Below, piece by piece: positions 1-64,000 of a stretch of 64,000 nt of DNA (positions are counted from its first letter, which is position 1; each line of letters opens with the position of its first letter). Origin of the DNA: Buxus sempervirens. Its lineage: Eukaryota; Streptophyta; Magnoliopsida; Buxales; Buxaceae. The stretch spans positions 36,127,829 through 36,191,828 of the forward strand of contig OX387187.1 in NCBI GenBank assembly GCA_947561395.2, written 5' to 3'. The notes below the pieces were generated by a model. It did not search any database and had not been told where the DNA came from. It was given only the letters and a program-made list of their open reading frames with translations. The translations under genes were made by a program, and so were the position numbers.

Positions 1-1779
1 AATCAGATCGTTGATTTTTCGTGCAACATCTATTTGTCTTTACCATTTCTGCTATTGTTTCAGACAAAACCCTAGAAATATTCCGTTTCTTGCTGTTTTT
101 GAGGTGTCTCCAGCAAATTTGAGCATTTTCTCTTGTATCGTTTATATTCGTGGAGATATCAAATTTTATCACTATGATCCCAGCTTTCCCTTCAATCAAT
201 GACTTACCCTCGTTCCTGAGAAATTTTGGAAGGTGTGAGAGTGAAGACGGTGATTGGAGTTTAAGGAACATATTCATGTTTATTATGTGCTTTTGGTATT
301 GGGATGGTGTTGCTCAAAGATTGCTGGGTGGGGTTGAACTTTTAGAGCTTGGGTTGCCAAATGTTCTAGATGTGGAGGAAACGTTTGGTGTGAGCTAAGG
401 GATTTTTTTTTTTTTTTTTTGGTTAATAGAAAGGGAGGAAGAGGGCTACCAGTGTGGCCGACCCCCCGGGCGTGACCCGAGTGGCTTAACTGAGGGAGTT
501 ATATGTAATAGCAGTAATTTGTGCTCTTTATATAAGGACTTTTTGATTTTGGATCACTTAGGTTTATGTGATTATTTATGATAATTACTTTTATATGCCT
601 TGCAATGAGATTTATTATTCTTTTTTATTCAAAATTATTTTATTACACTGATTAATGTAAAAATTATAAAATGTATTCCAATTAAAAGGTCAACTAAACA
701 AGATTATGTAAACTCTAAAAATTGGGGTATCCAAACAGGATTTTAGATTTTAGGTATAAAAATCAAATTCTAAAATGTGCAGCATCCAAACAGGATTCTG
801 GATTTGAAAAATCAACAACTAGAATCTGGATTGTCACAATCAAGATTATAATCTACAATCCAGAAGCCAGAAGCCCTACCAAATGACACCTTAGTTTTTG
901 TTTTTGATATTCTTTTACATGAAGTAAGAGCACAGGAAAAACAGTCTGCAAGTCTTGGTTAAGCCATAACCCAGTAACCAATTGTCTTTGATTCTATAAT
1001 ACATCTTTACTTCAAATTTTGTTGGGACGTCCGGTACAAATGTTTGTTGATTCATTAACTACTCATTCTGATATGATAATTATTTCTGTTTTTCTGTACT
1101 TTTTGAAGATTCTGAAAGAAACAGAAGCACAAAGTCACTGAAAACAGAAACACTGGAACTGAATTTCTGATTTGAGCAAAATTGATTCTCTAAGTGGTAT
1201 GGCAAACCTGTAAAAGATGGCTGTCCAAATTGTGGCATACTTTTGACATAAAGTAAGCCTATATTTGTTTGAAAGGATAGAACTGCTATTTTATTTTTGC
1301 AAACATAGTGGTGAATTTGTAAGTGCTTTGAGCTTCTTGTAAGTGTTCAAATAAGCCAAAATCAATGCTTAACATCAGATTGACAGATTGTGGTGCCACC
1401 GAAGTTAAAGCCATAAATTGCTTCATTTTTTCCTCAACACTTCTTATATCCTTTTGCTTCTCAGTCAGTTTTTAGAAAATGTCTTGTTCTTTTTCTTTTT
1501 CTTTTTTTTTTTTTCATTTCCTCTGATGCTATGCTCATCTTGCACATATAATGCAAACCTGTGTGCATGGCATGCATTAATTCATATATTACAACTTCTC
1601 TTCAATGTTGCAAATACTACTGCTGCGTGGGAGATATTATCATTTGCTGTAGAAAAGTTCCACATTTAGTTGGGTAAAAATTATTGGAGATACACGAGTG
1701 TTTATTACCGTAAACATAGAAACCCCTATGTTTCTCCTGGTCTCTAAGAGTATGAGTTTATTTCTACTTCTTGCATAGG
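1..1779. other. 5' flank and probable 5' UTR intron of the HAL3-type gene
   Basis: No coding exon is supported here. Positions 75-80 hold an AAACCCTAG-like telo-box, a motif common near transcription starts of plant housekeeping genes, so a non-coding first exon may lie near the left edge. That is inference. A splice acceptor (TTGCATAG) ends at 1778, one base before the ATG at 1780, so an upstream non-coding exon must exist. A poly-T run near 400-420 followed by a GC-rich stretch near 450-490 looks like an old retroposon scar. Confidence 0.35.
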
Positions 1780-3147
1780 ATGGAACATGCAGAACTTGTT
1801 AGTTCAGAAAGGGAGCCAATACAAAATCACACAGTGCCCAGGAAACCACGAATTCTTTTAGCTGCCAGTGGAAGTGTAGCTGCTATAAAATTTGGAAGCA
1901 TTTGCCATAGTTTTTCTGAATGGGCAGAAGTTCAAGCAGTTGCCACAAAAGCATCTTTACACTTTATTGATAAATCATCATTTCCTAAGGATGTGATTCT
2001 TTATACTGATGACGATGAGTGGTCAAGTTGGAAGAAAATAGGCGATGGTGTGCTTCACATCGAGCTCCGTAAATGGGCTGATCTCATGGTTATTGCTCCC
2101 TTGTCAGCAAATACACTTGGCAAGGTAATATTTTGCAATTGCTTTGCTTTTCTATTCTATTGACTGTTGTACTTTTCCTATTTGTGAGAAGGAATATTGC
2201 AAAGTTAGGCTCTGCACCCCATTTTGTCTTCCTGCCTACAAGAATTTGGTTATTATTGCCAACTCTTGATGGTTTCAAGTTGGTTGTTGTGTATCTATAC
2301 CCATATTTCTTATCGCTTTCCTAAGAATCAAGACTTGTTTTAATTGTTTCTGTTGGATTGGAACCACAAATGAGAAATGATAAATTATCTAATTTTTCAG
2401 ATTGTAAAAGGCAGGATGCTGAACTGTATTGACTCATGGTCAGATAAAATCTGGTGTGCAATCGTCTTATATGTCCTGTTATGCAGATGAATTTGATTGC
2501 ATTTTTGAATTTTACATATGAATCAAGTTGTACGAGGGATTCATGGCTACCATTTCCTCAGGATTGATATAAATCAATTTGCGTGAGACATTCCTCCCCA
2601 GCAAAGCTGAATTGATTTAGTATTGGACATGAATTGCACGTCTTTGAATTTTGCATATCGCATTGCATGTTTAGTTAATCTTGGTACACACTATGCAATA
2701 ATGGACACAGATTGCTCAAATGCATTCCATTTTTTTTATTTTTTTTGTGGGGTTTTTTTTTTGTTTTTGGTATATTGAAGATTTTCTGACTGATTTGACT
2801 GCGGTGTTTCTGTTTCCTAATTCTTAATGGTTATTGATTTATTCCCTTAATATATATTTTCCTGTTTTATCTTCTAGATTGCTGGGGGTTTGTGTGACAA
2901 CCTGCTGACATGCATTGTACGGGCCTGGGACTTCAACAAACCGGTCTTTGTTGCACCTGCAATGAACACTTTTATGTGGAACAATCCTTTTACAGAACGG
3001 CATCTCTGTGCAGTCAGTGAACTGGGTATGTCCCTGATTCCTCCGATCACAAAGAGGTTGGCTTGTGGTGACTATGGGAATGGCGCAATGGCAGAACCTT
3101 CTGTCATCTACAACACTGTAAGACTCTCACTAGAGGCACGAGCATAA
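1780..3147 (+). CDS. HAL3: phosphopantothenoylcysteine decarboxylase (HAL3-type flavoprotein)
   Basis: This enzyme decarboxylates 4'-phosphopantothenoylcysteine to 4'-phosphopantetheine in coenzyme A synthesis, using FMN. Plant HAL3 has also been linked to salt tolerance. The coding exons are 1780-2124 and 2878-3147 and give 204 residues; the Arabidopsis protein has about 209. Visible marks of the family are the N-terminal flavin-binding ASGSVAAIK (residues 29-37), the catalytic His93 in LHIELRKWAD, LSANTLGKIAGGLCDN (108-123), the substrate-clamp motif PAMNTFMW (142-149, with Asn145) and the active-site Cys178 in LACGDYGNGAM. His, Asn and Cys all sit three residues later than in Arabidopsis HAL3a. 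The single coding intron (2125-2877) is in phase 0 with GTAATA and TTCTAG borders. The start was chosen because the ATG follows the upstream acceptor directly. The gene looks intact. Confidence 0.95.
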
Positions 3148-3560
3148 CCTGTTGGTGTTGTTAATCGGTAAATGGCGTAATCTGGGTTGTGTTCTGTAGG
3201 TTCTGGGTGCTTTGTTGTAGCTTTTTTGCTTTTTTTATTTTTTTTGATATACGCACACAAAATGCTTGGATGGTTTCTTAACTGAAACTTGGTTTCTCCA
3301 TGGACGTTTCATTTTACCTTCTCTTGTACCTTGAATGGAATTGATCCACTTATACCTAATGAGTATCTATTTAAGAACACTGGTTCTTGATTTTTTATCT
3401 TTTACATTAATGTCTAAGATATAAGGAGCTAGAAATCACTATAAATACTTGGGACTCCCAAATTATTCTTTAGATATGATCATGTTAGACTGAAGGCATG
3501 GGAAGATGCCTCTTGGGATTATGTTTCTTCTTCTCTCTCCTGAATATGGGAAAAGATCGC
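3148..3560. other. 3' flank of HAL3-type gene
   Basis: AT-rich sequence after the stop codon, containing the likely 3' UTR. I see no further coding exon and cannot fix the polyadenylation site. Confidence 0.4.
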
Positions 3561-3569
3561 ATTAATATA

Positions 3570-3817
3570 ACTAGTCGGGTGCACGTGCGGAAGAAAGAGG
3601 TAGGCAAAGAGAGAACAGTTTTACAACCAATTATTAAGTTTTAAGTTTTCAAAAAAATTGATGTGGCAATTTTGATCATTATACCCTTTTATTAATGAAT
3701 CTGTTGTATCCTTTTATTAATGAATCTTCTTGATGGTGTGTAAGGACTGTTTTGGAAACTGGAACATTTTGTTTGGCATGATTCTAAGGGGCCTATTCTC
3801 GTTATATATAATATAGA
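3570..3817 (-). mobile_element. short non-autonomous Helitron-like element
   Basis: Read on the minus strand, the segment opens with TCTATATTATATATAACG after an A and closes with a GC-rich GCACGTGCACCC stretch followed by CTAGT. That fits the Helitron pattern of a 5' TC and a 3' CTRRT preceded by a small hairpin. Similar ends recur at 43.4-45.8 kb. The call rests on termini alone; there is no Rep/helicase coding. Confidence 0.4.
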
Positions 3818-3962
3818 TATCCTCATGGCTGACGTAGATAATGCTTGTTGTTTGTATTTCCAATTTTAGGATGAACAAGTATAGGATTGTCAAAATTGCT
3901 CCCAACAAAATCTTATTTATAGAGTCATCTTTATCAATTTTGTGGGTCATTCATATGTAGTC

Positions 3963-4480
3963 CCTTTTTTTTAATGATTAATGAGAAATTTCATTAAATA
4001 GCGAAAGAGAAAAAGAGTACAAGATACCCACAAGAAGAAACAGCAAATCTAGTGAAAAAAAAACTAACAAAGGGCATAGAAAACCAAATCCTGCAAACTT
4101 AGTCCATAATCACCACCACAGTCGACCAACTACGAATCACTTCTTGTAGTAAAAGACTAAACTCCTTCCTTATGCACATCCAAGCTTGCAACTATAACAG
4201 GATATTTTCCATTATCCAATGCTCCATCAAAATACAACCATTCCGAACTGGCCAAGTAATCCATATATTAGCATGATAAATCAGCCTCCCTTTCCTTCCA
4301 AGGAAGGGGAACTGCCAATAATTTGCGAAATTCACCACCATCCTTGGAAAGACCCAATTAAGCCCCATCTTTCCCAATAATGAGGACCACGAGAATGTAT
4401 CTAGCTCACATTGCGACAGAATGTGATCAACGGACTCTTCATTTTGCGAAGCATAACACACACATAAAGAGAGCTAGCTA
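3963..4480 (-). pseudogene. LINE (L1-type) 3' end relic with zinc-finger RT-associated domain
   Basis: On the minus strand, 4461-4192 encodes a stretch with CYASQNEESVDHILSQC and then WSSLLGKMGLNW. This resembles the C-terminal zf-RVT domain of plant L1-type ORF2 proteins (a Cys-x2-Cys-like start, then VDHILxxC). The low-coordinate side ends in a T-run (about 3965-3972), as expected for the poly-A tail of a minus-strand LINE. It is strongly 5'-truncated; no reverse-transcriptase core is present. I found no clear target-site duplication. Confidence 0.6.
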
Positions 4481-4521
4481 AGGAACTTCCTATGCCATTG
4501 AATATTTTTAGGTGTATTAAA

Positions 4522-4824
4522 CAAGGTTTGCAATATCGGTGCCGATGGGCGTGCCGCCCATTGGAAAAAACGGCACGTCGCCGAAATGCCAGAAAAATAA
4601 AAAAAGGAAAAAAATTAGAAAAAAAATTGATTTTTTTGGTTCTGTCGATTTTTCGGCGACAAGCTACAAAAATCGCTGATGAAAATTAAAAAAAATCAAT
4701 TTTTTGCTCATTTCCCTCGGCACGCCGAAAAAACCGGTTGATTTTAAAAACACCTATTTTTTGTGTCGAAACGCATCGACACTTCAAAAAAATCTATTTT
4801 TCAGTGGCACGCCTGAAAACCATG
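4522..4824. mobile_element. hAT-like MITE, family 1, copy 1
   Basis: A 303-bp element begins CAAGGTTTGCAATATCGG and ends CTGAAAACCATG, rich in GGCACGCC/GGCGTGCC blocks. It is flanked by GTATTAAA (4514-4521) and GTATTAAT (4825-4832), an 8-bp target duplication with one change, as made by hAT transposases. It matches the reverse complement of the element at 19310-19704. It has no coding capacity. Confidence 0.75.
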
Positions 4825-4832
4825 GTATTAAT

Positions 4833-5189
4833 GTTGTTAATACCTTGTTGTATATCGAGTGACCATTCTGAACTAGAGGTTTTTTCTGGTTCGGTATACA
4901 CATGCATAGACACCCATCACACAATTTATCTCATCGGGAAATGTGGTTTAGAGGACCTGTAAGCTTAACATACTAACTTACTGACTCTCAGAGTCTTCTT
5001 TAGTGGAGGCATATTGTCAATCACACACCCTTTAATTTGGTGAGAGCGGTTTCGAACCAAAGCCTTAGATATGAAAATCACAAGACTTTACCACCATCCC
5101 AAGTGACAACTCAAATCGAACCTGACTATCTCTTTCCTTAGTTTTTACTATCTCGTTTGTTTTGCTTCTAATATATTTCTTGAAATAGA
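4833..5189. other. non-coding spacer left of the segmental duplication
   Basis: No gene or clear element is seen. It contains a CT-rich stretch and phrases resembling retroelement remnants, too short to classify. Confidence 0.3.
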
Positions 5190-5579
5190 AAGTTTAATCT
5201 AGGAATGGCAACACTTTGTTTTGATAAACACTATCCTCTTTTATATACCAAGCTCGCTCCTAACTCGTATTGTATCCAAATCAAGCAAATGGGATTGGCC
5301 TGACTATGCTACAAAATGTTAATATATTTCTGTTTGAAAAATATATATATATATATATAATTAATATTTTTATTCATAAAATCTGTTTTTTCATATGGGA
5401 TAAATGTCAGTAACACATACTGAATGGATTAAGGGTGGACTCAGAGCGGGTCGGAGTATACCCGAACACGACCCAGACTTGGTTTATCAACTACCAAAGT
5501 CTAGCCAATAGGGCGGATTGGGGACACACTGCTGGTTTAATCACTTGCAACGTTGAAGATGGAAGTGCTTAATTTCTTA

Positions 5580-5935
5580 GGGGAAATTGGGTTTTAGTGA
5601 TAATATTTTTTCATAATAATTCAGATTCAGTCCGTCAATTCTTGGTAATTGGTTTTTAGTGATAATTTTTTAAAATAATTGAAAATTGATGTGATTTTAC
5701 TGTTCATTAAAAAGTTCTTCCGAAATACCCTCAAAAGATTTGAAAACATTTTCAATCATTTTTTTCATAAGTGAGATTTGTACGTATTTTTTAGAGCATT
5801 TTCGGAAACTCTTAATAAACAATAAAATCACACCAATTCTCAATTATTTTGAAAAACTATCACTAAAAACTAACTACCAAGAAATGGCCGATTGAATCAG
5901 AATTATTTAAAAAAATATCACTAAAACCCAAATTT
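5580..5935. mobile_element. long-inverted-repeat MITE (Mutator-like), copy 1
   Basis: The segment starts GGGGAAATTGGGTTTTAGTG and ends CACTAAAACCCA, with a long imperfect inverted repeat that includes GATTCAG/CTGAATC-like blocks. It interrupts copy A at a place where copy B has continuous sequence. AATTTCTTA (5571-5579) and AATTTCTTC (5931-5939) could be a 9-bp duplication; if so, the right terminus has lost a few bases. A related element sits at 15706-16060. Confidence 0.6.
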
Positions 5936-6314
5936 CTTCTGATCTTTGGAGCCGTATGATGTGGTACTTTGATATTTTGTGGGTCCACTACAACGCCAAA
6001 CATTTAGTGAAGAGCTGTGTGAAAACGAAGTTCAAGCTGAACCCAGACCCAAAACTAATGGTCAGTAGCCCTTATTTGGGTTGGGTTGAGAGCTGTGCAA
6101 GTGGTATCTGATACAGGCTAAAGCAAATTTTAGGTATCTGAAGCACTACAGATGACAAGTACACCAGCTCCCTTGAAATGAAAAGTTTTACCATACTTGG
6201 GTATCGGGGTTCTGATGCGAACAGAGACCCTTTTATACGTTTCAATCGCTAGAGGAAAAAGTTCAGGCACTTCTCGTAAAAACAAGAAAATATCTGGTAC
6301 TGGGTAATAAGATG

Positions 6315-6930
6315 AGGCTGCGTTTGCGGTTGCTTATTTAAGTGCTTAACTTATAACTTACTAAAGCACTTTTTCAAGTTGAAAAAATGTTTGTTTATGT
6401 TCCACTTGTGATAGCCACTGCAAGTGTACCCTTTGGATAAAGTTATGTGTAACGCTCCATTCCTAACTGCAACGATATTGTCTGCTTTGGTCCACTGGAT
6501 CTCACAATTTTGCTCTTGAATAAATACTCTAAAAGACCTTGTTGCTTGAGAGAGTCACAAGTTATATATATAGACCTTCACCTAATCCTCCTGGAGCAAC
6601 GTGGGATCGGAGATCTCACATATGGCCTGATCCTTTACATTTGTACCGCATGGTAGCTTCACAACCCAACCAGATGTGTGACTTCAGTTTTGGAGAGCCT
6701 AGTTGTCGAAACGTCCTGGAAACGTCGACATGACAAGTCTCTTACGAAGTATTTGTGAAAATCACCATACTCATTGCGTGTGTATTCTCGTTTAAGTGCT
6801 CGGATAGAGTTCTTTAGCAAACACCAACTTTTTTTAAATAAGCAATTCTTTACCACTGTGGAAAAGTTCTTAAATAATAGATTTTATCTATAAGTACTTA
6901 CCCATGAGCAATCCCAAAACGCCACTAGGA
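6315..6930. mobile_element. inverted-repeat DNA element inserted upstream of CHY1 copy A
   Basis: Copy B runs directly from AAGATG to the CTTCCTTCC tract; in copy A about 616 bp lies between. The ends are inverted: GGCTGCGTTTGCGGTTGCTT on the left and, read backwards from the right, GTGGCGTTTTGGGATTGCTC. That is the look of a hAT-type non-autonomous element. A duplication of the TAAGATGA/TAGGATAC type is weak (5 of 8). The right end lies about 25 bp upstream of the TATA box of copy A. Confidence 0.55.
6448..6620 (+). mobile_element. solo LTR of a TRIM-like element nested in the upstream insertion
   Basis: A TG...CA segment (TGTAACGCTCC ... GGAGATCTCACA) of 173 bp contains a TATA-like TTATATATATAGACC and the GTGGGATCGG phrase common in short plant LTRs. 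TATG occurs directly on both sides (6444-6447 and 6621-6624). No primer-binding site or second LTR is present. Confidence 0.4.
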
Positions 6931-6953
6931 TACCTTCCTTCCTTCCTCCCTTC

Positions 6954-6960
6954 TATATAT
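6954..6960 (+). promoter_or_regulatory. TATA box of CHY1 copy A
   Basis: CTATATATTG lies 67 bp before the proposed ATG at 7027, at the same relative place as CTATATATAAC in copy B. A CT-rich tract precedes it in both copies. Position and sequence support a core promoter; the transcription start itself is inferred. Confidence 0.5.
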
Positions 6961-7026
6961 TGACATATGTGGTGAATGGATGCTAGACAAGGCTTCATCA
7001 CTCCCTGTTTGTAAGAGTCATCCTCC

Positions 7027-10000
7027 ATGGCTTTCACTTTATCATTTGATGATCACCTTAATCAGGTTCCACTTCTCTCTTCATGTAAACTTGAGTTTGT
7101 TTCTCCTATGGAGGGGCTTTCCCTCCCTCTTGTCTTCCCCACTCTTCCTTCTTTATGTGAAGTTGTGTTTTTTTGGTACTGTCTCGTATTTATTGTGTAC
7201 ACAAGCTCTCTTGTTACCCATGCACCATATTTGCAAGTTGCAAAGCCTGTAACCCATCATGAGTTGCAGGAGCGGTAGCCCATTCTGAGACTTATGGAAG
7301 AACCTGTTCCTCTTCATCTAAGGCTAGCTTTCATGATCCATGGCTTAAACATTATCCAAAGTAACATTCAACAGTGTTGAGGACATTGAGTGTGCTCTTG
7401 TCTTCCGGGCTTTCCATTTTGAAAGTCAAGACAAGGGTCAGTGTCTAATGGCTGCTTTATTGTCCTCTACATGTTCCACTTTTCAAAGAGAAGGGGAGGG
7501 TCAACTGGGTGTTATAGAATCAGACCTTATTTAATCAGTTCAAGGATTGAGTTTCATGTCATCAGAGATGTGCATCCAATCCCTCGCCCCAACAAATCAC
7601 CAACATCTTCTTTTAGTTGTTTTCTCAAGTTCATCAGTCTTTATCTCTATTCCTAAGATTAGGTTGCAAAACATCATATGATGGCATGTGTGAAGTCCTG
7701 GTTCATTTTTTTTTACATATATTCATGGCTGGATCCTGAATCTCGAACCTTTTTTTAACTGATTTATTATATTTTTTCAGGTTTTGCTAGAACAAAATGC
7801 ATTTGTGGGCAAGGTGATACTAAATAGACCACACAAGCTGAATTCCCTGAATTATCATATGGTATGAAGACTTGAATTCTTTTCATACTCATTTATTCTG
7901 TTTTCACATAACTGGCCACTTTCACCGGAGTTTTTGCAGTGGAACACCTATATTTTCCTTCATTAAAAAGCAAGGCATCAAAAGTTATTGTAACATTGCT
8001 ATCTATTTTCCATCTAGGCATTATTAACAGAAGTCATATTCACATCTTCAGGCAAAAGAGAGAATAAAAATGTAAAACAACTCAAAACCTATTGCAGCAT
8101 TATTATTGTGCTACTTAAAAATTAGAACTACAACAATGGGTCAATTACTGTTAGAATGCACACAGTCACAATATATATATTTGTAAAAAGACTAGGGTTG
8201 CTCTGCAACATAATGAGATTTATTTTAGGAAGTAGATAATTGAATAAACCCTCATACTATCCCAAAAAGTAACATAATTTTTACTTTCTCTGTGGTATGT
8301 ATGATCATATTCCTTATCTATAAACCAGTTGATAATTGGGTTAACCCTAAAACTATCCAAAAAAGTGACATAATTTTTACTTTGGGATGTATGATTATAT
8401 TACATATCTGTACTATCATTTTCAATTAAGACCCAAGATAATTACAGACCTTCATACTTAATACACAACAATTGATGTATGCATGTAGGGTCATGGTGTC
8501 AGCTAGTAGTTTTCATTGTAAAGTAACAATGAGATGCTAGATCTTGTCTCGACATGCAAGATCATGCATAGTAACATATTAAAATACAATTAGAGAATCT
8601 CTACTTGCTTTTATATTCCTACATAATTATATATGCACACTTTTATGATCTATTTTTTAAAGAGGTCATAGTCTTACTGATGAAATTTTTTTTTTCATTT
8701 ATTGAATAAATGTGATATTCAAAAATTTCTGACAAAGAATTGACTAACTCCACCAGTAATCATTTTTTATAGATATCCAAAATATTGAAAGGCTTGACAG
8801 CATATGAGAAGGATCATAATATCAAGGTTGTGATCTTAAAGGTAAAGATGAGCATTCCTGAAATTTTGATATTCAATATATGTTATTAGAAAAATTCAAA
8901 ACCTAAATCCACAAATCAAATAAAAAAATAAGGACCTAAATCCACAAATAAAATAAAAAAATAAGGCTTTTCCCAAAATATTAATGATGATATCTGTTAC
9001 TGAGGTATCTTTGTATAATTATTTTCTTCAAGTTAAAATTGAAGAATCAATCCACTACTCCTGACAAGGAAAAGGTTTTCAACGTTAACGTTCTCACTTT
9101 CCTTCTCCTAAATTCACACTTTTTCAATTTTTTTTAAAGAAAAATGTTCAAAACATAACTAATCACTTTGGCTATTGGTGCTTTATGAAACTTGCTGTTG
9201 GGTTGTAGAACAATGCTTTTGGCATGCTCCATCTTCTTTGCTTTTGGCATTCTCTATCTTCTTCTTCTTTGTACTTTCTCAATGAAATTGCCATGAGAAA
9301 CAAACAGACACAAGAAAAGTCCTTTTTTGGCAATAAATTATTCAATGCAACTACATTGGGTTAATATTTATTATTCTATTCCAAATTTCAGTACTAAAAT
9401 AAGTATCTATGCCTATTAATTGTTTTAAAATTTTTGTAAGTACGTGAATTTAGTTCCACACGTCTCATATGCAGGGGAATGGAAAATCATTTTGTGCTGG
9501 GGGGGATGCAACGGCTGTTGCTTGTTTTGTTAGTTCAGGTAAGTATTTTTTGTTTATGATATTCAGGTAATTATTCTTTATAGCTTATTATTTCTCTTTG
9601 TTCTTATTAACCTAGTTATTACACTGACTCAATGGTAATATTTCAAAAATGGCAACAAAAAGTTTACTGTTTATTACCATTTATGTTATGGTTGAATTTA
9701 TCAGGTCATTGGACTTTAGGTACGAAATTCTACAAGAAAATGTTATGTTTAGACTACATAGTTAGTACATATGCGAAGCCTTTGGTGAGTTTCCTTTTTT
9801 ATAACACCATTTTAAATTACATGCAAAAAATTTCTTCTCATTTCATGGTACATTTTATTTCTCCTATATTTATTGTATATTTGGATGTTGTTCTGAAAAA
9901 AGTAATATGTTTGAAGGTCTCTCTTATTAATGGAATCGTTATGGGAGGAGGTGCTGGACTATCAATGCATGGGAGGTTTCGAGTTGTTACTGAGAATGCT

Positions 10001-13000
10001 GTACTTCTCAAACCTTGGAAATTTAATTTGGAAAACTATACGAGATGTTGATTTTTATTTCCTTAATATGTAGGGCGGTCTTAATCATATAGAGTAGAAG
10101 ATCTTCAAATGGAATTTAACCTTGAACTTAACTCTTCAAGATTTATTCACACGCTACAAAATTATAATCTATGTCCAAAAGACTCGTTGAACCTAACCAA
10201 GAATGAGCACAATAACTAAATTTATCATTCATGGCTATTGTCTCAATGTTTTCATTCTTTGTAATTTGAAGACCAAAGGCAAACTTAATCTTAGTAAATA
10301 GATTTGCCAATAAAAATAGTTGCATAACAAATAAAAGGCTCACTAACAGATAAAATCATAAAAAGGAAAATTTTTCTTTCCATGAATATCAACAGCAAGG
10401 ATCAGTAGTATAGACATCATCATTTTCAACTTCCAGTGTACAGATTTCTTGTATCAAATAGTTATATAAAATTTTGAACTTATAGTGGAATCTAGAAGTA
10501 ATAACATTATCTGAATTGAAATCAGACTGGCATTTGCTAAGTTATAAATCTATGATGCCATGATATATAGGTTTAAAAGTCTTGATAAAAAAGGCTAGGA
10601 TGTACACCTATAGATTGACAATGTGACATCTTCAATGGACATATGAAGCATTATCCTTCTTTTTTCTCTTTCAATATATAAAACACAATTATTCACTTCA
10701 TTATACATGTGTTTATTAGAGAATTATTTAATATTCAAGTAAAAATTGACAAGTACTTCTAAAGCATATGCATTGTTGTTTCTTGCCAACTTAAAGTAAA
10801 TTAATAAATATTGATATGAAGTTGCTCTAGATATTTTGCCTCTCAATAATCTTCTTCTAAGATGAACTGGTACACTGACTTATGTAGGTATTTGCTATGC
10901 CAGAAGTAATGATAGGGTTATGCCCAGATGTTGGTTCATCTCATTTTCTGTCTAGGCTGCCAGGATTCTTTGGTAAGCTAAATCTTGTTTTGGTCAAGAA
11001 ACTTATTATGTGAAACCTTCAAAAGCTTGTGATTACGTAGCTTTAGAATATTGCACTTTCACTCCTCCAATCAAGTATAAAAATAGAAAAAGAGACATCA
11101 AAACATCAAAAGTAGATTGTGAAAATATCAAAAGTGGAATTGATAATGCTGTGTTTAGAATGGTTTTTGACTTACCAGCAAGGGTATTACCAAACGTATG
11201 GAATGAGTATTTCAATTTCAATTGATTTCCAAGTTGATCAAGAAGTTTAATATTAATGTTGTGGATGGCTACCAAATATTTAAATAACAAGGATTTTTAG
11301 TTTCATAGGGAACTTTAGTATCATGTCTTCTTGTTTTTGTTGAGTAATTTGGCCCCTACAAATATTTGACTCCTCAAAAACATGTCATCTTTTTGTATTT
11401 ATTGTATTCTCCAATGCCTAACAGGGGAATATTTGGGACTTACTGGTGCTCGATTAGATGGAGCTGAAATGCTTGCCTGTGGCCTTGCTACTCACTTTGT
11501 TCCTTCCAAGGTATTAAATTGTGTTATACATATAAAGTAATTAATTTAAATTTTGCGTAGTTATAAAATTCTTCATAAATGAGTAACAGAACATCAAGCC
11601 AAAAAGTATTAAGCATAGGATGTACTTAAAGTTTCGTTTCTGAGTTTATAACCTATCTTGCTTAGAAGTAGTATTACTAACATCACCTTTTGATTATGAT
11701 AGGATCTGCCCCTGTTGGAAAGCAGACTATCTGAATTGGATTCTTTTGATCCAACAATTGTTTCCAAGGTTATAGATGGGTTTGCGCAAAGACCATCTGT
11801 AAAAGAAGATAGCATGTATAACAGGTGATCGGCAACTAATGTTGCCTTAAAAATATAATTGTTCTGATTTTTGTTATATTATGTGTTGCTCATATCTTCA
11901 AATGAATTTAGAATATGTATGTCAAGATACTGTTGACATGCCTAAATGATTTGACGCATGACATTGATATCAATCAATGCAGATTGGGGATTATCAACAA
12001 ATGTTTCTCAAGAAAAACAGTTGAAGAAATTCTAGTTGCATTGGTATGCCATTTTTCGTGCACCCAGATTACATTTTAGAAAGAAGTCAAATTCTTACAA
12101 TTTAACCTTAATATTATATCATCATATTATTTCTTAGAAATTTGTAATAAAGTCCCAGCAATGTGATTTTGCATTGTGTTTTATATTTTCAACTTTTTTC
12201 CAATTGTATATTCTCTTCATGCTTGTGGTATTTTGTTTTTATTAGTTATTACTATGTTATGTCTGAATATTTTCTTATTGTGAATAACAAATTGCAGAAG
12301 GATGAGAATGTGAATGAAGGATACAAGTGGCTTGCTAAAGCAATAAAATCTTTGAACAATGCATCACCAACATGCCTTAAAGTCTTTCTTAGATCAGTAA
12401 GAATCACACATAAACCACTTCAGAAGTAAAAGATTTAACATATTATTGGATGAAACAGAGTGGAAGAGGATTTTACTTATTCGGATTGAACTAATTTTAT
12501 TTTACTTTTACAGGTTCAGGAAGCTCAAATTCAAAACCTTGAGCAATGTTTAATTCGTGACTACAGAATCATGTCTCATTCCCTTAGAAGAACAGTAAAT
12601 AATGACTTCTTTGAGGTGTGTAGAAGTGATATTCAAAAGCATTACATAGATATGATTTGTGTTTTGTTTTACACTTCTAATAAAACCTTCAAATCTAGGG
12701 CTGTAGAGCAATACTATTTGAGAAAGATGGAAAACCGAAGGTAAAGTGAATTTATCTCTTTCTCTTGAATATTTACATGGATATCTCTTTAGTCTTCAAG
12801 TCAAGTGGGTCAAATAAGTTTTATTAATTGCAGTCTTCATTTTTTTTATCTTTCTATTTATTTTACAGTGGGGGAGTTCAAACCTTGAGGATGTTAGCAA
12901 GGAAATGGTCGATCAATTTTTCAGAAAAGTTGATGATGATGAATGGGAAGATCTAGAACTTCCTATCAGATCCAATCCATCAAGTACATCAAAAGCAAGA

Positions 13001-13006
13001 CTTTGA
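7027..13006 (+). CDS. CHY1: 3-hydroxyisobutyryl-CoA hydrolase, CHY1 type, copy A
   Basis: It hydrolyses 3-hydroxyisobutyryl-CoA in peroxisomal valine breakdown; loss of Arabidopsis CHY1 also harms beta-oxidation. Exons: 7027-7065, 7781-7861, 8773-8841, 9475-9538, 9705-9784, 9917-10000, 10888-10972, 11425-11510, 11703-11824, 11983-12043, 12298-12396, 12514-12615, 12699-12740, 12869-13006. All junctions keep frame and give 383 residues; Arabidopsis CHY1 has about 378. Crotonase-fold marks are [11 protein letters not shown] (64-74), [12 protein letters not shown] (116-127), [15 protein letters not shown] with catalytic Glu145 and Asp153, and [24 protein letters not shown]. The C-terminal ARL is a plant PTS1. 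Exon 1 ([13 protein letters not shown]) is inferred from a phase-0 donor and its perfect conservation in copy B. The exon 6 donor (GTACTT) is weak. No disabling mutation is seen. Confidence 0.93.
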
Positions 13007-13483
13007 GCTTTCCTAATGAACTACTTCAATAACATTTGCTATAAGACTAGGTTACTTTTCTGATCTTTCAACTACTAAATAACTATTGTTATTAAGAACA
13101 GTGGTTGCAAGATGTTGGATTGATGACTCTTGCATATGGTAATATGAATATCCCATCAATTATCAATTAGTTGAAATTAAACTCAGTACCATCAAGTGAA
13201 TATTTACTTATATTGTGAGTAAGATGCTGCTGCTTGGCCATCAATTAAACAAAATGTAATATTGCCTCATCCATTATGAAGTGAATATATGTTGCCATAC
13301 CTAAATTTGGAAGTGATTGCCCTGGATGAGGGGATTCATGAGACACATGTTCAATCACCCTAATTAAAGGTTTGTTGCATGATTAAAAATTTGAAACCTT
13401 GAGGAGAATCAGACTATTAACAATTTAAAGAGACCACCCTGATGATAATAAACTCTTTACTTAGAACTCTCAGGGAAATTTGG

Positions 13484-13708
13484 GTTGTAATGTATTATTT
13501 ATCAAAATTGCTGCTGACAAAATCTTATTTATAGAAGTCAGTTGCAACCTCTTTTCTATGTCAATTTTTTATTTACATATTATCTACTAAGTTCATGAAG
13601 CTATTAGAGTGGACATTGGAAACACTATTGATAGACTTGCCTTTACAAGAGTACAAGTCAGAATTGCTTCCCATTACCTTTTAATAAAGTTCTATAATGA
13701 TCTTACAT
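13484..13708 (+). repeat. conserved 3' tail of duplication copy A
   Basis: This stretch matches 24856-25125 in copy B, including a degenerate short open frame that stays open for 93 codons in copy B but is broken here. A piece of about 40 bp (AAAATTGCT...ATCTTATTTATAGA) also occurs at 3895-3927, upstream of copy A. I do not recognise a protein in it. Confidence 0.5.
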
Positions 13709-13997
13709 AGTTAAATTTGTATATCATTTTCTTGTACTATGGATATTTTTAGTTAGGTGTAAAGCAGTGGAAAGTAAAACAAGTACTTACCTTCCTTTCC
13801 TTTGTTTTCCTCTTTGAAAGCTTTGAAAAATGGGTCTCTTTTGGAAAATTATTCTTGTGGTCCCACATTTTAGAAAATTCATTTTCCTTTACTTTCCTAT
13901 ATATTCTGTCTAAGTAGACGCACACTCGGGTATTCATTAACTTTACATGAATATATGTTGTGCTTCTTCTTTTTTCCCCTTTTCATAGACCCTTCAC

Positions 13998-14287
13998 ATG
14001 CAGAGCTTTAGAGCAATAATCTTGGGCAAAGATAGAAAACCCAAGTTAGAGTGATTAATTCAACCTCCTCTTGGGATTTTCATTGCATCAGTCTTAATCT
14101 TCAAATTGATTTTGATCTATTAAGTGTTTCCAAGTCTTATCCTTTTTACCTTTCTTCTTTTTATGAACATGTTAGAAAAGAAGTGGTGGATCACATTTTC
14201 AGAAAAATTGATGATGATGATAATTTGGAAGATCTAATGCTTCCTGCTGGATCTAATCTTACAAGCACATCAAGAGCAAATCTTTAA
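13998..14287 (+). pseudogene. third CHY1 copy, remnant of the last two exons
   Basis: Positions 13998-14045 hold an exon 13 cognate (SFRAIILGKDRKPK against [14 protein letters not shown]) whose donor G is lost. Positions 14172-14287 hold an exon 14 cognate (VRKEVVDHIFRKIDDDD ... STSRANL, then stop). The exon 14 acceptor is not recognisable. The final tripeptide is ANL rather than ARL, so the peroxisomal signal is also damaged. It is more diverged than copies A and B are from each other, so it is probably an older duplicate. Confidence 0.75.
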
Positions 14288-14570
14288 GCTTTTCTACTTA
14301 CTAATGGCTTAAATCACAGGGGTAACAACAATTGGTTAACATATTGATTTATATTCATCCACAGTATAGCCGTTTTTTTTCTTTTTACAATTCCCAATAA
14401 TATTTCAGAGTTTTAAGGAACTTACGTCTATTAAATATGGAATTTCAATCGTAATGTGGTCATAGTTGTAGCATATTTTTAATTCAATTAAGAATTGTTT
14501 CTACTTGTGAAAAATGCTCCTAACAATGCCTCTATGGTTGAAACCTTCTAGCCTGACTATATAATTAGAT
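14288..14570. other. intergenic spacer
   Basis: AT-rich, non-coding; no element recognised. Confidence 0.4.
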
Positions 14571-14575
14571 GTGTA

Positions 14576-14879
14576 TGTTGAAAGCCCAACAACACATAAG
14601 ATGAGGGGCCTCAACCTTAAAACCTAGGCATTAAGATGAGGGAAGTCTATCTCTTATATAGTGGGTGAAAGAGTGGTGAATTCCCAATGTGGGACAAATT
14701 TCAACAGCCCCCCTCACGCTGGACAACACAGCGTGGACACGGGTTAGGCTCTGATACCATGTTGAAAACTCAACAACACATAAGATGAGGGGCCTCAACC
14801 TTAAAACCTAGGCATTAAGGTGAGGGAAGTCCATCTAATATATGGTGGGTGAATTCCCAATGTGGGACAAATTCCAACA
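14576..14879 (-). mobile_element. complete TRIM retrotransposon (terminal-repeat retrotransposon in miniature)
   Basis: Two direct LTRs, 14576-14706 (131 bp) and 14760-14879 (120 bp), both run TGTTGAAA ... CCAACA/TTCAACA. The internal part is only 53 bp. On the minus strand TGGTATCAGAGCC (14759-14747) abuts one LTR; this is the usual primer-binding site for initiator methionine tRNA. GTGAGGGGGGC abuts the other as polypurine tract. A perfect 5-bp duplication GTGTA flanks it (14571-14575 and 14880-14884). All parts of a TRIM are present in minus orientation, with no coding capacity. Confidence 0.93.
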
Positions 14880-14999
14880 GTGTATGCTTGTTTAACCTTT
14901 ATGTTATTTTATCTACACTAGTATTGCAAAGAAATGTGAAGCACATAGAAATTAATTATCTACTCCCTTGGTCACCAATGATCCCGCTTGTATCTGCAT

Positions 15000-15380
15000 C
15001 GAGGATTACAATTTTGGCGGCATGCCGAAATTTCGGTTTTTGGACCCCCGGCGATGCGTTTCATTGGGGAAAATCGTTGGGGCGCATCGTTGAGGACTCA
15101 CCGAAATTTCGACGATTTGTCACCGGCACGGAGCGGCGTGCCGAGCGAAACGGAACGAAACGGGCGAAACAAAAAAAAATTATTTTTTATTAACGAAACG
15201 AGGCGGCGTGCCGCCGAAACAAAGCGACATGGCATCGAAATTTCCCCAAAATCTAGAAAAATCAATTTTTTGCCTTTTTATTTTTTTCCATTGTTTTGGT
15301 GGCACGCCACCGGCATGCCGCCCAAATTTCGTTTTTGATAGTGGGCGGCACACCCACCGGCACCGAAACACAGAACCTTG
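15000..15380. mobile_element. hAT-like MITE, family 1, copy 2
   Basis: A 381-bp element with ends CGAGGATTACAATTTTGG and CACAGAACCTTG is rich in GGCGGCATGCCG-type palindromes and in A/T runs. A perfect 8-bp duplication ATCTGCAT lies at 14992-14999 and 15381-15388. Same family as 4522-4824, 19310-19704 and 55209-55590. Confidence 0.85.
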
Positions 15381-15491
15381 ATCTGCATGTTTTAACCAGT
15401 GATCTTTATGTTATTTTATCTGAACTACTACAAAATGTAGAAATCCTCCTCAATGCGAAGCCTATGATGTCTGCTACGATGTGATAAACAT

Positions 15492-15640
15492 TTCTTTTTT
15501 TTTGGTGGAGAACACAGCAACATTGTATTAAGCATTTCTAGAAAAATTTACATTTTGGGCATCCGCCAATAAAGCCATACAGACAGCTTCAGGGGGTTTT
15601 TTAATCCAAACACAAGGGAACTTGTAAAAATTTACATTTT
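15492..15640 (-). mobile_element. short poly-A retroposon (truncated LINE or SINE)
   Basis: A 149-bp insert begins with a T-rich run (poly-A tail of a minus-strand insertion). It is bounded by a perfect 16-bp duplication ACGATGTGATAAACAT (15476-15491 and 15641-15656). Long duplications and a poly-A tail point to target-primed reverse transcription. The body matches no protein I can recognise. Confidence 0.8.
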
Positions 15641-15705
15641 ACGATGTGATAAACATAGGACCAGTGACCTACTTCTTCGATCATTAATGACCCCGTTATT
15701 TGAAA

Positions 15706-16060
15706 GGGGAAATTGGTTTCTAGTGTTAATTTTTTTAAATAATTTAGATTCAGTCATAAAATTCTTGTTAATTGAAAAATAGTGATACTCATTTAAAAAT
15801 AATTGAAGATTAGTGTTATTTTACTGTTATGAAGATTTTCTTCCGAAATTGCCTTCAAAAGACTTTGAAAACTTTTTCACTCATTCAGGTGAGGTATGCA
15901 AGTCTTTTTGAAGGTATTTTTGAGAGAAATTCTTCATGAATAGTTAAATGACACTGAATCTTAATTATGTGAAAAAAGTATCACTAATTCTCAATTTTTA
16001 AGAATTTATCGATTAGATCTGAATTATTTTGAAAAAGTATCACTAAAAACCAATTTTCCC
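15706..16060. mobile_element. long-inverted-repeat MITE (Mutator-like), copy 2
   Basis: Starts GGGGAAATTGG and ends CCAATTTTCCC, with long inverted arms that also share AGTGATA/TATCACT blocks. TATTTGAAA (15697-15705) and TATTTGCAA (16061-16069) form a 9-bp duplication with one change, typical of Mutator-like elements. Related to 5580-5935 but inserted at a different site. Confidence 0.7.
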
Positions 16061-16526
16061 TATTTGCAAACGGTGGGCCACTGTTATCTTTGTCTCACTT
16101 GCACGATTTTCACTATCAATTTAAAGCCTTTGACATCTCAAGCAACCCCAACCACTCCACCTTTTTTTGTTTGATTTCCATTAAGTGCAATGGAGTTCAG
16201 ACAATGCCATATAACATTGTGTGTTTTGGTATGGCAACACTGCGTCTTAATTGACGTAAAGAGCTTAATCTAGGAATGGCAACACTGTGTTTTGATAAAC
16301 CCTAATCCTTCTTTATATGCCAAGCTCACTCCCAACTCTAATCATATCCAAATTGGGCAAATTTCGTTCACCCCACTATGACATAAAATGTTAATATATC
16401 ATTATCTCAAAAAAATAATAATAACAAAATAATTAATATTTTTATTCATAAAATATATATATATATATTTTATATGGGATACATATAAATAATAGTTAAT
16501 CACTTGCAAGGTTGTAACTGGAATAT

Positions 16527-16572
16527 GTAAGTGCTATAAATTTTCTACCGTGTGAAAATTTATAGCACTTAC
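16527..16572. repeat. perfect 19-bp inverted repeat
   Basis: Arms 16527-16545 and 16554-16572 are exact reverse complements (GTAAGTGCTATAAATTTTC) around an 8-base loop. In copy A the equivalent place shows only part of this and is broken by a MITE. Confidence 0.85.
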
Positions 16573-16739
16573 AACGCCAAGCATTTATAGTGAAGAGCCG
16601 TGTAAAAAGCAATTTCAAGATCTACCCAAACCCTTATTTTGTGGGTCAGCAGCCCTTATTTTGGTGGTTGGGTTGGGTTGAGAGTTGTGAATGTGGTATC
16701 TGACTATCTGATACGAGGTACAGCCTAAGCGTATGTTAG

Positions 16740-17655
16740 GGAACCCATTTCCTCTGCCGCGTCGGCTCGGCATTTACGACGCCTTTACTGCGTCCAACGT
16801 ACGAAGATTCATGTGCGTCCGTTTCATGCACACGTGGGGAGCAAATGGGGTGGGGACCGTGGGGTACAAACCAACGTTCGAAGATTCATGGAGAGCAAAT
16901 GGTTTTTACTCTTATTACCAAAAAAAAAAAAAAAAAAATGGTTTTTACTCTTCTTTCACAATTTTCCCACTCAGTCAATTGTTTTGATCCGGTTTTATTA
17001 CCAACCTTTATGTTTAATAACAAGTCCTCACATGCTTGGTTACAAGTCAATTCATACTTGATTACAAGTCTACTGATGTTTAGCTATAAATTCACTGATG
17101 TTTGGTTACAAGTCCACGCATGCTTGGTTACAAGTCCACGCATGCTTGGTTACATGTTCACCCACGCTCATACTTGGTTATAAGTCCTCTAATGTTTGGT
17201 TAAAAATCTACGCATGTTTGGTTACAAATTCTCGCATGCATGGTTAAAAGTAAGGGCTGAAAGTGACCTGGACTGGGTGTTCAAGCCGGTTAAGTTTCCA
17301 ACCCGGCTTATGTAAGTTTGAATTTGAGAAATTTCATTAAGTGGAGAGACATAAAAAGCGAATCTTTCTTTTGAATGTCGTTGGTTTGTACCCACCCCAT
17401 TTGCTCAGTCCGTGTAGGATGAAGCGGACGCAATAAAGCGTCGTAAATGCCGACGCCGTAGGTAGAGGAAATGGGTTCTATTTCGTTAAGTAGAGAGACA
17501 TAAGGAGCGAATCTTCGAAGGTCGTTCGTTTGATGATAGAAAAAAAAAAAAGAGGAAAGGTCGTTGGTTTGTAGCCCCACCCCATTTTGCTCTCTACGTG
17601 TGCATGAAACGGACGCAATAAAGGCGTCGTAAATGCCGACGCCGAAGAGGAAATG
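16740..17655. mobile_element. inverted-repeat element with duplicated right arm
   Basis: The left arm (about 16745-16850: GGCATTTACGACGCCTTTACTGCGTCC and GTTTCATGCACACGT) recurs inverted at about 17555-17650, and again in a shorter form at about 17380-17480. The middle holds a minisatellite. This region is absent from copy A. Terminal duplications could not be fixed, so the class is open; a Mutator- or foldback-type element would fit. Confidence 0.55.
17030..17250. repeat. minisatellite, about 22-bp unit
   Basis: Roughly ten degenerate units of the form TTGGTTACAAGTCCACGCATGC. The middle two are nearly identical and the flanking ones diverge. The array lies inside the inverted-repeat element. 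Confidence 0.75.
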
Positions 17656-17779
17656 ATGACAAGGACACCAGCTTCCCTGAAATAAAAAGTTCTACCACAT
17701 TTCAGGTAATCATCATAAATACAAGAAAATATCCGGTACTGGTAGCTAAGATGCATGGCTTCCTTCCTTCCATCTATTC

Positions 17780-17788
17780 TATATATAA
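17780..17788 (+). promoter_or_regulatory. TATA box of CHY1 copy B
   Basis: TATATATAA lies 73 bp before the ATG at 17853, downstream of a CT-rich tract and matching the position in copy A. Here the upstream DNA is not interrupted by the element found in copy A. Confidence 0.55.
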
Positions 17789-17852
17789 CACCATGTGGTG
17801 AACGGATGTTATGCAAGGCTTCATCACTTCCTGTTTGTAAGAGTCATCCTCC

Positions 17853-20800
17853 ATGGCTTTCACCTTATCATTTGATGATCACCTTAATCAGGTTCCACTT
17901 CTCTCTTCATGTTAACTTGAGTTTGTTTCTCCCATGGAGTGGCTTTCCCTCCCCTTGTCTTCCCCACTCTTCCTTCTTTATGTAAAGTTGTGTTATTTTG
18001 GTACTGTCCTGTATTTATTGTGTACACAAGCTCTCTTGTTACCCATGCACCATATTTGCAGCTGCAAGGCCTGTAACCTATAATGAGTTGCAGGAGCAGT
18101 AGCCTATTCTGAGACTCATGGAAGAACCTGCTCCCCTTCATCTAAGGCTAGTTTTCATGATCCATGGCTTAACCATTATCCAAAGTAACATTCAACAGTG
18201 TTGAGGACATTGAGTGTGCTCTTTCTTCTGGGCTTTCCCTTTTGAAAGTTAAGACAATGGTCAGTGTCTAAAGGCTGCTTTATTGTCCTCTACACGTTCC
18301 ACTTTTCAAAGAGAAGGGGAGGGTCAACAGGGTGTTATAGGATCAGATCTTATGCAATCAATTCAAAGATTTAGTTTCATGTAATCAGAGATGTACGTGC
18401 ATCCACACACACACCCCCCACCAACCACCAACGTACATCTTCTTTTAGTTGTTTTCCTCAAGTTCATCAGTTTTCATCTCAATTCCTTAGATTGTTTGGT
18501 TTCAAAACATCATATGGTGGCATATATGAATTCCTGGTTCACTTGTTTTACATACATTCATGGCTGGATCCCGAATCTTGAAGCTTTTTAAACTGATTTA
18601 TTATATTTTATCAGGTTTTGCTACAACAAAATGCATTTGTGGGCAAGGTGATACTAAATAGACCTCAAAAGCTGAATTCCCTCAATTATCATATGGTATG
18701 AAGACTGCTTGGATTCTTTTCATACTCATTTATTCTGTTTTCACATAACTGGCCACTTTCACCGGATTTTTCGCAGTGGAACACCTATATTTTCCTTCAT
18801 TAGAAAGCAAGGCTTCAAAAGTTATTGCAACATTGCTATCTATTTTCCATCTAGGCATTATTAACAGAAGTCATATTCACATCTTTAGGCAAAAGAGAGA
18901 ATAAAAATGCAAAACAACATAAAACCTATTTGCTACTGTGGCATTATTATTGCCCTGCGTAACAATTAGAACTACAATGGGTCAATTACTGTTAGAATGC
19001 AGACAGACACAATATATATATTTGTAAAAAGACTAGAGTTGCTCTGCAACATAATGAGATTTATTTTAGGCAGTAGATAATTGAATTAACTCTCAAATTA
19101 TCCCAAGAAGTAACATGATTTTTACTTTCTTTGTGGGATGTATGATCATATTCCATATCTATAAAGCAGTTGATAATGGGGTTAACCCTCAAACTATCCA
19201 AAAACGTGAAATAATTTTTACTCGCTTTGTGGGATGTATGATTATATTCCATATCTATACCATCATTCTCTATTAAGGCCCAAGATTTCTACAGACCTTC
19301 ACACTTAATCAGCGTTTTCAGTTTCGCGGCGTGCCGCCAAAAAATCGTTTTTTTCCAATTGTCGAAACGAATCGACACAAAAAATCGGTTTTAAAAAAAT
19401 CGAGCGATTTTTTCGGCGTGCCAGCGAAAAATTGGTGGTGTGCCGAGCGAAACGGACCGAAACGCACAAAAAATTGATTTTTTGCGATAAAGAAGGAAAA
19501 AAAATCGATTTTTTTTAAATTTCATCAGCGATTTTTTGGTGGCGTGTCGGCGAAATTTTCGGCGTGCCACCGAAAAATCGACAGAATCAAAAAAATTCAA
19601 ATTTTTTCTAATTTTTTGCTTTTCTTAATTTTTCTGGCATTTCGCCGGCTTACCGTTTTTTCCGATGGGCGGCACGCCCATCGGCACCGATATTGTAATC
19701 CTTGCACTTAATACACAACAATGATGTATGCATGTAGGGTCATTGTGTCAGCTACTAGTTTTCTTTGCAGAGTAACAATGAGATGCTAGATCTTCTGTCT
19801 CGACAACCCAGATCATGCCTAGTAACATATTTAAATACAATTAGAAAATCTCCACTTGCTGTTATATTCCTACATAATTATATTTGCACACTTTCATGAT
19901 CTATTTTTTAAAGAAGTCTTACTGATGAATTCTTTTTTCATTTATTGAATAAATGTGATATTCAAAAATTTCTGACAAAGAATTGACGAACTCCACCAAT
20001 AATCATTTTTTTGTATAGATATCCAAAATATTGAAGGGCTTGATTGCATATGAGGAGGATCCTAATATCAAGGTTGTGATCTTAAAGGTAAAGATGAGCA
20101 TTCTTGAAATTTTGATATTCAATATATGTTGAACTAGAAAACTTCAAAACTTGAATCTACACATAAAATAAAAAATAAGGTTTTTTTTCCAAAATTTTAA
20201 TAATGATATCAGTTATAGAGATATCTTTGTATAATTATTTTCTTCAAGATAAAAAACCTAGAATCAGTCCACAATTCCTCACAAGGAAAGGGTTTTCAAC
20301 GTTAATGTTCTCACTTTCCTTCTCCTAAAAACAAACTTTTTCAATTTTTTTTCAAAAATTCTGCAAAAAATTAAAAAAAAACACTTTGGCCATTGGTGCT
20401 TTATGAAACTTGCTGTTGGGTTTGTAGAACAACGTTTTTGGCATGCTCTATCTTCTTCTTCTTCTTTTTACTTTCTCAATGAAATTGCCATGAGTAACAA
20501 ACACACACAAGAAAAGTTATTTTTGGGTAATAAATTTTTTGATGCAACTAGATAAGGTTAATAATAAATTAATATTTATTATTCTATTCCAAATTTCAAT
20601 ACTAAAATAAGTGTCTATGCCTATTACTTGTTTTAAAATTTTTGTAAGTACGAGAATTTCATTCCACACGTCTCATATGCAGGGGAATGGAAAATCATTT
20701 TGTGCTGGGGGGGATGCAGCAGCTGTTGCTTGTTCTGTTACTTCAGGTAAGTATTCTTTTTTTTTTTATGATATTCAGGTAAGTACTCTTTGTAGCTTAT

Positions 20801-23800
20801 TATTTCTCTTTGTTCTTATTAACCTAGTTATTACACTAACTCAATGGTAATATTTCAAAAATGTCAACAAAAAGTTAACTGTTTATTACCATTTATGTTA
20901 TGGTTGAATTTATCAGGTCATTGGACTTTTGGTGTGAAATTCTACAAGAAACAATTAATTTTAGACTACATAATTAGTACATATGCGAAGCCTTTGGTGA
21001 GTTTCTTTTTTATAACACCATTTTCAATTACATGCAAAAATTTCTTCTCATTTCGTAGTACATTTTATTTCTCCTATATTTATTGTATATTTGGATGTTG
21101 TTCTAAAAAAAGTAATATGTTTGAAGGTCTCTCTTATTAATGGAATCGTTATGGGAGGAGGCGCTGGACTATCGATTCACGGGAGGTTTCGAGTTGTTAC
21201 TGAGAATGCTGTAATTCTCAAACCTTAGAAATTCAATTTGGAAAACTAAACGAGATACTGATTTTTACTTCCTTAATATGTAGGGCGGTTTTAATCATGT
21301 GGAGGAGAAGATCTTCAAATGGAATATAACCTTGAACTTAACTCTTCAAGATTTATTCACATGCTACAAAATTATAATCTATGTCCAAAAGACTCGTTGA
21401 ACCTAATCAAGAATGAGCACAATAACTAAATTTATCATTCATGGCTATTCTCTCAATGTTTTCATTCTTTGTAATTTGAAGACCAAAGGCAACCTTAATC
21501 TTAGTAAATAGATTTGCCAATAAAAATAGTTACATAAAAAATAAAGGCTCACTAACAGATGAAATCATAAAAAGCAAAATTTTTCTTTCCATGAATATCA
21601 ACAGTAAGGATCAGTAGTATATACATCATCATTTTCATTTTCCAGTGTACAGATTTCTTGTATCTAATAGTTATATAAAATTTTGAACTTATAGTGGAAT
21701 TTAGAAGTAATCACATTATCTAAAAATTGAACTCATGTTTGCCAGTTTGTCATTTGATAAGGCCATCTAACAAAATGATTACCAAAAATATGCAATAAGT
21801 CGTTCTTAGTCACTTGCTAAGTTATAAATCTAGAATGCCATGATATTTAAATTTAAAATTCATGATCAACAAGGCTAGGATGAACACATATAAATTGTTT
21901 GTCTAAGAAACTTACCATTATTTGAACTGGAAAGCATCAAATCTGACCTCTTGAATGAGCATATTAAAGCATTATCCATTTACTTTTTCTCTTTCAATAT
22001 ATAAAACACAATTATTAACTTCATTATACAAGTGTTTATTAGAGAATTATTTAATATTCAAGTAAAAACTGACAAGTACTTCTTGTTGTTTCTTGGCAAC
22101 TTAAGGTAAATTAATAAATATTGATATAAAGTTGTTCTAGATATTTTGCCTCTCAATAATTTTCTTCTAAGATCAACTTGTGCTCTAACTTATGTAGGTA
22201 TTCGCTATGCCAGAAGTAATGCTAGGGTTATGCCCAGATGTTGGTTCGTCTCATTTTCTATCTAGGATCCCAGGATTCTTTGGTAAGCTAAATCTTGTTT
22301 TGGTCAAGAAACTTATCATGTGAAACCTTCAAAAGCTTGTGATCATTTAGCTTTAAAATATTGCGCTTTCACTCCTCCAATCAAGTATAAAAGTAGAAAA
22401 AGAAACATGAAAAAACCATCAAAAGTTGGATTAAAAAAAAATCCAACTAAGAATGCGATGGAGTAATCTTATCTTGAGGCAGTCCCGGCATGAAATAAGT
22501 AGTGGAATTGATAATGTTGTGTTTAGGGTGGTGTTTGATTCACTGGCAAAGGGTATTAGTGAACGTATGGAATGACTATTTCAATTTTGATTGATTTCCA
22601 AGATTATCAAGAAGTTTCATATTAATGTTGTGGATAGCTACTGAACATTTAAATAATAAGGATTTTTAGTTTCATAGGGAACTTTAGTATAACATCTTCT
22701 TGTTTTTGTTGAGAAATTTGGCCCCTACAAATATTTGACTCATAAAAAACATGTCATCTTCTTGTATTTATTGTATTCTCCAATGCCTAACAGGGGTATA
22801 TTTGGGACTTACTGGTGCTCGATTAGATGGAGCTGAAATGCTTGCCTGTGGCCTTGCTACTCACTTTGTTCCTTCCAAGGTATTAAATTGTATTATACAT
22901 ATAAAGTAATTAATTTAAATTTTAAGTAGTTATAAAATTCTTCATAAATGAGCAACAGAACACCATGCCAAAAAGTGTTAAGCGTAAAATGTAATTAAAA
23001 TTTTGTTTCTAAGTTTATAACCTATCTTGCTTAGAAGTAGTATTACTAACATCACCTTTTGCTTATGATAGGATCTGCCCTTGTTGGAAAGCAGACTATC
23101 TGAATTGGATTCTTGTGATCCAACAATTGTTTCCAAGGTTATAGATGGGTTTGCGCAAAGACCATCTGTAAAAGAAGATAGCATGTATAACAGGTGATCG
23201 GCAACTAATGTTGCCTTAAAAATATAATTTTTCTGATTTTTGTTATATTATGTGTTGCTCATATCTTCAAATGATTTTAGAATATGTATGTCAAGATACT
23301 GTTGACATGCCTAAATGATTTGAGGCATGACAGTGATATCAATCAATGCAGATTGGAGATTATCAACAAATGCTTTTCAAGAAAAACAGTTGAAGAAATA
23401 CTAGTAGCATTGGTATGCCATTTTCGTGCACCCAGATTACATTTGAGGAAGAAGTCAAATTCTTACAATTTAACCTTAATGTTATATGATCATATTATTT
23501 CTTAGAAATGTGTAATAGAGTCCCAGCAATGTGATTTTGCATTGTGTTTCATATTTTCAACTTTTTTCCAATTGTATATTTTTTTCATGCTTGTGGTATT
23601 TTGTTTTTATTAGTTATTACTCTTCTATTTCTGAATATTTTCTTATTGTGAAAAAAAAATTGCAGAAGGATGAGAATGTGAATGAAAGATACAAGTGGCT
23701 TACTAAAGCAATAAAATCTTTGAACGACGCATCACCAACATGCCTTAAAGTATTTCTTAGATCAGTAAGAATCACACATAAACCACTTCTCAGAAGTAAA

Positions 23801-24382
23801 AGATTTGAAATATTAGTGGATAAAACAGAGTGGAAGAGGATTTTACTTATTTGGATTGAACTAATTTTATTCTACTTTTACAGGTTCAGGAAGCTCAAAC
23901 TCAAAACCTTGGGCAATGTCTAATTCGTGACTACAGAATCGGGTCTCATTCCGTTAGAAGAACGGTAAACAATGACTTCTTTGAGGTGTGTAGAAGTGAT
24001 ATTCAAAAGCATTACATAGATATGATTGGTGTTTTGTTTTACACTTCTAATAAACCTTCAAATCTAGGGCTGTAGAGCGATACTATTTGAAAAAGATGGA
24101 AAACCCAAGGTTAAGTGAATTTATCTCTTTCTCTTGAATATTTACATGGCAATCTCTTTAGTCTTCAAGTCAAGAGGGTCAAATAAGTTTTATTAATTGC
24201 AACCTTCATTTTTTTTTATCTTTCTATTTATTTTACAGTGGGAGACTTCAAACCTTGAGGATGTTAGCAAGGAAATGGTCGATCCATTTTTCAGAAAAGT
24301 TGATGATGATGATTATGATTGGAAAGATCTAAAACTTCCTATCAGATCCAATCCATCAAGTACATCAAAAGCAAGACTTTGA
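17853..24382 (+). CDS. CHY1: 3-hydroxyisobutyryl-CoA hydrolase, CHY1 type, copy B
   Basis: Second intact paralogue with the same role as copy A (peroxisomal thioester hydrolysis). Exons: 17853-17891, 18615-18695, 20019-20087, 20683-20746, 20917-20996, 21127-21210, 22198-22282, 22794-22879, 23072-23193, 23352-23412, 23666-23764, 23884-23985, 24068-24109, 24239-24382. All junctions keep phase; the product has 385 residues. Motifs [33 protein letters not shown] (Glu145, Asp153) and C-terminal ARL are kept. By hand count it differs from copy A at about 32 residues plus a 2-residue insertion near the C-terminus, so roughly 92 percent identical. The exon 6 donor (GTAATT) is better than in copy A. 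Intron 2 carries a MITE. Nothing in the sequence suggests it is inactive. Confidence 0.93.
19310..19704. mobile_element. hAT-like MITE, family 1, copy 3, in intron 2 of CHY1 copy B
   Basis: A 395-bp insertion (CAGCGTTTTCAG ... TGTAATCCTTG) has a perfect 8-bp duplication CACTTAAT at 19302-19309 and 19705-19712. Copy A carries the empty site TACTTAAT at 8455-8462 in otherwise matching intron sequence, so both ends are fixed exactly. The insertion therefore happened after the segmental duplication. Confidence 0.93.
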
Positions 24383-25152
24383 GCTTTCCTAATGAACTAC
24401 TCCAATGACATTTGCTATAAGACTAGGTTACTTTTCTGATCTTTCAACTACTAAATAATTGTTGTTATTAAGACCAATGGTTGCAAGATGTTGGATTGAT
24501 GACTCTTGGAAATGGTAATATGAATATCCCATTAATTATCAATTAGTTGAAATTAAACTCAGTACCATCAAGGGAATATTTACTTATATTATGGGGAAAA
24601 TGCTGCTGCTTGGCCATCAATTAATCAAAATCTAATATTGCCTCATTCATTATGAAGTGAATATATGTTGTCATACCCAATTTGGAAGTGATTGCCCGTG
24701 ATGAGGGTATTCATGAGACACTGTTCAATCACCATAACCAAAGGTTTGTTGCATGATTAAAAATTTGAAATCTTGAGAAGAATGAGACTATTAACAATTT
24801 AAAGAGATCACACCCTGATGATAAAACACTCTTAGAATTCTCAGGCAAATTTGGGTTGTAATGTATTATTCATTCATAATATGTATTTGTACTTTGGTTG
24901 GATTTACAAAGAGTTCCAAAATTGCTCCTAACAAAATCTTATTTATAGAAGCCATATGCAACTTCTTTTCAATGTCAAAGTTGGATTTACATATTATTTA
25001 CCGAGTTCATGAAGTTATTAGAGTGGACAATAGAAACACTATTTGTGGACTTGCCTTTACACAAAGAGTAAAAGTCAGAATTGCTTCCAATTGCCTTTTG
25101 ATAAAGTTCTATAATGATCTTATAAGGGAATTAGTTGGCTAAAAAAAATGTG

Positions 25153-25153
<1 letters not shown>

Positions 25154-25201
<48 letters not shown>
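25154..25201. repeat. (AT)n microsatellite
   Basis: Uninterrupted AT dinucleotides at the right edge of duplication copy B. A likely instability point. Confidence 0.95.
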
Positions 25202-25203
<2 letters not shown>

Positions 25204-25589
25204 TGGTAAACATGTGAAATATATTATCAATTGATTCTAATCTTCAATAATAATAAATGCGCAGACCTTTGGTCACTGTTAGATTGATCTTATATAATGA
25301 TTTCTAATTATAGCTTCCAGGTTCTTTACTCATTGATTGCATTTATTTATTGGCATATGCTTTTTAGTACCTTTTTATCTTTCCATGTAGTTAGCTAATA
25401 TTTTAAACATTTTATACCATAGTTAGGTCAACCAGATCCGTGTAGCGGGTTTAGTATGAGCTAAACATTTATAACACCTCATCAAGATTTATCAAACCCA
25501 CCACATTGCCATTCCCATATCAAAGGTAAGGATATTAATAGTGCCATGCCAAGTTGGTCAGAGCTGTGCTTGTCGTGCCTTAGGGGACT

Positions 25590-25730
25590 TTCATCCCCTA
25601 CAGCATGCGCTGCATATAGCCCCTCACATTTAGTGAGGGCCCACCATACATTTGGGGGCCTCACCATTCATTTGGGGGGGCCCACACCATACATGTGAGG
25701 GGCTATCTACAGCGCATGCTGTAGACGATG
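25590..25730. repeat. foldback element
   Basis: CTACAGCATGCGCTGCATATAGCCCCTCACAT on the left is matched on the right by its near-complement, ending GCGCATGCTGTAG (about 25693-25728). Between them lie G/C-rich direct repeats (CATACATTTGGGGG). A small palindromic MITE is likely; no duplication was fixed. Confidence 0.6.
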
Positions 25731-25739
25731 CCCATTGGT

Positions 25740-26425
25740 GCCTCCAGTTCTAGTACCCCCAGCCTGGCACAGCTAACCAAATTTTCGTGCCATGTCGTGC
25801 TATGCCTTGGGTCATGTCGTGCAATGGTGTGTCCAGGCTTGGGCCATGCCATACCTGGGCTCTAACTATACTTTGGCATAACCTGTTAATATAAATTATG
25901 CTCAAATCATGCTTTCCGCATGATTTAACACAAGTAACTAACTCGAATAAATGTAATGATTATACTATATGTATAATACACTTACGTAATTTATATACAT
26001 TACATATGTGTATTTATATACATGTATGTATATATATATGTGTTTGCATGTATGCATATATGTATGTGTGTGTGTATGCATAGATGTGTGTGTGGTTAAT
26101 TATATATGTGTGCGTGCGCGCTCGTGTGCTTATTATATATATTTATGTATATATGAATTTATAAGTGCATACATACATACATATAAATACATATCTATAA
26201 AACTTGTAACTTGATGGAATTTATAATTATTAAATAGTAAAATAATTGTTATACTTAACATAATTTGGTGTCTATGTACTTAAAAGTCTACTAACATACT
26301 TAAAATATAATTATATAATTTATTATCACTAATTATAAAAATTATATTGAATATATGAGAAGGAATAAACCAAAAAGTCTATAATTTATACTTATTATTA
26401 TGATAAAAGTTTATATTTATCTATT

Positions 26426-26485
<60 letters not shown>

Positions 26486-27190
26486 CTCTATATTACTAAA
26501 ACCATGTATCCTTAATATGAGTTTTGTACACATAACATGGTGTTCTTGGTACTCGAAGTAAAGGTGGAGGTCATGCCATCAGGGTGGCCCAGCACAACAC
26601 AGCAATGGAGGCCAGGCTGTGATGTTCCATCCTGTGCTCAGGCGATGCTAAATCGAACGAGTGGCATGGCCCAATTAACATCCCAAATCAAAGGGTTGGA
26701 AGGCTTAGCTTGATGCATTTCATCATCATTGGGATTCTGGCTTATCGGTCAAGTATGAAAACCGACTATCAAGGGCTTTATACTAGACCGTTTGGTCATT
26801 CCTTGAATCTTTGGTTTCCTTCTTTCAAGTCGTGTACCATATCCATGAGAGACAAAGAAATCTCATGTTTATTGATATTATTTTTGTTGGGTTTGCTCTA
26901 TCTGATTAACAATCTCTTTTGACCACAACCTCACTAGAGGAATATTCCAACTTTATATTGTGAGTCTATTATGTTAAAAAATCTTGAAAGTCCTAAAATA
27001 TGTACATAAAACTGATGTACAAACTGCCATGTTGCATAGGAATCAACATATAGCTAGTCCAATTTAAAGTGAACAAAGAATGCTTGTGCATAAATTCAAA
27101 CCATGTGAAGGGACCTTGCATCTTTATCAAGAATATTAAGGACTGAAGCTTTGTGCTTTGAGCAAGACAAAAGAAATTTTGGCTAGCCTA
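25740..27190. other. AT-rich intergenic region with simple repeats
   Basis: Contains TATG/CATA-rich simple sequence (26000-26200), an (AT)n run (26429-26480) and GGCATGGC-type degenerate repeats near 25.75-25.87 and 26.57-26.67 kb. No gene was found. Confidence 0.5.
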
Positions 27191-27237
27191 TAAGCACTAT
27201 AAGTTAATAATATAGTCAAGCCAACCTAGTTTAATCT

Positions 27238-29112
27238 CTCTACAAAAAATTAGGTTTTTCGCGGCGTTCATAAAAATGCCGCCAAATCTAAAATAAACGC
27301 CGCTATAACCATTGGCGACGAATTGAATTTTGTCGCTGAAGGCCACGTCGCAAATAATTTGCGACGTTTTATGCATTAGTCGCCAAAAGTAAACGATTTG
27401 CAGCATGCTATGAGTGTCATTATGTTCGTCGTTATAGATGTAAATCAGAGACACACATATGAATGTCGCTATTTCTTTTTTCTTAGCGACACACATATGA
27501 ACGTCATTATTTGTCTATTTTCATGACACACATATAAACGCCGCAATTTGTTTATTTTAGTGACAAACATTGAAATGACGCTATTTGTTTTTTTAGTGAC
27601 ACACATATAACTGCCACTATTTCTTAATATATAGCAACACAAATAAAAATGCCACTATTTGCTTATTTTAGCGACACACATAAACACCACGATTTGTTTA
27701 TTTTAGCAACAAACATAGAAACAACGCTATTTGTTTTTTAGTGACATGCATATAACCGCCAGGTCCACCACTATTTGTTAATATAGAACGACACAAATAA
27801 AAACGCTACTGTTTGCTTACTTTAGCAATACACATACAAACGCCACTATTTCTTTAATTTAGCCACACATTTGAACATGTTTAATTTAACGACAATTCAA
27901 TGCATGCCATTATATGTTTATATTAGTGGCACACATTTTGAATGCCTAAATAGATATATACAACGGCATTTAAAAATGCCGCAAAAAAGCCAATTATAAA
28001 CAAATAATTGTTTTGTCGAACTGATTTTTCCTTTTCACCTATAATAATTAATTAACCAATAGATATGATAAAACTCTAAAAATGAACACAAATTAACACA
28101 TATGACAAATGCAAATAAGCTTATTAATTATTATAAATCAAAGGTAATATAAACAAAATCAATAAAGAAAAGAAAAAAATTATAGTCATATGATAACGAA
28201 TAAACAATAAGTTGTTCCCTAATAAGCAAAATGATAGTCAATTATAGCAAAATAAAGAGTCTCTAGGTTCTCTGTTTCCCCTTGTTAGCAAATCCTCCAT
28301 GGAATCTCTGTAAAGAAAATTGAAAATGAAAATGTGTTAGGAAGGCAACAAATATCAATTATTTCTTATAACCTATATACTAGAATTTAACATAAACATT
28401 AATCATACAGCATTTTTCTCCACTTGATCCAATCGCTGCGTAAGCATTGCCATAGTTTCTTTTAATGAAGTCATTTCTACGTCCTTGGTTGCCATAGATT
28501 CTTTCAATGTGATCATTTCTATGTCCTTGATTGCCATAGACTCCTTCACTGATGCTATTTCTGTATCCTTGGCTACAAGTTCATCACGTAATGATCTAAC
28601 TTCATCTTGTAAAATAGGATCTAAAGTTACAGCTGCTCGAGTGGAAGATCCCCATAATGTACTTGGTGTTGGGCCAAACCATATCCACGTACTTGTCCAC
28701 GCCTTTCATCAGTTCCCATAACTTGGGAATAAATATCATCTCTTCCAGTATTATCTTGTGATGCAATTTCTGGTTGGGATAATAATTCTTCAATTTGTCT
28801 CTGCAAAGTAATTTGATGTATATCCATAAATCAAAGACTAGAAATTTAAACACAAACAAAGAGAAATTAACAATAATCCAAAAACCAATGTCACCAGTTA
28901 TAAATTGGATTTTTAATAAACAAAAAAATTAAATAAATTGCATTTACCTTCTCCGATTAACTCCAGCAACCGTGGCTGGAAAAAGGGAAATTCCTACTGA
29001 ATAACTTCAAAAATTTCTTGATATCGTATAATTTCTTGCAATCTATTTTGATATAACATATGGATCACACATCTGGAATTTGTGATCCTTTAATAAAATT
29101 TTTTGTAGCAGT
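27238..29112 (-). mobile_element. CACTA (En/Spm) element, internally deleted
   Basis: The left end CTCTACAAAAAATTAGG and the right end, read inverted as CACTGCTACAAAAAATT, are close to the CACTACAA-type termini of the superfamily. From 27250 to 27965 there are many subterminal repeats of the form GCGACACACATATGAACGCC. A C-terminal transposase relic lies at 28403-28827. At 1.9 kb it is far shorter than an autonomous element. A 3-bp target duplication could not be settled. Confidence 0.6.
28403..28827 (-). pseudogene. Ptta/En/Spm plant transposase C-terminus
   Basis: The minus strand reads DDIYSQVMG, then GQVRGYGL, the signature tail of Ptta/En/Spm transposases. One missing base after the GYGL codons shifts the frame; in the next frame the protein goes on GPTPSTLWGSSTRAAV and into a coiled coil ending LDQVEKNAV and a stop at 28403. 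The coiled coil contains three 14-residue repeats (KDTEIASVKESMAI-like), two heptads each. The frameshift and the lack of the N-terminal part show it is dead. Confidence 0.75.

Positions 29113-32469
<3,357 letters not shown>

Positions 32470-32516
<47 letters not shown>
32470..32516. repeat. (AT)n microsatellite
   Basis: Uninterrupted dinucleotide run about 105 bp before the solo LTR. Confidence 0.95.
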
Positions 32517-32518
<2 letters not shown>

Positions 32519-32620
32519 CCAAGGTGCCCCCTTGGGATTTGCGCCATCCAATTAAAATGCAAAACTTTCCATAACAGTCCATAAACAACATCGTGAAGAT
32601 GCATTAAAATAAAATGGCAT

Positions 32621-35031
32621 TGTAGACACCCCAAATTGCACCCCAATATAAGAGATTAACTAAGATGGGCTTTAAATGTCTTACTTGAGCCTTGACATGT
32701 GTCAAGCTTTCAAAAACAATCAAAATCAGTGCCAACCGCACTGTGTATGCGGTTTTTATAATCTCGGTCTCAACCGCTCTGTATGTGCGGTTGCAACCGC
32801 ACACACAGCACGGTTCACATCAAGGCTTGTTGCGCTGGCGGCCACGTGGCTTCGCGAAGCTTCGGCCGTTAAGCCGCGTGGACAGCAATCAATTAAAGCA
32901 TAACTGAATTGAACCGCCCTGTATATGCGGTTTGGTCAAATTTATACATGAACCGTACTTTGAGTGGCGGTTGTGTAGAAACCGCACTGAGTATACGGTT
33001 TTGGCTGTTTCGGGGATTTGTGAAATGGCTTGATCCCTGAGCCTTATTTATGCATATTACCTCTCTCTTAGGGACTTGAACTCCCTATTTCACCCTCCGA
33101 AACTTGCTGAATTACTCCAATTCAAGCCTTGGAGGAGAATTGGAATAATCTAGAAGGCCTTTTTGGCCTACCCTTGGGACTCTTTTACCCTTGACTTGGC
33201 CTATAAATAGAGGGGTCCTCCTCTTGCAAATGGCTGACAATCTGAAGCTTAGAAGCTCTGCAAGAAGAAGGAGAACCTCTGCTGGATTGGCTACTCAACT
33301 GTTCAAGCTACTAAGGTAAGGCCTATTTGAGTTATTGCTTCCCTTTTAAGTTCTAGCAAATCTCTCATCTTCTACCTTTCTGTAGTGTAAGACCACCTTG
33401 TGTTGTTTGCAACCCCAAACCCCTTTTAAAGTACCTGGGAATCCTCTCTAGCCGTAAAACGTGAAGAGAGAGCCTGGGGAAAAGGAAGGTGGAATGGATC
33501 CTCTAGGTTTAGAACCCTCAAATGATGAAAAGCACGCTATATGGTTATTTTGAACCCTTGAATGCTTCTCTGATTTTATTTATATTTGGAGAAGATGTGA
33601 ATCCATGCTCTCAATAGCCATGGATTCCAACTTTCTCATAGAAATGTGATTTTTCACATCTTCGCACCCACTTTCCACCATTTTTATCAAAATAGGCTAG
33701 ATCTTGGATTTCCATGTGAATATGGAAAATCTGAGATCATTGGCCTTAGAATGAGTTTTTAGAACTTCATGAGAGGATTTCTTGTTGATTTTGAGGTTTT
33801 GGTCGAATCCACATGCACACATGCACCGGTTTCCATGTTTCCTCTTCAAAAAACCTCAAAACAGGACAGATCTGTGGCCTGTCTTGGAAGACTCATAACT
33901 TCATCCTCCGGATGAATTTTTGAGTGATTCCAAAGACATGTGATAGATTGGAAAGCCTATTTAATATCTGGAAATTTTCATCCACTTCCATGTAGCCAAA
34001 TTTTGACATCATCTCTTCAAAATTTGTAAGACAGTTCAGCCCAGATTGCTGAACTTGCCGCTTTGATGGTGCACTATTTGCTCAGTTTTAATCCGTTTCC
34101 TATGATTTTAATTTCTGAGTTTTCTTTGAGAAGTCTATTTTCATTTCCAACTGGTTTCAGCAGATTTCAATCTGTTTTGTGTCTTGGGTGCTCAGTTGAC
34201 TCAGAGGTGCTCGCTGGCATGGTCCAGAGCTCATCTGTGGTCTTCTAGGCCTGTTCAAGAGAGCACACAAGTCACATCCGGATAGAGATTGGTGTGAGGT
34301 CTTTTTCTTTGGAAAGATGGCACTACATACTTCCTCCATACCAATTTTCATGGATTTTTATTGAGCCAAACTCCACGAATAGAGCTTTGAAAATGCCTAC
34401 TTAATGCTTTTTCTGAGTTATAACAGCAGATTTCATATGTGGATTTCTCTTTTGTTTTGAATCGGATTGAGCTGAATTTTCTACTGTATATTCTACTATG
34501 TACCAGTTTTCAAATGGCTTTGGTTTCATTTGATTTGGATTTAAATTGAATGAGTTATGGTTAATCAAAGCTTTCAAGCTCTTTTGACCTAATTTCTCCA
34601 GATTTGCCTTAGCTGGATTTTCTTCATTTCTATCTTGATTTCACTTCACTCATGAAGTTCTAGAAGTGATGGATCCATGAAGAGAGCCTAAGTTCATTAG
34701 ACTTCTCATGTGGAAAGGTCACACACATTGTGCTTGTTAAGCACCTCTTAGTTTATTTTACTAACAAATGATTTAAAGTATGAGCAAGCATATGGTAACC
34801 GTCTTAGACGGATGAGTGGGGGTGCCTAACACCTTCCCTCACTCATAAATAATTCCTCGTACCCAATCTCTGGATTTTCCTTGTATTAGAGCTACTTTGG
34901 CTCTATTTGACATCTATGAACCCTTTGGTGTCCATTCACACCTTAAAATGGATGGTGGCGACTCTTATTTTTATCGATCCCCGCGTGACGATAATCGGAA
35001 GTCATCCGAGATGACGAATCCATGTCTCACA
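32621..35031 (+). mobile_element. solo LTR 1 of a Tat/Ogre-like Ty3-gypsy retrotransposon
   Basis: A 2411-bp TG...CA unit (TGTAGACACCCC ... CATGTCTCACA) is flanked by GGCAT (32616-32620) and GGCGT (35032-35036), a 5-bp duplication with one change. There is no primer-binding site after it, so it is a solo LTR. Inside are a U3 array of six short inverted repeats (32734-33000), a TATA box CCTATAAATAGAGG (about 33200), an AGAAGAAGGAGAA leader ending in the donor-like CTAAGGTAAG, and near the 3' end GGGTGCCTAACACCTTCC and GGATGGTGGCGACTC. All of these are shared with LTR 2. Assignment to the Tat/Ogre lineage is inferred from LTR 2. Confidence 0.8.
32734..33000. repeat. U3 inverted-repeat array of LTR 1 (AACCGC...GCGGTT)
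   Basis: Six short palindromes start near 32734, 32772, 32795, 32912, 32951 and 32979. Each has an AACCG(C) arm, about 8-11 bases (often CTGTAT-like) and a (G)CGGTT arm. The array lies about 200 bp upstream of the TATA box. Confidence 0.8.
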
Positions 35032-35099
35032 GGCGTAATGGTAAAAAATTTCCTCAATTTTTTGGAAAGTAAATTGTCAGTTATATATGCAACTGTTAC

Positions 35100-37868
35100 T
35101 GTAGACACCCCAAAATTGCACGGTTTTTGATAAATCTTGAAGGAGAGATATTTTATTGGAATTTTCAATTCTTTGCATTGGGTTTGAGGTACTTAACCCA
35201 TTTGAATCCAAAACGGAAAAGGAAAAGGCCCGAATTCAATCTTTTGTGCAAAGTCAAACTTTTTCCGGGTGAATTTTGTTGACTTTTGAGCCCAGAAAAT
35301 GAAATATTTTTTAAAGCCAGATTTCAAGATAATTTTTCCCGGTAATCAGGTTTTTAGCCATGTTATTGCATAAAAGAATTTTTTGAGATTTTAAATCTTG
35401 GCGAATACCTTGGTTTTAACATATTGAACCTTTTTTTCCAGACCTGAAAAATCGGAATTTTGCCTAGAACTGGAAAGTTGACTTTTTATTCACTTGGAAT
35501 TTGGGTCTGGAACTATTTTTAATGGATTCAAATGGGGGGTGTTTGCTTATTTACATGTAATATCTTAAGTAAATGGAGATTAAAAAATACGAGGACATTT
35601 ACTTAAACGATATTATATGTAAATAAGTGTTGCCTGTGTTAAAATTTGGAAAAAAGGCTTTTTTCCTTGTATCCGGCAACTCAGGCCGGATACAAGTACC
35701 TTTCTTTGTATCCGGTGGAACATACCGGATACAAGCAGTGCTTAGTGTATCCGGTATTGTATACCGGATACCTTAAGGACCTTGTGTATCCGGCCTGATA
35801 TACCGGATACGCAAGTTTTGCTCAAAATTAGGGTTTTCCGAGAGAAATCACTTGTTACCATCATGTCCCTCATTAAATGAGGGGAAATCTCGGAAATAAC
35901 CTTAGGGTTAAGGTTGGGGGGTTCTAGACATTAAGTTGTGTCTACCAATGACCTTAGCCTTTGCTTATAAATAGGAGACTCCTCCTTAAGCAAATGGCAC
36001 TCAACTCTTGTTTTGAATTCTCGCAAAGAAGAACTCCAAGAGAAGAAGAAAACCGCTGCGGAATCACCTCCAGAACTCAGGTAAGCCTCAACTTTTCTTT
36101 TTATTTTCTGTCTTTACATCCCTAGATCTAGATCTCTTCTTCTACCTTTCTGTAGTGTAAAGCCTTGTTTGTATGTGTGGAAATCCTTCCCCGGCTCAAA
36201 GTATCTCAAGATTCCCCTAGCCGTAAAACGTGAAGACGGATCTAGGAGAAACGAGACTGGGGATTGACCCTAGTGCTAGAACCCATGTAGCATAAGGCCT
36301 TTTTGATTGATTGTAAACCGTTCCATATTCAAAGTACCCTTGATTATCTTGAAGAACCGTGTTTAACGGGGAGAGAGAACAGAGGGAAACGATAATGGAA
36401 CGGAACCCTAGGCTATCTTAGAACCCTATTTGGATGAATATGTATGCATGCTATTGATCTTGTTTGGTTTTTTTACACTTGCACATACATATCACTATTT
36501 TGGCGGGATAGGCTCATATTTGGGGTTTATTGCATTTATTGTGATAAATCTCAAATAAATGGCCTCAATCAATTCTGGAATGTCTTTTCAATGATTTTTA
36601 AAGTATTTGTGTTCATCTTGCACGAATCACACATTTTTATCACTTTTCGGATTTGGTTTTTCTTCAAGAATGGCTTAGCTTGACAGCACCTGTACCCTTA
36701 CTTCGGACGCCCATAACTTCATCATCCGGATGAATTTTGGGGCGATTCCAGAACCATGGGAAAGGTGAGGCTGTCTAGTTTATGTCCACCAAATTTCACA
36801 AATTTCTATCAAGCGGATTTTTGACACCTCTCTGTCGAAGTTGAGTGGACAGTTCAGGTTCAAATACAGAACTTGTCACTTCGACGGACCGCCATGTGTT
36901 CGTTTTAAGTCCGATTCGAGTGATTTTTGTTTCTGAGTATTCCTTTATGAGTCTATTTTCAAATCCAGTTGGTTTCATAATTTTTGGATTCCATTTGAAT
37001 TATTGGTATCCGATTTACTCAGAACTGTTCATTTGTACTTTTCTGGGTAAATCTGTGATCTTCGGGGCCTGTTCGGGAGACCACCCAAGGCACATCCGAA
37101 GGGATTTTTGTATGAGGCTAGTTTCTTTTGAAAAATGGCCATACAAACTTCAATCACACCAAATTTCGTGGACTTTCATGTAGTGGATTTTTCTAGACAA
37201 TTTTCCAAAGGTGCCCACTTACCACTTTTAAAAATCCCCAGTAGCAACTTCAAAGGAGCATAACTCCTAGATTTTTCATCGGAATGAAGTGAAATTTTGC
37301 ATGAGACTCTTATTTACCCTAATCTTTCAAATGGATTTGGTTTGGTTCAATTTAGAATTGGGTTTGAATGATTTCAAGGCAAATGGCATACTTTTTACCG
37401 AATTTTCCGGATTTGATTTAACTTGGTTTTGAGCAACTTGAGCTTTGATTTCCATCTTTTGAGATATTCCAGAAATGATATTGACATGAGAGGGGATCTA
37501 GAATCCATTTAGATCTTCATGTGGAAATATCATATATTGGTCTTTTTTCAAGGTTTTCTATGATTTTAGCAAGCTTTCTTATTTTTGTATGAACATACAC
37601 TTGGCTACCACTTCGTGTGGATGAATGGGGGTGCCTAACACCTTCCCCCGTTCATAATCTAATCCCCTTACCCATCTCTGGATTTGATTTTCAAGTAGGG
37701 TTATTTTTATCCTAGAATGTTTCTTTTGGCTATTTTTGCTTATTTGTGAACTCTTTGGTGTCCATTCTCACCCCAAAATCATGAATGGTGGCGACTCTCC
37801 CATTTTTGCGATGAGCCCGTGTGTTGACGGAGGGATGATCATTCCGGTGATTTTTCCCATGTCTCACA
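35100..37868 (+). mobile_element. LTR 2, 5' LTR of a truncated Tat/Ogre-like Ty3-gypsy element
   Basis: A 2769-bp TGTAGACACCCC ... CATGTCTCACA unit is followed after two bases by a primer-binding site (37871). It is homologous in layout to LTR 1: U3 hairpin array (35667-35810), TATA box GCTTATAAATAGG (about 35960), AGAAGAAGAA leader with CTCAGGTAAG, GGGTGCCTAACACCTTCCCC near 37630, and ATGGTGGCGACTC near 37790. No matching 3' LTR and no gag-pol frame are found, so only the 5' part of an element remains. Confidence 0.8.
35667..35810. repeat. U3 inverted-repeat array of LTR 2 (GTATCCGG...CCGGATAC)
   Basis: Four palindromes are present: 35667-35695 (10-bp perfect arms, loop CAACTCAGG), 35706-35734 (11-bp perfect arms), 35747-35771 (10-bp perfect arms) and 35786-35810 (8-bp perfect arms). 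They hold the same position before the TATA box as the unrelated-sequence array of LTR 1. Confidence 0.9.
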
Positions 37869-37870
37869 AC

Positions 37871-37887
37871 TGGCGACTCTGCTGGGG
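37871..37887 (+). promoter_or_regulatory. retrotransposon primer-binding site
   Basis: TGGCGACTCTGCTGGGG lies two bases after the LTR end TCTCACA. It starts with TGG, as complements of a tRNA CCA tail do. From memory of Tat/Ogre elements the primer would be an arginine tRNA; the identity of the tRNA was not checked. Confidence 0.75.
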
Positions 37888-39370
37888 ACTTGTGGATTTA
37901 AGCCATTTTGTGTATATTCATGCTTTTTCATCACTTTTGAATGCTTGCTATTTTGTTTGTTTTATTTGTGCATAATGTTGTATTCTAAATCAGATTGGGA
38001 TGCTTTTGAATTTTATATGAATCAAGTCATGTATGTTTTGCTTGATGTTGCCTAAAGGTTGATTTAGGAAAAGCCTATCTTGAAGCATGATTTGGTTGTA
38101 TTTGGTGATAACATGCTCTAATTTGAATTTTGAATACCATGGTTTGAATATAAGAATTAGTAGCATGAAATCAAGGAGTTCAGAATTTTTTGGGTATTCA
38201 AACATGATTCCTATGAAGCATACTTTTTTGTGCTTAAAAATTTTTTGTTATGCCATGCCTTTGTTTTGGGGTATAGAGGGATTCAATTTGAGCATGAAAA
38301 CCAAGAGCATGAAATCTGGAATTTTAGTGCATATTGTGGATTTTTTTTTAGTATGTTCACCAATATACCATGTCAAGTAGTTGCTAAACTTTTAGGCATT
38401 AATTTGGGGTATGAAGGATGCACTTTTGGGCATGAGAAATCTGAAAATTTTAGTGCATATTTCTGGAGATTTTAAAGCATATTTTACCTCATTGAAACAC
38501 TTTTGAACCATGCCAAGTAGTGCTAAAATTTTAGGCTTCAATTTGGGTAGAAATGGTACACTTTGAGCATGAAAAAAAGCATGAAATCTAGAATTTTAGG
38601 AATGCTTTTGGGTTTCAAGCATGCTTACATGATTTAATTGTTGTTTGTACAAATAACATGTTTTGTATACCACTTTTTGGGCATGTAATATTTTTTGTGC
38701 ATATTTAGTTGTTTTGGTGCTTGCTTGCTTGTATTTAGCTTCATTATTTTTGTCATATGTACCTTGGCTTGAAATGGAATGCATGGCTACGAAAAAGAGT
38801 GGCAAGGGGCTGGGACGTTGTGAATGTTACCACAATTTTAAATTGCACTTGAGCACTTGAAACAATTTGCACAGCCTACCCATTACCTATTAGGAAGTTG
38901 AACCATGAATGTGTGTAGCTTGGCGCACCGAGGTCGTGACTTCGGAAAGCGAAAGTGAAAACATTTACCTTAGAATTTGGGTCAATGATGTGATGACAAT
39001 GGGATCTGTGATTCGATTCCGGGCATCACTAGACTTGAGTTCTAAGTTGTCAATTAAGCCAAAACCCAAAAACCATACGCTTGAAGGTGGAGAAACACGT
39101 TTTCAGCTAAAAGCACATAATTGCGTTTGGGGAATTGGGTGTAAATGTGGGAAGGCCGTTTGCATGTTTTACAGGCCAAGGTATAATGTATTGAATGAAG
39201 GTAATACAAGGTAGCAAGGTAAAGCCATGTTCTTTTCATGAATGTATGAATTGTAGATAATACCATGTCCAAGCCCAATCTGGGGCAAGTTTTGGGGGTC
39301 AAGTTAAGGTGAACATCAAATGGGAATGAAAAAAAACTTAATCTGGTGAAAAAATGAGTCAAAAAAGGCC
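37888..39370 (+). other. leader region of the truncated Ty3-gypsy element
   Basis: Non-coding. It contains loosely repeated phrases (AGCATGAAAnC, GAATTTTAG, CATGCCAAGTAG) between 38.1 and 38.6 kb. No gag frame is seen. Confidence 0.5.
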
Positions 39371-39379
39371 ATTTCGGCA

Positions 39380-39524
39380 TTAACCGGCAACTCAGGCCGG
39401 TTAAAAACACTTTCCTTCAGATCCGGTATATATTTCCGGATACAAAGATATATGCGTGTATCCGATAACCCTAACCGGATACAATAAGGCATATTCTTAT
39501 CCGGTATATTATACCGGATACGTT
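39380..39524. repeat. third copy of the U3-type hairpin array
   Basis: Four palindromes: 39380-39404 (TTAACCGG-CAACTCAGG-CCGGTTAA), then 39421-39441, 39458-39482 and about 39498-39524 (ATCCGG/CCGGAT types). The first keeps the loop CAACTCAGG of the first hairpin in LTR 2 while both arms differ. It lies well downstream of the LTR, so it may be a displaced U3 fragment of another copy. Confidence 0.8.
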
Positions 39525-39813
39525 CAAAAAAATGCACAAATTGACTGTTCAGCCCAAATTTTCAGAATAAAATGCCTAAAACACTGTGGATAATCCTTAG
39601 GCACCCTGAAAAGAACATAAGAAATGTTCCAAAAATACAAAATCAAAAACAAAAAAAATACAAAAAAAAAAGAATAAAATAAAATATTCTTTCAGGATTT
39701 AACCTAATTTTAAAAATCAAAGAGGGAACCAAGGTGTCATATTTTTTGATACCAATTCAACTCAAACATATTTCAATCAAGCTTTTGCATTTGAAAACTG
39801 AGAAAATTCAGAA

Positions 39814-40385
39814 GAAAGAAACCTTTCGTTGGTTATTTTTATCAATCAAAGTCAAAATTTTTAGGACCTTTGGAAGCCTCAGAATATTCCAAAAAAAAAA
39901 AAACCTTTGGTTGGTTATTTTTATCAATCAAAGTCAAAATTTTTAGGACCTTTGGAAGCCTCAGAATATTCCAAAAACCTTTGGTTGGTTATTTTTATCA
40001 ATCAAAGTCAAAATTTTTAGGACCTTTGGAAGCCTCAGAATATTCCAAAAACCTTTGGTTGGTTATTTTTATCAATCAAAGTCAAAACTTTTTAGGACCT
40101 TTGGAAGCCTCAGAATATTCCAAAAACCTTTGTTTGGTCACGAGAACCACTCAAAGTCAAAATTTTTAGGACCTTTGGAAGCCTCAGAATATTCCAAAAA
40201 CCTTTGTTTGGTCACGAGTACCACTCAAAGTCAATTTTTTTAGGACCTTTGGAAGCTTCAGAATATTCCAAGAACCTTTGTTTGGTCACGAGAACCACTC
40301 AAAGTCAAAATTTTTAGGACCTTTGGAAGCCTCAGAATATTCCAAGAACCTTTGTTTGGTCACGAGAACCACTCAAAGTCAAACC
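39814..40385. repeat. 74-bp tandem array with internal hairpin
   Basis: About eight units have starts spaced 74-75 bp (39901, 39975, 40049, 40124, 40198, 40272, 40346). Each contains TTTGGAA-GCCTCAGAATA-TTCCAAA, an inverted repeat. The first units carry GGTTATTTTTATCAATCAAAGTC; the later ones carry GGTCACGAGAACCACTCAAAGTC. Long open frames across the array arise because 74 is not a multiple of three; they are not genes. Confidence 0.95.
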
Positions 40386-40690
40386 TTTTTGGGCCATCTA
40401 AAAGCCTCTGAATTTTAGACACATATCCTCTGGGCCGTCTATAAGCCTCTGAATTATAGACATATATCCTTTGGGCCATCTAAAAGCCTCTGAATTTTAG
40501 ACACAACCTTTTTGGGCCATCTAAAAGCCTCTGAATTTTAGACACAACCTTTTTGGGCCATCTAAAAGCCTCTGAATTTTAGACACATATCCTTTGGGCC
40601 GTCTATAAGCCTCTGAATTATAGACATATATCTTTTGGGCCATCTAAAAGCCTCTGAATTTTAGACACAACCTTTTTGGGCCATCTAAAG
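40386..40690. repeat. 41-bp tandem array of hairpins
   Basis: Seven full units and one truncated unit of GGGCC(A/G)TCTA(A/T)AA-GCCTCTGAA-TT(T/A)TAGACA. Five have TCTAAAA/TTTTAGA arms and two have TCTATAA/TTATAGA arms. The order A-B-A', A', A-B-A' suggests a higher-order unit. The last, truncated unit merges with copia gag sequence at about 40690. Confidence 0.95.
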
Positions 40691-40790
40691 ATTTCAGATA
40701 GGCTCGCATTCTTGCCTTCCAATAGGCATAATTTGACCCATCAAAGAGGGGTGGCCTAGAGGAAGAAGCCCCTTCTTTGTTGTAGTCCAT
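40644..40790 (-). pseudogene. start of a Ty1-copia gag, running into the hairpin array
   Basis: On the minus strand the ATG at 40790 opens a frame with RPPLFDGSNYAYWKARMRAY (residues 12-31), the conserved N-terminus of plant copia gag proteins, then LKSLD. From there the sequence becomes the 41-bp array and a stop follows after 48 codons. The start lies 41 bases after the primer-binding site at 40844-40832. The rest of gag-pol is missing. Confidence 0.8.
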
Positions 40791-40831
40791 AGAGAACCAA
40801 GATCTTACTCTTTAACAGATTTGAGTGGAGT

Positions 40832-41632
40832 GGCTCTGATACCAATTGAGATTTCTAATCTCAGGTCCCTGTTCTCTAGGATTCTAAACACCAAGAAAGG
40901 ATTACAATAACAGATAACGAAACAGTGAAAAGATATCACACTATTAATCAAGAACAACCTATACAATTTGTCAAAATGAAACCACAAGTTTCTCTGAGTA
41001 AATTCAGGCCTGAAACAGGTGTATTAAAATGAAAAAGACAAATCAACTATTGTTCAGATCTACAGAAACTTTTACTAAAACAAAAAGTCACTTACAAGGT
41101 TGATTCCACAACCTTTGTTAACAAAACACTTATCTTCAACTTCTTCAGCATTCTCAAGGCTTCACTCGATCACCATGAGATAGCTCATGATTGCCCATTC
41201 CAATCTTTCACAGGTCTGGAATGTTCCTTCTTTGAAGACTTTCTCAGTCTTCCAAAAAGTCTGCAGCAACCTCCCTCACTGATCTCCTCCAGCTCCACTA
41301 TTCACCAAGCTCTCCTGGACCAAAGACCCCCTTCTCCCCTGCTTCAAGAAGCTTTAAATCAAGAGTTATTAACCCCTTAATAACTGCTGTAACCACCTGT
41401 AACTAATCTTGAAAACAACCTAACTAACTAGAAACAAACCCAACTGATTCTGAGAACAGCCCGAGAATCCAGTTGGTTGAGTAGCTCCAGCAAGTTACAC
41501 TTAACCTTGCTAGAAGCTATCTCAAGTCACACATTCAACCATACTTCACTTCATCAACAAACTGAATGTTTTAATAAATTTCAATACTCTTTGTCATGCA
41601 TTTTGTCACATGGGAAAATATATTTTCCAACA
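40832..41632 (-). mobile_element. LTR and primer-binding site of a minus-strand copia element
   Basis: The minus strand reads TGTTGGAAAATATA from 41632 to ...AATCTCA at 40847, a 786-bp TG...CA unit. Two bases further TGGTATCAGAGCC (40844-40832) is the initiator methionine tRNA primer site, followed by the gag start. The partner LTR is not in the window, so no target duplication can be checked. The 41632 side touches an inverted piece of CHY1 3' flank. Confidence 0.75.
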
Positions 41633-41639
41633 AATTTTG

Positions 41640-42310
41640 ACACTTGCACACTTGCTCCTCATAAGATTGTAAATCCAACCAAACTACAAATACTTATTAT
41701 GAAAAAATAATACATTACAAACCAAATTTCCCTAAGAATTCTAAGTAAAGAGTGTATTATCATCCAGGTGATCTTTTTAAATTGTTAATATTATCATTCT
41801 TCTGGAGGTTTCAAATTTTTAATCATGCAAAAATCCTTCAGTTAGGGTGACTGAACATGTGTCTCATGAATCACCTCATCCAAGGCAATCACTTTCAAAT
41901 TGAGGTATGGCAACATATGTTCACTTCATAATGAATGATGCAGTATTACATTTTGTTTAATTGATGGTCAAGCAGCAGCATCTTCCCCACAGTATAAGTA
42001 AATATCCACTAATGATACATAGTTTAATTTCAGCTAATTGATAATTAATGGGACATTCAGATTACCATTTCCAAGAGTCTTCAATCCAACAAATGTCATT
42101 AATTGGAGTAGTTCATTAAGAAAGCTCAAAGTTTTGCTTTTGATATACTTGATGGATTGGATCTAGTAGGAAGTTTTAGATCTTCCCAATCATCATCATC
42201 AACTTTTCTGATCAACCATTTCCTTGCTAACACCTCAAGGTTTGAAGATTGCAAAATAAATAAAAAGATTAAAAAAAAATGAAGATTGCAATTAATAAAA
42301 CTCATTAAAC
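41640..42310 (-). pseudogene. inverted fragment of a fourth CHY1 copy (last exon plus 3' flank)
   Basis: Read on the minus strand from about 42310, the sequence matches the end of CHY1 intron 13, exon 14 ([12 protein letters not shown]-like, VDDDDWEDLKLP-like) with a stop near 42136, and more than 400 bp of 3' flank as in copies A and B. The intron acceptor TTTACAG has become TTTGCAATC, and part of the exon is deleted. The C-terminus would read AKL, also a peroxisomal signal. Confidence 0.8.
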
Positions 42311-43410
42311 CGATTGATTGATTTAGGTGGCTTTCGAATAAACTTCAAGAAACCGCCTTTTTGCTTGCAAAGAAAAAAACCACAAAATTCAATAAGATCC
42401 ATGATCTTACAGCAGTTTGTTAATTTAGAACAAGGTTTTTCATTAAATAAAGACCCAATACATTCATTTGGTAAGTAAGAAGTTTCTTAGCCTTTAACCA
42501 GAAACATGATTAAGGTACACAAAACCTCTAATCATAAAAAGAATTTTTTAGCTAACATTGATCATCTTTATTCTGGTAGATCACCTACAATAAATCCAAT
42601 TAACTCACTAACTTCTATGCATGGAACCATAATACTAGCTCATGAAACACAGCAGCTTTCTTGAAATTCCCGTATAAATTTTATACTACTTCTGATTTGC
42701 TCCAGTTTTAGTTTTTATCCAATGTCTATAGGGCTTGGCATTTAGAAGGAAACCCCATAGTCTAAAGTTTCTTTATCAGAATTCAAATGGTTGATTGACG
42801 AACAAGCATCATGTCAATAATTGGGTTTATTTGTCCTAGAAAGAATGTCTTTGATTGTTATTTATTTATCAATTTTCTCCATTTATTTCATAAAGTTTCA
42901 GCAAATGCTAGAAGAACACTCATTCCGTATTGAATGTATTAAACGAATTGCTTGTTGTGTGGCAAGCATCATTGCTAGAGCCCTAAAGAGACCCAATAGA
43001 AAGGCCCCTCACCTTGGTCCGCTCGCAAACAAGATAACAACAAACTAATTCCTACTCTCTCTTCAGAATCAAGTGTAATTCCCTCTGTGTCTTCAGAAAC
43101 AAAGCAAAGAATAACAGAAACCGGAATATTATTAGAAGGAACAGTCCCGCTTGAAGCTCCGACGGTAAGAAAATTTTATACACGAAACAAAGGAATGCAA
43201 CAGATAAATCGAAAAATTACATATATCAAAAGGGAAGGTTAAAAACAATTGTTTCCAACAGGCGATAGTTGCTAATCAAAACCTAAAAGGATGCTTTCAA
43301 ATCAAAAAATGGACAAATATACTGTACCATTTAATTTGTTAAAAAATTAATAAAATGCATTGGGCTTTAGCATTCACAAAAAGCCATTTTGGCATCCATG
43401 TAATGCCACT
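42311..43410. other. non-coding spacer
   Basis: AT-rich. Other CHY1 exons were looked for on the minus strand and not found. A 75-codon plus-strand frame at 42821-43048 has no recognisable motif. Confidence 0.4.
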
Positions 43411-43418
43411 TGAATATA

Positions 43419-43980
43419 TCTATACTAATATATAGAGGGAATTGCCAAGATTCTGGCATGATAATCTGTACTCAAATTGCCCCTCGATTTTTCCCTATTT
43501 TATAAATTTGATATACTACGTAAGCAAAACTAACAAATTGAAATGACGTAGTGGGGGTGTTTTTCTAAATGTGCCCCAGGAAAATATCTATAAATTAGAA
43601 TTTTGCATCGCACATAGCGCATGTAGTCCCCTAGCATGTGTGTGTGTATATATATATTTATATGAAATATATATAAAAAATAAGTATTTGAATTGATTTT
43701 TTAAGGGTGAAAGGATAGATGTATATAACTTTTTACATCAAATGCATATGAAAAACATCTATACTATTAATAAAGAGAAGATGGAGGAATATTCTTTGAT
43801 TCAGGCCCCATCTTTTTTTCCCCAACCTTTACCCTCCACAAACAAAATAATCCTAACATATATATAACCACTACAACCACCTCTCCTTCCACTATTTAGG
43901 TTTAAATTGTGAATAGTTGCAACGATTCCCTCCCCTGCTACACGCAGTTATGCACATGCACCCTACTAGCATATTTGGAT
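43419..43980 (+). mobile_element. pair of short Helitron-like units
   Basis: TCTATACTAATATATAG after an A (43419) leads to ATGTAGTCCCCTAGC (43634). TCTATACTATTAATAAAG (43758) leads to GCACATGCACCCTACTAGC (43980). Both 3' ends have CTAGC instead of the canonical CTRRT, so they may be decayed or differ by one base. Confidence 0.4.
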
Positions 43981-45001
43981 GCTAAATCTATCTATAAAAT
44001 ATAGAACCTTAATCACCAAGAGCATATATGAGGGTTAACTAACTAAACCTACACCATTGCCATCCCTACCATCTCTTTCCATTTTTTGTTTTTTAAAATG
44101 ATAAGGCAAGTTCTACCCGCTAATTAGCTCGGAGAAGAGAAGTAAAACTAGCCCCAAGGATCATGCAAAATAAAGAGGACACACCAACCATATTAGCATT
44201 TACAGTTTCAACTTGAAATTTTGTTTTTTGAGAGGTAGCGATGTATTTCAGAGCAGTAAAATCACTTATTTGAAATTAATCGATTTTTTGCAGCGTGTCG
44301 ACGATACAGGGTGGCGTGCCAAGTGAAATAGGCAAAACAGCTAGGAGAAATAGAAATTTCTTTAATTTTCATTAGTGATTTTTTTGCGGCGTGTCGATTA
44401 CCATATCATGATCTCACACTCCTTTACACCTTTCCCATGTACTTGTTCTTGAATTTTGAGGTAAATGTTCTTGCACAAAGATTGTTAGGATTTTTTTTGT
44501 TTGATATTTACAGTTTACTCCCTGAGGTTTTCAACAATCCCACTTACCCCTTGAGGCTTTTTAAATATTAGTTCACCACCTTGAGTTCGCAATGGGTAAT
44601 AATCTCTCCCTTCTACACGTGTGACTATAAAAATTTAATAGCGTTGATGACGTGGCTAGACATAAAAATATATAATGACAATCTTACGCCTCTAACTCTA
44701 ATTATTAAAAAATAAATACTTGGATTACCCTTTAGTGGGTTGGTTCAATATTTACAGTGTCAATACAAATGAAGAAAACTAGACTCGGTTCATACATGCT
44801 CAGGAGTATTTTTTATATTTAATGCATAAATAATTTCTTATTAACTTTTAAATATAAATAATATGAGCAATTTTGTCAATTAACATTTTATTAATTACAA
44901 ATTTAATGGTCAAATATGGGAGATTGTCACACATAAAAACCTCAAGATGATAAACTGAAATTTTAGAAACCTTAGAGGTAAAAGCGAGATTGTTGGAAAC
45001 T

Positions 45002-45712
45002 TCAAGGATATAAACTATAAATATCATAATTTTTGTTGCAAGTATAAAGAGTTTTTTATTTGTTTTAAAAAAATTTAAACCACTTAATGCACCTCAAGTA
45101 GGGTTGGCAATGGGTCGAATACGGTAGGGATCTACCATGATCCAAATTTGAACCGAAAATAAAAATCTGATATCCAAATTCGATCTGAAATCCAATGAAT
45201 CTTTTATACATGAATTTGAATTCGAAACCGAATTTATATACTGTATCCGAATTCGAAATTCAACCGAATAAATAACCGAAATTTGAATTCGATTCGAATT
45301 AGATCCGATTTGAACTTAAAACTCAAAAGTCAAGTTTAACTATTAAAGCAAATTTTAACTATTAAAACTAATGAGCCATATAAATATTAAAGCAAGATAT
45401 GAGTAAGGATGGTTTAACCATGGTTTATATAAAGTTTACCAATGGTTTAATGAAAAGTATATGTTGATTTCGATTCGGATCCTATTTGGATCGGATATGG
45501 ACAGATTCAAATTCGGATCTGAAATCCGATATCCGTATTCGAACCACGGATCTATATCTCATATCTGAATTCGAGATTTTCGGATCGGATTTAGATATAT
45601 ATCTGACCCATTGCTAGGCCTAACCTCAAGGGTATAAACTATAAATATCCTAATTTTTGTTGCAAGTATAAAGAGTTTTTCATTTGTTTAAAAAAAATTC
45701 AACCCCTCAACG
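45002..45712. repeat. direct repeat of about 90 bp split by a hAT element
   Basis: GATATAAACTATAAATATC and about 70 following bases at 45002-45090 recur at 45626-45712 with few changes. The element at 45099-45622 lies between the two copies. Confidence 0.8.
45099..45622. mobile_element. hAT non-autonomous element, family 2
   Basis: A 524-bp element has inverted ends TAGGGTTGGCAATGGGTC and, read from the right, TAGGCCTAGCAATGGGTC. A perfect 8-bp duplication ACCTCAAG lies at 45091-45098 and 45623-45630. The interior is rich in ATCCGAATTC-type inverted phrases. It has no coding capacity. Confidence 0.85.
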
Positions 45713-45859
45713 CGACATCATCTATCTATACCATATAGAACGAGAGTACGCCCATCTAAGTGTAGTAATGCACGTGCACCCTGCTAGTTTCACTTAAAGT
45801 GCATAGGAGAAAAAAATATAAAATAAAATAAAATTTTTGCATCGGATACTATCTCATCC

Positions 45860-46172
45860 TTTCTCATTTTTTTACTTTTTACAAAGGTAAGTCTAAAAGA
45901 GATTCGGCGGAAAAGTTACTTCTAAATTCTGCCTCGCTTCGATTGGCCGAAGAAGGAACGTTTCGGCCCTCTCGGCCGAAAGGAATACGAAATCCTCTAA
46001 CACATCGCATCGGGGTGTATGGCCTGCGCCATATGAACGCCAAGTCATTCCATTCGCCTTCTTTTCTTTTCTGAGACTCAAGAGTATAATAAACCAACCC
46101 TCCTTACCTCGTACCGTAGCCGCTTTCTGACGCTGAACAACCCGCATTTTAGCATCGTTGCAAGTTGCAGCC
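45860..46172 (+). promoter_or_regulatory. promoter and 5' UTR of phenylalanyl-tRNA synthetase beta gene
   Basis: CpG-rich compared with its surroundings, with no clear TATA box, which fits a housekeeping promoter. Minus-strand open frames here are antisense shadows of this GC-richer DNA. Confidence 0.45.
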
Positions 46173-49100
46173 ATGCCAACGGTCAGTGTCGGAAGAGATC
46201 GTCTCTTTGATGCATTGGGCAAAACTTACAGTAAGTTCAAGCGTAACTGTAAAATGTTTCGTATTTTCGTTTTATTTTCCCTTTTTAATCTGGTAAATTT
46301 TTGTTTTCTTTACCCATTTGGGAATTTAGGGTTCTAACGGCATTTACTGTTGTCAATTTCAGCACAAGAAGAATTCGAAGACCTCTGTTTCGATTTCGGG
46401 ATCGAGCTGGACGATGTTGTAAGTTCTTCTAATCGATCCCTATTTATTTTTTCATAAATTTATCTTTCTTTTTCATATTAACGGGATTTTAAAATTGTCG
46501 GGATGAACTAGAGTTTTCATTTTTAATTGTTTAAATATGTATTTCTTTCGAGTATGTTTTTGATTTTATGAAGAAGTGAAAAATACAGTGTCTTACTTGT
46601 TTCAGACAACAGAAAAAGCCATTATTAGGAAAGAGAAGCATTTGGAAGAGGAAGAAGCAGCCGAAGATGAGGAGGTTATATACAAAATTGAAGTGCCTGC
46701 GAACAGGTGTTGTCACTGTTATTATTTTTTTGTGGGTTGCTTCATCTAATCTTAGATTGAATTGCTTTAAAATTTTTTCAATTGAATTGATTTCATCATT
46801 TTTATGTGGTTAAAAATTGACTATGGAAAAATTATTTTGCTTTTTGGTCATTTATGAATGCGATTGACAATTAATGTCATGTGTAATCAGATATGATTTG
46901 CTTTGCCTTGAAGGGCTTGTTCAAGCCCTTCGAATTTTTACCGGACTCGATAAGATTCCCATGTATACTGTGACTAATATTCAAGGTGAATCTGAGCTCA
47001 AAATGCATGTAAAACCAGAGGTACTTATTTTGTAATCAAGTCTTCTTATTGCTGTTCTGTTATCCATGATGCCTGTTTTCTGCTTTTTATGATTCTTTGA
47101 TTTTTATATTTTACGTCTGCAGACTTCTATGATTCGCCCATATATTGTTTGTGCTGTTTTAAGAGGTATAACTTTTGATGAAGTGCGATATAACAGCTTC
47201 ATTGATCTACAAGACAGGCTCCATCAAAACATTTGCCGGTAAAGTTTCTGATGTCTGGTTCATTTACACCACGCAGCTCGTACTTGAAGTTTCTCTACTA
47301 AATATTGAAGCTTTTATTAACTTACGGTTTTGGTTTACAATGCTCTTTAACTTGGTTAATTTGCTATCTGATGTACCTCTGATTCTTTTGCAAAGCATAA
47401 AGTATTTTTGTTGTTCATATGAGACAGATTATCAGCGTGTTTGTATGGTTGAAACTAACTGCCAATAAATGAAACCTTCCATGCTGTGCAGAAAAGATGG
47501 TATAAAATATCCGAAAGTTTTAAAATATAGATAACTATTTAGCATTGCAAACCTGTAAATGAAGAACATCAAAATGACTAACTTGGGCTGTTGCCCACTG
47601 TGAACATGTCATGCATGCAATTATATTTCAAGGTGACCTCTTATGGGATATTAGTCAAATTTGATAATTTGGTGATGATTAATGTGCTTGTAATCATAGC
47701 GAATAAAAAGATAATTGCCAATAAACACATTTAAAAACTTTTTTCGAAAGAAGAAAGATAGAAAAACTAAAGTAAACGTGAAACGAAATAAAAACAATCA
47801 ATAGATTAGCCGATTACAAATAAAACAAACATTAATAGTTGGTTTTAGATGCCTGATCACAATCCAAAATCCCAATGACTGATAGAAGGCATCAAATGAG
47901 GCCTCATAATAGTTTGTTGTGTAACATGACACCAAACTTTCTTAGCAGATGGCTTAACCAGCTTTCTTTTGAGGCAACTTCCATTCTATTAATTGGTGAT
48001 AATTTTGGAACCACACCCCACACTCCTCCCTTTTCCATCACCACCACCACCACCACCACCACCAAGGACAGCCAATAGTATCCTAGTTGTACGATCACCA
48101 CCGCCACACACTCTGGCTTCTCGCTTTTCTTTTTCAGTCACTTAAACTTGGCTCTATGTAAATCCTTCTATAACTTGAAATCAAGACAGGGAGCCTTCTT
48201 AAATGTATTACATCTCTAAATGCAAGCCACACATAGTTAGACCTTAGGTCCTTAACGAGAACATGATCTAGTTTACTTTTTCTACTTCTAAATTGCTATA
48301 ACCTCTACATGGGGTTAGAAATTTATAGTTTGATGAGAAAGAGGCAGACTGTGGAGCAAGACGCAGATGTGACTCAATAGGCGTTGCAGGTGTAAGTAGA
48401 GCTACTTGTCTGGGTCATGTTAGTCGGATGTTTTTAGGAATAAAATTTAAGACATTCGATTTTGAAGCATTCACTGGAGTCACTGGACTACGTAACCATC
48501 TCTTTGCATCAGTGAGAAGTGCTCAGATCCCATGTTCCCTCTTGTTTGAAGGAGGTGAAGTTAGAGATTTCTTAAGAAGGTTGGCTTATTCTGTGCTAAA
48601 CCTAGAAGCATCAGTGTCTTGGGGTTCTCATCATCAAGGTGGGATGGAATTGTTGGTTGAATATTTTTCCAACAAATGTTGGTTGTTTTTGAGATTCTAC
48701 TTTAGTTTCCTGAGTTTTTGTTTTTGTTTTCTAATATGGGTAACCAGAATATGAACTTGAACACTTGGGAAGATAAGTTAGCTAAACAGGGGGTGGAAAG
48801 AGGTGATCTTTTTTAGGTTGATAGGAGGAACATCTTTGGTCACCTTGCGGGCAATGCTTGTATTTTTTCTGCAAAAAAAATAAAAAATAAAATGTCCCGT
48901 CGATTCAGGCAAAAAAAAAAAACAGTGAACTTGAAGCTTAGTTGTTCAAATTTGCTATTTAGATTGACTTAAACGTTTGTTATTCTATATTTCTCAAATT
49001 CCTTTATTTTGGTTTTTAATTATTGTCAAGGTTTGGTGGCATTTCATGTAATCTTAGTTGTTCAAATTTGCTATTTAGATTGACTTAAACGTTTGTTATT

Positions 49101-52100
49101 CTATATTTCTCGAATTCCTTTATTTTGGTTTTTAATTATTGTCAAGGTTTGGCGGCATTTCATGTAATCTTTCTAAGAGAAATACTTACATCTGAATTCT
49201 CGTTTTAGACGGAGAACCCTGGTTGCTATTGGCACTCATGATTTGGATACAATACAAGGTCCTTTCACATATGAGGTAGATGCTTGTTCTTCTTTTTCTT
49301 CTCCTTTTGTTCGGAGTTGTTTAAAATCGTACAGAAATTGGTTTTTTTGGTTGCTCATGCTACTTGTGTTTTCTACTTATTTGCTTATATATTTATCAAA
49401 AACTTATTTTCATATTTTTAATCTTTCTTTCTTTGTTTTTGGTCGCCTTTTTTTTTTTCTTATCTTAGTTGTAGTTGTATTTCAACAGCAAGAATCATTT
49501 GCATCAACTGTTGTAAATGAGGATAGCACTCTTGTCTTAGTGCTCCGTTGGATGTAAATCTTGTACAAACTTACTTATCAATACAAACTCTTGCTTACTT
49601 TCCAAACAAAAAAGAATCATTTGCATCAGAATTTGGGACTCCCATTAGAAAATTGAGGTGGGTCTTCAATCCTGACTTTTCATCTCATACGTTTTTGCAC
49701 GTTTTGCCAAAATTTGTGTATATTTTGGGTCCCCATTTAATATCTATGATAATAAGATTATGAATTGAGCTTTGAGATCCTCCCTCACTGCCATTTCTTT
49801 GACTTTTTTCTGCCATTTCTATGATAATAATATTCTTTTCTATATTATGCTTCTGCCCATGGTTGTTTATGTTTCACAATTGCATAATTTGGTCTTCTTT
49901 ACTTGGCTAGAAATATAGATTGTAGACCAATCTGAAAAGTTCCCTCCTTTTTTTGAGTACTGAAGGATAAAATGATCCTTTGAGTGGCTTAAAGGAATAT
50001 TTTTAGTGAACTGACCTTGCTTGGAAAAGCTGATTCATTTTATTGTACTGCTGTGACTTTGTATCTTGATATATGAGGCTGCTCACTAACGACTTTGTTG
50101 ATAACCACAATTCTTCCATAAAGCTTCCCATCCTATAATATTTGCTCTGCAGCAACCTCACTACAAATGACTTCTGGTTTCCGATCACTCTCCATCCTGC
50201 CTTAGTTAAAAGAGCTAAATTAAAGGCTTCCATATTTGTAAATCCCATGCCTCCCTCTTACTTTGATATGCATAATTTATTCCAGCTCCCATAATATATT
50301 TTCTATTCATTTTCCTTTCAGCCCCACCAGAATTTGCTCTCTATATATTGCATATCATTTTGTAGTTTCTTAGTAAATTCGAAACATCACAAGGCATTTG
50401 TGGAATGGCTTGGGCTACTGATTTTATGAGTACTTCTCTTCAAGATTTTGGTCTGTCTCCCTTTGAAATCTTGGGCCCTCTTATGTTCCCTGTTATTTAT
50501 TGAGCTAAGTACCGTGTTCCTGTTGTACCACTGCGTTGGAAAAGCCAAGTATTTCTCATGACAAGGAACACATTGGACACCTAATGTAGCACCCCAGATC
50601 CGGGTCTGCGCTATCACAGCACCAACCCGTACCCGAGACCTACATATGGGCCCAATAGAACTTGATTGACACTGTGAGAACACGGCCCGTGGGGGGTCGG
50701 TTCGGGTCAATGGAGTCACCACCATCCATGGTTCGATTTCGGGTGTGGATGGGCACCAAGAAAAATTAATTAATCTCATGGGAGTTTCAAATTTGATTCA
50801 ACCAGATTTCTGGGTTAGGGGGTTCAATTAAGTAGTTGGGAAGGTGTTAGGCACCCAACCACCTCTGGCTCAATGAACCAGTTACCTTATCTAGATTTCA
50901 CCCAAAAAAAGAAATTATTTATTTACAACTTCCTAAAATATTTACAAATCCTAAAAAAGGAAGTTTCTAAGCTTCTAAGGGTTTCTAAATTTATTAATAT
51001 ACAAATCCTAGAAAGAAAATTTTTCTAAAGTTCTAAGATTTTATACAAAAGAATTATTTCTAAAATTCTACAAATTCTTAAATATCAACAAGGAAAGTTT
51101 TTAAATTTAATAACAAGGAAAGTTTCTAATTCTCTACATGTTTCTAAATTTGGTAATATACAAATCTAAAAGAAGAAAATTTCGAAGTTTGTTAAAATTT
51201 ATACAGGGTAATTATTTCTAAATCTTTAAAAAGGAAAGTTTCTAATTTCTATAAAGGGAAATTTCTAATTTTCTAAATGTTTCTAAATTTAATAATATAC
51301 AAATCCTAAGATGGAAATATTTCTGAATTTATTAGATTTTATACAAGAGAATTTGTTTCCAAAATTTTAATGTTTACAAATTTCTAATCTAATAAAAAGG
51401 AATGCTTTTAAATTAAGTATACCAAAAGGAAAGTTTCTAATACAAATCTTAAAAAGAAACATTTCTAAATTTCTTAGATTTGGTACAAGAAAATTATTTC
51501 TAAAATTTTACAGATTTCTAAAAGGGAAGATTTTTTTTATCTTCTAAATGTTTCTAAATTAGCTAATATTTACAAATCATGGCAACATTTCTAAGTTTGC
51601 TAGAATCCTATATATACAAAATTCCTAAAACTTTAAACTCCTACAAAATGAAATATTAAATTCAGATTTTCTAAAGTATAAGATTCTAATTAGTTTTATT
51701 TTTTATTTTTAAGAAGACACCTAAACTTTAAAGTATTGAAGTAGCATTACCGAAATGGGTAATTTGAAACTGATGGAACTATGCACATACAACTGAATCT
51801 ATTTTATAATGGCAGAACTATACAGAACAAGGAACTATCATACACTCTTAACTATGAAATCTTGTATGGACTCATCTTATTTTTAAAATAGTGGCACTGT
51901 CTGTTCAGGGTAATTGTTAGGTCGATGCAACCAGCAGCATATTTAATCTACGAAGATCATGAAACCTTACCTAAACGAACTAAAAATATCAATCACCCTA
52001 AAGGCATTACACAGAATATGACAATCAATTTGAAAGTCAATATAGTCATGTTATTTGCATTCATCCATTCAAAACGTCAATACAAAAGTTATCCAGATTT

Positions 52101-55100
52101 ACTGAAAACAGAAGATGCAGAAACTATGTCTCTCCCATTCAGATTTTTAAACAGGTGTGGAATATGTGGAATAAGTATCGACTTACCCGAGTTCGGAATA
52201 AAAGATGAATGGAGAAGACAACGATCAGCTTGCTGAGAAGATTACAAAGACCAGCTCCTGAGAATGAAAGAACTGCTGATTGCCTGTGATGGTGCCTTGT
52301 AGCTTCTCTGTTTTGGAGGTATGATAACAGAGAGAAGACTCCACGGAGACAGAGAGTGGGTGTGAGGCTGACGCAGGTGGGTTGCGACAGAGAGATGGTG
52401 AGCGGGAGAGAGATCGAGAGTGAGAAAGAAGGCGAGAGAGTTGTGCGACAAGGGTTTTCGTCGCTGGATCTCCGTTAATCTCTCCAAGAATCGACCAAGG
52501 TTTTTCGTCCCTCACCAGCAGAAAAAATTAGAAGAAAAAGTCCGTCCTTTGATAGGAGAAAACTCACCCCTTTTAAAGGGGATGAGTTGCCGTTTTCAAC
52601 AGAGAGGGAAAGAGAGTCCTTGCACGAGAATGGAAAGCAATCACCTTTCTAGAGTGTTCGATCCTAGGAGAAAGGAAACAAAAAGGGTGAGAGAGATGAG
52701 CGAGATTCTTCAAAGATCTGGTTCGATCGACTGTTGGAACAGTCGATCGTGAGTTTCTAAAAACTGAAGAAAAGCTTATTTTGATCCGAAAAACCTTCTA
52801 TTTTCTTCCAATCCTCTTTTCTAAAACGTGGGAATCATTTCTAGATGATTCCCACTGATTTTGGGTTGCAAAATGGCAACCCACGAACGAAAACAGCAAG
52901 TTTTCGTTCGTAGAATAGTTGGGGTAGGTTTTTTGTAAATTTGAAGAATTTAAATCCTTTCTTGGTATTTTAAACAGTTCAGGGATTAAAAATTAAATTT
53001 TAAATTTTCACTTCCTCCCCTGTTTTCCAATTTTTATTTCAAAAGATTCCTTTCTCTGTTTTTGCAAATTAAACCCCCAGAATTGGGGTTCTGACAGACA
53101 CAATCAATCCTGGGCAATTACATCGTAATCATCAGAGTGCATGACTAAAGAAGCATAGAATAAAAATTTCCATTTAATCAAAATGTCATCTGTACTATAA
53201 TCTCCAAAACATGATATATATGTGAATAAAATACAAGTAAGGCAACTAACCATTCACAATGATCTCTTCAAAATATATAGACATGTACAAAAGATATCTC
53301 CCAAGAGTATAAGTCCAAAATAATATTTACATCCCATATACAATTCCCAAGACAAAATACATCATCATAAAAAGAACCCTACTATGTGTGGTAGCAGTCC
53401 TCTGGCCTGAACTAAAGCTCACCCTCTATATCTGCCCCGGTACGTGGCTCACCAAGCAGATCTGAAAACAAATCCGGTAAAGCAAAATGCGTGAGACTTA
53501 AAGTCCCAGTAAGCAGCAAACATGCATGTAGAGAAACAGTTTATGCAATTTTGTAACATCATGATAATATTCACAATTATAAGATACCAAATGTAAACCA
53601 AAACATCTCAAATAGATATAAAATGTAATTCCAAGTCAAATATCTCAATCGGGTAATTGATGAAATCAAATCAATCATTCCAAGTCAAATATCTCAATCG
53701 AGTAATTGATGAAATCAAATCAACAATTCCAAGTCAAATGTCCAAATCAGATTAATGATTGCTGTCCAAGATTAAGGCAAAGCGGAGTATTTCAACACTG
53801 CCGATGAATCAAGGCCCAGTGGAGTACTTCTACACTGCCGACGAAATCAAGGCCAAGTGGAGTACTTCTACACCGCCGACGCATCAAAGCCAAGTGGAAT
53901 ACTTCTTCGCTGCTCGATGAATCAAGGCTAAGTGGAGTACTTCAAAGCTGCCCGATGAATCAAGGCTATGCGGAGTACTTCTACACTGCCCCGGTTCATG
54001 AAATCCAAAATCAATTAAAACGAATACCATAAAATCCTCAAAATACATTTTGGATGAGTGGGATAGTCTTAGGATTCCTAATAAGGTCACCCTACCAAAA
54101 ATCAATGGATTCCGAGACGAAAAGTTTTGGACCTAAAAAATATTCTAAGTCTGGATAAAAACGTTGACTTTTTGGTGTAGATCTAGACAGATCTACAAGG
54201 AGTTTGGGGCTCAAATTCCGGTTGTAGTCTATTGGAGAGTAAAGGAATCTTTTAGAATTTTCTGGGCTTCTGAATCACTCGTTTGGGTATCAAACTCAAA
54301 AATGGCCCTTTTTGAAAATCGGGAAAACTGGAAAATTAGGCACAAACTGGAAAGTTGACTTTTTATTGGTTGGGAATTGGGCCTTGGGAGTATTTTTATT
54401 GGTTCCAAATGGGGGTAAAACCTTATTTACATGCAAAGATTTAAGTAAATGGAGCAATAAATACACAGAACATTTACTTAAATGTCTTTCATGTAATAAG
54501 GGTGCTGTACCGAGGGCTTGGGTTGTTTGGAAAGGGTTGGAGAGAAAAAGGGTAAACAACTCAAGAAACAGGGTCCACGATTAGGTCGTGGATTAATCGC
54601 CCAGGGGCAATTAGCTTTAGTGTTCGGGCGTTAAGGTTTAAAGTTCGGGCGTTGAGATTTAAAACAAAGGCAGCGCGCGCGCTTTAAGGAAATAAACAAG
54701 GCAATGTGCGCGCGTTGAAGGTTGTCGTCCGCACGTTCGCGCGCTAAGGTAATGGACGTGCGCGCGTTCCCTTTGAACTTTCGCGCGCTGAGGTTCTGGA
54801 TTAATCGCCCAGGTTAATCCTGAGCCGCGATTTAGAATAACAGAGGCTAGTTTTTTAGGGGTTTGGCTCAGGATTAATCGCCAATTTTCAGGATTAATCG
54901 CCATGTCGGGATTTTGAAATATTTTGGCTACTTTCAACACAAAACTCATAGAAATCATTTCCAACACTTCCAACATCAAATAGGATTATCATAAAACATC
55001 CCAACATGCTTTAAAACATTTTCCAAACCAAAGATTCATCCCAAATCCATATGAACACAAATCTAGCACATGAAATCTCATTCAAAACACAAATCTCAAA

Positions 55101-58100
55101 CCCTAATCTGAAATATAATCAATAGAGCTGTGAATCTATAGCAAATCAATAGAAAACTAAACAAGATTTATCATACAACCAAACCCTACGAATTTTAGCA
55201 ATAACACCCAAGGTTTGCCTTTTTCGTATTTCGGTAGGTCAGCGGCACGAAAAATGACCTCGAAATGGTCCTGCCTGTGTTTCGCTGGCTTTTCGCCGGC
55301 ACTCCGCGGCACGCCGCTAAATTTCGCCATTTCGCCAACAGTTCTCCAGAATTTTGCTAATTCTGGAGAAATTTTGGCACGCCGTTGGCACGCCGAAAAT
55401 TTCGCTAATTGTTGTGTTTGTCTAATTTATTTATGTTTTTTTTTTTCAAAAATGGCATTTCGGCGGCACGCCGCCAATTTCGCTAAAAACTTGTTTTGGG
55501 CCATTTCGACCGAATTTCGCCGAAATTTCGCCCAAATTTCGTTTCGGCCGCCTAGCGGCGCACCACGAATCGCCGAAAAGTCGATCCTTGATAACACCAA
55601 CATGCAAGATCATTTCATCAAATCAACCAACCCTAGAGAGAGAATACGAATTTTGGTAATACATTTTGTTTGAAGGGTTTGCTACTTACTTGCTAATGGA
55701 GAAACTCAACTTCTTTTCAAGCTCTTCTCTCCTTCTTCTTCTTCCTCTTGAAGCTTCAAGCAAGCTTTCACACTTCCCCTCTTGCTCTATACGACCCAGA
55801 CAAGAGAAAGTGTTCTAAAAAACACTTAGAATAGAAATTAGGGCATGCTTTTATATGCTCAAGTTTGGTCTTTCAAATCTGCTCCCAAACCAAGCTTTTA
55901 TTCAACTAAAACCCTAGGGTGTACCTAAGGCATACCAGGGGTACCTTAGTGTTATTCGAGTGGTGTACCTTGGTATTAAGTGGGGTACCTTAGTGTTAAG
56001 TGGGGTGTTTGCTTAGCCACTTCAAAAGGCATGCTTTAGGAATGCTTGGGAGGTGTACCTCAGTTAACACAAGGGGTACTTTAGTTATATGAGGGTACTT
56101 TGGTTATTTGAGGAGGTACCTTGATGTTTCAAGGGATTTACCTTAGTCATTCTAAGGGGGTAAACTTTGAATAAGCTTAGGGGGGTGTACCTCAGTTATA
56201 TTGAGGAGGGTACTTAACTATAGAAGGGGTGTACCTTAGTTATATAAGAGATTATACCTTAGGCAAAACAATGGGGGGTTTACCTTACTTATATAGGGGT
56301 TACTTTAGTTATACAAAGGGGGTACTTTGGCTATATAGGGGGTATACCCTAGGTAAAACAGTGGGGGTACCTTACTTATATGAGATGAGTACTTCTAGGA
56401 AATACAAGGGGTGTACCCTAGGTAATATAGGGGATATACTTTAGATATGTTGGAGGTACTTTAGTTATATAAAGGGGGTACCTCTAGCTGTATAAGGGAA
56501 TGTACCTTAGCTAAACAAGGGGTACTTCAAGTAAAACAGTAGGGTACCTTAGTTAAAATAAATGGTTACCTTAGACAATACAAGTGAGGTACCTTAGGTA
56601 TAATTAGGGGGTACTTTAGGTATTCGAATGGGGTACCTTGGGCAAAACAGTGGGGTACCTTAACCAATATGAGTGAGGTGCCTTAGGTAAGATAAGGGGT
56701 ACTTTAGGTATACATATGGGGTACCTTAGGCAAACACAAGAGGATACCTTAGGCAATTAAAGTAGGGTACCTTAAGGATACAAGTGAGGTACCTTAAGTA
56801 TAATTAGGGGGTACTTTAAGTATCACTTGGGTAGTACCTTGGGTAATACTTGAGCGTATTATGGGCAATACGTGGGGGTACTTTGGGTAATGCATGGGGG
56901 TACCCTTGGCATACTTGGGTGATACCTGGGGTAACACATGGTGTACTCTAGGTATACTTGGGTGGTACCTTGAGTAGTACATGGATGTACTTTGGGTACA
57001 CAATGAGGGTACCTTGGTTAATATAAGAGGTACTTTAGTGGTAATTAGGAGGGTACCTTGGGTATACTTGAGAGTTACTTTAAGTGTTCTTAGGGGATAC
57101 TTTAGGTACTTTTGAGAGACACCTTGGGTACTCTTAGGAGTTACTTTAAGTATTCTTGGGAGTATTTTGGGGTATACATGGGTATACACTAGTGTTATCT
57201 GGGAGGGTACCTGGGATAAACTTTGGGGTACCATGGGTATACTTGAGAATTACTCTAGGTACACATGAGTCTAACTTTTTAGAATTTGATTTCCAATTCA
57301 TTTAAGCTAATTGGAGAGTATCTTAGACAATTGGAATTGAGAAATAACATTATTTAAATTTACCTTAATAACCTTCATAAAATTCCATTGATTTCTCTAA
57401 ATCCTCAAGAATAATCCACATTTACCTCATCTTCATAACACAAATACTTAATTAGTCTAATAATCACACTTTAGATAATTAATCTTAATAATTAAGATAT
57501 AATCCGGGTCGGGGTTTTACACCTAAAGTCTGAGGAAGCTTTTTTTTTTTATATATTTGTTACTGATATTGGAATTGAAGAAAGCCACAGATTCTCTAGA
57601 CTTATATTTTGACCGGATGCCCTTGCATATGCTTGAAGAATCTATAGCAGTTTTTTGCATTTTCACTTTGAGTCTTTGAATTAGATTAGGCTATTGTTAG
57701 CAAATAATAAATGATTAATGATTGGGCCATCTCTGCTTGGTGTAATGCCAGGTAGCTCTCCTTTATTTTTTGCATCTCTGAGCAGGAAGGGAAAGCTTTT
57801 GCACAAATAATGAACAAGTACGGTGATAAAGTGTGCCCCTGATGTAATACTCTACTAGAAATTATCTTTTGCATCATTTTGATTGCTTGAATACTTGAAA
57901 TTTTATCTAAAGAAAATTTCCTAAGGGAAACTTCCCTTCTATATTGTCTCCTTCTTTAGATCATCCCCGATGACCACATCAGCTTTCTGTTCTTCAGTAC
58001 AAGTAAGAGAACTCCATAGACCTTGTCCTGCATTCCCATCTTCCAAAAAGCCTAAATCCTGATCTTGAAATCTTTAAATAAAATATTGCCAACATCGACA

Positions 58101-61100
58101 AGATTAAGGATCTTCTGAAAGCAGACTGTGTACATGAGGAGGGAACTCCCACATGGAAACCTAAGAAGGCAGGCCTTAAGTATACAAAAAAGAACCTTGA
58201 TAAGAATATATACTATTCTAAGTTATAAACTTAGTGTTTTTATTTGTTATATGCCTGAATTCATCTCAGTTGCTGCTAAAGAATTCATAGTTTCATATAA
58301 ATCAAAAGGGGTCTTATTACATTTAGCAAAGTTATTGAAAACATTATCACTTCAAAACATTCATCCACCAAGTAATGCATTTAGGGAAATTTTGATGTCT
58401 ACAAGTCAATGCCAAATGAAATACTCAAATCTGTTTAAACCCAGGACAACTACATCCTTAGTTACCAGAGCACAGAGCGAAATCGAGAGCGAGAGCGCCT
58501 TTAGAGTGCGCACATTTACTAATATATATATAGTAAATAAAACTCATAAAAATGATAATAGAAATAAACATCAACTAATTATTATCTTCATTATTCAAAC
58601 TCAAATAAGGAAAATAAGTAAAAAAAGAAAAAAAATGATTGTAAAAGAAGAGTTACAGTCAAACTCAAATAAGAAAGAAAAATAAATAGAGAAAAAGAGT
58701 CCTACTAAACTTGAATCTCTTGATTGCTGAAAGAAAGAAGATAAAGATTGGGAAGAAGGGATGAATGAGAAGCCTTTATTTTCTCCTAAAACCTCTCTCG
58801 GGACGTTCCTAATTCTTCTTGATTTTTATTATTTACGAATCAATATTAAATTATTAAATACTTATAATATCCTTAATTTTAGAGTTAAAATAGGGACAAT
58901 TAAGTCAAATCTCAATTTAGATAAGCCAAATTGTGATTTGAATTTGGGAGCGCGCTTTGAAAATTTGTAATCCGCGGATTTAGAAAGGATTTGGATAAAG
59001 AGAGTGGCTTCGCGTTTTGAGAGCGAGTGCGTAATATGCTTTGCACGGATTAGGTAACTAAGGCTACGTCTCAGTTTAAACATTACTTTTCTTCTTCTTC
59101 TTCTTCTTGATGTTTGAGATACAGATAGCACTAGGTGTATTCCTTCCCTGCATCGCCACAACTTTTCTATGCAAGGATTTATGTCTTAGTGTTGCTGGAT
59201 TTTGGTCCAGTGACCTGAATCCGATTTGAGCAAAAATTTGAAATGTGAAAATCGGTTTATTTTTTTTTGGATTTGGGTGAAATTTCAAGTGTTTTACCTA
59301 TTTAAATGGCTAAAATCCAATTATTCAAGTTATAGGTTAGAGCGCAACTTTATTTCCTTATACTATAGCAGTATGCTGGACCTTGGCCCAACATCCCCAA
59401 CAATACCCCCCTCCAGCACCTGCGACCGCAAGCCAACACTTGCCAATTGGAGGCAAACTGCAAGCCACTGCTTGCCAACAGCAGCATGCCTTCTTAGGAC
59501 CCCCTTTTTCCGGGGTCCCACCTTGCACCTATAAACTGTAGGCGGACAGCCAACACCTACCACAACCAAGCATCCTGGGGATTGAAGCCCCCCTTAACTT
59601 CTGATGTAGAACATGTAGCATTGATGTATTTGGAGCAGCAGGACATGAAGAAAACCAAGAATTGATGAATTGGAGTTTTATTTCTGTTTCAAAATTAATG
59701 CTACCAGCAGTTGGTGAGTTACTATTTTGAGTTATTCTGGTTAGGTGTTTTCTTATTTAAGTTGGGGTTAGTTTTGTAATTTCTTATTGTTTCTTAATGT
59801 ATTAGGTATTTGAGTTATATTAGCAGTTTTTAAGAGGTTTTAGAGTTAGATTTTAACTCTAAGTTGTTTACTATGAGTAGGAGTACTAATTTTAGTAGGT
59901 TTTTATCTTGTTTTGGGGTCTTTAGAGGTCTATAAATAAGGGGTAAAGGTTGTACACGAATTTTAGACATTATTTTTTAAGAATTACAGAGTTTCTCTCT
60001 CTTATTCCTTGTGGATTCAAGGTGTTCATGAATTTTCTCGTCTTAGATTGATTGATACGGTATGCAATAAAGAATAGAGAGTTTCTTAAGTTTTGAATGT
60101 ATGCTTAGATTTTGTTATGCTTTCCTGGCATCATTTTTAAGTTTCAGCTGAAATCTTGGATGCTTGGAACTATTATTACCTTTCTTTCTAGTTTTTGGCA
60201 TAGCATGTTCATTCTCAAATTGTGATCTGATATCTATTACTTGAATCCATTGTAGCTGATAGCTATGTGTTAGAAGTTATTTCTTTGTGCATAATATGAA
60301 AAGTAGTTTTTGGCTGTGTCAAAAACAAGAAAAAATCAGAAATTCTGGCTCAACCTGAACTCGTGGCTTCTTTGTATGGCACAACTAATGCTAAATGAAA
60401 CTGCGAGTTAACTTATCATCCGTGCTATTACTTATATCATGTCTACTTATTTTTCAGGCTTTGCCACCTACAGAGATAAATTTTGTGCCACTGAAACAAG
60501 TAAGTTTCTGTAGTTGGAGTTCTAAATACATAACTAGTCTGTGTGAGATGAGATCTTTTATTGCTGTAAGATTTGTTTTCCTTCTTTTAGGTTCCTTTCA
60601 GTTATGCAACTTTGCCAGTTTAGTGATTATTTTGACCATTGTCCTTGTTTTCCATCTGACGCCATAGTCTGTCTGGAAACTTTACCTGTGTTGGCATATT
60701 AATGCAACAAGTTTGCATACAAGTAGGATCGTGGTATAAATTCTTCAAATCAGACAATCTGGAGGCGAATATTTTATCTTGTCGATTGACTGACTTCTTG
60801 ATATATATTTTTTAATCACCAGCTCCTTGCTGACAAACCTTAGTTTCATATGCATTTTACCTTACTCTTTGAATTATAGGTAATTATGAATGAAAACTTA
60901 TCCTTCAATCTGTAATGCTGTTCCATCAATCTCTGCTCTACAAAAAATGTTTCCATACTACCATGTCTCCCTCTTGAAATGGTTATGTTGATGATTTAAT
61001 TATTCAATTCTTGCTCTTGCCTCAAAATATTTTTTGCTCAACACATTTCACATTTTGACTCTTCTGTAGGCAAAAAGCTTCAGAGCTGATGAACTGATGG

Positions 61101-62187
61101 AATTTTACAAGGTGAATGAATTTTGACTTTTTATCCTCGCGTTGTAGTATGACCCTTAAGTTCTGGCACCTGATTGTATCTCTTTAATAACTGTGATAAT
61201 TGCCATTCAATGACCATTGGATATAGAAGACTCTTTTCAAAAGGAATTTGTTGTCTTTTAGTTGGCACAATCTTTGAAGACATTTTCCATTTTTCTCAAT
61301 ACATGCTCTAATATCTATATTTTCGGCAGTCGGATATGAAGCTGAAGAAGTTCTTGCACATAATTGAGAACTCTGCTGTGTTCCCTGTCATATATGATTG
61401 CAACAGGTACATTCCTTCTTGGTATGCATTCTATTCTTAATAATTTGAATATTGTTATCTGTACAGTGAAGCGATTTTAAAAATAAAGGTAATATTACCC
61501 ATATAGTGATGTTATTGTTCTAGATTCTCTTTGTTTTGATTGACTTGCAGTCACTTGAATGACAAACCTTAAGGTACTGGGGTGTTTCCTTTATTGTTAA
61601 CAGGTTCTTTTGATTTTTATTTTTTGTGAATATTTTTATGCATTCTGATCATGAGAACATGGTGATTTTATCATCACTATATTGATTCTAATTCCTTCAT
61701 ATTGTTTGTAGGTGATAGTAAATTTTATTAACCAAATAAAAGTCCAATTCTGTAAATGTTCTTTTAGCTTAGAACAACCAAAATTTTTTCTGCAGAACGG
61801 TTGTGTCTTTACCGCCAATTATCAATGGTGCACATTCAGCAATCACCCTAAATACGAAGAATGTGTTCATTGAATGTACTGCCACTGATTTAACAAAGGC
61901 AAAGATTGTTTTGAACACGGTGGTAAGTGAAAGAAAAGTCCCCGTTGCCTTTATTTGCTTATTATATTTTATTGTTCTCACTGACTGATGGGACAATAAT
62001 TTTTCCTATTTCTAAATAGGTAACAATGTTTTCAGTATACTGTGAAAGAAAATTTGAGGTTGAACCAGTTGAAGTAGTATATTCCAATGGGGAATCATTC
62101 ATTTATCCTGATCTTTCAGTTTACAACATGGAAGTTCCTTTGCCATATATTACTGGTTCAATTGGTGTTTCTCTAGAGCCTATTCAG
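46173..62187 (+). CDS. FARSB: cytosolic phenylalanine--tRNA ligase beta subunit, 5' part (exons 1-11)
   Basis: The beta subunit pairs with the alpha subunit to charge tRNA(Phe) in the cytosol. Exons: 46173-46230, 46363-46418, 46606-46706, 46891-47020, 47123-47238, 49209-49275, 60458-60499, 61070-61111, 61330-61406, 61796-61922, 62020-62187. They keep phase throughout and give 328 codons; the full eukaryotic protein is near 590-600, so about 55 percent is here. The start [16 protein letters not shown] is the family's N-terminus. Also seen are [37 protein letters not shown] (the B3/B4-type region), the [11 protein letters not shown] stretch and VNT-like [20 protein letters not shown]. The next exon (start of the B5/catalytic-like part) is not found before the window ends. 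Intron 6 (49276-60457) is 11.2 kb and full of transposons, yet its splice sites (GTAGAT, TTTTCAG) are intact. Confidence 0.94.
47239..48936. other. intron 5 of the synthetase gene, main part
   Basis: About 1.7 kb of non-coding DNA with a (CAC)n run (48039-48063) and near 48770-48860 a stretch reading [16 protein letters not shown], which resembles the RNase H tail of a plant LINE. No intact element was recognised. Confidence 0.45.
48937..49168. repeat. 116-bp tandem duplication in intron 5
   Basis: GTTGTTCAAATTTGC at 48941 recurs at 49057; the two 116-bp units differ at only about two positions, so the event is recent. It ends about 40 bp before the exon 6 acceptor. Confidence 0.9.
49944..50579 (-). 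pseudogene. LINE (L1-type) ORF2 relic, downstream half
   Basis: The minus strand reads [15 protein letters not shown], then an AVAQAIP-like SVAQAIPQM, then [20 protein letters not shown], the ordered landmarks after the reverse-transcriptase core of plant L1 ORF2. Stops and frameshifts are present. The upstream half continues at 57527, on the other side of a large insertion. Confidence 0.8.
50930..51700. repeat. degenerate AT-rich tandem repeat
   Basis: Many irregular units built on AAGGAAAGTTTCTAA and ATTTCTAAATTT, with unit lengths of very roughly 30-60 bp. It lies inside the 6.9-kb insertion. Confidence 0.65.
53640..53995. repeat. two adjacent tandem arrays
   Basis: About 53635-53745 holds two to three copies of a unit of about 55 bp (ATTCCAAGTCAAATATCTCAATCG). 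From 53769 to 53995 there are six units of 38-40 bp (ATCAAGGCCAAGTGGAGTACTTC, CACTGCCGACGA), with neighbours most alike. Confidence 0.85.
54570..54915. repeat. GC-rich short repeats (GGATTAATCGCC and GCGCGC)
   Basis: GGATTAATCGCC(CAGG) occurs about four times, GTTCGGGCGTT twice, and GCGCGCG-type blocks several times, in an otherwise AT-rich element. On the minus strand this lies downstream of the TATA-like box. Confidence 0.7.
55209..55590. mobile_element. hAT-like MITE, family 1, copy 4
   Basis: A 382-bp element with ends CAAGGTTTGCC and GTCGATCCTTG, and a perfect 8-bp duplication ATAACACC at 55201-55208 and 55591-55598. It is nested in the 6.9-kb LTR-type insertion, itself inside a LINE inside intron 6 of the synthetase gene. 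Confidence 0.9.
55905..57280. repeat. 1.4-kb GGTACC-rich minisatellite
   Basis: Dozens of irregular units (about 20-45 bp) of the form GGGGTACCTTAGGTATA, many containing the palindrome GGTACC. It fills the U3-like part of the 6.9-kb insertion, upstream (minus strand) of the TATA-like box. Open frames across it are repeat artefacts. Confidence 0.9.
57527..58140 (-). pseudogene. LINE (L1-type) ORF2 relic, upstream half with RT core
   Basis: The minus strand at 57877-57690 reads [20 protein letters not shown], a decayed form of the reverse-transcriptase motif RQGDPLSPYLFxLCAEAF. It ends KLPQTLG just at the insertion boundary, and the next residues [11 protein letters not shown] are found at 50579 across the 6.9-kb element. 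The key Asp-containing motif is not intact here. Confidence 0.8.
58141..60457. other. 3' part of synthetase intron 6, with probable copia-type LTR
   Basis: Between about 59600 and 60070 a stretch with TATA box GTCTATAAATAAGGGG (about 59930) and a transcribed-looking TCTCTCTCTTATTCC tail resembles a copia LTR; its borders are not certain. Positions 59365-59570 hold a CCAACA/GCTTGCC-rich block. An open frame of 185 codons at 58128-58685 is AT-rich, matches no family I know and is not called. Confidence 0.35.
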
Positions 62188-63685
62188 GTATTACAAGCAT
62201 TCTTAACCTTTTGTTATTTATTTTACTCATGGAAAAGAATGAAATTGTTATGAAGTGTGCTAATTCATGTAACTTTTGGTATTGCCCAGTCCATATGAAG
62301 TAAACCGGAATTAGTTGATCAACTTGTGGTCATTCCTTGTATTTTTCTAATGTTACATTGGCACTTGAATTGCAAATGTTTTCTGGTTATTCCTGGTATG
62401 AGTGAATGCTTTTCAGTTGTTCATCTCACATTCTTTTTTCCCATCTGACCTTATATGATGACTTTAGGTGTGTGCGTTACTCAGAAAAAAAAAAGCCTGG
62501 TTAGAAATTCCATAAAGTACAAACAGCACAAATTTTTAATCATGTTATATACTGTGTGTAATAGTTAATTTCCATGAACATGTATATCATACAACCATAA
62601 TTTCACCATTTCAGTGTTGTTATAGCAAATCAACCCAATTAGTAATTTCTAAACTCGTAAGCTAGTGTAATTGCAGTTAATTGGGTAAGCCATTCACGTT
62701 ATGTTGAAATTACTAATAACCATAATCCTTAACAATATATTTTATGCCATGCAAGAACGCAGTCGGGTAGATAGGCAATGTAGCATGCAATGCAACATGT
62801 AAGCTCAACACACTAACTTATATGATAGCACACAAGGTATATTCCCCTCCAGTCTAGATAAGTTTGTCGACCCACAATCACAGAAGCTGGAATGATCCGA
62901 CTTAAAGGCTAGGGCCCCATTCTCCACCTCATCGGGCTAGCTGGACTAGACTTAATATACAGCTCATCTCTAGAGCTACCATATCTCTACGTAGTCGTTC
63001 ATAGATTTTAGGGTCTTTCAACCCAAGGTAACAATTCGCTTCATTAGTTTTACTATTTGCTGGACTCAAACCAGTAGGCCTTGAGATGTCACACAGCCCC
63101 ATTCTGGCCTCAATGTGTTCATCATGAGCCAATGGGTCCACCGTAAAAGTGCTATCACATCAGGTGATGCTTAATAATACTATATCTTATAGAAAAAGAT
63201 CTCAACTGCTTACTCAAATGAGAGAATATAACAAATGGAGATAACAACTCAATGTACATTCTAGGAATCTTCTGTTATAGGCATTCCCATAAACTAAAAA
63301 TATCATTTCTCAACTTAGCCAATTTAGGACTTATTTAGAATTTAAAGTACTAAATGGCTTAGGGAAACATAGGAATTTCCTGCAGCCTTCTTCCTACTCA
63401 ATATCTGACAGTTATTTAATCAAAGGAAAGCAAGTTTAGTTTCATGCTGTCATTTCTACAAACATCTAAGCTACATTTACAAAATATAAGATTCATATAG
63501 GTTAGGCAGGTTAATTTGGCACTTACTCCGGAGTTTCCTAATCTACTTGGCTAAGTTTTGAAAACTTAGGTTCTTGTCTGTTCCGTCAGACTTTAAAGCT
63601 TGCTGCAAAAGCTCTCAAATCTTCCCAATTAGTTATAACCTGCTTATTTCAGAAAATCTACAAGTGGTTATTCTTTCATTTCTGT
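62188..63685. other. intron 11 of the synthetase gene (continues past the window)
   Basis: No further exon recognised. Positions 62760-63180 are richer in G/C and resemble an old inserted repeat, unclassified. Confidence 0.45.
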
Positions 63686-63689
63686 TGTA

Positions 63690-63950
63690 GTTAATTCAGA
63701 TAACTCAATAATTCTTCACTTCAAATAGACACAGCAGTTGAATTGAACAAAATAATTAAAATAAACACTGCAGTTGAAATGAATAGAATTATTCAATTCA
63801 AATGAACACAGCAGTTGAATTGAACAAAAATCTTCTATTTAAATAAATAGAGGAGCTGAATTTGCCAGAGTTATTCAATTCAACTAGAGGCAGCAGTTGA
63901 AATATTCAGAATTTTTATTTATAGACATAGCAGTTGAAATAATTAGAATT
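63690..63950. repeat. minisatellite in synthetase intron 11
   Basis: About five units of roughly 45-55 bp built on ACAGCAGTTGAATTGAAC and GAATTATTCAATTCAA. The second phrase is itself an imperfect palindrome. Confidence 0.75.
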
Positions 63951-64000
63951 CCTCACTTTTTTCTCTACAGAAATCCCCAAAATCTCTTTCCTTCTCCTGT

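Follow-up and report, generated by a model that had tools for sequence, protein, structure and literature searches.

Both minisatellites of the window, the 64-kb stretch of DNA analysed here (G+C 35%), are one tandemly amplified structured element of a retrotransposon 5' leader, which in intact relatives stands in the order PBS-array-gag. The retrotransposon is a truncated LTR element of Tat/Ogre type, and the arrays lie in its leader, 3' of the PBS. An initial annotation had described two neighbouring minisatellites built from hairpins with a covarying stem and a kept loop. Both arrays were found, but together they represent a single leader feature; the description of the hairpins is borne out in the window and extends genome-wide. 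The main hairpin (HP-A) mostly keeps its loop, GCCYYWGAA, and an upstream GGG, and the changes in its 7-8 bp stem are mostly in matched pairs. Judging from the sequence, the row of hairpins is probably a structured RNA signal. We tentatively suggest, at somewhat less than an even chance, that it is a multi-copy signal whose role would be to mark unspliced genomic RNA for packaging.

The 5' LTR of the host element (Table 1) begins with TGTAGACACC and ends with CACA ahead of a PBS-like site; where it could be matched to L104 and L083, identity was 90.5-90.6%. The PBS-like site presumably matches a tRNA-Arg primer. When the leader was compared with that of L085 in 80-column bins, identity was 0.69-0.89 for 38746-39218, against 0-0.51 before and 0.25-0.49 after this block. 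Between subfamilies this block shows higher conservation than the remaining PBS-to-array stretch, and the single-base indels found between subfamilies argue against its being coding. The element is cut by a Ty1-copia fragment, which has a gag start ATG at 40790 (DUF4219 above the Pfam cut-off, Retrotran_gag_3 below its cut-off), a PBS-like site at about 40831-40844 and an LTR at about 40847-41633, the ends being set by eye with a motif that we assume to mark them. To the left of the element, a diverged second LTR-like stretch (32624-35032), delimited by eye and partly matched elsewhere in the comparison, begins with TGTAGACACCCC and ends near ATGTCTCACAG; it is perhaps a solo LTR.

Table 1. 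Features of the array-bearing element and of its surroundings in the window.
Feature	Position	Strand	Basis or remark
5' LTR of the array-bearing Tat/Ogre-type element	35100..37868	+	ends by eye
PBS-like site TGGCGACTCTGCTGGGGA	37871..37888	+	identical string after CTCACAAC in L083, L084 and L085
Conserved leader block, read as leader exon	38746..39200	+	identity window versus L085
Putative 5' splice sites AAG|GTAA, AAG|GTAG, AAG|GTAA	39201..39222 (GT at 39201, 39211, 39219)	+	
74-bp array, two hairpins per unit	39819..40390	+	TRF; two units folded
Seven HP-A, 11-nt loop	39869-39893, 39951-39975, 40025-40049, 40100-40124, 40174-40198, 40248-40272, 40322-40346	+	
41-bp array, seven full units and a partial eighth (40678-40689)	40388..40689	+	TRF, unit comparison
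Seven HP-A, loop GCCTCTGAA	40397-40419, 40437-40461 (8 bp), 40479-40501, 40520-40542, 40561-40583, 40601-40625 (8 bp), 40643-40665	+	
Ty1-copia fragment cutting the element	40690..41633	-	translation, Pfam

Other identities of the arrays were considered and rejected. An origin from the copia gag is contradicted by the copia frame, which enters the array for about 14 codons and then stops, and by L083-L085, where the element's own gag comes after the array. As for coding sequence, two array ORFs were compared with Pfam and gave nothing above cut-off. A tRNA identity was likewise rejected, and a search of 39300-41000 against Rfam brought up ten matches (E up to 5), all of them below their gathering scores.

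The two arrays hold 14 HP-A hairpins. The 74-bp array was delimited by TRF at 39899-40383, with a longer-period row beginning at 39819, and its seven HP-A all have TTTGGAA as their 5' arm; the loop, of 11 nt, is GCCTCAGAATA in six of them and GCTTCAGAATA in one. Five units of the 41-bp array read TCTAAAA-GCCTCTGAA-TTTTAGA and two, of the TCTATAA stem type, read GTCTATAA-GCCTCTGAA-TTATAGAC; the latter carry a G-C pair at the outer position where the other 41-bp units show an A.C mismatch, which extends their stem to 8 bp. The three stem versions around nearly one loop are present as first described, except that two of the seven 74-bp units (loops starting at 40255 and 40329) carry a one-arm change, the 3' arm TTCCAAG, which turns the outermost pair into T.G. 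Within the 41-bp array, units 1-3 match units 5-7 at all but 2 of 123 positions and form with them a duplicated block, that is, a higher-order repeat, as the initial annotation had proposed. Since both TCTATAA units lie within this block, the A-to-T change matched by T-to-A on the other arm is a real paired change but counts as one event, not two.

Single units are no stabler than chance. The DNA-fold z for single hairpins or units ranged from -0.76 to -1.99 in seven pieces, and the RNA-fold z of sense units from +0.49 to -1.79. A second hairpin (HP-B) was present inside both types of 74-bp unit that were folded. Direct similarity between the 74-bp and 41-bp consensus units is modest, as 85 of 5000 shuffles scored equally high, and their homology is accepted mainly because both unit types occupy the same place in a genome-wide family.

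This family is abundant. Across the 676.5-Mb assembly, GCCTCTGAA, the loop sequence, was counted 34,196 times, loop sites outside arrays included, versus 1,936 times for its reversed control. Isolated loop sites have stems of only 0-2 bp (18 sites at 17 loci, L086-L102), which indicates that pairing is a property of the arrays rather than of the loop word. In viral contigs, a degenerate loop pattern, run with no control pattern, matched 74 stretches once each, and these candidate viral relatives were dismissed as chance.

Related arrays occupy the same place, 3' of a PBS-like site and followed by gag, in L083, L084 and L085 of the same genome, and Retrotrans_gag was detected in an ORF that begins where the L085 array ends. 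Next to L083, one ORF of L107 encodes RVT_1, RT_RNaseH, RVT_3 (415-533) and rve (700-797), with a G-patch ORF before this pol ORF and an antisense ORF with a plant mobile domain after it. The RVT_3 match presumably marks a second RNase H. A second RNase H of archaeal type, placed after the first one and ahead of integrase, is the mark of the Tat clade (PMC6317226), and with its presence in L107 the element is assigned to the Tat clade of Ty3/gypsy. Within this clade, Ogre and Retand are told apart by tree position, PBS type, TSD length and the position of the extra ORF; a plant mobile domain has been reported in 57% of Ogre elements (PMC6317226), but the ORF that carries it here is antisense and follows pol. 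Two LTR stretches of the L085 element are 99.81% (1,074 bp) and 100% (730 bp) identical, which implies that this carrier moved recently, and no ORF of at least 250 residues was listed in its 3' flank (L106). The L085 element thus looks recent and non-autonomous.

A gag motif was found at 756 places, versus none for the reversed control. Thirty gag-anchored leaders were inspected, being the first places listed on contig C1 and not a random sample, with L108, L112 and L113 giving way to longer pieces of their elements (L083, L084 and L085). Two or more hairpin units were present in 28 of the 30, the exceptions being L132 and L136; 13 leaders had at least two nine-loop units, 18 had at least two eleven-loop units, and 3 had both. 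In the 1.5-kb leader piece L114, an unrelated 147-bp tandem array (28-538) stands beside only a few hairpin units.

Stem pairing was assessed in 59 leaders: 27 gag-anchored ones, the window, L083-L085, and 28 others picked by the gag letters that accompany the nine-loop class (L166-L169 were left out of this count). From 950 units, 929 in 56 leaders were kept, after removal of 14 isolated matches and 7 misread eleven-loop units; three leaders kept no unit. The nine-loop class comprised 744 units from 40 elements, and all seven pairs were Watson-Crick in 645 of these, or 675 with G.T allowed. The 645 are accounted for by four fully paired stems, which differ from one another by changes on both arms: TCTAAAA/TTTTAGA (271 units, 35 elements), TCTGAAA/TTTCAGA (243 units, 32 elements), TCTATAA/TTATAGA (110 units, 35 elements) and TTTGAAA/TTTCAAA (21 units, 9 elements). 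The remaining 99 units represent 48 imperfect arm pairs, of which the most frequent is found in 11 units of 8 elements. Pairing reached 97.2% of cells in register, against 11-45% when the arms were slid by 1-3 bases.

The initial annotation had let its claim depend on whether paired changes outnumber single-arm ones. Counted from the commonest state, they do so at pair 3 (121 versus 14) and at pair 4 (297 versus 23), but at pair 6 the single-arm changes prevail (43 versus 23); both arms had changed without forming a Watson-Crick pair in 3, 6 and 2 units at pairs 3, 4 and 6. Its further suggestion, a structure being kept or copied through a foldback, stands as far as the keeping of structure goes, because changes at pairs 3 and 4 are mostly paired and pairing in register is so high; between RNA selection and DNA foldback, the strand-symmetric single-defect counts given below do not decide.

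Moreover, variation is unevenly distributed along the unit. In 277 nine-loop units the diversity of hairpin columns outside pairs 3, 4 and 6 was at most 0.10, with the exception of loop position 5, which is C or T (0.49). Diversity was 0.12-0.13 in the columns of pair 6 and rose to 0.30-0.67 over the nine columns that follow the 3' arm. The low loop diversity is helped by the search anchor, which allowed one mismatch at most and by itself favours loop conservation. The upstream GGG was present in at least 252 of the 277 nine-loop units and in at least 130 of 144 eleven-loop units. A pseudoknot between GGG and loop was considered and set aside, as outside the window element the contingency contributed little.

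The nine-loop units are not independent, and perhaps only three of the compensations in this class are independent (pairs 3, 4 and 6). It is conceivable, if quite improbable, that a few founder hairpin types of chance origin were multiplied by tandem duplication and transposition: the 744 units do reduce to four main stems, and the paired change of the window is one event. Chance founders, however, do not explain why perfect pairing is shared by the four main stems and imperfect stems are rare, nor why none of 500 arm-letter shuffles was as well paired, either for all units or for the 52 distinct arm pairs, although the shuffles ignore relatedness. The 5' arm and loop of the TCTGAAA type resemble a direct duplication (GCCTCTGAAA-GCCTTTGAAT, at L085:2250-3110), and such a duplication of arm and loop is a possible origin of the hairpin.

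The main rival to an RNA signal is upkeep at the DNA level, in which template switching or quasipalindrome correction would copy one arm from the other during replication or reverse transcription, and tandem exchange would spread the product with no RNA function involved. We regard it as possible, though on the unlikely side. Template switching can create compensatory changes and maintain stems in one event, so that paired arm changes like those seen here could arise in a single step, although it has been described for RNA genes and not for retrotransposon arrays (PMC8794818); the higher-order duplication is plain in the window. The strand test speaks for the same mechanism. As the arms are reverse complementary, mutation should supply G.T and A.C equally, and the nine-loop units with a single defect comprised 29 G.T, 32 A.C and 25 others (p 0.80 for G.T versus A.C), a symmetry which a DNA mechanism predicts and which gives no support to selection on sense RNA. 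Counted as defect cells, the 744 units had 40 G.T and 45 A.C; a lean towards G.T in an earlier, smaller sample (21 versus 12 cells, p 0.16) is gone in the larger set. Nevertheless, many stem defects may be post-insertion, hence symmetric under any model, and even the recent L085 element had a defect in 7 of its 50 units (three G.T, one A.C, three other). DNA-level copying, favoured by strand symmetry, is not favoured by the constancy of the loop: it leaves unexplained a loop fixed amid diverging spacers, a contrast to which the loop anchor contributes, and the same-place array in 28 of the 30 sampled leaders.

On a longer scale, a 301-nt piece of the L085 array gave a fold z of -3.10 in sense and -1.00 in antisense. 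The strands were about equal for a piece of the L111 array, which belongs to the other class (-3.34 sense, -3.16 antisense).

In that eleven-loop class, pairs 1-5 hardly vary and all seven pairs are formed in just 57 of 144 units. Some units of the eleven-loop arrays in L109, L120 and L125 have the stem CTTGGA/TCCAAG with a different loop, TAGAGTAG, and in L109 they adjoin normal-loop units. HP-B, in leaders with 71-78-bp units, mostly keeps a 9-bp stem around a free loop. Its 179 units, from 25 of 63 leaders, gave 1,347 Watson-Crick cells, 236 sense G.T, 2 A.C and 26 others. This sense-strand G.T excess fits RNA; nearly all the wobbles come from two positions (145 units), so their origins are few.

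The array may lie inside a leader intron, as suggested by splice-site-like sequence on both sides. Three tandem AAG|GT sites, seen by eye, are found at the matching place in the window, L083, L084 and L085, and conservation between the window and L085 drops there. Downstream, a CAG|GTAC follows a pyrimidine-rich stretch upstream of gag in 27 of the 30 leaders (L127, L132 and L136 are without it), and an ATGAA string lies 51-72 nt past it in 25 of these 27 (in L117 only at 306, in L123 none). In some rows CTGAC, CTAAC or CTGAT, which we take to resemble a branch site, stands about 25-30 nt before the CAG|GTAC (by eye, uncounted). Cut by the copia fragment, the window copy lacks an acceptor. The evidence is weaker for the donors than for the acceptor, since no site passed a strict donor score and the cluster was then spotted by eye. 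In L085 the putative intron would measure about 3.0 kb, array included. Its non-array part is A-rich (A 0.37, T 0.27), unlike the U-richness described for plant introns (PMC3735527).

If the intron is real, the hairpins might simply aid splicing, by compacting or tuning a leader intron whose length follows array size. The AAG|GT cluster, CAG|GTAC and CTRAY-like sequence that flank the array, together with the size of the putative L085 intron, would suit this role. It is nonetheless improbable, as compaction requires stems and not a fixed loop, and no donor passed the strict score.

Under the packaging reading, a spliced gag mRNA would lose the array and the full-length genomic RNA would keep it. 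The repeated loop would act as a multivalent binding site, probably for Gag, and this binding would pick out or dimerise unspliced genomic RNA for packaging. The variation in array length would come from tandem units that expand and shrink while the signal is kept. A stricter version, a minisatellite packaging code in which the intronic array would bind Gag multivalently on unspliced RNA only and copy number could vary freely because each unit would be a complete signal, is rather doubtful. Position and sequence pairing agree with a structured RNA, of predicted structure, between PBS and gag. Packaging is favoured by the loop excess, the arrays in 28 of 30 leaders, the perfect major stems, the pairing in register, the steady hairpin columns amid variable spacers, the sense G.T of HP-B, the sense fold of L085, the recent movement of the L085 element and the splice-like sites; against it stand the lack of strand asymmetry, pair 6, the L085 defects (7/50), the eleven-loop stems (57/144), the equal strands of L111, the lack of a strict donor, the A-rich part of the putative intron, the lack of an Rfam gathering match in 39300-41000, the two positions behind nearly all HP-B wobbles and the few independent compensations.

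The choice of genomic RNA by plant LTR retrotransposons is, to our knowledge, largely unknown. The retroviral psi is a structured leader RNA between PBS and gag that serves packaging and dimerisation. The Buxus arrays share its position and, if the putative intron is real, would share its loss on splicing, but they comprise tens of tandem copies and their binding by Gag is putative. The packaging signals of one small plant RNA virus are taken to be stem-loops with a common motif. Degenerate packaging signals have been proposed for this virus; they are likewise short degenerate signals within one RNA but are not tandem, and they belong to a different kind of element (PMC6475782).

Within the same clade, the hypervariable tandem repeats of Tat/Ogre/Retand elements are also family-specific short arrays in non-coding DNA, but the positions reported for them are after gag-pol or in the stretch from pol to the 3' LTR (PMC7004042, PMC11963269). 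The Buxus arrays are upstream of gag, in the order PBS-array-gag in L083, L084 and L085 (the window copy being truncated on the gag side), and consist of covarying hairpins. For non-chromoviruses, tandem repeat arrays are reported in expanded non-coding regions, the side not being stated (PMC6317226). Plant LTR elements are known to splice some of their transcripts: BARE has separate RNA pools and a 104-nt intron just after gag, and Ogre has an intron between ORFs (PMC3735527 and work cited therein), whereas the putative intron here would be in the leader. A DNA-level counterpart, located elsewhere in the element, is offered by the clustered palindromic motifs of Sireviruses (PMC2829016). That the Buxus hairpins are likewise DNA-binding palindromes is very improbable, given that a dyad site keeps its arms, the reverse of the changing arms and kept loop found here, and that the arrays lie between PBS and gag, not upstream of a TATA box in the LTR. 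In the open-licence literature no description of a leader hairpin array was found, and passages of PMC5819184 yielded nothing on such arrays.

These arrays are a case of hairpin tandem repeats that look constrained. Kept loop, paired stems and putative intron would together make a defined test RNA, whose natural stem variants could serve as built-in controls, and the units form a data set for separating RNA selection from template-switch upkeep.

Elsewhere in the window, 6934-13705 and 17759-25122 form a direct duplication of about 7 kb, its pieces mostly 87-93% identical, the end of which matches 41667-42321 in inverted orientation (84-89%). A degenerate tandem array with units of about 22 bp, of the GGGGTACCTTAGG kind, spans 56180-57244, and other tandem arrays lie at 53774-53990 (38 bp), 27450-27869 (37 bp), 17020-17251 (22 bp) and 63710-63901 (41 bp).
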